This document shows positions 1 to 64,000 of a DNA stretch of 64,000 bases, in pieces (position 1 is the first letter of the stretch; the number at the start of each line of letters is the position of its first letter). The stretch lies in NCBI GenBank assembly GCA_914767715.1, contig OU612070.1, positions 18,218,025-18,282,024 on the forward strand. The letters run 5' to 3'. The notes under the pieces are model-generated. The model searched no databases. It was not told where the DNA came from and saw only the letters and a program-made list of their open reading frames with translations. The translations under genes were made by a program, and so were the position numbers. This DNA is from Membranipora membranacea (Eukaryota; Bryozoa; Gymnolaemata; Cheilostomatida; Membraniporidae).

Positions 1-3000
1 TGATACCAGAGTATATCTTTCTTGGCTACTATGAGCAGATTAACCAAGATTTCCATGTCATTAAAGGGATAGAGAGACTTGAATTATATATAATTTCTTG
101 CAAAATTCAAAATGGAGATTTTGAATATATCAACGAATCCACTTTTTTTTAAACTGGTCACATACCAAAACTTCGCGGGCCTATAGACTATAGACTAGTA
201 TTACCAAAATACAAGCTAGTGACTACAGAAACACAGTGACAGTCAGACCAATGAGTTAGTCAGACAGTGTGATATTTATAGTTTTAGTACCAATACAACT
301 TATTATATCAACTTACTCCATGTGTCACTGCACAGTGCTATTGGCATGATACTCAGCCAAAAATAAACACCACAATAATCTGAACATACTCGGATGAGTC
401 AGTGAGGTACACTACATCATACCACCAGTGACCAATGAACTAAGGTTTAGTTAGTTCATTGATACCACTACTCTACTTACTACTGACTACCAGCCAGAAG
501 ATTCAGATTGAGATACTAGAGTAGATAGCTATTTATCTTGTTATCTTACTGTAACTATACTCTGAGATATAATATAGTCTATGACTACTATTAGACTATT
601 GAAACCGGTGCGGTAGCACTCACAGATTTAAACTGTTATAACATCACCACCACTACAATACGAAGCTACTCTAAGTTATCAGCAGGTGTATAAAATCAGT
701 CATTCTCAGGTCAGTGTGGGTGACTCAGTAGGTTGACTGCCACTCTATAGTGGATGCACACATCAGTTAACAGCCATATTATTACCTGTACAAACAATTC
801 AAGTTAGACCATCAGATTCCTTTATAGCGTGAGTTGGTAAGTAATGTAGTCGTTGAGTTGCGCACCGATTTATTTATACCATAACTTCTTGCTCTCAATT
901 TGATGCTAAGAAATAAAAGATTTTATGGAATAACACTTATTGTTAAGTTAACTTGATTTGGCAGCAGCTCAAAACATTAAAAACACAAATATTCATCAGC
1001 AAATATAGATTGAATGAAAGTGAGAAAGAGCATGAGCTTTGTACCTACAAACTAACAATGAGGTCTCTTTTCCCATTTGCTTTGCTTAAAGGTGATGGTT
1101 TCATCATGCAGTATTTGTATGATAAACAATACCAGCACTCAACTTGGAGGACATGGCACTGTTAGTTTTGGTCCAGAAGTCCTTCCTAACTGTAATGCAA
1201 TATTCATCTTTTAGCACAGCATCATGGGAAGGGGCCCGGGGGTGATGCTAAGTTTACTGCGAGGACCAGGGCTTTCTATGCCCTCAACCATGAGAATTAC
1301 CGCTAAGGCTGTTATATTTGTTTGTGAAGCTCATTTTAGAATTTCTGCACTGTCATTTTGTAACTACTGTTATAGGTTGTAAACTATGATGTAAGATGGT
1401 AAGAAGAACTCAAAAATTATATAAATCCTCTGATGGGAAAAAATATATATATAAAAGCTGAAGGCCTATATTTTGCTTTTTATTATATTTCAGCACACTG
1501 ATATAAAATGGATATGGTATAATTTGAAATACAAGCACAGTCTGTCAAACCTCGTACAAGTAAGTAAATACAGGACAGGGGTAAGGAGTTTGTTATCACA
1601 TAGTTTTCCTTTCTAGAACCATCGCTAATAGGCTCATTATCTAATCAATTGATAAATTGGTGACTATTTCCGTTGTGAGGAAATGAGACTTGAATATGTA
1701 ACTTTTCTTTTGACAATATAATCAGAAGAGTTAAATTCTGTTGGAGTCAGCCAGAAATACTAACTAATCTTGATCAAAATGTTCCATCAGCCAATTTATT
1801 CTAGAAATGTAGGTGTTAGTATTTTACATGTGTGCATTTATATCCTGCAACCCTCCTGCATCCCTCTTGCACATCTCAGTCCCTCGGAATTGGTAAACAA
1901 TTATTACATATTTTTGATGTGACCAACCTTTCAGCGACTATACCAAATCAGCTAATCTGTCCCAAAAAAAAATCGACACTGTGCAAATATACTTTCGTCT
2001 AATGAGCGCTGATATGATGCCAAATATGAAGTTTTCATGACTTTGTAAAATGATATGTCCAGTCCCAACAGATGAGGTTGATCGCAAAAGCCTTTCCTGT
2101 CTCTAATTATAGCCACATGTATAACCTTGGCTATAGCTTCATCATGCATAGTTTTTGTACGCATTTCCTATAAGTAAAACACAGCCCTCATATGTTTTTT
2201 TAGGCTATGTTACTAAATCTATGATAGGCATTCCAATGATGCTGTAAATCAGAGTTGAGCCTTTCCCTCTCTATGGGAATAGAATACTTATCCCCTTAGC
2301 AAGTGTTAGGTTATCAAATGGATTTGTCATAGTAAGAAATTTAGATGACAAGGATTCAAAACCAGAATGGGGCAAAATTTCATATTCAGTAAAATTTGAT
2401 GTAATTAATTGATATATAATTGAGCCAAGAAAATTTCAAATAACAGTTCTATCCCTACTCCTATGTATATCAAGTAGATAGGCATTGGTTCTGGCAGGCT
2501 GACATTTTACTCATTGCACTCAGGGTGAAAATGGAAGAGTGAATGCCACTAAGTTTTGCTATAATAATAAACCTTAGAATAACATCATAACCTATCAACA
2601 TTGCACTATGCTTGATATTGTGTCTAATTAATTAGCTCAGAAAATAGTTGAGGTACATTTGAACAAATTAGAGTGTAAGGGTTATAGGTTGTTAAATACT
2701 AAGAAAACTGGTACTCCCATATAAATGAAAGGGAAGCTGTAGTTATATCACATCATTTTTTATGTACAACAAACAAATATCTGACTTAATGCCCCTAAGG
2801 ATCCCATTGTGGAACATGCTATGCAGTATGTTATGTTTCCAGTCCTCTCAACAGCACTCATCAACATGTTAGAATGATACCAAATATATAATATGTGCTG
2901 ATAAGATATTATGTATATATGATACATACATTAAGTGAGCAAGTATACCACTTCCATTCAGGTTTATATATTTCTGTTATTGTCTAAAATGTATCTTTGA

Positions 3001-3056
3001 AAGATTCATGAAATTCTTGAAATATATACCCTAAGATGTCTTTGTAGCCGTTGCAG
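1..3056. other. upstream non-coding region
   Basis: No exon could be supported here on either strand. The sequence is AT-rich with only short open frames lacking recognisable domains. A small hairpin is formed by AATGAACTAA (434-443) and TTAGTTCATT (451-460). A possible acceptor (TTGCAG, ending at 3056) lies 17 bases before the start codon of the following gene, so a 5' untranslated exon probably lies somewhere in this stretch, but I could not locate it. Confidence 0.5.
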
Positions 3057-3073
3057 TTACTTGCTGATATTCA

Positions 3074-6000
3074 ATGATGGAGGGTAGTGTTATGTATGGA
3101 TCGGAGCAGCAGCACAGCTACAAACTATCAGCAGAAGCTCAGGAGTTTGTGCCGTCACATGACCCAGCAAACCTACCTAAGTACATGTTTAATTGTTACC
3201 CGTTTGTTACTGAGAACGCTTCTGCCTCTCAGCATCGTAACGTACAGAGCTCTCCTCAATCGTAAGTCACAGACACCATTATATAACACTACCACTAGTT
3301 GAGATTGATTGACATCTTAAACAGGTTATCAATATCTGAGGGTAGCTGTAGAAGCTTAGCCTTGTCACTGCCGGCTACTACAAAAAAAAGTAGCCATAAG
3401 CAGTCGCTATGTGGAAGCTCTATGGGAGAGGGAATAACTATTCTTAAACTGTCAAGAGACAAACTTGTTTTCTCTTCAATATCATTTGCAATAACCACAA
3501 AGTGAATCTGAGTGACATAGTTGTGATGTGACCATACCAAACTCCACGAGTAAAATGATAAGAAGCTTGGCGGTTCATTTGTTGTATCGTGAACAATGCG
3601 CTGAATCAGCATGACTTTTAATTTACCATCACAGTTCTGGTTGATGATGAAGGTTGTGTCTAATACTGGTGATGCAAATTGACGATGAACTTAACATTGT
3701 ATTTTTTGTGAGTTATTTGCCTTGGGGTAATGTAGAACTGAGATAATCCACATAACAGACTTGACTGGGGCTGGGCTAATCTACCAATGTACACATGATA
3801 CTGTTGGTAACTATGGTTTTTTATCTGTTCATTACCCTTGGAGAGCTGTTTAGAACATTTCTACAGCTGAGTAATGAACTAATGATATATCCCCAGGCAG
3901 GGCAGCGTTGCCGTTTTTATTGTCTTAATCCAGCTGCTATTCATGCGTTGGGGATTATCTGTGAATTCTTAGTACAATTATCAAAGCCGACCATATTTCA
4001 CGTATGTTCAGTTTTTATCATACGACATTAGAAGACTTTGTGGTCTTTTGATGTTTGTGGCTGTTGCCTTGTTGAAATCACATTGCTGGTTGGTCAGTTA
4101 CTTTTCCCAGAATCACCAAACCCTCATCTTAAATGTTATGTCCATATTATTTTGAATTCATGTCCATATTTCAAAAGTTTTTGTTTCCAGAATTAGATAT
4201 ATACAGTGTCCATATCATCTATTTTAGTGCCTCTCAATCGAAACATGCTCACCATGGTACTTACGGCCAATCGAGGAAATCTGCACATCCGTTAACATAT
4301 CCCCCGCCACGTGGATATAATACTGGTACCTTCTCACACAGACCACCCACCCCAGGTAAGTTTCTCACATAGACCACTTGCCCCAGGTGAGTGTCTCACA
4401 TAGACAACCCGCCCCAAGTGAGTGTCTCACATATCCACCCGCCCCATGTGAGTGTCTCGCACGGGCCACCTGCACTAGGTGGCTGATGCGCCCGCCCAAA
4501 GTATGTGACAGCCGAATGGGATTTCAAAACACTTGGTCTCATCTCATAATCTATATCATTGGCAGTAAACTGTGAGCAATTTGAATTCTGAGCATGGCAC
4601 ATTTTCTCTCTTCTGTTGTATTTTGGTTTCAATCTCCTTGTTTTTGATCTCAGTTAATAATCCATTAGATGCCATAACTTATTGAAATACTGCCTTTAGA
4701 GTCACTATGAAAAACAAAACACCTGATAGCAACAGCAAACAGCTTTTCATTGTGTTCAATTTTATTACCAATCATTGATATGAATGAACCCTTAGTTATT
4801 ACGCAGATTGTTGGGTTTCAGGGTTTGTGTAGCTCAAAATAAAACTATTTTGTGGTAGTACTATTCGTGGTGGTACTATGATATGGACTTTCTCTGATGC
4901 TTGTTGTAGCGTGTATGTATAGACAAGGAGCTTACACATCTTCCTCACAAGTACGCGGCGGCGGGACATTCTACTCAAACCCTCGGTGTAATAATCACAG
5001 CAATGACAGATCACCAGCCTATAGCCCTGTATCACCTCCACACATACCACCACCTCAGTATAATCATGGTTATCCACCTCAGATGTCACCAGGGACGTCT
5101 TCTCGACCGCCCCATCCTCCACACCCTAACACTCAGCACCCACAGGCTACATTAACCACCACACACAATAAGGATAACTGGCAGAATGGCAGCACGTCGT
5201 CGTCAGCAGCATTGTCAGTTCCTGCACACAGAAAACATCTGCAGGTTAGCTTTGTATTTTAGTTAGTGAGAGATTAGTTCGTCTTATTAATACATTACAT
5301 GACGTATCCGTGTAACCTGTACGTCTATCTGCCTGTATTAGGGAGGTCAGGAGGTATCTATGTTACAAATGGTGAGACATAGGACTAAATATTACCTTGA
5401 CTATGTTAGATATTGACCATGAGGGGACCATATCTGACCCTATTTATGTATGTTTGCTGGACCACATTTCTCGTCTTTGATTGGTCCACAAGTTCAGAAT
5501 CTAATGTAGCTGACCATTGTAAACTGAGACGACAATCAATGCATAACGTTAAAGCTGCAAGATTTTTAGCTTTATTTAGATCCTGACACAAAGTCTTATG
5601 CTGATAGCCATGCTATGTATTTTACCCATATACAAAACACTATGATTTTACCACTGATCCATAAATTCATATCAATGGTCTCACCAATTTGTCCAAGTTT
5701 ATGTCCTTCAACTAAAGAGAAATATTATACTGTTTATTGAGCATTGGCTTTTCTTGGCAGCACTTTAATATTTGAACTAGTCACTGGATATTATTGTATG
5801 CAGAGTACCTATAATATTTACAATCTCCAGCTAGGGTAGTCATAGCATATTAGTCGATGTTTTAGAGACAGACACAAAGGCACACAATTGGTTATTAATG
5901 CCTAGTACATAACATGGCTATATCATAGCCAACAATTGGTTCAGCGTGCTTATTTTTATAAGGGACTAAATGAACTGTAACTAGTATAGAGCTTACAAGT

Positions 6001-6972
6001 TAAAACACACATGTCAAGTTACTTCACTCAGACAGGGCACAGCTGCTCAATTTTATACAAGTTTTTTAAAAAACAGAAGACTTTTCGGTTCTTTATGAAG
6101 TACATTGATAGTAAGCATTCGCTTGAAGTAGAAAACACAACAGGCCAGCATTAGTACAAGTCTAGCAGTTCCTAGCAGCAGGCCTAGTCATGGAATGGCT
6201 GTTGTATTTATTTCCATCTTGTGCTTGTAGTTCCAGTTCGCTATGAGTTAAGCTACTTTTTTTGAGGGAATTTTCTCGGAGTACTTGGAATGCAAAATGT
6301 TTTTTTACATCACCATATCATACGACTGAATTGATTATGATGTGTATGCCTCCTAGAATAGTGAAATATTTTTACCATTCTCTAGCCTCACTTCAATGTT
6401 GCAACAGCTCAATTAATTCTTGTTTTCGTTTTTGATTTTAATAAGACAGGATCAGAGGCTATTAATATATTATGCCTGTACAGGCTGCAACTTCGAATTA
6501 GATTTTGTCACAATTCTAAGATCACATTGATTGCCACTACTAACTAACAGTGGCAGATATTTCTTTGGTTAGATATATTGTGATTGCAGTCATAATCTGT
6601 TATCTTATTATTATCATTACATGCGTGGCGACACTGTTACCATCACAGAGTGCATGGCACATGTATCACAATTTCATTCTACGTTACTGTTGGTACTTTG
6701 ATTCACTAATAAGGAGAGCTAACTGTATAGCTACACATGCCAGTATTAAAACGGAATAAGCATAATATCTGTTTAACTTGCTTTTGTAACTCTGTGTTTT
6801 ATGTTGTATATGCAGAAGCAAAGCTCTAATGGAGAAAGGAGATCGAAAATATCGGTGGGAACACAAAATCAGCATGGATCTAAATCAGAGCAGCGTGGTA
6901 CACATAAGTCAGCCGGAGTTAGCCGATCAGCTGTACGAACTATCATACTAGTAGACACTGCTGCTCAAACAG
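3074..6972 (+). CDS. SECISBP2L: SECISBP2L N-terminal exons 1-4
   Basis: Residues about 1-270. Exon 1 (3074-3261) ends at a GTAAGT donor after two bases of a Ser codon. Exon 2 (4228-4355) is Ser/Pro/His-rich. Exon 3 (4910-5244) is low complexity, rich in Pro, Tyr, His and Ser. Exon 4 (6816-6972) ends in VDTAAQT, which continues as DFASEIAD in exon 5. That motif is the best conserved block of the otherwise divergent N-terminal half of SBP2L proteins. Exon 3 starts after TTGTTGTAG, not at the later TAG at 4920-4922, because only the former keeps frame. Confidence 0.88.
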
Positions 6973-9900
6973 GTTACATTTAATTATATTATCTCGACTG
7001 CTCCAACTTACTGCTTATTATGGACTAAAATATCTGGTGGACAGTATAGTCCTAATCCCAGTCACTCTCTAGAGTGTACCTGTTAAAACTCAATTAAACT
7101 TTCTTGGATGACAGCTATATCTACTGCATGCAATAGGAAGTTTTCACCGAAATCAATCAAAAATGATACTGAACATCAACAACCCTGCTGACACTGCTCT
7201 ATATTGCCACCACCAGTTTTGCCAGCAGCCCATCCAAAAGATGGCTATTGTATTTTTGTACCAGTTGTTTGCTTTATCTGATTGATGTACTGCTGACATT
7301 CAATCATCTTGAATATACTAGTTGTCCATAGTGCTATTCCGATAGCTAATGATGAGTTTACATAGCAGACCACATAGACCACGTCCTGGCTGTGACATTC
7401 TGATACTATCTTTGATACAACCAAGCTTTGCATTTTTGAGCTTTTATGAAACCAAGTTTCAAATTTGAAAAAGTGATAATATTATTATTAATATAATAAT
7501 ATTGCTGACATCTTGTCAACACTTTTTGCATGTTCTTGTCGATCATCACCCCAATGTGCATGATGGATATGGTTATATCTTGTCGATCATCACCCCAATG
7601 TGCATGATGGGTATGGTTATATCTTGTCGAACATCACCCCAATGTGCGTGATGTGTTTTAATCACTTTTTTATATTTTCTAGATTTTGCCTCTGAGATTG
7701 CTGATCACACTTTAGAACAGATGCCTAATGCTCTCTATCAAGGCAAACGTAAAGTTAAGCGTAAAACATTACCTTCTAGATCAGTAAATCATGATTCCTC
7801 CACAGACAGTGAGGAGCTAGACCACAGTGACTCAGGCTATTCCAGTCCATTACATCGTCAAAACCAGATATCAAGCGGTACTGATGCTCGCACGAAAACC
7901 AGCTCAGAGTCCTCCAACTTACAACCACCCATTTCTTCGGTCGGTAGGGTAGGACATGTATCAGCATCTTCCCTTACACCAGTAACACATTCTATAATGT
8001 CTACCCATCCAGTAGTAACTGTCTCTCAAGCACAGTCTATGAGTACTGTCTATCATACGGCAGCAGTATACAGCCAACATCAACACATTTCTCATATGCC
8101 TCATCACAACTCTACAGCTGGCAATGTTTGTATGAGCTATGCTTCGGCCCTCTCAACACCATCCACAACAGCAGCGCTACATAACATCACATCCCTGTCT
8201 GGAAACTTACCGATATCAGCTGAACAATCGGCTCAATTAGATGAAGGTGCTAACTCCGAGGAGGAGATTGAAGGGGAGGGCGAGGAGGGGGCGCTAACTA
8301 CAAGAAAAAAGAAAAGAAAACGAGGTCGGCGTAGGCGCAAAAGAGGTTTGTCTTTGATATTAATAAAGATTCAATTAGAAAAGGAGTTCCATGGTGCTGA
8401 AGTAATGAGCGAGACAAAAGGGGTGGTTGGTGATGATCAACTAGTTTAAGCCTTTAGGGCTGCGTTTAGGGCTGCGTTTAGGGCTGCGTTTAGGGCTGCG
8501 TTTAGGGCTGCGTTTAGGGCTGCGTTTAGGGCTGCGTTTAGGGCTGCGTTTAGGGCTGCGTTAACAACAGGCTGGTGAAGTAAATATGCTGGATACCATT
8601 TTTGAGTTTAGGTGTGAGAATGAGAGTTACTGTAGGCGGTCACACACTCAATAGTTCATCAGACACTCAGTGTATCATAAACAATACTTATCTGACAGCT
8701 GCTCATATATGTACCAGCTGGTTATTGGACTGCCGATGATAATGCGCTGCCTCCACAAAAACAGTGCTGCCCAAATTTGGCCAACCATAATAACAACAGC
8801 TGGAGTTTGTAGGAATAAGTATCATTAGTTACCAGCAGCCAGCTTTTGTAATAAGATTGGTAAACCATAACAAAAGTTATAAAAAATAGGAGATTTTCTG
8901 ACTTAAAACACACATATAGTACAAAGTATAAAAAGTACTCATTGTGTATGACTCTGAAGATGGTGCAAAGTTGGCGCAAGCCAGTATGATAAGCCTCAAT
9001 AATATACATCATACTATACACTCATCAAATAGCCTATCAAGTGCTTATAAATAGCCTAGTATTAGTAATACAAACAGTAAAATAATGGCCAATCAGTGAC
9101 TTCATGTATATTACATCATGTATCCACACAGCTTTTTTCTTTCGCTTATTCATCGTCAGACAAATGAGAGGGAGTTCATTGGTCAGATACCACCATACAT
9201 ATATAAATGCTTATTTATAAGTTTATGGATATCACCAATGATGCCATACTGGTGAAATATTTGCAATTTCCTTCCATGATGTATATAGATTGTTGCTCTC
9301 TTGTAGATAAGGGAGGGATCGAAGCTGCAGAGATCAAAGAATCATCACAGAAATCATACATGATGGGCGCCGGTCATGAGGTAGGCATGTTGTATCTTAC
9401 ACTGAAAATGTGTGCTGAATTTATATACCAGTATGTATAGGTTTGGCGGTATTACAAGTATTGTGTATAGTGTTGAGCATAACCTGGGATGGAGAGCTGA
9501 AATAAATAAGGCTGTTATTTGCAGACTCGATGTATAGTCCATATGTGTTTACTTTATCATTCCTCAGTACATTGATAGCATATGGAAGCGAACTGGGCAT
9601 TGCCTGAATAGTTTACAGTCGAAGGTCGCTGACAAACACAAGGGAAGATAACTAGTCCTCTATTTTCACCGACTATTTCAATGCCTTAGGTGGCCAATAG
9701 AGGGAGCTGCCACATCAAATCAGTGCCGATTTGCCAAAAATGAGACATTAATTTTTTGATGAATTGATAAAAGATTGAAAACTGGATCTAGTATCAATAT
9801 ATTTTGTGCTGATGTTCAACGTAGGGTTGTGTTCTATTCCGTTGGAAATTGAATTGTTGCGTTTATCAATCTTACTTCAGTGGTTATACTATTACAGTGG

Positions 9901-12900
9901 TTATACTATTACAGTGGTTATACTATTACAGTGGTTATACTATTACAGTGGTTATACTATTACAGTGGTTATACTATTACAGTGGTTATACTATTACAGT
10001 GGTTATACTATTACAGTGGTTATACTATTACAGTGGTTATACTATTACAGTGGTTATACTATTACAGTGGTTATACTATTACAGGGGTTATATTATTACA
10101 GTGGTTATGCTATTACAGTGGTTATACTATTACAGTGGTTATACTATTACAGTGGTTATACTATTACAGTGGTTATACTATTACAGGTGTTATATTATTA
10201 CAGTGGTTATATTATTACAGTGGTTATACTATTACAGTGGTTATACTATTACAGTGGTTATATTATTACAGTGGTTATACTATTACAGTGGTTATATTAT
10301 TACAGTGGTTATATTATTACAGTGGTTATACTACTGCAATGCTTATATAATTGTTGCAGGGCTATCAGTCACCTATATTGAGTCAGGAGACACCGTTTAA
10401 TCTGTTGGCTCCTGAGATGATCTCAGAAAACTTTCCTACATTCTCAGAGGCTGGACTCTATGATGGTGAGTAAAATATCCAACACTATATGACATTATGC
10501 AACAGAATATGACAGTATGAAGTATAATATATGACAGTTGCAACAGCAAATGACAGTACAACTTGTTGGTGTACTGTAAAACATAAATAAGATTAATACA
10601 CTTAGAGTTGGTTAACATTGGTATATGAGCCCATAACCACCGGGACTCTTCGTCAATGTTACGAGTACCACTATAGTATGGGCTAGCTGCGACCTTGGCT
10701 ACCTTGGCTACCTTAGCTACCTTGGCGTTGGATGGTTTTCTAGCGTTATATCATCAAACTCCAGCTAACCCCTTGAGATAATAACACACATAGCCCATAT
10801 TGTCTGTGTTATGATCATGAAATATCACTATAAGTCTTTATCCCCTCATGATTATCTCTTGTAAATACTGACTAAGCATATAAAAAACGGGTATGTTGGT
10901 AATTTATAGTAACATCAGCAAAAAGGGCAATGTGCAACTAGGTCAGAATTCGTTGAATAAAATGAAAATCCCAAGAAAATAATACAACGCAAAACCTAAA
11001 ATATTACCACAACACACCTAAAATGATCGTGAAAGTAACTATCCACTATCACTAGTCATTGCTGTACCCCTTACAGTGATGGGTGGTGGTTCTTCGAACC
11101 AGGTGATTCTGCTGCGGGCCGGTTTAGATAATGGGAAGTTACATGACGTTGCAATGCTCTCATGCGGCGTGCTAAGTTATGTGAAGTCAGGCAGCTCATA
11201 AGCTGATATTGATACTGGTGTCAGATCATAAGGATTAGATGATAGACATGAGTGAAGCCACCGGATGGCACATGGTACATATTTCTGTCGGTTTGGACAA
11301 AAGCAATATACCCATATCCATACCAAATCAGGGTGTTCACATATCTGTCACATCTCTGTGATGGTTGGGAAATATTTTACATAAAATCTGGAATTTTACT
11401 GCACGCCTGAGTAGCATCTGGTCAATGATGCATTGTAATATGATATTACTGTATGTAACCTACCCTGTACACTGTACACCCATCATATTAACATCAACGA
11501 TGAGCTGTACAGCCTACTGTACAGCCTATGTACACCCTATTGCGGAGAATGACTGAATCAAAAACAAATAAGAACAGTTATCATGTATTTGTAATGGTGC
11601 TGTGCTGCAAGCTGCTAGTCTCTCAAGTATCTAATAAAATAATTCTCTGTCTACTCCGCTCAGCTCGTTTCAGCTCGTCTCAGCTCTTAGATATTATTAG
11701 TTTACACCTTCTCAGATTATAGAGATGAGAATAGAGTTGAGAATAGAGTTTAGAATGAACTAAGTTAACCCTCATACTCATAGGGGTGATCACTGCTCAA
11801 AGGATGTGAGATATGGATCAATTTCCTCTCACAGACAGCTGTTGTCTGCCTGCTCATATTATATCATAAATTTTATTTTTCCTTAATCTGATGGTAAAGA
11901 CACTTTGTGCTAGAATGTTATGTGCGTATTTATATTACCCACATCCTGTGTTTACTAACTGGACTTGTGACAAATCCTTTACCTGAGTTTAATATCTGGA
12001 GTTTAAAATATATACTATTGGTCTGCAGCCTCTTTTGGCATTTGAATAGCCAAGAGTTAAAGCAAAGTACTTTCTTTCTAGATTCTGCTTTTCTCTTTGC
12101 TTAACGGCAATGGTAGATAGATATGATTAATCTTCTCTTTTATCGGTTGGTGATCTGACATTGTAACACTGGAAATATTGATTTGTATTTTTGGACAGAT
12201 TCTTCAGAATGTAAACTTTCGGGCAAGCGCAAAAAGAGACGAGAACAGGCAAATAAAGCTGCTATGGAGGAGCAACTAGAGATTGATCTGGAGCAGCAGG
12301 CACTCAAAGTCGTTAACCAAACTCCAGTTATTGTAAAACCTACACCAATTCCAATACAGATCGTCACAGCTCCACCTCCCCCACAGCAGCAGCAGACCGG
12401 AGGCAAAAAGTCTCAAGCCCCTGTGTCTGTTAATATAATGGACTTTATCAAACCTAAAGCAGCCTCAAATGTAAGTGAGATTGAACACAACTACCAAGAC
12501 ATGTCGATCCCTGTAAATCCCAATGTTGTTTCTTATTCGATCTATTTCCGTTAAACCAGAACCACCATAAATCATATATTTTATTAAAAAATATTTACTG
12601 GTAGCATCACTGCAAACGGGAAAGGTGGATGCGATCAACTTACACAGTACTTACACAGTACTTACACAGTACTTACACAGTACTTACACAGTACTTACAC
12701 AGTACTTACACAGTACTCACATAGACTTTTCTGTTTTTAGTCTATAGCCACTTCAGATGCAGACTCATCTACTCTACACAGTAAAAGAGGAACTATGGTA
12801 ACGCCCCGATCCACTGTGCTCAATCCCCTAGACTCTTCATCTCCTTTAGTCAAGAGAGGAAAAGAAAGGGAAACTCCAAAAGCCAAAAAGCCAAGCGCGC

Positions 12901-15900
12901 TGAAGAAAGTGATATTGAAGGAGAGAGAAGAACGCAAACGTCTCAGGTACACCCCTTATGGTTTCTAAGAATTTGTGGTTGACTTGACTATTCACATTTT
13001 CATATCAAGAATCTATTTGCGGTATAATGGGCTGCTTACTATATATTGATATGTTACAGGTATATAGGGGAAGGCCCTGTTGATCTCATATCCACCCCTG
13101 ACTCAAGTTTACACTTCACCTCCGAGCCAGAAGACAATGATGAAGATGATGTTATAAGTGATATCGAGGATCCAAACTCACTCAATAACTCACTAGGTAT
13201 GTGCCCACTCACCCTAGCTCTACCACCCTACTCATCCAACGTCCAAAATAGTCCTTTTCCATATCCATACTTGAAGCATATTCTCTTGTATCACATCCTA
13301 TTCTCCATAATCGGTTCTATCATGTGAGCAAGTTTCAGCATTAGAATCCTAATATGGATGAAGGTATGGTCTCTCAAACTTTCAAGGTAATGGCCCAAGC
13401 ATTCCTTTATTAAATATAACATTTGGTTAATTGGTTGCTGATTCAGTCTGTCTTATAACCGTATCGTTATTTTTATTTGAATGGTGAACTGATATGTTGT
13501 CTACTTACAGCTGATGATTTGGGAACTCCACAAAGTCAAGATTTATCACCAGTCAGTCAGAATTCTCCCATCAGCGTAGGCTTATTATCTCCCCCTACCA
13601 GTCTGAGTAACTCTGCCAGTGGTGTAGGCAGCCCTACCATGGTCGGAGATATCATACAGAAGATACACAGCAGAAGATTTAGAGAGTAGGTCTATGTCTG
13701 TGTAACCTGCTAACTCTCATCACAACAATCTTATCATATATACACTGCGTACTACATACATATACCAGCATCTTAGTAACCGGACAAAGCTCACAACTAA
13801 TCATTGCGTCATTTATGAGAAGGTTCTCAATATCCATCACTCGTACAACATTATATTGCTTTAGACAATAATGTTTTTTTAGGTACTGCAAACAAGTTTT
13901 AGATAAAGAGATTGATGCCAACTGTACTAATCTGCTGCAGACATTAGTAAAATTTCAAGACCGATTATATCACAAGGACCCGATCAAAGCTAAAACTAAA
14001 CGTCGATTAGTTCTGGGGCTGCGCGAGGTTACCAAACATCTCAAACTTCGTCGAGTTAAACTCGTCATTATATCTCCTAACCTTGAAAAGATCCAGTCCA
14101 AAGGTAAGGCAATAACTCATTTCACAGTGATATGCTTGTCACCACAGGATGAAAACATTGTATTACAGATTTACTAGTAACAGTATGTCACGTATTAGAA
14201 TTGAATAATATTTTTCTTTTGGTATGTAGTTTTATAGTTATCCATCATAAAACTTAATATGATAGGTTAGTTCTTGCACAGGATTCTACTGATGTAACAG
14301 AATGAGTATGGTTTTTCCAGTGAAGGCTGAACCTGTAATTTGTCTCCCAAATCCATATAGTAATGCAAGTCAACAAGACTTCCCCACTCAACTTGTTGTT
14401 ATTGAAAATAAGTTGGATCTAATGTTTTGTAATGGGCTGTGATTTGTATCCCTATATTAAAATCCCACCAGTCGTATTGCAATGGTGGAAGGCCATCTGA
14501 CTTAATCTCTCACTATTGGAGCGAGGTTGGATTAGGGTTCTTGTTGTGCCACACCCATATCCTAATAGGGATTATGATACTTTGATTCTATGATATAGGT
14601 CCCATCTGTCTTGTCTATATTTCTCCTTGTATCAATACTTACGTACATTGTCATTAGTCAGTTTACTAGTCTGATTTATATGAACCAGTGAAATGCCAGA
14701 TTTCAGCTGGTCCGGAGAGAGCAAGAGGCCTTTTAGATATTCATCCCATTTTTCACCGCACATCTCACTAAAGAAATTTCGTAAATGAGAAAACATGCAT
14801 AGATGTTCCATAAACAAACAGGAAGGGAGGGACCCACCCGATACAAAAAAGAGATTGTTAGCAGTGAATAATTACACTGAATGATATATGATATGATATG
14901 ATATAAATATAATATTTTATGTTTTGTCATAATTGTCATTATAAGTTATGCGTTTCTGTTGCTAAAAAAAAATTGACGCTATTGCTTCATGTGCAAGCAG
15001 TTAGTAAACAGAGAGTTACCTTCTCATTGAACAACAGGTTCAAGGAGAAGGTAACTCCAATTTGTAATGAGCAAAACAGCAAAACCTTGTACCACATAGA
15101 TAGTACCACATGATTCATTTACCATATCATCCTTAATCAGCCTAGCTGCTGTTGCTTTGGCAAACACCCTAGCGCCTTCATGAAATGCCTAAGCGAGTTA
15201 AAGCTGTAATCTGTTGATGGGCCTATACTTTTGTGGTGTCAGTAAGAATCTATCACGGTCATGTAATGTTTTATATTTTAGGTGGTTTGGACGATGCCTT
15301 GAATATGATTATCAACCTGTGTAGTGAGCAGGATGTGCCGTTTGTATTTGCCCTGGGACGGCGATCTCTGGGTAGAGCTTGTGCTAAGCTGGTACCTGTT
15401 AGTGTGGTCGGTATATTCAACTATCAGGGTGCTGAGGTTTGTATTCATAGCCCTTACCAAAATAGAAGCATCATTAGTTTTGAAGATTAATCTTCACTTT
15501 AACAGCGATGGACTTCGTATGATTGCCCGTAGCTCACGTCAAAATGAGTTTTATTGTTAGTTTGCTTCTCATTCTTAACTTCAACACAAAAACTTTCACA
15601 TGATGTCTGTCTGTATTGTAGGTCATGTACAATGACCTGATCAGCTTGACTAGCAAAGCAAGAGAGGCGTATCATGAAATGGTAGATGCTCTGGCTAAAG
15701 AAATAGCTGAGTACGGTGGAGCTCTCAAGGGCTCATGTGGACTTTATTTTTCACACCTCGGACACTCGAGAACGCCATCAGGATGTAGTGCCATATCCTT
15801 TACAAGCAGCATTTTGTCAGAACCTCTACCAGAGGTTGTCAAACAAGACCACACATCTAGTAATAACAATAATAATTCTACCAACGGACAATGTACAGGA

Positions 15901-17773
15901 AATACAACAAGTAACTACAACAAACAGATATCCATAACATCCAGTAATGCTAGCGCTTCTTTTGAACAGGTATTTTATATATCCTATCATTACCTCATCA
16001 TAAATACAATGCTACTGCAACCTTGCCTGGCATGCACTGTTTTTCTGAAAATATTTGCCAGACCTCTCACTATGTATATCAGTTGTCTGCTCTTGTTTTG
16101 ACTGGGTTAAAATTAATGAGATGAAGACATTCTATTATCAAGTCTTTGGATAAAGATGATTATGTTGATTTGTGAATATAGAGTTATTTATCAATTAATG
16201 ATTTACCACTGCAGAGTAGTGTAAGCGCTGTGTTGTCACACAGTGCAGGCAGCTCAGTAAGTGATAATCGCGGTCCACTTCAGGATGACATTTACGATAT
16301 CGATGAAGGAAATGAAGCAGATACAGAAGATAACGAGACTATGAATCACTTCAGGGCAATCAATCAGAATACAGCTACCATAAGCTCATTATCTCCCCCT
16401 GCTGGTCATACTCAGGAGGACTGTAAAAGGGGAGAGGAGATAAACCCTACTGTACATAGCTCTTCATCTAATACTGGTATGAGATTATCTTCAATTCCCT
16501 GTAAAGTAACTGCAAAATAAACAATAGTCTTTTATTGCTCCTATCTAATTCATCAGCTTTTTTGTTAATTTTGATCAATGACAAGCAACATTTGATGCCA
16601 TCAATCAAGTGTGTTTTTTATTTTGTAATTGTAGCACAAAATGAACATAAGACTTCCGTCAACAATAACAATACTGTCAAGAATTCAGATGTAATACCCA
16701 CATATCAGGTAGGGTTTTAAGTCTTATAAGGCTATAGATTTGAGATGATGCCTGCATGTAGGCTATTATGTATATATGTATATGTGTAAATGCCCTTTAA
16801 AGTCGCACATGTTTACAATAACACATTTCATAGCATATCTACTTGCATTACTTTTTTTGTCTATGTCTACTACACTCCAGTCATACCATACCATCAAACT
16901 TCATACTACAGATGCACTTAATTATGAAAGAGAATAAAATTTGTGCAGCCTTCTTATCCAGTGACTATTTTAGTTCTGCGGTGATACATTTCACCTTGCT
17001 GATGCACTTCTCTGTTGCATCTTTTTAAAGCTCTTGTCTTGTTACTTTTTTTAAGGAGAGATTAAACTCAGCAGATGCTGTTAGTCAAAGCCTTTCACAA
17101 CTTTCTCTTAAGAAGAGGACGCCAAGTCATCGTCGATCTAGTAGTATGGGTAGTCATATGGATGTTAGATCACAGACATCGTCTCGTACACTCGACCAGC
17201 ATGATACTGTCAGGTAAGTCTCTACTTCAATGTATGTATCAATGGCTTGCATCTAACCTTTTTTGTAAAACAAATGAGACAGAGAAATATCACATGCATT
17301 CTTCAATGTCTTTCAGTATCAGTTTAATATTATACAAATCTTGTTTACTGGCATTCATGTTCATAGAGACACTCAACTTAAAAAAACCAAAAAAAGCTGG
17401 TTTCTTCATTTGTTATCGATGATCGATGTCGACATGATATTTCAACCCTTTTGATTCAGATTTCTTTGTTTTATTACACTTTCTGTTAACTATGTAACCT
17501 TGTTGTTATTTTAGCACCCATTCTTCAGTGACTATCGAGAATGCCAGTGAGTCGGAGCATATAGCAGATCCTCTCGGCTCCAGTTCCTCAAGCTGTCGTC
17601 TAGATCGTATTAAATCTTGGGTACAGGATGTCGATACAACAAACACACCTCCAAATACTGATATATCTCGAGACGATGAAGAATTCGCAGCTACATATAC
17701 AGCTTGTGAAGCTAACACTGATGCCCTTATATCGAGAAGTCGCTCTCCTAGTATAACAAAAACCTCTACATAG
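3074..17773 (+). CDS. SECISBP2L: SECIS-binding protein 2-like (SBP2 family), 18 coding exons
   Basis: Binds SECIS elements in selenoprotein mRNAs and, with the Sec-specific elongation factor, recodes UGA as selenocysteine. Coding exons: 3074-3261, 4228-4355, 4910-5244, 6816-6972, 7683-8345, 9307-9380, 10360-10465, 12199-12470, 12741-12946, 13060-13196, 13511-13685, 13883-14103, 15282-15436, 15622-15969, 16215-16476, 16635-16708, 17056-17213, 17515-17773. They sum to 3918 nt (1305 residues plus stop), every junction keeps frame, and all introns are GT-AG. Family signatures: an N-terminal KLSAEAQEFVPS and NCYPFV block; VDTAAQTDFASEIAD across an intron; SALKKVILKERE (SECIS-interaction region); KIHSRRFREYCKQVL; LGLREVTKHLKL; VIISPNLEKIQSKGG; VPFVFALGRRSLGR; VPVSVVGIFNY (L7Ae fold); and a C-terminal LGHSRTPS block. 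The start at 3074 aligns with the known family start. At 1305 residues it is longer than human SECISBP2L (about 1100). Invertebrates usually have one SBP2-type gene, so the 'L' label is approximate. Confidence 0.93.
4325..4490 (+). repeat. 31-bp tandem repeat duplicating a splice donor
   Basis: About five copies of a 31-bp unit that includes the last bases of SECISBP2L exon 2 and its donor. GTAAGT occurs at 4356 (used in the gene model), GTGAGT at 4387, 4418 and 4448, and a degenerate GTGGCT at 4479, each 30-31 bases apart and each preceded by a CTCACA...CCC-rich stretch like the exon end. The array therefore straddles exon and intron. Confidence 0.8.
5245..6815 (+). other. SECISBP2L intron 3
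   Basis: 1571-bp AT-rich intron, donor GTTAGC and acceptor TTGTATATGCAG. No exon, repeat array or RNA gene was seen in it. Confidence 0.6.
7535..7660 (+). repeat. 44-bp minisatellite, about 2.9 copies
   Basis: Direct repeats beginning CTTGTCGATCATCACCCCAA at 7535, 7579 and 7623, nearly identical, ending just before the acceptor of SECISBP2L exon 5 (7683). Confidence 0.85.
7683..8345 (+). CDS. SECISBP2L: SECISBP2L exon 5 with basic cluster
   Basis: Residues about 270-490, the largest exon (663 nt). It opens with DFASEIADHTLEQ, contains the family-typical DSGYSSP motif near residue 325, then a Ser/Thr/His-rich stretch, an acidic run (EEEIEGEGEEG) and a strongly basic run (KKKRKRGRRRRKR) that looks like a nuclear or nucleolar localisation signal. 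The frame stays open past the donor to 8449, so I set the end at GTTTGT (8346) because the next exon requires one carried base. Confidence 0.85.
8453..8560 (+). repeat. 12-bp minisatellite, 9 perfect copies
   Basis: Nine uninterrupted copies of TTTAGGGCTGCG, starting about 107 bases into the intron after SECISBP2L exon 5. The TTTAGGG heptamer recalls a telomere motif, but the 12-bp period and the intronic position argue against telomeric origin. Confidence 0.95.
9307..10465 (+). CDS. SECISBP2L: SECISBP2L exons 6 and 7 (short linker exons)
   Basis: Exon 6 (9307-9380, 74 nt) follows a CTCTTGTAG acceptor and ends before GTAGGC. It is needed to bridge phase 1 of exon 5 to phase 0 of exon 7. Exon 7 (10360-10465, 106 nt) is preceded by TTGTTGCAG and ends before GTGAGT. 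It is open only in phase 0 (GYQSPILSQETPF...). Neither has a recognisable motif. Both are supported by splice signals and by the fact that the full reading frame works only with both included. Skipping either one would shift the frame. Confidence 0.75.
9881..10359 (+). repeat. 17-bp minisatellite ending in a splice acceptor
   Basis: Twenty-six units of TGGTTATACTATTACAG (9881-10322, with scattered point variants such as ATATTATTACAG), one degenerate unit (10323-10339) and a final divergent 20-bp unit (10340-10359) whose TTGTTGCAG is the acceptor of SECISBP2L exon 7. The unit has no stop in any + frame and 17 is not a multiple of 3, so all three + frames are open through the array. Those frames are repeat artefacts. 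Confidence 0.95.
10466..12198 (+). other. SECISBP2L intron 7
   Basis: 1733-bp intron with a short 9-bp repeat near 10690 and scattered short TGTACA/CAGCTC-type repeats (11470-11530, 11658-11690). No exon supported. Confidence 0.55.
10690..10728 (+). repeat. short 9-bp repeat (TACCTTGGC)
   Basis: Three to four imperfect copies of a CTTGGCTAC/CTTAGCTAC unit inside the intron between SECISBP2L exons 7 and 8. Confidence 0.6.
12199..13196 (+). CDS. SECISBP2L: SECISBP2L exons 8-10, SECIS-interaction region
   Basis: Exon 8 (12199-12470) has a basic/charged helix (SGKRKKRREQANKA) followed by TPVIVKPTPIPIQIV, which resembles the NIVQTPIPI block of SBP2L. Exon 9 (12741-12946) carries the core of the SECIS-interaction domain, KKPSALKKVILKEREERKR, at residues about 688-707. 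Exon 10 (13060-13196) is acidic. In SBP2 this segment works with the L7Ae domain to give specific SECIS binding and Sec incorporation. Confidence 0.9.
12638..12714 (+). repeat. 11-bp minisatellite, 7 perfect copies
   Basis: Seven copies of ACTTACACAGT, ending 26 bases before the acceptor of SECISBP2L exon 9 (12741). Each unit contains TTACACAG, which resembles a 3' splice site. Confidence 0.95.
13511..15969 (+). CDS. SECISBP2L: SECISBP2L exons 11-14, L7Ae-type RNA-binding domain
   Basis: Residues about 756-1055. Exon 11 ends in KIHSRRFRE, spliced to YCKQVLDKEID in exon 12 (13883-14103), which also holds RRLVLGLREVTKHLKLRR and VIISPNLEKIQSKG. Exon 13 (15282-15436) holds GGLDDALNMII, VPFVFALGRRSLGRA and VPVSVVGIFNYQGAE, the kink-turn-binding L7Ae/L30 fold at about residues 855-960. 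Exon 14 (15622-15969) ends the domain and continues into LGHSRTPSGCSAISFTSS, a block shared with vertebrate SBP2L, then an Asn/Ser-rich tail. Confidence 0.93.
14104..15281 (+). other. SECISBP2L intron 12
   Basis: 1178-bp intron between the two main exons of the L7Ae domain. It holds the weak minus-strand frame at 14632-14817 and a short GATAT repeat near 14884-14905. Nothing else recognised. Confidence 0.55.
14632..14817 (-). pseudogene. possible coding remnant on the opposite strand of a SECISBP2L intron
   Basis: A 61-codon minus-strand frame with ordinary protein-like composition (for example EKWDEYLKGLLLSPDQLK) reaches a donor-like GTAC|GTAAGT near its end. No partner exon or family recognised. 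It could be a remnant of an unrelated insertion or chance. Confidence 0.2.
16215..17773 (+). CDS. SECISBP2L: SECISBP2L C-terminal exons 15-18
   Basis: Residues about 1056-1305: a Ser/Asn-rich and acidic low-complexity tail. The last exon (17515-17773) holds DRIKSWVQDVD, close to the SRIESWVSE motif near the C-terminus of vertebrate SBP2L, and stops at TAG 17771-17773. All four exons join in frame (phases 0, 1, 0, 2). Exon 17 starts after TTTTTTTAAG, a less usual AAG acceptor. Confidence 0.85.
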
Positions 17774-17810
17774 TATTTGCCAGTATTTTCAGAAAATTTT
17801 CACATAACAG

Positions 17811-17816
17811 AATAAA
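17811..17816 (+). promoter_or_regulatory. polyadenylation signal AATAAA
   Basis: Canonical hexamer 38 bases after the SECISBP2L stop codon, the first on the + strand. A longer 3' UTR using a later site cannot be excluded. Confidence 0.5.
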
Positions 17817-20493
17817 TGGCATCATTTTCGATTAATTTGTGACCGTGTTGAGTGCAATTTGATTATATTGATGCTTGTTGTATATCATTAACATGAATGG
17901 TCAGTGTCCTTGTCCACATGTTATAGTCATGTTATTTATTCTCACCTCTCTTATGTTAACATGACCCTATCCCTTATATCAGTGTTTATGCCAACGTAAT
18001 CAACACTCTAGAAGCATCTTCATGTTCAGTTTTTATTTCTTCAGATACAGACATTATATAAACATATTCTGTGATCATCTTACACCTATGCCACTGTTAA
18101 TTCTCTATTTATGTAGCCAACTATTTTTGATGTTATCGACTCTTGTTCTTGTTCAGAGCAATGAAATCGTAACAAAGTTGTAAAAACCATATCTGGTATT
18201 CACCGTTATCTAAATTGTCTGTCTTAACTTTAAAAAGTTACAATTTTATGAGTTGACTCATGAATGAGCAGCTTCAAAGATTTACAGTTACTACCACAAG
18301 GTTATTTATTATGCTCAATTTAATTTTTCTGTATCTTTGTCGCACAGCAGAAGATCTATTTGTGGTGGTTGGTTATGGCGACTCAACATTTTTATATTCT
18401 ATTTTTTGTTGATTGTATGAGAGTTTTTCTGTCCAGAAAATGATTCTATAGCAATTTCAGATTGTGTCAAACAAATATAAAAGTAAAATGTAAAAAAACA
18501 TAGTACCAATTACATATCATTTATTGTAACAACGTCTTGATGAAATGTTGGCTGATTGGTTTAGATTACTAAGACCAACAAAAACCACATTGTAAAAAAT
18601 AACCCGACATTTTAAAGGGCAACCAGGGTTTCAAACAACTTCTCAATGATTGATAGCAGATTGCATAGGAAAAAAGACAAAATCTAATTCGGATGATTAT
18701 TCAGCCAGTATTCTTGTGAAACATTTCATCAATCAGGTACTCAAACTCAGCTAATATAGAATACCACAGAGCAGTTTCCTGTTCCTGTTATTATTTAGCC
18801 TGTGCTTTATCGTCATTACAGCAATGTCTTGGAACCTCCCCTAAGCTGAAGTGTTACCCAGCTTAGAGTCAGCAACTACTTTGAGTTTTGCATCGCGTAA
18901 TGCACAAAGCTGATTCTGCCTAGCACATTATTTACTACCCATTTATGCATTGCTGCAAAACTGGGCAACCAAGCTTACCTCTCACCGGTATATTGTATAC
19001 TGTTTGAAGTTGCTAATAGAAATACAGGCAATAACTTCCAGAATAAAAGGACACAAAATAATAGCATACCACTGTATATCATTACCATAGACAAAACACA
19101 GAGTTATTACCCTCCAGGTTGTCTCAGGATTTCAATATTCTGAAATTTTAAATAGTGCATGAGAGCTTCCGATTTTGAAATAATTCTGATATTTATGTTT
19201 ATCTGATATTATATTTCTGAGTGGCATGTTATTTTTATACCAAAAGTGACCCACTGAGCATGGAGAGCCGCAGAGCCAAAGTTTTCAGATATGAGTTGAT
19301 TGTTCTTTTAAGATTACATTTCAAGCAAATCTATTTTCTTAACCAGACAAAAAACCACTGGGTTTTTTCAAATCATCATAATTACCGTCCAGGTTATCTC
19401 AGGATTTCAATATTCTGTAATTTCGAATAGTTCCCTACCATCTTACTTTCACATATTATTTATTACTACAATCTAAGCTCCAACTTGAGCAAGTAAAAAA
19501 TTGTGTAAGCCACCCCCAAACTAGCTCTATAAACTCTAGCTAATATTTACTACTCTAGAGTAGTTTATACATCCACAGTGATACCTTGCAACATATCAAG
19601 CTAAATAATTTCATTTATCTATAGAAACAACGGGGGGGGGGGGGGGAGGGGGCAAGAGTCTGGGAGGCTCAGACTAGTTATTATGATGTCACATCTACAT
19701 CATCTGGAGATATATTATTTTTGTGCGAAATATTTGCTTGTGATTGTTATAACCATGACTACTGAAACTGCACTATTTTAGAGCTTCAGCGATGTAAAAG
19801 ATGGAGATTGAGATGATCTACGATTCTCTGGTCTAGTGGACCAGGGAGGGTGGGTCCCAGAGTAGACTAAGTAACAGTATTATTACTAAGTCAATCGTCA
19901 ACTCACGTCTCACAGGCTATATATTTTGAATAAGATGATATGATATTATTATCTTGCAGGACTTTTGATATTACAATGTTTCAACGTTCCCAGCAGATTC
20001 ATCGCGCTTCACATACATCGTCTATGTTAGGTTATCTAGAATGCATTTTTCGATCTCTACGCCTAGCTGTGAAGAAAAATCAACTACTCAAAATGCTCAA
20101 CTATATATTTTCAATGGAATTCAACAGCAACATAACTTGGTGCCATATAGAAACAAAACAGCCCACCACCATCATTAAAAACACAAACATAACAAAACCA
20201 TTACTGGAGCTTTCTTTACAGATCTAGAAACTAAATATTGTGTGGCTTAAAACGTAGGAGTCAGTATATGAAGAGATAAGGAGGTTGAAAAATATTAAAC
20301 AAACCTTTAAAATGTGTAACATAATTATGAAAACGTTGATACAAACAGGGTAAACAATAGAATACAATCACATAAAAACCTTAGAGCTCCAACAGCACAT
20401 ATTTTTCACCGCTGGAAGCCCCAAAAATAACACACATTAAAAAAAGAAGTTCTTACAAATATAGTGAAAAGTGCTTTGTCAAACATGTCATCG
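17817..20493. other. intergenic region between convergent genes
   Basis: No exon is confidently supported. It contains a G15-A-G5 run at 19632-19652, a degenerate direct repeat of about 45 bp (near 19107-19155 and 19381-19430, sharing CTCAGGATTTCAATATTCTG), and an open frame after an acceptor-like ATCTTGCAG at 19951-19959 that runs to 20227. The latter is discussed as a possible alternative terminal exon. Confidence 0.4.
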
Positions 20494-20613
20494 TCATTCC
20501 TCAATAAATTCTATGTTAGGGACGACTTGCTCCGCGCAGGAGTCGAGGAGTCTCATTCTGCTCCTGTTACTCTCTAACCTCACACCCATCTCATCTTCGG
20601 AGCTCAGAGGTAC
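20494..20613 (-). CDS. terminal exon of an unidentified minus-strand gene
   Basis: Read on the minus strand, TTTTTCCCAAG is followed by a 39-codon open exon (VPLSSEDEMGVRLESNRSRM..., ending EFIEE) and a TGA at 20496-20494. It starts in phase 0, matching the phase-0 end of the exon at 22592-22714. The peptide is charged and ends acidic. I recognise no family. Confidence 0.55.
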   Translation of the reverse strand, partial: VPLSSEDEMGVRLESNRSRMRLLDSCAEQVVPNIEFIEE

Positions 20614-20971
20614 CTTGGGAAAAACATCAACACATTGTAATATAGCAAATATTACGTTTTATCACCTTTACTAGGTCAAGTAGTGGTTTCCCTGATATAT
20701 ACTTGTTTTGTATAGTTTTGCTCTGCCAAAAAAAACAAAATTGGGAGGGCGCCTGCTTGGTAGCCCGGGATGATCACAACATTTTCATCACATGCAATAA
20801 CCCATTTTTATTGTCTCAAGGAATTTGATTGATGTGTTACCAGCTGTTCCCTTTCCGGATCAAGTTATTTGTCAACAAATCAGGTGAATAGTAACTCCTA
20901 ATAATGTAACAGTTAAGGGCAGCAGTCTGGAACCAGGGCTAAGGTATCAGATTGCTGCATGTGTGTTTCCG

Positions 20972-21001
20972 CCATAGACCTACTAATTAGTAGGTCTATG
21001 G
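20972..21001. repeat. 30-bp perfect palindrome
   Basis: The left arm CCATAGACCTACTAA is followed directly by its exact reverse complement, with no spacer. It lies in the intron of the unidentified minus-strand gene, 127 bases before the 37-bp satellite. Confidence 0.95.
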
Positions 21002-21127
21002 TTTCTGCTGAATAGTCCGATACATGAACAGTGACCTAGAATTTGAACATGGAGAGACGAAGCGAGAATCAAAGTGGCAGTAATAATTAGACATACATAT
21101 CTGTCTGTTTCTCTGCCAGCCATTATT

Positions 21128-22570
21128 GTTAGTACAGAGACTATGGATAGATCTATAGTCTCTGGTTAGTACAGAGACTATGGATAGATCTATAGTCTCT
21201 GGTTAGTACAGAGACTATGGATAGATCTATAGTCTCTGGTTAGTACAGAGACTATGGATAGATCTATAGTCTCTGGTTAGTACAGAGACTATGGATAGAT
21301 CTATAGTCTCTGGTTAGTACAGAGACTATGGATAGATCTATAGTCTCTGGTTAGTACAGAGACTATGGATAGATCTATAGTCTCTGGCTAGTACAGAGAC
21401 TATGGATAGATCTATAGTATCTGGTTAGTACAGAGACTATGGATAGATCTATAGTCTCTGGTTAGTACAGAGACTATGGATAGATCTAGAGTCTCTGGTT
21501 AGTACAGACACTATGGATAGATCTATAGTCTCTGGTTAGTGCTGAGACTATGGATAGATCTATAGTCTCTGGTTAGTACAGACACTATGGATAGATCTAT
21601 AGTCTCTGGTTAGTACAGAGACTATGGATAGATCTATAGTCTCTGGTTAGTACAGACACTATGGATAGATCTATAGTCTCTGGCTAGTACAGAGACTATG
21701 GATAGATCTATAGTATCTGGTTAGTACAGAGACTATGGATAGATCTATAGTCTCTGGTTAGTACAGAGACTATGGATAGATCTATAGTCTCTGGTTAGTA
21801 CAGAGACTATGGATAGATCTATAGTCTCTGGTTAGTACAGAGACTATGGATAGATCTATAGTCTCTGGTTAGTACAGAGACTATGGATAGATCTATAGTC
21901 TCTGGTTAGTACAGAGACTATGGATAGATCTATAGTCTCTGGTTAGTACAGAGACTATGGATAGATCTATAGTCTCTGGCTAGTACAGAGACTATGGATA
22001 GATCTATAGTATCTGGTTAGTACAGAGACTATGGATAGATCTATAGTCTCTGGTTAGTACAGAGACTATGGATAGATCTAGAGTCTCTGGTTAGTACAGA
22101 CACTATGGATAGATCTATAGTCTCTGGTTAGTGCTGAGACTATGGATAGATCTATAGTCTCTGGTTAGTACAGACACTATGGATAGATCTATAGTCTCTG
22201 GTTAGTACAGAGACTATGGATAGATCTATAGTCTCTGGTTAGTACAGACACTATGGATAGATCTATAGTCTCTGGCTAGTACAGAGACTATGGATAGATC
22301 TATAGTATCTGGTTAGTACAGAGACTATGGATAGATCTATAGTCTCTGGTTAGTACAGAGACTATGGATAGATCTAGAGTCTCTGGTTAGTACAGACACT
22401 ATGGATAGATCTATAGTCTCTGGTTAGTGCTGAGACTATGGATAGATCTATAGTCTCTGGTTAGTACAGACACTATGGATAGATCTATAGTCTCTGGTTA
22501 GTACAGAGACTATGGATAGATCTATAGTCTCTGGTTAGTACAGACACTATGGATATATCTATAGTCTCTG
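21128..22570. repeat. 37-bp satellite, 39 copies, with 296-bp higher-order structure
   Basis: Exactly 39 units of 37 bp (1443 bp). Each unit carries AGAGACTAT and ATAGTCTCT as inverted arms around a TAGATCTA core, so a hairpin is possible. Variant units (GCTAG start with TAGTATCT; TAGAGTCTCT; CAGACAC; GTGCTGAGAC) recur every 8 units. After 7 standard units come blocks at 21387-21682, 21683-21978, 21979-22274 and 22275-22570. Blocks 1, 3 and 4 share the same eight-unit variant order. Block 2 has only the first variant followed by standard units. The array ends 15 bases downstream, in gene orientation, of the donor of the exon at 22592. Confidence 0.97.
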
Positions 22571-22591
22571 GTTAGTACACATTTCAATTAC

Positions 22592-22714
22592 CGTTTGATC
22601 TGATGAATTGAATGGGTAAGAGCCAGAGGAGTTGTTAAGAGTTGATGAATATAGGCTGAGGTTGTCGAGAGAGCTTGATGTCAAATCAAAGGTGTCATTC
22701 AGACTACCCACGCT
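22592..22714 (-). CDS. penultimate exon of an unidentified minus-strand gene
   Basis: On the minus strand TTTTCATTGTTATAG precedes a 41-codon exon (SVGSLNDTFDLTSSSLDNLS...) ending in ACG before GTAATT. The other two frames contain stops, so phase 0 is forced at both ends and it joins cleanly to the exon at 20494-20613. The joined 80 residues are Ser/Asn/Leu-rich. Upstream exons were not found between here and 23986. They may lie in that stretch as short exons, or these two exons may be alternative 3' exons of the B-box gene upstream, although the known end of that gene does not offer a matching phase. Confidence 0.55.
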
Positions 22715-23140
22715 CTATAACAATGAAAATACAAATTTAAAGATTAAACGAATCCTTGGATGCAGTCAGCATTATGAAACGAGGGGGGAAAGTTGGTAAG
22801 CAGCGTTAATAACAGTCGTTAGGTCAGGGTTTATTTCACAAAATGTTAATGTACATTGTAATTTACGCTGCAACTATTCGCTCTTTATTTGGCAGACGTA
22901 ATATTTAGCAGTTATATATGATCTACCCCAGAAACATCATACCGACACAAACCCGCATACATTGACTTGCCATATCGTACTCAAGACACAGTGTCTTCAG
23001 TTCCACCAATAGATGGCTTTATTGCCTATTGCTATTTAGTTGGTTAAAACTTGCCTGCCTCAAACTTTAACAAGTTATCTACGTGTATAAAACATGGCTA
23101 TAGAGCTAAATTTGTTATGCTAGGTGTTATAACCCTAGAT

Positions 23141-23168
23141 CATAGAGTTATTATATAATAACTCTATG
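23141..23168. repeat. 28-bp perfect palindrome
   Basis: CATAGAGTTATTAT followed immediately by its reverse complement. AT-rich, no spacer. Confidence 0.95.
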
Positions 23169-23715
23169 CCCTAGACCTAGATACACAATGGACAAAATAC
23201 AGGGCCTTGACTCCGTCGTAGGACTTGACTTCAGAATTATTTGTGCTTTTCTTTACATACGTTTTTATGTGAAGAAAAAAAACATGGTTGCTTTATACAG
23301 AATAACCGTTCCATTTGGGTGGATAATAACACCACCTTTTAAAACTGATACCGTTTTTTGACCAATACACAGGTAAACAAGGACAAAATGTTGAAAGAAT
23401 ATTACTGATACCATGAAGAAAAAATTATCACTGCTATTTTCATATTTATTTTCTGTAATATAACTATTGGAGTATTGGTTACTTATCCATTAATATATAG
23501 AAAATATAAAGGAAATAAAAGCTTTTCAACCATTGCTTGAAAAAGTCTCAAATCAATAGAATGATCCTATGGTTTTCAACCACACAGTGTTTGTCATCAA
23601 TTAAAGGCTGCCTTATTTCATTTATGTGAAGGCTAACAATTATTGGCAAAGAAATACAAAAACTTACATACATACAAATTATGAGTACATATGAAGAGCA
23701 AGCAACGTCTATATA

Positions 23716-23935
23716 ATGTTGAACTGTGTCCTAGACCTAGACTATTCCATATTCAAGTGTGTAAACTTGCACCCTTTCACTAATAGCAATTGCCAGCTGA
23801 TGCTGACTCTGATAAAGACTGAGATCCCATACACCAGCTGTAGGCAAGTCATACAAGGTCAACTCTCCAACAAATATACCTACAAAATGATCAAGAATAC
23901 TATTGACGCTCACATCACTATACTAAGTAAGAATG
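23716..23935 (+). CDS. possible isolated exon or gene remnant
   Basis: Open frame from an ATG at 23716 with many C-ending codons (ATC, TAC, AAC, GAC), unlike the surrounding AT-rich sequence, reaching a strong donor-like AAT|GTAAGT at 23936. A TATA-like CTATATAATG lies just upstream. No downstream partner exon or protein family was recognised. It could be chance. Confidence 0.2.
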
Positions 23936-23986
23936 TAAGTTGTAAGAATGAGAGTATTATTGCCCTAGCTATGCTTATCAGCTGAC

Positions 23987-23992
23987 TTTATT
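23987..23992 (-). promoter_or_regulatory. polyadenylation signal AATAAA
   Basis: TTTATT on the plus strand, 111 bases beyond the stop of the B-box/NHL-like gene in its direction of transcription. It supports ending that gene at 24103. Confidence 0.5.
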
Positions 23993-24102
23993 GTCTCAGT
24001 GTCCAAGGGTTCATATTAAACATAATGTTAATATCAGCTGGCATCGAAACATTATGCCAAAAAATTCTGTAATAGACCCTTCTGTCCAGTGTCCAATCAT
24101 AA

Positions 24103-24827
24103 TCATAAAGGGTGTAAACTGATAATCGTACCTGATGGAGAAACCATAAAGATAGCTTTCTTAGTTTCACTTCCAATCAGAATAAGTCCAGCGTCCGTCA
24201 CACACATTCCAGTAGGATTCTGCAACCCACCACAGCACCACACCACTTGTTCAGCGCTGCTTTCAAGAAGGTTTAGTTTTTTGACAGATCCAGTTTCCAG
24301 ACATTGTGAGACCAGTATGGTGCCATCAGCCAGACATAGGATTGAGCTGTAGGCTGGAAGTGATCCGACAACAGGGATGGTGAACAAAGGGTGCCCGTTG
24401 AAATCGAAAACTCTTAATTGGCTATTGGCTCCATCAGTTACCACAATCTGGCGCTTTCTAGTGATAGCCAGATGAGAAAATGAGTTGCCACTTCTCCAAA
24501 AACTGCAAACATCTTTCACAAAGTCAAGTTGAGGGTAAGTAAAACATTTAACAGTCATAGTTTCTTCCTCTGCACATAATGCCACGATTAGGGCATCAGG
24601 GTGTCTAGCTACAGATTCCACATCACCATTAAGCTTTGTAGTATATCGCCCTTGAAATGGTCCACTTGCTGATTTTGCAATGACCTCCAAGCCATTCTCA
24701 TATCCTGCAACAAACTTGTCTTTGCCAAGAAAAGTCACCGCCCCACATTCACCTGACAAGCTGGTCGATTTGTAAGTTGATGAAAGTACTAATTTGATAG
24801 GAGCTTCGCTGATCCCTACCTCCAACT
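24103..24827 (-). CDS. TRIM-like gene, last exon (NHL-like propeller)
   Basis: About 241 codons in one exon, typical of TRIM-NHL genes where the propeller is encoded by a single large exon. The stop TAA is at 24105-24103. A GTACGA inside the last codons (about 24131) could act as a donor, but a polyadenylation signal downstream favours the stop used here. Confidence 0.78.
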
Positions 24828-27308
24828 CTCTGTTTAGGTCTGCATAATAGAATATAGTAACAATTAAAGGAAGCTATGAGAGAGTAAATCTTTTCCAAAC
24901 AAAGAATTTTGAACTGTCCCATATCTGAACTATTCACAGTCTTTTACCTGTCCTTGTGCATTACTCTGAGTATTTATCTTGTGACGCAAACGCATTAGCT
25001 ATGCATAGAGAAATTTTAGCTACGATTAGTAAACGGAGCATTCCAATGGCTAGTGGGTTGCTTGTGTAGACATACAGCTGTTATTGGCCAATAGACAGTT
25101 TTCTAATCTTGAATTCAGGCCCATATTTGGAGTTGTCCTCCCTCCAGTAACACGTGATTCACCTTATTACTTTCACAGTAAATCAGCGGTACAGTGTGGC
25201 TATCAGTGCTTAACATACCTTTCATCCGCATAAATTTCTCAACCAAAACACAACCACCGAGATCCATTCCCGTCAACTCATCCACCATTGCACTTTGTAC
25301 GCCATAATCTGATATTTGCTCCGTAATGTGAGACTTCTGCAGGATTGAATTTAGTGACTGGATACTGCTCTCAATCCGCTGCTGTTTTTGTGTAAGCTCA
25401 GCTACGAAATCCTTCACTTGATAGGTGCGCTTCATCACATACTCGGAGATTTCAGATTTAACAGCTTCTCCCTTAGTTTTGAGTATCTCGATCTGTGGAG
25501 AGGAGAATAAAATGTTTGTCAAGCCTCAATCTGGTTATTGCAGAAGGTAGAAACATTCAAACCATTATTATCGTACAATGTTTTCTCGCCAATCATAAAG
25601 ATTTTTTGTATCATCGCATAGTCTCAGTCTACCCTACTGCTGCCTTAAAAAGCCACAAGATTTTCGTACTTATTTGGTGAAAAAATCTACATGAAATATG
25701 ATGGCTGGTACTTTGTGGTATCACCTGCTGTGACACTGATTTCTCCACTTCAATAGACATATCTTTACTTCTCTGCACAAGGTCCTCCAGATTTAACCAC
25801 GTTGACTTTTTCAATCTCATGATTTTAGAAAGTTTTTCGTCTAGTGAAGCCACGAGACTTCCATATTTCTCCGACAATGAGTCACTCAGCCTATCTAGAG
25901 ATGTCAAACGATGGAGTTCTAAAAAAAATAAACAATCAATGCACCAAAATATCATTGTGTGTTATCTAGTTGCTTTGCGGCATCTCTGATTACTCTGATG
26001 TTGATTTCACAAGATGAATACACACAAACATGTAACCTTATTCCAATCTTGTCATCAGTCATGGTCGCCTTTTGTAAGCCAATCATATATTTTGCATACC
26101 TTTCTCCGAGCAATTATCTGTGAGGTCACAATGAAGACAGGCGATAATTTCACATTTCAGACATGTCAGGCATAGCTCTTGTTTCTTGTGTAATGAGCAA
26201 TAATGCTTTTGATAGCGCCTCGGTGATTTGAGATATTCATCAATGGCCAGTTCCTGATGTGCTACACCAAACCATGTATCATGACACTACAACATATAAA
26301 AATATTCATTCATATTCTAAGGAACTGCAAAAACTCCTGTGGCACATACAATTCATATTGTATTTTCACCGCCCTGTTTAATCACCCTGTTGCACCCAGA
26401 AACGTAGCAAGTGTCACAACCCCGAACAGCAGTTGTCAATCTGTATTCAATCCGGAAATGTATGCAAATGTCTGCCAAATGTTGATCAGCACCCCATTTA
26501 GGACAAGCAGAACTGGATTCCAAGGTAAAAGTAATGATGACAACCCTAGGAAGTGAAAAAATGAGTCAAATGAGATGAAAAGTACTAGAATAATATCTAT
26601 TGCAATGTTTTAACCACTATATCATTCATACACTCTCCAATGTTATGAAATCCGTATGCTCCTCCTACCATAGACAATGCCTACTACTAACAGCAATTTA
26701 AAATCACCGTTTTGCATAAAAAGAGAAGACAACTCAGTATTTCTGATTAGTCGCGACATGAGTGGGTTTGAACTTTCGCAAAGTTCATAAACTTTCAATA
26801 TTTGTTGATTTGCGACGTTTATTGTTTACAACCTTCGTTACGACATTTTCTGGGTAGAGATGTTTGTGGAACGCTAGATTGCGACGTTTTCACATATTTT
26901 GCTCTGTTAATGTGTGCAACACAACCCAATCTTGGATCATGACAGAAAATGTTGTTCTGTCTTCTTTGGCACTTTACAGTGATTCCAAATTAGCTTCTTT
27001 AGCTTGTAGTTGTAGCTTACCACTTTGTGTTCCTCACACAGACAGAGATCACAGGTGGAGCAGTAGCTGATAGCTGTTAGTCCATTTGTGTTTGGCAGAC
27101 ATTTGCTGCACAGACACTCATCCGTCAAACTGCTGTCATCAGTAGATAATCCTGCGCTTCTCGTCCCATCTGTGATAGGTTCAACTTCATCTTTCTTAGG
27201 TAGATCTCTAAGAGAGCAACTGTCCTGTAATAGTAAACCTGAGTCACAGCTGACATTCTCAGAGCTGCGAGAGACACTGGTCTGACAGTGGTCCATCGCC
27301 TCAGTCAT
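24103..27308 (-). CDS. RING-less TRIM-like protein: B-box1, B-box2, coiled coil, NHL-like C-terminus
   Basis: Minus-strand coding exons in order: 27308-27021, 26286-26100, 25918-25725, 25492-25219, 24827-24103 (1668 nt, 555 residues plus stop, all junctions in frame). B-box1 at about residues 64-105: CSKC...AISYCSTCDLCLCEEH then an H in exon 2. B-box2 at about 124-162: CSLHKKQELCLTCLKC...ACLHC, ending ELH. Residues about 163-310 are heptad-like (LSDSLSEKYGSLVASLDEKL; ELTQKQQRIESSIQSL), a TRIM coiled coil. The last exon (about 240 residues) has beta-propeller/NHL-type repeats, for example GLQNPTGMCVTDAGLILIGS. No RING cysteine pattern precedes B-box1. The first 63 residues are Ser/Asp-rich, so ubiquitin-ligase activity is not supported. 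The last acceptor (AACAGAG) was chosen to keep frame and is the least certain junction. TRIM-NHL proteins act as RNA-binding or scaffold regulators. No orthologue is assigned. Confidence 0.82.
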
Positions 27309-27311
27309 TAT
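27021..27311 (-). CDS. TRIM-like gene, first coding exon (B-box1)
   Basis: The exon follows TTGTTTTTTGCAG. The first ATG is at 27308-27306, three bases into the exon (27311). An ATG at 27317 lies in the polypyrimidine/acceptor and is therefore rejected. The exon ends phase 0 at a GTAAGC donor, after CEEHKV, and joins CHDTWFGVAHQE at 26286, completing the B-box1 zinc ligands. Confidence 0.75.
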
Positions 27312-27471
27312 CTGCAAAAAACAAGGACAGCTGAAGTCCTCGCTGACAGGTAGAATATAGAAGCCTATTTAGTTTGCCCAGCCCACATGGTAAAGAGGAA
27401 GTTGTCAATGTAATCTTGCCAACAATCAATAAGCATAACTTCAATAACTGTGACTACAGTTCAAAACCTAC

Positions 27472-27510
27472 CTCAGAATAGAGATTCCTCACAAGCTGTT
27501 GTTTTCGATA
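27472..27510 (-). other. putative 5' untranslated exon and TATA-like box of the TRIM-like gene
   Basis: A strong minus-strand donor (GAG|GTAGGT, exon edge at 27472) lies 160 bases upstream of the first coding exon. CTATTTATAA at 27544-27535 would sit about 30 bases before a start near 27510. Position and signals fit a short leader exon. The exact transcription start is a guess. Confidence 0.35.
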
Positions 27511-27544
27511 TCAAATCGTATCTACAATGTCGTGTTATAAATAG

Positions 27545-28318
27545 TTCTTTTTGGTCGGAACTCAACTGGATGTCTACTTAGGTATGCCTACAGATTTTTA
27601 TGGTAATCCGTCCCTGTGATGGCGCATTTTTACACATGAATATATATACAAGCTTTACTTGACTTAAAAAAGCAACTGAGTGATCCAATGAGTTTCAGCG
27701 AAATGTTCTATGAGGAAAAATATAGGCCAACATCTTTGTTGCATTGTAAAGAGTAACAATTGTGTGCAGTGAGGTGTTGCTGTTGGGGACTTTTCTTTTC
27801 CCCCAGTGTAGTGTATAATCATTGGCCTTGCTAATAATGGTGATGGTAATCTTAAGGAAGAAATTGCACTAGGGGGAAATGACTTTCCCTAAATTTGTAA
27901 ATTTTCGATTTATATGTTAATGCTAGTCTCCTTTATAGAAAGTGATTTTTATGATGACCATATTAAATTCAAACCCCGCCCTTTTTCCACTACATTACAT
28001 AGATCATCTATCTGTGGGCCAAATATCGATCAATCTGGTTGACACATGCGTGTATGTAGCAGTGGCAAATCCAATGCCTTGTTATGAATTAAGTAGTGAT
28101 GGAATAATACAGTGATTATGAGTACATGGCAGGACCACCCACAATGACAAGCTTTTAACATCAAACTCTGAAATGACACCTCCCGGGTGGCAAAAATAAG
28201 CAGTTTGCTTGTGATCATAAAAACAGTCCGTTCTATTTGTTTACATGCCAATGCTAAAGATAGTTCGATTGAGATGTTATTCATATTGTGTTATTCTTAT
28301 TGAGATTGACATGTTATT
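27545..28318. other. non-coding flank of the mobile-element array
   Basis: No gene or repeat recognised. It contains upstream sequence of the TRIM-like gene and the last unique DNA before the element array, whose left junction is ATGTTATT|AGGAATAC at 28318/28319. Confidence 0.5.
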
Positions 28319-31300
28319 AGGAATACAACAAAGTTGTATTTCTTTTGTTTTGGTTGGATTTATTATTATTAGGAATACAACAAAGTTGTATTTCTTTTGT
28401 TTTGGTTGGATTTATTATTATTATTATTATTAGGAATACAACAAAGTTGTATTCCTTTTACTTTAGTAGGGTTTATTATTATTATTCTTGCAACACTTTT
28501 TAGCCTTCTATAAGTCAAGAACTACCAGGCAGAATTCGATGCAACTTCGTCACAACATAGTTCCATATGTCTAGATGAGAAATTACTAAATGAGTTTTTG
28601 AATTGTTATGTAACTCTCGCTTATTAGACTAATTAGTGGAGGACGTTTTGACCTTTATATTGATCAAATCTTGAGAACGAATCATGCGATTGAGTTAAAA
28701 TTTGGGATTTGGGGGTTTTGGCATATACCGAATCTTATGATATCATCAATTTTAAGGTCACATGACACGAAATCCAAAATGGCCGCCATAGACAGTAAAC
28801 TGCTGCCGATTAACAGTTCTTATCATGCGATTGAGTTAAATCTTGGGATATGGGGGTTATGACATAAACCGAATCTTATGATATCATCAATTTTAATGTC
28901 GACGACCCGAAATCCAATATGGCCGCCATAGAGAGTTAATTGCTGCCGATTAGCAGTTCTTATAATGCGATTGAGTTAAAACTTGGGATAAGGGGGCAAT
29001 GACACATACCGAATCTTATGACATCGTCATTTTTGATATCATGTGACCCGAATCCAATATGGCCACCATTAACAGGAAGTGGCTGCCGATTAACAGTTCT
29101 TATCATGCGATTGAGTTAAAACTTGGAATTTGGGGGTTATGACATATGCCGAATCTGATGACATCATCAATTTTAATGTCACATGACCCGAAATCCAATA
29201 TGGCCGCCATAGACAGTTAATCGCTGCCGATTAGCAGTTCTCATCATGCGATTGAGTTGAGACTTGGGATAAGGGGGTTATGGCATATACCGAGTCTTAT
29301 GACATCATCAATTATGATGTCATATGACCTCGATATTCAAATCTATCGGTTGTATTCCTTTATATTTGCTTGCAAATATGTTTACCGTTTCTAGTTATTA
29401 TTATTTTTGCAACACTTTTGTCGCATCTATAAGTCAAGAACTACCAGGCAGAATTGGATGGAACTTTGTCATAAGATAGTTCCATATGTCTAGATGAGAA
29501 ATTGCAAAATGGAATTTTGAAATGTTATGTAATACTTGCTAATTACACTAATGAGTGAAGGAGGTTTTGCCTTTTTTATCTTTTTTACCCAATTTCATTC
29601 TGCTATATGTCAAGAACTACTTGGCAGAATTCGATGATATATGGTCACAACATAGTCCCATATGTCAAGGTGAGAAAGTGCAAAACGAAATTTTGAAATG
29701 TTATGTAATATTTGCTAATTACACTAATTAGTGGAGGATGTTTTTTCGATTTTCTTTTGGTGATATCTTGAGAACAAATCATGCGATTGAGTTGAAACTT
29801 AGGATATGGAGGTTATGGCATATACAGAATCTTATGAAATCATCAATTTCAATGTCACATGACCCGATATACAAAATGGCCGCCATAAACAGGAAGTGGC
29901 TGCCGATTAACAGTTCTTATCATGCGATTGAGTGTAAACTTGGGATTTGGGGGTTATGACATACACCGAATCTTATGACATCATCGATTTTGATGTCACA
30001 TGACCCGAAATCCAATATGGCCGCCATAGAGAGTTAATTGCTGCCGATTAGCAGTTCTCATCATGCGATTGAGTTGAGACTTGGGATAAGGGGGTTTCGG
30101 CATATACCGAGTCTTATGACATCATCAATTATGATGTCACATGACCTCGATATTCAAATACATTGGTTGTATTCCTTTATATTTGCTTGCAAATATGTTT
30201 ACCGTTTCTAGTTATTATTAGGAATACAACAAAGTTGTATTTCTTTTGTTTTGGTTGGATTTATTAGTCATACAACTTTAAGTTGTATGACTTTTGTTTT
30301 AGTTGAGTTTATTATTAGTCATACAACTTTTAGTTGTATGACTTTTGTTTTAGTTGAGTTTATTATTATTTTTCTTGCAACACTTTTACAGCCATTTTTA
30401 GCCTTTTATAAGTCAAGAACTACCAGACACAATTTGATGAAACTTATTTACAACATACCTTCATGTGTCTAGATGAAAAATTTCAATTTGAATTTTTGAA
30501 ATGTTATGTAATATTTGCTAATTACAGTAATTAGTGGAGGACGTTTTGACCTTTATATTGATCATATCTTGAGAACGAATCATGCGATTGAGTTAAAACT
30601 TGGGATATGGGGGTTATGACATATACCGAATCTTATGACATCATCAATTTTTATGTCACATGACCTGATATACAAAATGGCCGCCATAAACAGGAAATGG
30701 CTGCCGATTAACAGTTCTTAACATGCGATTGAGTTAAAACTTGGGATTTGGGGGTTTTGACCTATACCGAATCTTATGACATCATCAATTTCAATGTTAC
30801 ATGACCCGATATCCAAAATGGCCGCCATAAACAGGAAGTGGCTGCCGATTAACAGTTCTTATCATGCGATTGAGTTAAAACTTGGGATTTGTAGGTTTTG
30901 ACTTATATCGAATCTTATGACATCATCAATTTTCATGTCACATGACCCGATTTACAAAATGGCTGCCGTAAACAGGAAGTGGGTGCCGATTAACAGTTCT
31001 TATCATGCGATGGAGTTGAAACTTGGGATTTGGGGGTCATGACATGTGCCGAATTTGATGACATCATCGAACTTGATGTCACATGACCTTGAAAATCAAT
31101 ATGGTCGGTTGTATGACTTCATATTTGCTCGCAAATATTATTACCGTTTCTAGTTATTATTATTTTTCTTGCAACACTTTTTTAGCCTTTAATAACTCAA
31201 GAACTGCCTGGCACAATTTGATGAAACTTGGTGACAACATAGCTTCATATGTTTAGATGAAAAATTTCAATTTCAATTTTTGACGTATTATGTAATATTA

Positions 31301-31935
31301 GCTAATTAGACTAATTAACAACCGAGGGTCCGAATATGTAAAATGGAGATATCTTGAGAACGATTCATGTTAGAACCAGGTAAACTGGCACACAGGGGTT
31401 TGTTAGTATGCCCGATCGCATAGTGACATCGAATATTGTGTCAAATGACCTTGAGATTCAAAATGGCCGCCATGAACAGGAAGTGACTGCCGATTATCAG
31501 TTCTTATCATGCGATTGAGTTAATGTTTGGGATTTGGAGGTTATGACACATACCGAATCTTATGACATCATCAATTTCAATGTCACATGACCCGATATCC
31601 AATATGGCTGCCGTAAACAGGAAGTGGCTGCCGATTAACAGTTCTTAACATGCAATTGAGCTAAAACTTGGGATTTGGGGGTTATGACATATACCGAATC
31701 TTATGACATCATCAATTATAATGTCACATGACCCGATATCCAAAATGGCTGCCATAAACAGGAAGTGGCTGCCGATTTACAGTTCTTACCGTGCGACTGG
31801 GTTAAAACTTGGGATGTGGGGGTTTTGACATATGCCGAATCCGATGACATCATCGATGTTGATGTCACATGACCTTGACAACCAATATTTTCGGTTGTAT
31901 GACTTCATATTTGCTTGCAAATATTACCGTTTCTA

Positions 31936-31971
<36 letters not shown>

Positions 31972-34028
31972 TTTGCAACACTTTTGTCGCATCTATAAGT
32001 CAAGAACTACCAGGCAGAATTGGATGGAACTTTGTCATAAGATAGTTCCATATGTCTAGATGAGAAATTACTAAATGAGTTTTTGAATCGTTATGTAATA
32101 CTTGCTAATTACACTAATTAGTGAAGGAGGTTTTGCCTTTTTTAACGTTTTTACCCAATTTCATTCTGCTATATGTCAAGAACTACTTCGCAGAATTCGA
32201 TGATATATGGTCACAACATAGTCCCATATGTCAAGATGAGAAATTGCGAAACAAAATTTTGAAATGTTATGTAATATTTGCTAATTACACTAATTAGTGG
32301 AGGATGTTTTTTCGATTTTCTTTTGGTGATATCTTGAGAACAAATCATGCGATTGAGTTGAAATTTAGGATACAGAGGTTATGGCATATACCGAATCTTA
32401 TGACATCGTCAATTTTAATGTCACATGACCCGATAGCCAAAATGGCCGCCAAAAACAGGAAGTGGCTGCCGATTAACAGTTCTATACATGCGATTGAGTT
32501 AAAACTTGGGATTTGGGGGTTTTGACCTATACGGAATCTTATGACATCATCAATTTCAATGTCACAGGACCCGATATCCAAAATGGCCGCCATAAACAGG
32601 AAGTGGCTGCCGATTAACAGTTCATTTCATGCTTTTGAGTTAAAACTTGGGATTTGGGGGTTTTGACCCATACCGAATCTTATGACTTCATCAATTTTAA
32701 GGTCACATGACCCGAAATCCAATATGGCCGTCATAGACAGTTAATTGCTGCCGATTAGCAGTTCTCATCATGCGATTGAGTTGAGACTTGGGATAAGGGG
32801 GTTTTGGCATATACCGAGTCTTATGACGTCATCAATTATGATGTCACATGACCTTGATATTCAAATCTATCGGTTGTATTCCTTTATATTTGCTTGCAAA
32901 TATTTTTACCGTTTCTAGTTATTATTATTATTATTATTATTTTTGCAACACTTTTGTCGCATCTATAAGTCAAGAACTACCAGGCAGAATTGGATGGAAC
33001 TTTGTCATAAGATAGTTCCATATGTCTAGATGAGAAATTACTAAATGAGTTTTTGAATCGTTATGTAATACTTGCTAATTACACTAATTAGTGAAGGAGG
33101 TTTTGCCTTTTTTAACGTTTTTACCCAATTTCATTCTGCTATATGTCAAGAACTACTCGGCAGAATTTGATGATATATGGTCACAACATAGTCCCATATG
33201 TCAAGATGAGAAATTGCAAAACGAAATTTTGAAATGTTATGTAATATTTGATAATCACACTAATTAGTGGAGGATGTTTTAACGATTTTCTTTTGGTGAT
33301 ATCTTGAGAACAATTCATGCGATTGAGTTGAAACTTAGGTTATAGAGGTTATGGCATATACCGAATCTTATGACATCGTCAATTTTAATGTCACATGACC
33401 CGATAGCCAAAATGGCCGCCAAAAACAGAAAATGGCTGCCGATTAACAGTTCTTAACATGCGATTGAGTTAAAACTTGGGATTTGGGGGTTTTGACTTAT
33501 ACCGAATCTTATGACATCATCAATTTCAATGTCACATGACCCGATATCCAAAATAGCCGCCATAAACAGGAAGTGGCTGCCGATTAACAGTTTTTATCAT
33601 GCTTTTGAGTTAAAACTTGGGATTTGGGGGTTTTGACCTATACCGAATCTTATGACTTCATCAATTTTAAGGTCACATGACCCGAAATCCAAAATGGCCG
33701 CCATAAACAGTAAACTGCTGCCGATTAACAGTTCTCATCATGCGATTGAGTCAAAACTTGGGATATGGGGGTTTGGCATATACCGAATCTTATGACATCA
33801 TCAATTTCAACGTCACATGACCCGAAATCCAAAATGGCCGCCATAGACAGTAAACTGCTGCCGATTATCAGTTCTCATCATGCGATTGAGTCAAAACTTG
33901 GGATATGGGGGTTTTGGCATATACCGAATCTTATGACATCATCAATTATGATGTCACATGACCTTGATATTCAAATCTATCGGTTGTATTCCTTTATATT
34001 TGCTTGCAAATATTTTTACCGTTTCTAG
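28319..34028 (+). mobile_element. nested cluster 1, fully balanced
   Basis: Heads a at 28319, 28371 and 28432; body 28490 to tail a ending 29394; body 29409 to tail a 30211; head a 30220, heads b 30266 and 30317; body 30377 to tail b 31153; body 31171 to tail b 31936; body 31975 to tail a 32918; body 32945 to tail a 34028. As brackets: a a a /a /a a b b /b /b /a /a. Every tail closes the most recent open head of its own class. The inner cluster 30220-32918 is a class a element containing two class b elements, one inside the other. Confidence 0.85.
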
Positions 34029-35239
34029 TTATTATTATTTTTGCAACACTTTTGTCGCATCTATAAGTCAAGAACTACCAGGCAGAATTTGATGGAACTT
34101 TGTCATAAGATAGTTCCATATGTCTAGATGAGAAATTACTAAATGAGTTTTTCAATCGTTATGTAATACTTGCTAATTACATTAATTAGTGAAGGAGGTT
34201 TTGCCTTTTTTAACGTTTTTACCCAATTTCATTCTGCTATATGTCAAGAACTACTTGGCAGAATTCGATGATATATGGTCACAACATAGTCCCATATGTC
34301 AAGATGATAAATTGCAAAACAAAATTTTGAAATGTTATGTAATGTTTGCTAATTACACTAATTAGTGGAGGATGTTTTTTCGATTTTCTTTTGGTGATAT
34401 CTTGAGAACAAATCATGCGATTGAGTTGAAACTTAGGATACAGAGGTTATGGCATATACCGAATCTTTTGACATCGTCAATTTTAATGTCACATGACCCG
34501 ATAGCCAAAATGGCCGCCAAAAACAGGAAATGGCTGCCGATTAACAGTTCTTAACATGCGATTGAGTTAATACTTGGGATTTGGGGGTTTTGACTTATAC
34601 CGAATTTTATGACATCATCAATTTTTATGTCACATGACCCGATATACAAAACGGCCGCCATAAACAGTGAACTGCTGCCAATTAACAGGTCTTATCATGC
34701 GATTGAGTTAAAACTTGGGATTTGGGGGTTTTGACCTATACCGAATCTTATCACATCATCAATTTCAATTTCACATGACCCGATATCCAAAATGGCCACC
34801 ATAAACAGGAAGTGGCTGGCGATAAACAGTTCTTAACATGCTATTGAGTTTAAACTTGGGATTTGGGGGTTTTGACCTATACCGAATCTTATGACATCAT
34901 CAATTTCAATGTCACATGACCTGATATCCAAAATGGCCGCCATAAACAGGAAGTGGCTGCCGATTAGCAGTTCTCATCATGCGATTGAGTTGAGACTTGG
35001 TATAAGGGGGTTTCGGCATATACCGAGTCTTATGACATCATCAATTATGATGTCACATGACCTCGATATTCAAATACATTGGTTGTATTCCTTTATATTT
35101 GCTTGCAAATATGTTTACCGTTTCTAGTTATTATTAGGAATACAACAAAGTTGTATTTCTTTTGTTTTAGTTGAGTTTATTATTATTATTATTATTATTA
35201 GGAATACAACAAAGTTGTATTTCTTTTGTTTTAGTTGAG

Positions 35240-35279
<40 letters not shown>

Positions 35280-37236
35280 GTCTCGCAACACTTTTTGTAG
35301 CTTTTATAAGTCAAGAACAACCGGGCAGAATTTGCTGTTACTTGGTCACAACATAGCTCCATATGTTTAGATGAGAAATTGCGAAATGAAATTTTAAAAT
35401 GTTACGTAATACTTGCTAATTACACTAATTAGTGATGGAGGTTTTGCCTTTTTTAACGTTTTTACCCAATTTCATTCGGCTATATGTTAAGAACTACTTG
35501 GCAGAATTCGATGATATATGGTCACAACATAGTCCCATATGTCAAGATGAGAAATTGCAAAACGAAATTTTGAAATGTTATGTAATATTTGCTAATTACA
35601 CCAATTAGTGGAGGATGTTTTTTCGATTTTCTTTTGGTGATATCTTGAGAACAAATCATCCGATTGAGTTGAAACTTAGGATACAGAGGTTATGGCATAT
35701 ACCGAATCTTATGACATCGTCAATTTTAATGTCACATGATCCGATATCCAAAATGGCCGCCATAAACAGGAAATGGCTGCCGATTAACAGTTCTTAACAT
35801 GCGATTGAGTTAAAACTTGGGATTTGGGGGTTTTGACTTATACCGAATCTTATGACATCATCAATTTCAATGTAACATGACCCAATATCCAAAATGGCCG
35901 CCATAAACAGGAAGTTGCTGCCGATTAACAGTTCTTATCAAGCTTTTGAGTTAAAACTCGGGATTTGGGGGTTTTAACCTATACCGAATCTTATGACTTC
36001 ATCAATTTTAAGGTCACATGACCCGAAATCCAAAATGGCCGCCATAGACAGTAAACTGCTGCCGATTAACAGTTCTCATCATGCGATTGAGTTGAGACTT
36101 GGGATAAGGGGCTTTTGGCATATACAGAGTTTCATTACACCATCACTTATGATGTCACTTGACCTTGATATTCAAAATTAATGGTTGTATTCCTTTATAT
36201 TTGCTTGCAAATATTTTTACCGTTTCTAGTTATTATTATTATTCGTCTCGCAACACTTTTTGTAGCTTTTATAAGTCAAGAACTACCGGGCAGAATTTGC
36301 TGTTACTTGGTCACAACATAGCTCCATATATTTAGATGAGAAATTGCGAAATGAAATTTTGAAATGTTATGTAATACTTGCTAATTACACTAATTAGTGA
36401 TGGAGGTTTTGCCTTTTTTAACGTTTTTACCCAATTTCATTCGGCTATATGTTAAGAACTACTTGGCAGAATTCGATGATATATGGTCACAACATAGTCC
36501 CATATGTCAAGATGAGAAATTGCAAAACGAAACTTTGAAATGTTATGTAATATTTGCTAATTACACTAATTAGTGGAGGACGTTTTTTCGATTTTCTTTT
36601 GGTGATATCTTGAGAACAAATCATGCGATTGAGTTGAAACTTAGGATACAGAGGTTATGGCATATACCAAATCTTATGACATTGTCAATTTTAATGTCAC
36701 ATGACCCGATATCCAAAATGGCCGCCAAAAACAGAAAATGGCTGCCGATTAACAGTTCTTAACATGCGATTGAGTTAAAACTTGGGAATTGGGTATTTTG
36801 GCATATACCCAATCTTATGACATCATCAATTTTAATGTCACATGACCCGATATCCAATATGGCCACCATAAACAGGAAGTGGCTGCCGATTAACAATTCT
36901 AATCATGCGATTGAGTTAAAACTTGGGAAATGGGGGTTTTGGCATATACCGAATCTTATGACATCATCATTTTTAATAACACATGACCCGAAATCCAATA
37001 TGGCCGCCATAGAGAGTTAATTGCTGCCGATTAGCAGATCTCATCATGCGATTGAGTTGAGACTTGGGATAAGGGGGTTTCGGCATATACCGAGTCTCAT
37101 TACATCATCACTTATGATGTCACTTGACCTCGATATTCAAAATTAATGGTTGTATTCCTTTATATTTGCATGCAAATATTTTTACCGTTTCTAGTTAGGA
37201 ATACAACAAAGTTGTATTTCTTTTGTTTTAGTTGAG

Positions 37237-37273
<37 letters not shown>

Positions 37274-40198
37274 GTCTCGCAACACTTTTTGTAGCTTTTA
37301 TAAGTCAAGAACAACCGGGCAGAATTTGCTGTTACTTGGTCACAACATAGCTCCATATGTTTAGATGAGAAATTGCGAAATGAAATTTTAAAATGTTACG
37401 TAATACTTGCTAATTACACTAATTAGTGATGGAGGTTTTGCCTTTTTTAACGTTTTTACCCAATTTCATTCGGCTATATGTTAAGAACTACTTGGCAGAA
37501 TTCGATGATATATGGTCACAACATAGTCCCATATGTCAAGATGAGAAATTGCAAAACGAAATTTTGAAATGTTATGTAATATTTGCTAATTACACCAATT
37601 AGTGGAGGATGTTTTTTCGATTTTCTTTTGGTGATATCTTGAGAACAAATCATCCGATTGAGTTGAAACTTAGGATACAGAGGTTATGGCATATACCGAA
37701 TCTTATGACATCGTCAATTTTAATGTCACATGATCCGATATCCAAAATGGCCGCCATAAACAGGAAATGGCTGCCGATTAACAGTTCTTAACATGCGATT
37801 GAGTTAAAACTTGGGATTTGGGGGTTTTGACTTATACCGAATCTTATGACATCATCAATTTCAATGTAACATGACCCAATATCCAAAATGGCCGCCATAA
37901 ACAGGAAGTTGCTGCCGATTAACAGTTCTTATCAAGCTTTTGAGTTAAAACTCGGGATTTGGGGGTTTTAACCTATACCGAATCTTATGACTTCATCAAT
38001 TTTAAGGTCACATGACCCGAAATCCAAAATGGCCGCCATAGACAGTAAACTGCTGCCGATTAACAGTTCTCATCATGCGATTGAGTTGAGACTTGGGATA
38101 AGGGGCTTTTGGCATATACAGAGTTTCATTACACCATCACTTATGATGTCACTTGACCTTGATATTCAAAATTAATGGTTGTATTCCTTTATATTTGCTT
38201 GCAAATATTTTTACCGTTTCTAGTTATTATTATTATTTTTGCAACACTTTTGTAGCTTCAATAAGTCAAGAACTACCAGGCAGAATTGGATGGAACTTTG
38301 TCATAAGATAGTTCCATATGTCTAGATGAGAAATTGCGAAATGAAATTTTAAAATGTTATGTAATACTTGCTAATTACACTAATTAGTGAAGGAGGATTT
38401 GCCTTTTTTAACGTTTTTACCCAATTTCATTCTGTTACATGTCAAGAACTACTTGGCACAATTCAATGATATATGGTCACAACATAGTCCTATATGTCAA
38501 GATGAGAAATTGCAAAACGAAATTTTGAAATGTTATATAATATTTGCTAATTACACTCATTAGTGGAGGATGTTTTTTCGATTTTCTTTTGGTGATATCT
38601 TGAGAACAAATCATGCGATTGAGTTGAAACTTAGGATACAGAGGTTATGTCATATACCAAATCTTATGACATCGTCAATTTTAATGTCACATGACCCGAT
38701 ATCCAAAATGGCCGCCAAAAACAGGAAATGGCTGCCGATTAACAGTTCTTAACATGCGATTGAGTTAAAACTTGGGATTTGGGGGTTTTGACTTATACCG
38801 AATATTATGACTTCATCAATTTTAAGGTCACATGACCCGAAATCAAAAATGGCCGCCATAGACAGTAAACTGCTGCCGATTAACAGTTCTCATCATGCGA
38901 TTGAGTTGAGACTTGGGAAATGGGGGTTTTGGCATATACCGAATCTTATGACATCATCATTTTTAATAACACATGACCCGAAATCCAATATGGCCGCCGT
39001 AGAGAGTTAATTGCTGCCGATTAGCAGTTCTCATCATGCGATTGAGTTGAGACTTGGGATAAGGGGGTTTCGGCCTATACCGAGTCTTATGACATCATCA
39101 ATTATGATGTCACATGACCTCGATAATCAAATCTATTGGTTGTATTCCTTTATATTTGCTTGCAAATATGTTTACCGTTTCTAGTTATCAGTCATACAAC
39201 TTTTAGTTGTATGACTCTTGTTTTAGTTGAGTTTATTATTATTATTCGTCTCGCAACACTTTTTGTAGCTTTTATAAGTCAAGAACTACCAGACAGAATT
39301 TGCTGTTACTTGGTCACAACATAGCTCCATATGTTTAGATGAGAAATTGCAAAATGAAATTTTAAAATGTTATGTCATACTTGCTAATTACATTAATTAG
39401 TGACGGAGGTTTTGCCTTTTTTAACGTTTTTACCCAATTTCATTCGGCTATATGTCAAGAACTACTTGGCAGAATTCGATGATATATGGTCACAACATAG
39501 TCCCATATGTCAAGATGAGAAATTGAAAAACGAAATTTTGAAATGTTATGTAATATTTGCTAATTACACTAATTAGTGGAGGATGTTTTTTCGATTTTCT
39601 TGTGGTGATATTTTGAGAACAAATCATGCGATTGAGTTGAAATTTAGGATATAGAGGTTATGGCCTATACCGAATCTTATGACATCGTCAATTTTAATGT
39701 CCCATGTCCCGTTATCCAAAAATGGCCGCCAAAAACAGGAAGTGGCTGCCGATTAACAGTTCTAAACATGCGATTGAGTTAAAACTTGGGATTTGGGGGT
39801 TATGGCATATACCGAATCTTATGACATTGTCAATTTTAATGTCACATGACCCGATATCCAAAATGGCCGCCATTAACAGGAAGTGGCTGCCGATTAACAG
39901 TTCTTATCATGCGATTGAGTTCAAACTTTGGATTTGGGGGTTATGACATGTGCCGAATTTGATGAAATCATCAATTTCAATGTCACATGACCAGATATAC
40001 AAAATGGTCGCCATAAACAGGAAGTGGGTGCCGATTAACAGTTCTTATCATGTGATTGAGTTAAAACTTTGGATTTGGGGGTTATGACATGTGCCGAATT
40101 TGATGACATCATCAAACTTGACGTCACATGACCTTGAAAATTTACATGGTCGGTTGTATGACTTCATATTTGCTCGCAAATATTATTACCGTTTCTAG
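34029..40198 (+). mobile_element. array segment 2
   Basis: Body 34043 to tail a 35127 (no head found for it); heads a 35136 and 35200; body 35285 to tail a 36229; body 36250 to tail a 37194; complete element with head 37197, body 37279, tail a 38223; body 38241 to tail a 39184 (no head); complete class b element with head 39190, body 39253, tail b 40198. The complete elements 35200-36229 and 37197-38223 are nearly identical (about 1.03 kb). Confidence 0.8.
38224..40198 (+). repeat. segmental duplication, copy 1 (partner 57537-59508)
   Basis: Four landmark positions spanning the block (38570, 38807, 39136, 39704) recur at a constant offset of 19,310 (57880, 58117, 58446, 59014) with identical translations. 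Both block edges coincide with CTAG element ends. The block holds one body-tail unit plus a complete class b element. Confidence 0.88.
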
Positions 40199-43100
40199 TT
40201 AGGAATACAACAAAGTTGTATTTCTTTTGTTTTAGTTGAGTTTATTATTATTAGGAATACAACAAAGTTGTATTCCTCTTGTTTTAGTAGGGTTTATTAT
40301 TATTATTGCAACACTTTTTGAGCTTCTATAAGTCAAGAACTACCAAGCAGAATTTGATGGAACTTTGTCATAATATAGTTCCATATGTCTAGCTAAGAAA
40401 TTACTAAATGAATTTTTGAATTGTTATGTAATATTCGCTAATTAGACTAATTAGTGGAGGACGTTTTGACCTTTATATTGATCATATCTTGAGAACGAAT
40501 CATGCGATTGAGTTAAAACTTGGGATATGGGGGTTATGACATATACCGAATCTTATGACATAATCAATTTTTATGTCACATGACCCGATATACAAAATGG
40601 CCGCCATTAACAGTTAACTGCTGCCAATTAACAGTTCTTATCATGCGATTGAGTTAAAACTCGGGATTTGGGGGTTTTGACCTATACCGAATTTATCACA
40701 TCATCAATTTCAATTTCACATGACCCGATATCCAAAATGGCCGCCATAAACAGGAAGTGGCTGGCGATAAACAGTTCTTAACATGCGATTGAGTTAAAAC
40801 TTGGGATATGGGGGTTATGACATATACCGAATCTTATGACATCATCAATTTTTATGTCACATGACCCGATATCCAAAATGGCCGCCATAAACAGTATATT
40901 GCTGCCAATTAGCAGTTCTTATAATGTGATTGAGTTAAAACTTGGGATATAGGGGCAATGACACATACCGAATCTTATGACATCATCATTTTTGATGTCA
41001 TGTGACCCGAATCCAATATGGCCACCATTTACAGGAAGTGGTTGCCGATTAACAGTTCTCATCACGCGATTGAGTTGAGACTTGGGATAAGGGGGTTTTG
41101 GCATATACCGAGTCTGGTGACATCATCAATTATGATATCACCTGACCTCGATATTCAAATCTATTGGTTGTATTCCTTTATATTTGCTAGCAAATATTTT
41201 TACCGTTTCTAGTTTTTATTATTATTATTGCAACACTTTTTGAGCTTCTATAAGTCAAGAACTACCAAGCAGAATTTGATGGAACTTTGTCATAATATAG
41301 TTCCATATGTCTAGCTAAGAAATTACAAAATAAATTTTTGAATTGTTATGTAATATTCGCTAATTAGACTAATTAGTGGAGGATGTTTTGACCTTTATAT
41401 TGATCATATCTTGAGAACGAATCATGCGATTGAGTTAAAACTTGGGATATGGGGGTTATGACATATACCGAATCTTATGACATAATCAATTTTTATGTCA
41501 CATGACCCGATATACAAAATGGCCGCCATAAACAGTAAACTGCTGCCAATTAACAGTTCTTATCATGCGATTGAGTTAAAACTCGGGATTTGGGGGTTTT
41601 GACCTATACCGAATCTTATGACATCATCAATTTTAATGTCACATGACCCGATATCCAAAATGGCCGCCATAAACAGGAAGAGGCTGCCGATTAACAGTTC
41701 TTATCATGCCATTGAGTTAAAACTTGGGATTTGGGGGTTATGACATATACCGAATCTTATGGCATCATCGATTTTGATGTCACATGACCCGAAATCCAAT
41801 ATGGCCGCCATAGAGAGTTAATTGCTGCCGATTAGCTGTTCTCATCATGCGATTGAGTTGAGACTTAAGATAAGGGGGTTTCGGCATATACCGAGTCCTA
41901 TGACATCATCAATTATGATGTCACATGACCTCGATATTCAAATATATTGGTTGTATTCCTTTATATTTATTATTATTATTGCAACACTTTTTGGGCTTTT
42001 ATAAGTCAAGAACTACCAAGCAGAATTGGATGTTACCTGGTCACAACATAGTTCCATATGTCTAGATGAGAAATTACTAAAGGAGTTTTTGAATTGTTAT
42101 GTAACACTCGCTAATTAGACTAATTAGTGACGGAGGTTTTGGGTATCGTTGCCGTTTTTATCAATCATACCTTGATTATACCAAAATTAAGTCTTCTATA
42201 ACTCAAGAACTACTTGGCAGATTCTAATGATACTTGGTCACAACATAGTCCTATAGGTCAAGATGAGAAAATGCTTGGACAATTTTTGAATTGTTATGCA
42301 ATTTATTTGCTAATTACACTAATTAGTGGAGGATGTTTTTCGTTTTTCTTTTGGTGATATCTTTAAAACAAATCATGCCACTGAGTTGAAACTTGGGATA
42401 TAAGGGTTTTGACTTATACCGAATCTTATGAAATCATAAATTTTCATGTCACATGACCCGATATACAAAATGGCCGCCATAAACAGTGAATTGCTGCCGA
42501 TTAACAGTTCTTATCATGCGATTGAGTTGAAACTTGGGATATAGGGGTTTTGACTTATACCGAATCTTATGACATCATCAATTTTCATGTCACATGACCC
42601 GATATCCAATATGGCCACCATAAACAGGAAGTGGCTGCCGATTAACAATTCTTGTCATGCGATTGAGTTAAAACTTGGGCTATGGGGGTTTTGGCATATA
42701 CCGAATCTTATGACATCATCATTTTAATAACACATGACCCGAAATCCAATATGGCCGCCATAGAGAGTTAATTGCTGCCGATTAGCAGTTCTCATCATGC
42801 GATTGAGTTGAGACTTAAGATAAGGGGGTTTCGGCATATACCGAGTCTTATGACATCATCAATTATGATGTCGCATGACCTCGATATTCAAATATATTGG
42901 TTGTATTCCTTTATATTTGCTTGCAAATATGTTTACCGTTTCTAGTTATTATTATTATTCGTCTCGCAACACTTTTTGTAGCTTTTATAAGTCAAGAACT
43001 ACCGGGCAGAGTTTGCTGTTACTTGGTCACAACATAGCTCCATATGTTTAGATGAGAAATTGCGAAATGAAATTTTAAAATGTTATGTAATACTTGCTAA

Positions 43101-45384
43101 TTACACTAATTAGTGAAGGAGGTTTTGCCTTTTTTAACGTTTTTACCCAATTTCATTCTGTTATATGTCAAGAACTACTTGGCAGAATTTGATGATATAT
43201 GGTCACAACATAGTCCCATATGTCAAGATGAGAAATTGCAAAACGAAATTTTGGAATGTTATGTAATATTTGCTAATTACACTAATTAGTGGAGGATGTT
43301 TTTTCGATTTTCTTTTGGTGATATCTTGAGAACAAATCATCCGATTGAGTTGAAACTTAGGATACAGAGGTTATGGCATATACCGGATCTTATGACATCG
43401 TCAATTTTAATGTCACATGACCCGATATCCAATATGGCCGCCAAAAACAGGAAATGGCTGCCGATTACCAGTTCTTAACACGCGATTGAGTTAAAACTTG
43501 GGATTTGGGGGTTATGCCATATACCGAATCTTATGACATCATCGATTTCGATGTCACATGACCCGATATCCAAAATGGCCGCCATAAACAGGGAGTGGCT
43601 GCCGATTGACAGTTCTTATCATGCGATTGAGTTGAAACTTAGGATACGGAGGTTATGGCATATACCGAATCTTATGAAATCATCAATTTTCATGTCACAT
43701 GACCCGATATACAAAATGGCCGCCATAAACAATGAATTGCTGCCGATTAACAGTTCTTATCATGCGATTGAGTTGAAACTTGGGATATGGGGGTTTTGAC
43801 TTATACCGAATCTTATGACATCATCAATTTTCATGTCACATGACCCGATATCCAATATGGCCACCATAAACAGGAAGTGGCTGCCGATTAACAATTCTTG
43901 TCATGCGATTGAGTTAAAACTTGGGATTTGGGGGTTATGACATATACCGAATCTTATGTCATCATCGATTTTGATGTCACATGACCCGAAATCCAATATG
44001 GCCGTCATAGACAGTTAATCGCTGCCGATTAGCTGTTCTCATCATGCGATTGAGTTGAGACTTAAGATAAGGGGGTTTCGGCATATACCGAGTCTTATGA
44101 CATCATCAATTATGATGTCACATGACCTCGATATTCAAATATATTGGTTGTATTCCTTTATATTTGCTTGCAAATATGTTTACCGTTTCTAGTTATTATT
44201 ATTATTATTATTATTTTTGCAACACTTTTGTCGCATCTATAAGTCAAGAACTACCAGGCAGAATTGGATGGAACTTTGTCATAAGATAGTTCCATATGTC
44301 TAGATGAGAAATTACTAAATGAGTTTTTGAATCGTTATGTAATACTTGCTAATTACACTAATTAGTGAAGGAGGTTTTGCCTTTTTTAACGTTTTTACCC
44401 AATTTCATTCTGCTATATGTCAAGAACTACTTGGCAGAATTCGATGATATATGGTCACAACATAGCCCCATATGTCAAGATAAGAAATTGCGAAACAAAA
44501 TTTTGAAATGTTATGTAATATTTGCTAATTACACTAATTAGTGGAGGATGTTTTTTCGATTTTCTTTTGGTGATATCTTGAGAACAAATCATGTGATTGA
44601 GTTAAAACTTGGGATATGGGGGTTATGACATATACCGAATCTTATGAAATCATCAATTTTTGTGTCACATGACATGATATACAAAATGGCCGCCATAAAC
44701 AGTAAACTGCTGCCAATTAACAGTTCTTATCATGTGATTGAGTTAAAACTTGGGATATAGGGGTTATGAGATATACCGAATCTTATGACATCATCAATTT
44801 TAAGGTCACATGACCCGAAATCCAAAATGGCCGTCCTAGACAGTAAACTGCTGCCGATTAACAGTTCTTATCATGCGATTGAGTCAAAACTTGGGATATG
44901 GGGGTTATGACCACACTGATCACGTGATATACTATTGCATGTATATCTCTGATCGATAGAGAGTGAATTAATTCACTTAGTAGTAGTACCATCACAAAGA
45001 ATTTGGTGTGACGACCCGTGTTCAATTTTATTAATTAGGGGTGGGTACATGTTAGGTACTGCTACTAAATTGACTCTAACGATCAGAGATACACATGTTA
45101 ATAGTGTAATCTCGATGTCAGTGTGGGTTATGACATATACCGAATCTTATGACTTCATCAATTTAAAGGTCACATGACCCGAAATCCAAAATGGCCGCCA
45201 TAGACAGTAAACTGCTGCCGATTAGCAGTTCTCATCATGCGATTGAGTTGAGACTTGGGATAAGGGGGTTTTGGCATATACCGAGTCTTATGACATCATC
45301 AATTATGATGTCACATGACCCGATATTCAAATCAATTGGTTGTATTCCTTTATATTTGCTTGCAAATATGTTTACCGTTTCTAG
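40199..45384 (+). mobile_element. array segment 3
   Basis: Heads a 40201 and 40253; body 40308 to tail a 41212; body 41230 to a truncated tail at about 41969, which runs from TTTATATTT straight into (ATT)n without hairpin or CTAG; bodies 41981, 42966 and 44219 to tails a ending 42945, 44192 and 45384, without heads. The last one is interrupted by a 214-bp inverted-repeat insertion at 44912-45125. Confidence 0.78.
44912..45125. mobile_element. MITE-like insertion with terminal inverted repeats and 9-bp target duplication
   Basis: Starts CACACTGATCACG and ends with TCAGTGTG. The reverse complement of the right end shares CACACTGA, ACTATT, CATG, TATCTCTGATCG and TAGAG with the left end in order, so the inverted repeats extend about 50 bp imperfectly. 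GGTTATGAC flanks it on both sides (44903-44911 and 45126-45134), and this sequence is part of the host core repeat, so the host copy proves a clean 9-bp duplication. No coding capacity. Superfamily unknown; a 9-bp duplication occurs in Mutator-like elements among others. Confidence 0.85.
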
Positions 45385-48300
45385 TTAGGAATACAACAAA
45401 GTTGTATTTCTTTTGTTTTGGTTGGATTTATTATTATTAGTCATACAACTTTAAGTTGTATGACTTTTGTTTTAGTTGAGTTTATTATTATTAGGAATAC
45501 AACAAAGTTGTATTCCTTTTACTTTAGTAGGGTTTATTAGGAATACAACAAAGTTGTATTTCTTTTGTTTTAGTAGGGTTTATTATTATTATTATTATTG
45601 CAACACTTTTTGAGCTTCTATAAGTCAAGAACTACCAGAGGCAATTTGATGAAACTTGTTTACAACATACCTTCATGTGTCTAGATGAAAAATTTCAATT
45701 TGAATTTTTGAATTGTTATGTAATATTCGCTAATTAGACTAATTAATGGAGGACGTTTTGACCTTTATATTGATCATATCTTGAGAACGAATCATGCGAT
45801 TGAGTTAAAACTTAGGATATGGGGGTTATGACATGTACCGAATCTTATGCCATCATCAATTTTTATGTCACATGACCCGATATACAAAATGGCCGCCATA
45901 AACAGGAAGTGGCTGCCGATTAACAGTTCTTATCATGCGATTGAGTTAAAACTTGGGATATGGGGGTAATGACATATACCGAATCTTATGACATCATCAA
46001 TTTTAATGCCACATGACCCGATATCCAAAATGGCCGCCATAAACAGGAAGTGGCTGCCGATTAACAGTTCTTATCATGCGATTGAGTTAAAACTTGGGAT
46101 ATGGGGGTAATGACATATACCGAATCTTATGACATCATCAATTTTAATGCCACATGACCCGAAATCCAATATGGCCGCCATAGAGAGTTAATTGCTTCCG
46201 ATTAGCAGTTCTCATCATGCGATTGAGTTGAGACTTGGGATAAGGGGGTTTCGGCATATACCGAGTCTTATGACATCATCAATTATGATGTCACATGACC
46301 TCGATATTCAAATACATTGGTTGTATTCCTTTATATTTGCTTGCAAATATGTTTACCGTTTCTAGTTATTTTTATTATTATTATTGCAACACTTTTTGAG
46401 CTTCTATAAGTCAAGAACTACCAGACAGAATTGGATGGAACTTTGTCATAACATAGTTCCATATGTCTAGCTAAGAAATTACAAAATGAATTTTTGAATT
46501 GTTATGTAACACTCGCTAATTGGACTAATTAGTGACGGAGGTTTTGGGTATCGTTGCCGTTTTTATCAATTATACCTTGATTATACCAAAATTAAGTCTT
46601 CTATAAGTCAAGAACTACTTGGCAGATTCTAATGATACTTGGTCACAACATAGTCCTATAGGTCACGATGAAAAAATGCTTGGACAATTTTTGAATTGTT
46701 ATGCAATTTATTTGCTAATTACGCTAATTAGTGGAGGATGTTTTTCATTTTTCTTTTGGTGATATCTTGAGAACAAATCATGCGATTGAGTTGAAACTTG
46801 GGATAAGGGGGTTTTGACTTATACCGAATCTTATGAGATCATCAATTTTTATGTCACATGACCCGATATACAAAATGGCCGCCATAAACAGTGAATTGCT
46901 GCCGATTAACAGTTTTTATCATGCGATTTAGTTAAAACTTGGGATATGGAGGTTTTGACATACACCGAATCTTATGACATCATCATTTTTGATGTCATGT
47001 GACCCGAATCCAATATGGCCACCATGAACAGGAAGTGGTTGCCGATTAACAGTTCTTATCAAGCAATTGAGTTAAAACTTGGGATATGGGGGTTTGGCAT
47101 ATACCGAATCCTTTGAGACCAACAATTATGCTGTCACGTGACCTCGATATTCGATATGATTGGTTGTATTCCTTCATATTTGCTTGCAAATATTATTTTG
47201 TTGATTAAAAAAATTACCGTTTCTAGTTATTATTATTCTTGCAACACTTTTTAGCCTTCTATAAGTCAAGAACTACCAGACACAATTTGATGAAACTTGT
47301 TCACAACATACATTCATGTGTGTAGATGAAAAATTTCAATTTGAATTTTTGAAATGTTATGTAATATTCGTTAATTAGACTAATTAGTGGGGGACGTTTT
47401 GACCGTTATATTGATCATATCTTGAGAACGAATCATGCGATTGAGTTAAAACTTGGGATATGGGGGTTATGACATATACCGAATCTTATGACATCATCAA
47501 TTTTTATGTCACATGACCTTATATACAAAATGGCCGCCATAAACAGTAAACTGCTGCCAATTAACAGTTCTTATCATGCGATTGAGTTAAAACTTGGGAT
47601 ATGGGGGTTATGACATATACCGAATCTTATGACATCATCAATTATAAGGTCACATGACCCGAAATCCAATATGGCCGCCATAAACAGTAAACTGCTGCCG
47701 ATTAACAGTTCTTATCATGCGATTGAGTTAAAACTTGGGACATGGGGGTTATGACATATACCGAATCTTATGACATCATCAATTTTAATGTCACATGACC
47801 CGAAATCCAAAATGGCCGCCAGAGATAGTAAACTGCTGCCGATTAACAGTTCTCATCATGCGATTGAGTTACAACTTGGGATATGGGGGTTATGACATAT
47901 ACCGAATCTTATGACATCATCAATTTTAAGGTCACATGACCCGCAATCCAAAATGGTCGCCATAGACAGTAAACTGCTGCCGATTAACAGTTCTCATCAT
48001 GCGATTGAGTTAAAACTTGGGAGATCGGGGTTTTGGCAGATACCGAGTCTTATGACATCATCAATTATGATGTCACATGACCTCGATATTCAAATATATT
48101 GGTTGTATTCCTTTATATTTGCTTGCAAATATGTTTACCGTTTCTAGTTATTATTATTTTTCTTGCAACACTTTTTTAGCCTTTTATAAGTCAAGAACTG
48201 CCTGGCACAATTTGATGAAACTTGGTGACAACATAGCTTCATATGTTTAGATGAAAAATTTCAATTTCAATTTTTGACATATTATGTAATATTAGCTAAT

Positions 48301-50136
48301 TAGACTAATTAACCACCGAGGGTCCGAATATGTAAAATGGAGATATCTTGAAAACGAATCATGTTAGAACCAGGTAAACTGGCACATGGGGGTTTGTTAG
48401 TATGCCCGATCGCATAGTGACATCGAATATTGTGTCACATGACCTTGACATTAATAATGGCCGCCATGAACAGGAAGTTGCTGCCGATTAACAGTTCTTA
48501 ACATACGATTGAGTTAAAACTTGGGATTTGGGGGTTATGACATATACTGAATCTTATGACATCATCAATTTTAATGTCACATGACCCGATATCCAAAATG
48601 GCTGCCATAAACAGGAAGTGGCTGCCGATATACAGTTCTTACCATGCGATTGGGTTGAAACTTAGGATATTGGGGTTATGGCATATACCGAATCTTATGA
48701 CATCGTCAATTTTAATGTCACATGACCCGATATCCAAAATGGCCGCCAAAAACAGGAAGTGACTGCCGATTAACAGTTCTAATCATGCGATTGAGTTAAA
48801 ACTTGGGATTTGGGAGTTTTGACTTATACCGAATCTTATGACATCATCAATTTTCATGTCGCATGACCCGATATACAAAATGGCCGCCATAAAGAGTGAA
48901 TTGCTGCCAATTGACAGATCTTATCATGCGATTGAGTTGAAACTTGGGATATGGGGGTTTTGACACACACCGAATCTTATGACATCATTAATTTTCATGT
49001 CACATGACCTTGAAAACCAATGTGGTCGGTTGTATGACTTCATATTTGCTCGCAAATATTATTACCGTTTCTAGTTATTATTATTATTGCAACACTTTTT
49101 AGCCTTTTATAAGTCAAGAACTACCAGACACAATTTGATGAAACTCGTTTACAACATACCTTCATGTGTCTAAATGAAAAATTTCAATTTGAATTTTTGA
49201 AATGTTATGTAATATATGCTAATTACAGTAATCAGTGAAGGACGTTTTGTGCCGTTTATTTGTGTTATCATGAGAACAAAACATGCGATTGAGTTAAAAC
49301 TTGGGATATTGGGGTTATGACATATACCGAATCTTAGGATATCATCAATTTTAATGTCACATGACCTGATATCCAAAATGGCCGCCATGAACAGGAAGTG
49401 GCTGCCGATTAATAGTTCTTAACATGCCATTGAGTTAAAACTTGGGATGTGGGGGTTATGACATATACCGAATCTTGGGCCATCATCAATTTTAATGTCA
49501 CATGACCCGATATCCAAAATGGCCGCCATAAAGAGGAAGTGGCTGCCGATTAACAGTTCTTATCATGCGATTGAGTTAAAACTTGGGATATGGGGGTTAT
49601 GACATATACCGAATCTTATGACATCATCAATTTTGATATCACATGACCCGAAATCCAATATGGCCGCCTTAGAGAGTTAATAGCTGCCGATTAACAGTTC
49701 TTATCATGCGATTGAGTTAAAACTTAGGATATAGGGGTTATGGCATATACCGAATCTTATGACATTGTCATTTTTAGTGTCACATGACCCGATATCCAAA
49801 ATGGCCGCCAAAAACAAGAAGTGGCTGCCGATTAACAGTTCTTATCATGCGATTGAGTTCAAACTTTGGATATGGGGGTTTTGACATATACCGAATCTTT
49901 TGACACCATTAATTTTAAGGTCACATGACCCGATATCCAAAATGGCCGCCATGAACAGGAAGTGGCTGTCGATTAACAGTTCTTATCATGCGATTGAGTT
50001 AAAACTTGGGATAAGGGGGTTTTCACATATACCGAATCTTATAATGTCATCAATTTTGATGTCACATGAACTTGAAAATCATTATGGTCGGTTGTATGAC
50101 TTCATATTTGCTGGCAAATATTTTTACCGTTTCTAG
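45385..50136 (+). mobile_element. array segment 4, mixed-class nesting
   Basis: Heads a 45387, b 45439, a 45493 and a 45539; body 45600 to tail a 46365; body 46386 to a variant tail a ending 47226 with about 20 extra bases between the hairpin and CTAG; body 47241 to tail a 48147; body 48165 to tail b 49074; body 49089 to tail b 50136. The order mostly fits nesting, but one tail a and one tail b have no head. The body from 48165 shares with that from 31171 a distinct block (AACCAGGTAAACTGGCACA) absent elsewhere, marking a class b subfamily. Confidence 0.78.
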
Positions 50137-53100
50137 TTAGGAATACAACAAAGTTGTATTTCTTTTGTTTTAGTTGAGTTTATTATTATTATTATTATTA
50201 TTATTATTCGTCTCGCAACACTTTTTGTCGCTTCTATAAGTCAAGAACTACCGGGCAGAATTTGCTGTTACTTGGTCACAACATAGCTCCATATGTTTAG
50301 ATGAGAAATTGCGAAATGAAATTTTAAAATGTTATGTAATACTTGCTAATTACACTAATTAGTGAAGGAGGATTTGCCTTTTTTAACGTTTTTACCCAAT
50401 TTCATTCTGTTATATGTCAAGAACTACTTGGCAGAATTCGATGATATATGGTCACAACATAGTCCCATATGTCAAGATGAGAAATTGCAAAACGAAATTT
50501 TGAAATGTTATGTAATATTTTCTAATTACACTAATTAGTGGAGGATGTTTTTTCGATTTTCTTTTGGTGATATCTTGAGAACAAATCATGCGATTGAGTT
50601 GAAACTTAGGATACAGAGGTTATGGCATATACCGAATCTTATGACATCGTCAATTTTAATGTCACATGATCCGATATACAAAATGGCCGCCATAAACAGG
50701 AAGTGGCTGCCGATTAACAGTTCTTATCATGCGATTGAGTTAAAACTTGGGATATGGGGGTTATGACATATACCGAATCTTATGCCATCATCAATTTTAA
50801 TGTCACATGATCCGATATACAAAATGGCCGCCATAAACAGGAAGTGGCTGCCGATTAACAGTTCTTATCATGCGATTGAGATAAAACTTGGGATATGGGG
50901 GTAATGACATATACCGAATCTTATGACATCATCAATTCTTATGTCACATGACCCGATATACAAAATGGCCGCCATAAACAGGAAGTGGCTGCCGATTAAC
51001 AGTTCTTAACATGCGATTGAGTTAAAACTTGGGATTTGGGGGTTATGACATATACCGAATCTTATGACATCATCGATTTTAATGTCACATGACCTCGATA
51101 TTCAAATCTATTGGTTGTATTCCTTTATATTTGCTTGCAAATATGTTTACCGTTTCTAGTTATTATTATTTTTGCAACACTTTTGTCGCATCTATAAGTC
51201 AAGAACTACCAGGCAGAATTGGATGGAACTTTGTCATAAGATAGTTCCATATGTCTAGATGAGAAATTACTAAATGAGTTTTTGAATCGTTATGTAATAC
51301 TTGCTAATTACACTAATTAGTGAAAGAGGTTTTGCCTTTTTTAACATTTTTACCCAATTTCATTCTGCTATATGTCAAGAACTACTCGGCAGAATTCGAT
51401 GATATATGGTCACAACATAGCCCCATATGTCAAGATAAGAAATTGCAAAACAAAATTTTGAAATGTTATGTAATATTTGCTAATTACACTAATTAGTGGA
51501 GGATGTTTTTTCGATTTTCTTTTGGTGATATCTTGAGAACAAATCATGCGATTGAGTTAAAACTTGGGATATGGGGGTTATGACATATACCGAATCTTAT
51601 GACATCATCAATTTTTGTGTCACATGACATGATATACAAAATGGCCGCCATAAACAGTAAACTGCTGCCAATTAACAGTTCTTATCATGTGATTGAGTTA
51701 AAACTTGGGATTTGGGGGTTTTGACCTATACGGAATCTTATGACATCATCAATTTCAATGTCACATGACCCGATACCCAAAATGGCCGCCATAAACGGGA
51801 AGTGGCTGCCGATTAACAGTTCATTTCATGCTTTTGAGTTAAAACTTGGGATTTGGGGGTTTTGACCTATACCGAATCTTATGACTTCATCAATTTTAAG
51901 GTCACATGATCCGAAATCCAAAATGGCCGCCATAGACAGTAAACTGCTGCCGATTAACAGTTCTCATCATGCGATTGAGTCAAAACTTGGGATATGGGGG
52001 TTTTGGCATATACCGAATCTTATGACATCATCAATTTTAATGTCACATGACCCGAAAACCAAAATGGCCGCCATAGAGTGTTAATTGCTGCCGATTAGCA
52101 GTTCTCATCATACGATTGAGTTGAGACTTGGGATAAGGGGGTTTTGGCATATACCGAGTTTCATTACATCATCACTTATGATGTCACTTGACCTCGATAT
52201 TCAAAATTAATGGTTGTATTCCTTTATATTTGCTTGCAAATATTTTTACCGTTTCTAGTTAGGAATACAACAAAGTTGTATTCCTCTTGTTTTAGTAGGG
52301 TTTATTATTAGGAATACAACAAAGTTGTATTTCTTTTGTTTTAGTTGAGTTTATTATTATTAGGAATACAACAAAGTTGTATTTCTTTTGTTTTAGTTGA
52401 GTTTATTATTAGGAATACAACAAAGTTGTATTTCTTTTGTTTTGGTTGGATTTATTATTATTATTATTATTATTTTTGCAACACTTTTGTCGCATCTATA
52501 AGTCAAGAACTATCAGGCAGAATTGGATGGAACTTTGTCATAAGATAGTTCCATATGTCTAGATGAGAAATTACTAAATGAGTTTTTGAATTGTTATGTA
52601 ATACTTGCTAATTACACTAATTAGTGAAGGAGGTTTTGCCTTTTTTAACGTTTTTACCCAATTTCATTCTGCTACATGTCAAGAACTACTTGGCAGAAGT
52701 CAATGATATATGGTCACAACATAGTCCCATATGTCAAGATGAGAAATTGCAAAACAAAATTTTGAAATGTTATGTAATATTTGCTAATTACACTAATTAG
52801 TGGAGGATGTTTTTTCGATTTTCTTTTGGTGATATCTTGAGAACAAATCATGCGATTGAGTTGAAACTTGGGATACAGAGGTTATGGTATATACCGAATC
52901 TTATGACATCGTCAATTTTAATGTCACATGACCCGATAGCCAAAATGGCCGCCAAAAACAGGAAATGGCTGCCGATTAACAGTTCTTAACATGCGATTGA
53001 GTTAAAACTTGGGATTTGGGGGTTTTGACTTATACCGAATCTTATGACATCATCAATTTCAATGTCACATGACCCGATATCCAAAATGGCCGCCATAAAC

Positions 53101-54584
53101 AGGAAGTGGCTGCCGATTAACAGTTATTATCATGCTTTTGAGTTAAAACTTGGGATTTGGGGGTTTTTACCTATACCGAATCTTATGACTTCATCAATTT
53201 TAAGGTCACATGACCCGAAATCCAAAATGGCCGCCATAGACAGTAAACTGCTGCCGATTATCAGTTCTCATCATGCGATTGAGTCAAAACTTGGGATATG
53301 GGGGTTTTGGCATATACCGAATCTTATGACATCATCAATTTTAATGTCACATGACCCGAAAACCAAAATGGCCGCCATAGAGAGTTAATTGCTGCCGATT
53401 AGCAGTTCTCATCATACGATTGAGTTGAGACTTGGGATAAGGGGGTTTTGGCATATACCGAGTTTCATTACATCATCACTTATAATGTCACTTGACCTCG
53501 ATATTCAAAATTAATGGTTGTATTCCTTTATATTTGCTTGCAAATATTTTTACCGTTTCTAGTTATTATTATTATTATTATTATTATTATTCGTCTCGCA
53601 ACACTTTTTGTCGCTTCTATAAGTCAAGAACTACCGGGCAGAATTTGCTGTTACTTGGTCACAACATAGCTCCATATGTTTAGATGAGAAATTGCGAAAT
53701 GAAATTTTAAAATGTTATGTAATACTTGCTAATTACACTAATTAGTGAAGGAGGATTTGCCTTTTTTAACGTTTTTACCCAATTTCATTCTGTTATATGT
53801 CAAGAACTACTTGGCAGAATTCGATGATATATGGTCACAACATAGTCCCATATGTCAAGATGAGAAATTGCAAAACGAAATTTTGAAATGTTATGTAATA
53901 TTTGCTAATTACACTAATTAGTGGAGGATGTTTTTTCGATTTTCTTTTGGTGATATCTTGAGAACAAATCATGCGATTGAGTTGAAACTTAGGATACAGA
54001 GGTTATGGCATATACCGATTCTTATGACATCGTCAATTTTAATGTCACATGATCCGATATACAAAATGGCCGCCATAAACAGGAAGTGGCTGCCGATTAA
54101 CAGTTCTTATCATGCGATTGAGTTAAAACTTGGGATATTGGGGTTATGACATATACCGAATCTTATGCCATCATCAATTTTAATGTCACATGATCCGATA
54201 TACAAAATGGCCGCCATAAACAGGAAGTGGCTGCCGATTAACAGTTCTTATCATGCGATTGAGTTAAAACTTGGGATATGGGGGTAATGACATATACCGA
54301 ATCTTATGACGTCATCAATTCTTATGTCACATGACCCGATATACAAAATGGCCGCCATAAACAGGAAGTGGCTTCCGATTAACAGTTCTTAACATGCGAT
54401 TGAGTTAAAACTTGGGATTTGGGGGTTATGACATATACCGAATCTTATGACATCATCGATTTTAATGTCACATGACCTCGATATTCAAATCTATTGGTTG
54501 TATTCCTTTATATTTGCTTGCAAATATGTTTACCGTTTCTAGTTAGGAATACAACAAAGTTGTATTTCTTTTGTTTTAGTTGAG

Positions 54585-54624
<40 letters not shown>

Positions 54625-56550
54625 GTCTCGCAACACTTTTTGTAGCTTTTATAAGTCAAGAACAACCGGGCAGAATTTGCTGTTACTTGGTCACAACATA
54701 GCTCCATATGTTTAGATGAGAAATTGCGAAATGAAATTTTAAAATGTTACGTAATACTTGCTAATTACACTAATTAGTGATGGAGGTTTTGCCTTTTTTA
54801 ACGTTTTTACCCAATTTCATTCGGCTATATGTTAAGAACTACTTGGCAGAATTCGATGATATATGGTCACAACATAGTCCCATATGTCAAGATGAGAAAT
54901 TGCAAAACGAAATTTTGAAATGTTATGTAATATTTGCTAATTACACCAATTAGTGGAGGATGTTTTTTCGATTTTCTTTTGGTGATATCTTGAGAACAAA
55001 TCATCCGATTGAGTTGAAACTTAGGATACAGAGGTTATGGCATATACCGAATCTTATGACATCGTCAATTTTAATGTCACATGATCCGATATCCAAAATG
55101 GCCGCCATAAACAGGAAATGGCTGCCGATTAACAGTTCTTAACATGCGATTGAGTTAAAACTTGGGATTTGGGGGTTTTGACTTATACCGAATCTTATGA
55201 CATCATCAATTTCAATGTAACATGACCCAATATCCAAAATGGCCGCCATAAACAGGAAGTTGCTGCCGATTAACAGTTCTTATCAAGCTTTTGAGTTAAA
55301 ACTCGGGATTTGGGGGTTTTAACCTATACCGAATCTTATGACTTCATCAATTTTAAGGTCACATGACCCGAAATCCAAAATGGCCGCCATAGACAGTAAA
55401 CTGCTGCCGATTAACAGTTCTCATCATGCGATTGAGTTGAGACTTGGGATAAGGGGCTTTTGGCATATACAGAGTTTCATTACACCATCACTTATGATGT
55501 CACTTGACCTTGATATTCAAAATTAATGGTTGTATTCCTTTATATTTGCTTGCAAATATTTTTACCGTTTCTAGTTATTAGGAATACAACAAAGTTGTAT
55601 TCCTTTTGTTTTAGTAGGGTTTATTATTATTATTTTTATTATTGCAACACTTTTGGGGCTTCTATAAGTCAAGAACTACCAGACACAATTTGATGAGACT
55701 TGTTCACAACATACCTTCATGTGTCTAGATGAAAAATTTCAATTAGAATTTTTGAAATGTTATGTAATATTGGTTGATTAGACTAATTAGTGGAGGACGT
55801 TTTGACCTTTATATTGATCATATCGTGAGAACGAATCATGCGATTGAGTTAAAACTTGGGATATGGGGGTTATGACATATACCGAATCTTATGACATTAT
55901 TAATTTTAAGGTCACATGACCCGAAATCCAAAATGGCTGCCATAAACAGTAAACTGTTGCCAATTAACAGTTCTTATCATGCGATTGAGTTAAAACTTGG
56001 GATTTGGGGGTTATGACATATACCGAATCTTATGACATTATCAATTTTAAGGTCACATGACCCGAAATCCAAAATGGCTGCCATAAACAGTAAACTGTTG
56101 CCAATTAACAGTTCTTAACATGCGATTGAGTTAAAACTTGGGATTTGGGGGTTTTGACCTATACCGAATTTTATTACATCATCAATTCCAATGTCACATG
56201 ACCCGATATCCAAAATGGCTGCCATAAACAGGAAGTGGCTGCCGATTAACAGTTCTTATCATGCGATTGAGTTAAAAGTTGGGATTTGGGGGTTATGACA
56301 TATACCGAATCTTATGTCATCATCGATTTTGATGTCACATGACCCGAAATCCAATATGGCCGCCATAGACAGTTGATCGCTGCTGATTAGCAGTTCTCAT
56401 CATGCGATTGAGTTGGGACTTGGGATAAGGGGGTTTCGGTATATACCGAGTCTTATGACATCATCAATTATGATGTCGCATGACCTCGATAATCAAATCT
56501 ATTGGTTGTATTCCTTTATATTTGCTTGCAAATATGTTTACCGTTTCTAG
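50137..56550 (+). mobile_element. array segment 5
   Basis: Complete element with head 50139, body 50215, tail a 51159; body 51174 to tail a 52258; four consecutive heads a at 52261, 52310, 52362 and 52411; body 52478 to tail a 53562; body 53598 to tail a 54542; complete element with head 54545, body 54630, tail a 55574; complete element with head 55580, body 55644, tail a 56550. The body 53598-54542 is nearly identical to 50215-51159 (constant offset 3383). The element 54545-55574 matches those at 35200 and 37197. Confidence 0.8.
51160..53562 (+). repeat. segmental duplication, copy 1 (partner 59509-61911)
   Basis: 2403 bp with a constant offset of 8349 to 59509-61911 (landmarks 51881/60230, 52345/60694, 52807/61156, 53044/61393), including the same run of four heads. 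Both ends coincide with CTAG termini. Confidence 0.88.
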
Positions 56551-56690
56551 TTAGGAATACAACAAAGTTGTATTCCTTTTACTTTAGTAGGGTTTATTAT
56601 TAGGAATACAACAAAGTTGTATTCCTTTTGTTTTAGTAGGGTTTATTATTAGGAATACAACAAAGTTGTATTTCTTTTGTTTTAGTTGAG

Positions 56691-56727
<37 letters not shown>

Positions 56728-57536
56728 GTCTCGCAACACTTTTTGTAGCTTTTATAAGTCAAGAACAACCGGGCAGAATTTGCTGTTACTTGGTCACAAC
56801 ATAGCTCCATATGTTTAGATGAGAAATTGCGAAATGAAATTTTAAAATGTTACGTAATACTTGCTAATTACACTAATTAGTGATGGAGGTTTTGCCTTTT
56901 TTAACGTTTTTACCCAATTTCATTCGGCTATATGTTAAGAACTACTTGGCAGAATTCGATGATATATGGTCACAACATAGTCCCATATGTCAAGATGAGA
57001 AATTGCCAAACGAAATTTTGAAATGTTATGTAATATTTGCTAATTACACCAATTAGTGGAGGATGTTTTTTCGATTTTCTTTTGGTGATATCTTGAGAAC
57101 AAATCATCCGATTGAGTTGAAACTTAGGATACAGAGGTTATGGCATATACCGAATCTTATGACATCGTCAATTTTAATGTCACATGATCCGATATCCAAA
57201 ATGGCCGCCATAAACAGGAAATGGCTGCCGATTAACAGTTCTTAACATGCGATTGAGTTAAAACTCGGGATTTGGGGGTTTTGACCTATACCGAATCTTA
57301 TGACTTCATCAATTTTAAGGTCACATGACCCGAAATCCAAAATGGCCGCCATAGACAGTAAACTGCTGCCGATTAACAGTTCTCATCATGCGATTGAGTT
57401 GAGACTTGGGATAAGGGGCTTTTGGCATATACAGAGTTTCATTACACCATCACTTATGATGTCACTTGACCTTGATATTCAAAATTAATGGTTGTATTCC
57501 TTTATATTTGCTTGCAAATATTTTTACCGTTTCTAG

Positions 57537-59508
57537 TTATTATTATTTTTGCAACACTTTTGTAGCTTCAATAAGTCAAGAACTACCAGGCAGAATTGGA
57601 TGGAACTTTGTCATAAGATAGTTCCATATGTCTAGATGAGAAATTGCGAAATGAAATTTTAAAATGTTATGTAATACTTGCTAATTACACTAATTAGTGA
57701 AGGAGGATTTGCCTTTTTTAACGTTTTTACCCAATTTCATTCTGTTACATGTCAAGAACTACTTGGCACAATTCAATGATATATGGTCACAACATAGTCC
57801 TATATGTCAAGATGAGAAATTGCAAAACGAAATTTTGAAATGTTATATAATATTTGCTAATTACACTCATTAGTGGAGGATGTTTTTTCGATTTTCTTTT
57901 GGTGATATCTTGAGAACAAATCATGCGATTGAGTTGAAACTTAGGATACAGAGGTTATGTCATATACCAAATCTTATGACATCGTCAATTTTAATGTCAC
58001 ATGACCCGATATCCAAAATGGCCGCCAAAAACAGGAAATGGCTGCCGATTAACAGTTCTTAACATGCGATTGAGTTAAAACTTGGGATTTGGGGGTTTTG
58101 ACTTATACCGAATATTATGACTTCATCAATTTTAAGGTCACATGACCCGAAATCAAAAATGGCCGCCATAGACAGTAAACTGCTGCCGATTAACAGTTCT
58201 CATCATGCGATTGAGTTGAGACTTGGGAAATGGGGGTTTTGGCATATACCGAATCTTATGACATCATCATTTTTAATAACACATGACCCGAAATCCAATA
58301 TGGCCGCCGTAGAGAGTTAATTGCTGCCGATTAGCAGTTCTCATCATGCGATTGAGTTGAGACTTGGGATAAGGGGGTTTCGGCCTATACCGAGTCTTAT
58401 GACATCATCAATTATGATGTCACATGACCTCGATAATCAAATCTATTGGTTGTATTCCTTTATATTTGCTTGCAAATATGTTTACCGTTTCTAGTTATCA
58501 GTCATACAACTTTTAGTTGTATGACTCTTGTTTTAGTTGAGTTTATTATTATTATTCGTCTCGCAACACTTTTTGTAGCTTTTATAAGTCAAGAACTACC
58601 AGACAGAATTTGCTGTTACTTGGTCACAACATAGCTCCATATGTTTAGATGAGAAATTGCAAAATGAAATTTTAAAATGTTATGTCATACTTGCTAATTA
58701 CATTAATTAGTGACGGAGGTTTTGCCTTTTTTAACGTTTTTACCCAATTTCATTCGGCTATATGTCAAGAACTACTTGGCAGAATTCGATGATATATGGT
58801 CACAACATAGTCCCATATGTCAAGATGAGAAATTGAAAAACGAAATTTTGAAATGTTATGTAATATTTGCTAATTACACTAATTAGTGGAGGATGTTTTT
58901 TCGATTTTCTTGTGGTGATATTTTGAGAACAAATCATGCGATTGAGTTGAAATTTAGGATATAGAGGTTATGGCCTATACCGAATCTTATGACATCGTCA
59001 ATTTTAATGTCCCATGTCCCGTTATCCAAAAATGGCCGCCAAAAACAGGAAGTGGCTGCCGATTAACAGTTCTAAACATGCGATTGAGTTAAAACTTGGG
59101 ATTTGGGGGTTATGGCATATACCGAATCTTATGACATTGTCAATTTTAATGTCACATGACCCGATATCCAAAATGGCCGCCATTAACAGGAAGTGGCTGC
59201 CGATTAACAGTTCTTATCATGCGATTGAGTTCAAACTTTGGATTTGGGGGTTATGACATGTGCCGAATTTGATGAAATCATCAATTTCAATGTCACATGA
59301 CCAGATATACAAAATGGTCGCCATAAACAGGAAGTGGGTGCCGATTAACAGTTCTTATCATGTGATTGAGTTAAAACTTTGGATTTGGGGGTTATGACAT
59401 GTGCCGAATTTGATGACATCATCAAACTTGACGTCACATGACCTTGAAAATTTACATGGTCGGTTGTATGACTTCATATTTGCTCGCAAATATTATTACC
59501 GTTTCTAG
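57537..59508 (+). repeat. segmental duplication, copy 2 (partner 38224-40198)
   Basis: Nearly identical to 38224-40198. The visible length change is one ATT fewer in the leading microsatellite. Immediately followed by the copy of a different block (59509-61911). Confidence 0.88.
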
Positions 59509-61911
59509 TTATTATTATTTTTGCAACACTTTTGTCGCATCTATAAGTCAAGAACTACCAGGCAGAATTGGATGGAACTTTGTCATAAGATAGTTCCATA
59601 TGTCTAGATGAGAAATTACTAAATGAGTTTTTGAATCGTTATGTAATACTTGCTAATTACACTAATTAGTGAAAGAGGTTTTGCCTTTTTTAACATTTTT
59701 ACCCAATTTCATTCTGCTATATGTCAAGAACTACTCGGCAGAATTCGATGATATATGGTCACAACATAGCCCCATATGTCAAGATAAGAAATTGCAAAAC
59801 AAAATTTTGAAATGTTATGTAATATTTGCTAATTACACTAATTAGTGGAGGATGTTTTTTCGATTTTCTTTTGGTGATATCTTGAGAACAAATCATGCGA
59901 TTGAGTTAAAACTTGGGATATGGGGGTTATGACATATACCGAATCTTATGACATCATCAATTTTTGTGTCACATGACATGATATACAAAATGGCCGCCAT
60001 AAACAGTAAACTGCTGCCAATTAACAGTTCTTATCATGTGATTGAGTTAAAACTTGGGATTTGGGGGTTTTGACCTATACGGAATCTTATGACATCATCA
60101 ATTTCAATGTCACATGACCCGATACCCAAAATGGCCGCCATAAACGGGAAGTGGCTGCCGATTAACAGTTCATTTCATGCTTTTGAGTTAAAACTTGGGA
60201 TTTGGGGGTTTTGACCTATACCGAATCTTATGACTTCATCAATTTTAAGGTCACATGATCCGAAATCCAAAATGGCCGCCATAGACAGTAAACTGCTGCC
60301 GATTAACAGTTCTCATCATGCGATTGAGTCAAAACTTGGGATATGGGGGTTTTGGCATATACCGAATCTTATGACATCATCAATTTTAATGTCACATGAC
60401 CCGAAAACCAAAATGGCCGCCATAGAGTGTTAATTGCTGCCGATTAGCAGTTCTCATCATACGATTGAGTTGAGACTTGGGATAAGGGGGTTTTGGCATA
60501 TACCGAGTTTCATTACATCATCACTTATGATGTCACTTGACCTCGATATTCAAAATTAATGGTTGTATTCCTTTATATTTGCTTGCAAATATTTTTACCG
60601 TTTCTAGTTAGGAATACAACAAAGTTGTATTCCTCTTGTTTTAGTAGGGTTTATTATTAGGAATACAACAAAGTTGTATTTCTTTTGTTTTAGTTGAGTT
60701 TATTATTATTAGGAATACAACAAAGTTGTATTTCTTTTGTTTTAGTTGAGTTTATTATTAGGAATACAACAAAGTTGTATTTCTTTTGTTTTGGTTGGAT
60801 TTATTATTATTATTATTATTATTTTTGCAACACTTTTGTCGCATCTATAAGTCAAGAACTATCAGGCAGAATTGGATGGAACTTTGTCATAAGATAGTTC
60901 CATATGTCTAGATGAGAAATTACTAAATGAGTTTTTGAATTGTTATGTAATACTTGCTAATTACACTAATTAGTGAAGGAGGTTTTGCCTTTTTTAACGT
61001 TTTTACCCAATTTCATTCTGCTACATGTCAAGAACTACTTGGCAGAAGTCAATGATATATGGTCACAACATAGTCCCATATGTCAAGATGAGAAATTGCA
61101 AAACAAAATTTTGAAATGTTATGTAATATTTGCTAATTACACTAATTAGTGGAGGATGTTTTTTCGATTTTCTTTTGGTGATATCTTGAGAACAAATCAT
61201 GCGATTGAGTTGAAACTTGGGATACAGAGGTTATGGTATATACCGAATCTTATGACATCGTCAATTTTAATGTCACATGACCCGATAGCCAAAATGGCCG
61301 CCAAAAACAGGAAATGGCTGCCGATTAACAGTTCTTAACATGCGATTGAGTTAAAACTTGGGATTTGGGGGTTTTGACTTATACCGAATCTTATGACATC
61401 ATCAATTTCAATGTCACATGACCCGATATCCAAAATGGCCGCCATAAACAGGAAGTGGCTGCCGATTAACAGTTATTATCATGCTTTTGAGTTAAAACTT
61501 GGGATTTGGGGGTTTTTACCTATACCGAATCTTATGACTTCATCAATTTTAAGGTCACATGACCCGAAATCCAAAATGGCCGCCATAGACAGTAAACTGC
61601 TGCCGATTATCAGTTCTCATCATGCGATTGAGTCAAAACTTGGGATATGGGGGTTTTGGCATATACCGAATCTTATGACATCATCAATTTTAATGTCACA
61701 TGACCCGAAAACCAAAATGGCCGCCATAGAGAGTTAATTGCTGCCGATTAGCAGTTCTCATCATACGATTGAGTTGAGACTTGGGATAAGGGGGTTTTGG
61801 CATATACCGAGTTTCATTACATCATCACTTATAATGTCACTTGACCTCGATATTCAAAATTAATGGTTGTATTCCTTTATATTTGCTTGCAAATATTTTT
61901 ACCGTTTCTAG
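59509..61911 (+). repeat. segmental duplication, copy 2 (partner 51160-53562)
   Basis: Same 2403-bp length as its partner and apparently near-identical throughout. It abuts the end of the copy of 38224-40198 exactly at a CTAG terminus. Confidence 0.88.
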
Positions 61912-64000
61912 TTATTATTATTATTCGTCTCGCAACACTTTTTGTAGCTTTTATAAGTCAAGAGCTACCGGGCAGAATTTGCTGTTACTTGGTCACAACA
62001 TAGCTCCATATGTTTAGATGAGAAATTGCGAAATGAAATTTTAAAATGTTATGTAATACTTGCTAATTACACTAATTAGTGATGGAGGTTTTGCCTTTTT
62101 TAACGTTTTTACCCAATTTCATTCGGCTATATGTTAAGAACTACTTGGCAGAATTCGATGATATATGGACACAACATAGTCCCATATGTCAAGATGAGAA
62201 ATTGCAAAACGAAACTTTGAAATGTTATGTAATATTTGCTAATTACACTAATTAGTGGAGGACGTTTTTTCGATTTTCTTTTGGTGATATCTTGAGAACA
62301 AATCATGCGATTGAGTTTAAACTTAGGCTACAGAGGTTATGGCATATACCAAATCTTATGACATCGTCAATTTTAATGTCACATGACCCGATATCCAAAA
62401 TGGCCGCCAAAAACAGAAAATGGCTGCCGATTAACAGTTCTTAACATGCGATTGAGTTAAAATTTGGGATTTGGGGGTTTTGACTTATACCGAATCTTAT
62501 GACATCATCAATTTCAATGTAACATGACCCGATATCCAAAATGGCCGCCATAAACAGGAAGTGGCTGCCGATTAACAGTTCTCATCATGCGATTGAGTCA
62601 AAACTTGGGATATGGGGGTTTTGGCATATACCGAATCTTATGACATCATCAATTTTAATGTCACATGACCCGAAAACCAAAATGGCCGCCATAGAGAGTT
62701 AATCGCTGCCGATAAGCAGTTCTCATCATACGATTGAGTTGAGACTTGGGATAAGGGGGTTTTGGCATATACCGAGTCTCATTACATCATCACTTATGAT
62801 GTCACTTGACCTCGATATTCAAAATTAATGGTTGTATTCCTTTATATTTGCTTGCAAATATTTTTACCGTTTCTAGTTATTAGGAATACAACAAAGTTGT
62901 ATTCCTCTTGTTTTAGTAGGGTTTATTATTATTATTGCAACACTTTTTGAGCTTCTATAAGTCAAGAACTACCAAGCAGAATTTGATGGAACTTTGTCAT
63001 AATATAGTTCCATATGTCTAGCTAAGAAATTACTAAATGAATTTTTGAATTGTTATGTAATATTCGCTAATTAGACTAATTAGTGGAGGACGTTTTGACC
63101 TTTATATTGATCATATCTTGAGAACGAATCATGCGATTGAGTTAAAACTTGGGATATGGGGGTTATGACATATACCGAATCTTATGACATAATCAATTTT
63201 TATGTCACATGACCCGATATACAAAATGGCCGCCATTAACAGTTAACTGCTGCCAATTAACAGTTCTTATCATGCGATTGAGTTAAAACTCGGGATTTGG
63301 GGGTTTTGACCTATACCGAATTTTATCACATCATCAATTTCAATTTCACATGACCCGATATCCAAAATGGCCGCCATAAACAGGAAGTGGCTGGCGATAA
63401 ACAGTTCTTAACATGCGATTGAGTTAAAACTTGGGATGTGGGGGTTATGACATATACCGAATCTTATGACATCATCAATTTTTATGTCACATGACCCGAT
63501 ATCCAAAATGGCCGCCATAAACAGTATATTGCTGCCAATTAGCAGTTCTTATAATGTGATTGAGTTAAAACTTGGGATATAGGGGCAATGACACATACCG
63601 AATCTTATGACATCATCATTTTTGATGTCATGTGACCCGAATCCAATATGGCCACCATTTACAGGAAGTTCTTATCATGCGATTGAGTTAAAACTTGGGA
63701 TTTGGGGGTTTTGACCTATACCGAATCTTATGACATCATCAATTTCAATGTCACATGACCCGATATCCAAAATGGCCGCCATAAACAGGAAGAGGCTGCC
63801 GATTAACAGTTCTTATCATGCGATTGAGTTAAAACATATGACATATACCGAATCTTATGACATCATCGATTTTGATGTCACGTGACCCGAAATCCAATAT
63901 GGCCGCCATAGAGAGTTAATTGCTGCCGATTAGCTGTTCTCATCATGCGATTGAGTTGAGACTTAGGATAAGGGGGTTTCGGCATATACCGAGTCTTATG

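What the first reader, a model, noticed from the sequence alone, without database searches (positions are those of the whole stretch)
28319..34028. Mobile-element modules obey balanced-parenthesis order: nested insertion into each other's microsatellites
Heads, bodies and tails do not alternate as in a simple tandem array. In this 5.7 kb the order is head a, a, a, tail a, a, head a, b, b, tail b, b, a, a: each tail closes the latest open head of the same class. Head and body types also agree across the nesting. Heads with GGTTGGATTT at 28319, 28371 and 30220 are predicted to own the bodies at 32945, 29409 and 31975, and all three begin TTTTTGCAAC; a head with GTAGGG at 28432 owns the ATTATTCTTGCAAC body at 28490. 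So each new copy entered the (ATT)n tract of an older one and split its head from its body. This is a self-targeting growth mechanism that mimics a satellite.
Basis: partly seen in the sequence, partly recalled or inferred. Interest (0 to 1): 0.88.

Follow-up and report, generated by a model that had tools for sequence, protein, structure and literature searches.

The report
Self-nesting Helitron-like array, partly scrambled

Summary
Parts and order at 28319-34028 are as described. They belong to an array of Helentron-like HINEs, window 28317 to 64873 (0.9 kb outside): 32 heads, 36 bodies, 35 tails, one strand. One element is head, (ATT)n, body, tail; single copies lie elsewhere, and 24 of 24 informative head-body neighbours in independent loci fit the window's pairing. 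Nesting is supported: a complete W-w element (52412-53564) splits an X-x element intact at 50140-51161, 6 mismatches. Elements outside arrays sit at A^TT. Of 71 internal heads 50 lie in ATT joints, 20 abut a tail, none lies in a body. (ATT)n offers A^TT on one strand only, which would explain the uniform orientation. The balanced-parenthesis law fails: depth falls to -7, as in shuffles; inside the finding 4 of 4 pairs agree, P 0.25. Strict pairing: 8 of 14 in this array (P 0.014), 8 of 14 in independent loci (P 0.44). ATT-bounded deletions and duplications probably broke the order. Helitron self-insertion is known; the element's own microsatellite as landing site is the newer part.

The parts
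28317..64000 (+). HINE array; continues outside the window to window coordinate 64873 (36,557 bases in all); outer flanks join as GACATGTTA^TTCTTATTG
28320..28364 (+). head W (class a), outermost left terminus
28433..29396 (+). intact Y1-y1 element in the finding
29407..30213 (+). w body plus tail a; strict bracket partner of head 28372
30318..31155 (+). intact class-b element (head, body, tail b)
31169..31938 (+). b body plus tail b; strict bracket partner of head 30267
31973..32920 (+). w body plus tail a; strict bracket partner of head 30221
32943..34030 (+). w body plus tail a; strict bracket partner of head 28320
34041..35129 (+). w body plus tail with no open head: first breach of the bracket rule
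35198..36235 (+). complete X-x element; 1,038 bases identical to 54543-55580 in other surroundings
50140..51161 (+). intact X-x element, the paralogous empty site
52363..52411 (+). head and ATT of the split X-x element
52412..53564 (+). complete W-w element lying in the ATT tract of the X-x element
53565..54544 (+). remaining ATT, x body and tail of the split element
40202..51161 (+). 10.96 kb block bounded by ATT and absent from the paralogous tract 59312-60110 (joined flanks 100% identical over 799 bases)
51127..53576 (+). segment duplicated at 59476-61925 (99.88%), ends at ATT tracts
37833..40201 (+). segment duplicated at 57146-59511 (99.4%)
41228..41965 (+). body whose tail is cut inside the 3' palindrome and fused to ATT (end approximate)

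Best explanation
The units are non-autonomous Helentron-type elements (HINEs) of about 0.8-1.9 kb. Each has a 5' palindromic subTIR head, (ATT)n, a body with 141-bp central repeats, and a tail with the matching 3' subTIR, a palindrome and CTAG. They insert at A^TT (shift-equivalent to a TT target). Their own ATT microsatellite offers a run of such sites on one strand only, so new copies land between an older head and body, or just behind an older tail, in the same orientation. This nests copies and gives a directional, satellite-like array. Shown: the anatomy, near-identical whole units in different contexts, one split element with an intact paralogue, the A^TT sites, and ATT-bounded rearrangements. 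Inferred: the rolling-circle machinery; insertion rather than loss as the direction; the (ATT)n acting as a landing pad rather than only as a recombination joint; collapse of tandem heads, composite transposition or ATT-ATT deletion as the causes of orphan heads and bodies.
For: Whole units in several contexts: X-x at 35201, 37198 and 54546 with no mismatch (0 to 3 gap columns), at 56652 with 2 mismatches and 141-144 gap columns. Split versus intact: 1,005 matches, 6 mismatches, 7 gap columns; 50126-53576 against 52349-61925 has 3,435 identical and 6 mismatched bases and two large inserts, 1,160 bases in the ATT tract and 4,966 at a tail/ATT joint. Head-body linkage in independent loci: 28 of 28, of which 24 are not circular; shuffles mean 8.9, maximum 19. 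Target: 14 of 14 heads that follow no module are preceded by A, and 11 of 11 flank pairs examined read A^TT, the whole window array included. Internal heads in 15 loci: 50 of 71 in ATT joints, 20 abutting a tail, 1 in a head, 0 in bodies, although in the window array 1,166 of 1,424 + strand A^TT sites lie outside tracts of two or more units; no minus-strand A^TT lies inside those tracts. In the window array 12 of 17 non-adjacent heads pair without crossing (null 9.3, P 0.02); by fine types 11 of 17 (null 7.8, P 0.001); with duplicated tracts removed 10 of 14 (null 6.7, P 0.002).
Against: Independent loci do not show the bracket signal (12 against 11.3 or 11.1 expected, P 0.43 and 0.30; strict 8 of 14, P 0.44). 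Rotating head types instead of shuffling them gives P 0.12 for the whole window, 0.07 without duplicated tracts (the floor of that control) and 0.19 outside the finding. Outside the finding the mirror control equals the forward count (6 and 6), so local clustering of types explains part of the signal. An ATT-ATT deletion would leave the same empty site as no insertion, so direction is not proved by the paralogue. Twenty heads abut a tail at G^TT, not A^TT, and 2 start TCA instead of TTA. Head counts include duplicated tracts. Only 15 loci were parsed, with 122 of the 222 tails not listed. No transposase was found: that search did not complete.
Confidence: 0.78

Rival explanations
1. The mixed order arises mainly from unequal exchange, deletion and duplication between ATT tracts that flank every module, not from nested insertion.
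For: Segments with ends at ATT are duplicated at 99.4-99.9% identity; a 10.96 kb and a 1.96 kb block are present or absent at ATT joints with 100% identical joined flanks; heads and bodies are unbalanced, and the number of unpaired modules in the window array (10) is no lower than in shuffled order (8.0).
Against: Random exchange would unlink head and body types, yet 24 of 24 informative neighbours in independent loci agree. A complete element occurs with exact termini in unlike contexts. Types in the window array are non-crossing above chance by label shuffles.
Confidence: 0.3
2. Head stacks and orphan bodies are mobilised composites: rolling-circle copying that starts at an outer head and stops at the first tail carries extra heads, and bypass of a tail carries extra bodies.
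For: Fusarium Helitrons with several 5' termini and one 3' terminus were explained in this way (PMC5148889, section 16 read). L049 has one head and two body-tail units between flanks that are no part of an array, at A^TT; its second unit is 99.75% identical to one in the C4 array.
Against: I made one comparison of a stack between loci only: X-W-w in C4 and in the window, 93.8% alike, so no recent shared composite there.
Confidence: 0.35
3. Tandem concatemers from circular intermediates or bypassed termination (head-to-tail multimers).
For: 20 of 85 heads abut a tail as CTAG|TTA. Precise head-to-tail junctions are known for Helraiser circles (PMC5876387, passages), and tandem Helitron arrays are ascribed to bypassed termination (PMC4067079, passage).
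Against: Neighbours at such junctions differ in class at 40188/40202 and 50126/50140, and the X-type pair 36248/37277 has bodies 98.1% alike, not identical.
Confidence: 0.12

Closest known systems
HINE / DINE-1 (non-autonomous Helentrons; PMC4067079)
   Same: Palindromic 5' subTIR near the end, matching 3' subTIR, 3' palindrome, microsatellite, central repeats, T-rich target, no target duplication; tandem clusters of Helitrons are mentioned (passages).
   Different: Array growth by insertion into the element's own microsatellite is not described in the passages I saw; the ends here are 5' TT and 3' CTAG at A^TT.
Cg_HINE elements of the Pacific oyster (PMC7492417)
   Same: Left flank with subTIR, complementary IR and microsatellite; satellite-like central repeats; right flank with subTIR and palindrome; elements repeated in tandem are mentioned in the introduction (passages).
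   Different: Mostly tetranucleotide microsatellites; the word 'nested' does not occur in the main text. Complex shuffled loci in oyster are described in a review (PMC12628747, passages).
Self-inserted FoHeli Helitrons of Fusarium (PMC5148889)
   Same: Nested or composite Helitrons and several 5' termini with one 3' terminus, ascribed to self-insertion (passages; section 16).
   Different: Few cases; no microsatellite target and no large oriented array in what I read.
Proto-Helentron of Phytophthora (PMC4067079)
   Same: 5' TT, 3' CTAG, insertion between A and T (passage).
   Different: Autonomous, about 14 kb; not reported as arrays in the passages seen.
Lepidopteran Helitron-like elements in (GAAA)n microsatellites (Coates 2010)
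   Same: Disrupts a microsatellite, judged from the title in a reference list; paper not read.
   Different: Not known from what I saw whether the microsatellite is the element's own.

Membership tests
HINE (non-autonomous Helentron) | 5' and 3' subTIRs of at least 11 identical bases | tested here: met
   AGGAATACAAC in class a and AGTCATACAAC in class b, each with its reverse complement in the tail (read)
HINE (non-autonomous Helentron) | palindromic 5' subTIR or adjoining IR | tested here: met
   hairpins in the 3 heads folded, z -3.3, -6.6, -5.7
HINE (non-autonomous Helentron) | palindrome close to the 3' end | tested here: met
   TTTGCTTGCAAA ends about 18 nt before the CTAG end; folding of the 2 tails tried is weak, z -2.0 and -1.7
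HINE (non-autonomous Helentron) | microsatellite and central tandem repeats | tested here: met
   (ATT)n; 3 to 7 141-bp units per body
HINE (non-autonomous Helentron) | TT or T-rich target, no target duplication | tested here: met
   A^TT in 11 of 11 flank pairs; because the element begins with TT, A^TT and AT^T are equivalent
HINE (non-autonomous Helentron) | no coding capacity | tested here: met
   5 stop-to-stop frames of 92-119 aa in the array at a 90 aa cut-off, translated 141-bp repeats by eye; not searched against families
HINE (non-autonomous Helentron) | autonomous Helentron partner (Rep/helicase/endonuclease) with the same ends | not tested
   genome search for PF14214 did not complete
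   depth to -7; strict 7 of 13 by fine types in the window, 16 of 28 pooled by coarse types
Classical satellite DNA | simple head-to-tail monomer array without element termini | tested here: not met
   complete elements with termini, and single copies at A^TT elsewhere

The most novel reading that the evidence does not exclude
The (ATT)n inside each element is a self-made landing pad. Because its unit is the element's own A^TT target and exists on one strand only, each insertion adds target and fixes orientation, so a Helentron family builds a directional satellite from one founding insertion. The type order of heads and bodies then keeps a partial record of insertion history.
Probability: 0.45. 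Interest if true: 0.68.

Novelty: new variant of a known kind. Interest (0 to 1): 0.5.

Why it matters
It gives a concrete, testable route from a dispersed rolling-circle element to an oriented satellite-like array: a target motif repeated inside the element. It also warns that bracket order is at best a partial fossil record, since the same tracts serve as recombination joints.

Tried and rejected
Balanced parentheses as a law: rejected. Simple tandem satellite: rejected, since single complete copies exist. Single copies in long (ATT)n: not found among the 11 flank pairs; by eye the joined sites hold at most (ATT)2. Circular concatemers as the main source: unlikely.

Exact-motif scans of viral contigs and genome contigs: 0 hits. 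Literature: 8 searches; from titles and abstract starts I saw no paper on an element nesting in its own microsatellite. That is no proof of absence, as most subscription papers are not held. The systematic flank-join search gave 224 matches from 329 joins. I saw the 60 printed; many are trivial because tails resemble each other, and I used three. The host animal was not identified.

Rows dropped or handled specially: modules after 57000 (duplicated tracts) were left out of the 'dedup' test. L061 (bodies only, heads side not fetched) is but left out. L001-L008 and L015-L044, fetched as by-products, were not parsed. Z-type heads were put in family Y because their neighbours are y-type, so 4 of the 28 pairs are circular; bodies that matched no other prefix were called Y. 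Head b2 with its x-type body (39191, copy 58501) was its own type; by body prefix alone 13 of 15 window neighbours agree. Type labels were made after looking at the window.
Full report
WHAT IS THERE. The window has exons matching Ribosomal_L7Ae (two frames; SECISBP2-like is my recall) and an NHL repeat (one frame) left of the array, so I take it for animal DNA (inference). It lies at C6:18218025-18282024 of an unnamed 339 Mb, 18-contig genome. From 28317 to 64873 (the last 0.9 kb outside the window) runs one array with 32 heads, 36 bodies and 35 tails, found on the + strand. Its outer flanks join as GACATGTTA^TTCTTATTG. A head is a 5' palindrome (class a AGGAATACAAC, class b AGTCATACAAC) with a short type-specific stretch (W GGTTGGA, X AGTTGAG, Y GTAGGG) and (ATT)n. 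A body starts near TTGCAACACTTT and holds 3 to 7 141-bp repeat units. A tail has the matching 3' subTIR, a palindrome and CTAG.

THE FINDING. The order at 28319-34028 is as stated. The balanced stretch ends at its chosen border: the next body, 34041, has no open head. Over the window depth reaches -7, like shuffles (mean -6.4; 69% of shuffles do as well or better). By fine types 7 of 13 non-adjacent strict pairs agree in the window (null 2.8, P 0.009); inside the finding 4 of 4 (P 0.25), outside 3 of 9 (P 0.33). With coarse types, strict pairs agree in 8 of 14 in the whole array (null 3.6, P 0.014), 8 of 14 in independent loci (null 7.4, P 0.44) and 16 of 28 pooled (null 11.1, P 0.024). Unpaired modules number 10 in the array (shuffled order 8.0, no better), 12 in independent loci (shuffled 18.7, P 0.026) and 22 pooled (26.7, P 0.24) (L061 left out).

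If orphans are allowed, the largest set of non-crossing, type-matched pairs is 12 of 17 non-adjacent heads in the array (null 9.3 or 9.2, P 0.022 or 0.017, mirror control 8). By fine types it is 11 of 17 in the window (null 7.8, P 0.001, mirror 6). With duplicated tracts removed it is 10 of 14 (head shuffle null 6.7, P 0.0016; body shuffle null 7.3, P 0.007; rotation P 0.07, the floor of that control; mirror 7; head stacks reversed 8). Outside the finding it is 6 of 10 against 4.2 (P 0.025 and 0.045, rotation 0.19), but the mirror control is also 6. In nine independent loci it is 12 of 19 against 11.3 or 11.1, not significant (P 0.43, 0.30; mirror 1). Two stacks read well by eye if extra bodies are skipped: heads W-b-Y1-Y3 at 45388-45540 are followed by y, (y), y1, b, (b), w; the C4 array has heads W-b-Y2-X, with another W left over, followed by x, y, b, w and then further bodies. 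Strict pairing fails at the first of these because of the extra bodies.

THE UNIT IS HEAD TO TAIL. Elements occur singly elsewhere: L050, L051, L052, L055 and both elements of L048; a minus-strand copy in L054 is complete too. Head-body neighbours in independent loci agree with the window map in 28 of 28 cases, 24 of them not circular; shuffles mean 8.9, maximum 19 of 28. In the window 15 of 15 neighbours fit the map that was built from them. The X-x element occurs at 35201, 37198 and 54546 with no mismatch (0 to 3 gap columns) and at 56652 with 2 mismatches and 141-144 gap columns, each with different neighbours on one or both sides. 35198-36235 and 54543-55580 are identical over 1,038 bases, and the match stops at both termini.

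NESTING. X(52363) and its body x(53596) are separated by a complete W-w element, 52412-53564. Joining the flanks gives the intact element 50140-51149 (tail included) with 1,005 matches, 6 mismatches and 7 gap columns in the ATT tract. A longer comparison (50126-53576 with 52349-61925) has 3,435 identical and 6 mismatched bases and two large inserts, 1,160 bases in the ATT tract and 4,966 at a tail/ATT joint. The direction (insertion, not loss) is inferred: ATT-to-ATT deletion would leave the same junction. That X-x is a real element does not rest on this pair: the window has four other X-x neighbours, and others lie elsewhere.

TARGET AND ORIENTATION. In the 15 loci parsed, 14 of 14 heads that follow no module (single copies or outer edges) are preceded by A, and 11 of 11 flank pairs examined read A^TT. 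Of 71 internal heads, 50 lie in ATT joints after a head or tail, 20 abut a tail as CTAG|TTA, 1 lies inside a head and 0 in a body (duplicates included; very short joints, two heads that start TCA and one tract with a TTT are counted among the 50). In the window array 1,424 A^TT sites lie on the + strand, 258 (18%) of them in tracts of two or more units; on the minus strand no A^TT lies inside such tracts. So the tract is a target in one orientation only. Genome-wide the tool counts 222 exact tails. Of the 100 listed, 91 fall in clusters of two or more within 6 kb, and from the strands listed, 13 of 14 such clusters are of one orientation. Exact class-a head motifs number 285.

WHY THE BRACKETS BREAK. 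Near-identical segments ending at ATT are duplicated (51127-53576 and 59476-61925, 99.88%; 37833-40201 and 57146-59511, 99.4%). Excising 40202-51161 gives flanks identical over 799 bases to 59312-60110, and excising 55581-57538 gives flanks identical over 799 bases to 38030-38828. The 10.96 kb block contains the W head (45388) whose non-crossing partner, body 51172, lies just outside it; in the other tract the same body (59521) has no W head of its own. A deletion there would explain that orphan (inference). Tandem heads of about 50 bases can collapse, and composite transposition can add heads or bodies (inference; prior art in PMC5148889). L049 has one head and two body-tail units between non-array flanks, and its second unit is 99.75% identical to one in the C4 array.

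COMPARISON. The HINE features that I could test are met, by the definitions in passages of PMC4067079 and PMC7492417; the fold of the 3' palindrome is weak. The ends TT...CTAG at A^T resemble the proto-Helentron (passage). Self-insertion of Helitrons is known (PMC5148889, section 16), as are shuffled Helitron/satellite loci in oyster (PMC12628747, passages). What seems new, within 8 literature searches of an incomplete library, is a large oriented array in which the element's own microsatellite is the main landing and recombination site. The transposase search did not complete, and assembly error could not be tested.

Noticed in passing
39191-40200 and its copy 58501-59510: Chimeric element: class-b head, x-type body start, class-b tail; the two copies are identical.
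   Followed up: partly
heads and tails of both classes, e.g. 40254, 30267, 31102-31155: Three-way covariation: both palindrome arms of the head and the 3' subTIR change together between classes (GGAAT/ATTCC/ATTCC versus GTCAT/ATGAC/ATGAC); W and X heads deviate by one base in the second arm (ATTTC).
   Followed up: partly
47180-47228 and L045 near 7180: A tail with about 20 extra bases between palindrome and CTAG, seen in the window array and in the C4 array.
   Followed up: no
21128-22579: 37-bp minisatellite, 39 copies, unit with a long internal palindrome around GATAGATCTATAG.
   Followed up: no
9878-10333 and 8453-8562: 17-bp (27 copies) and 12-bp (9 copies) minisatellites left of the L7Ae-matching exons.
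   Followed up: no
L054 (C3:1593001-1603000), reverse-strand coordinates 6597-7458: A complete minus-strand X-x element within an otherwise plus-strand group, at AA^TT, not in an ATT tract.
   Followed up: partly
L046 (C4 array, joined coordinate about 12750): A tail fused directly to the end of an X head (CTAGTTGAGTTTATT), as if by exchange at TAGTT.
   Followed up: no
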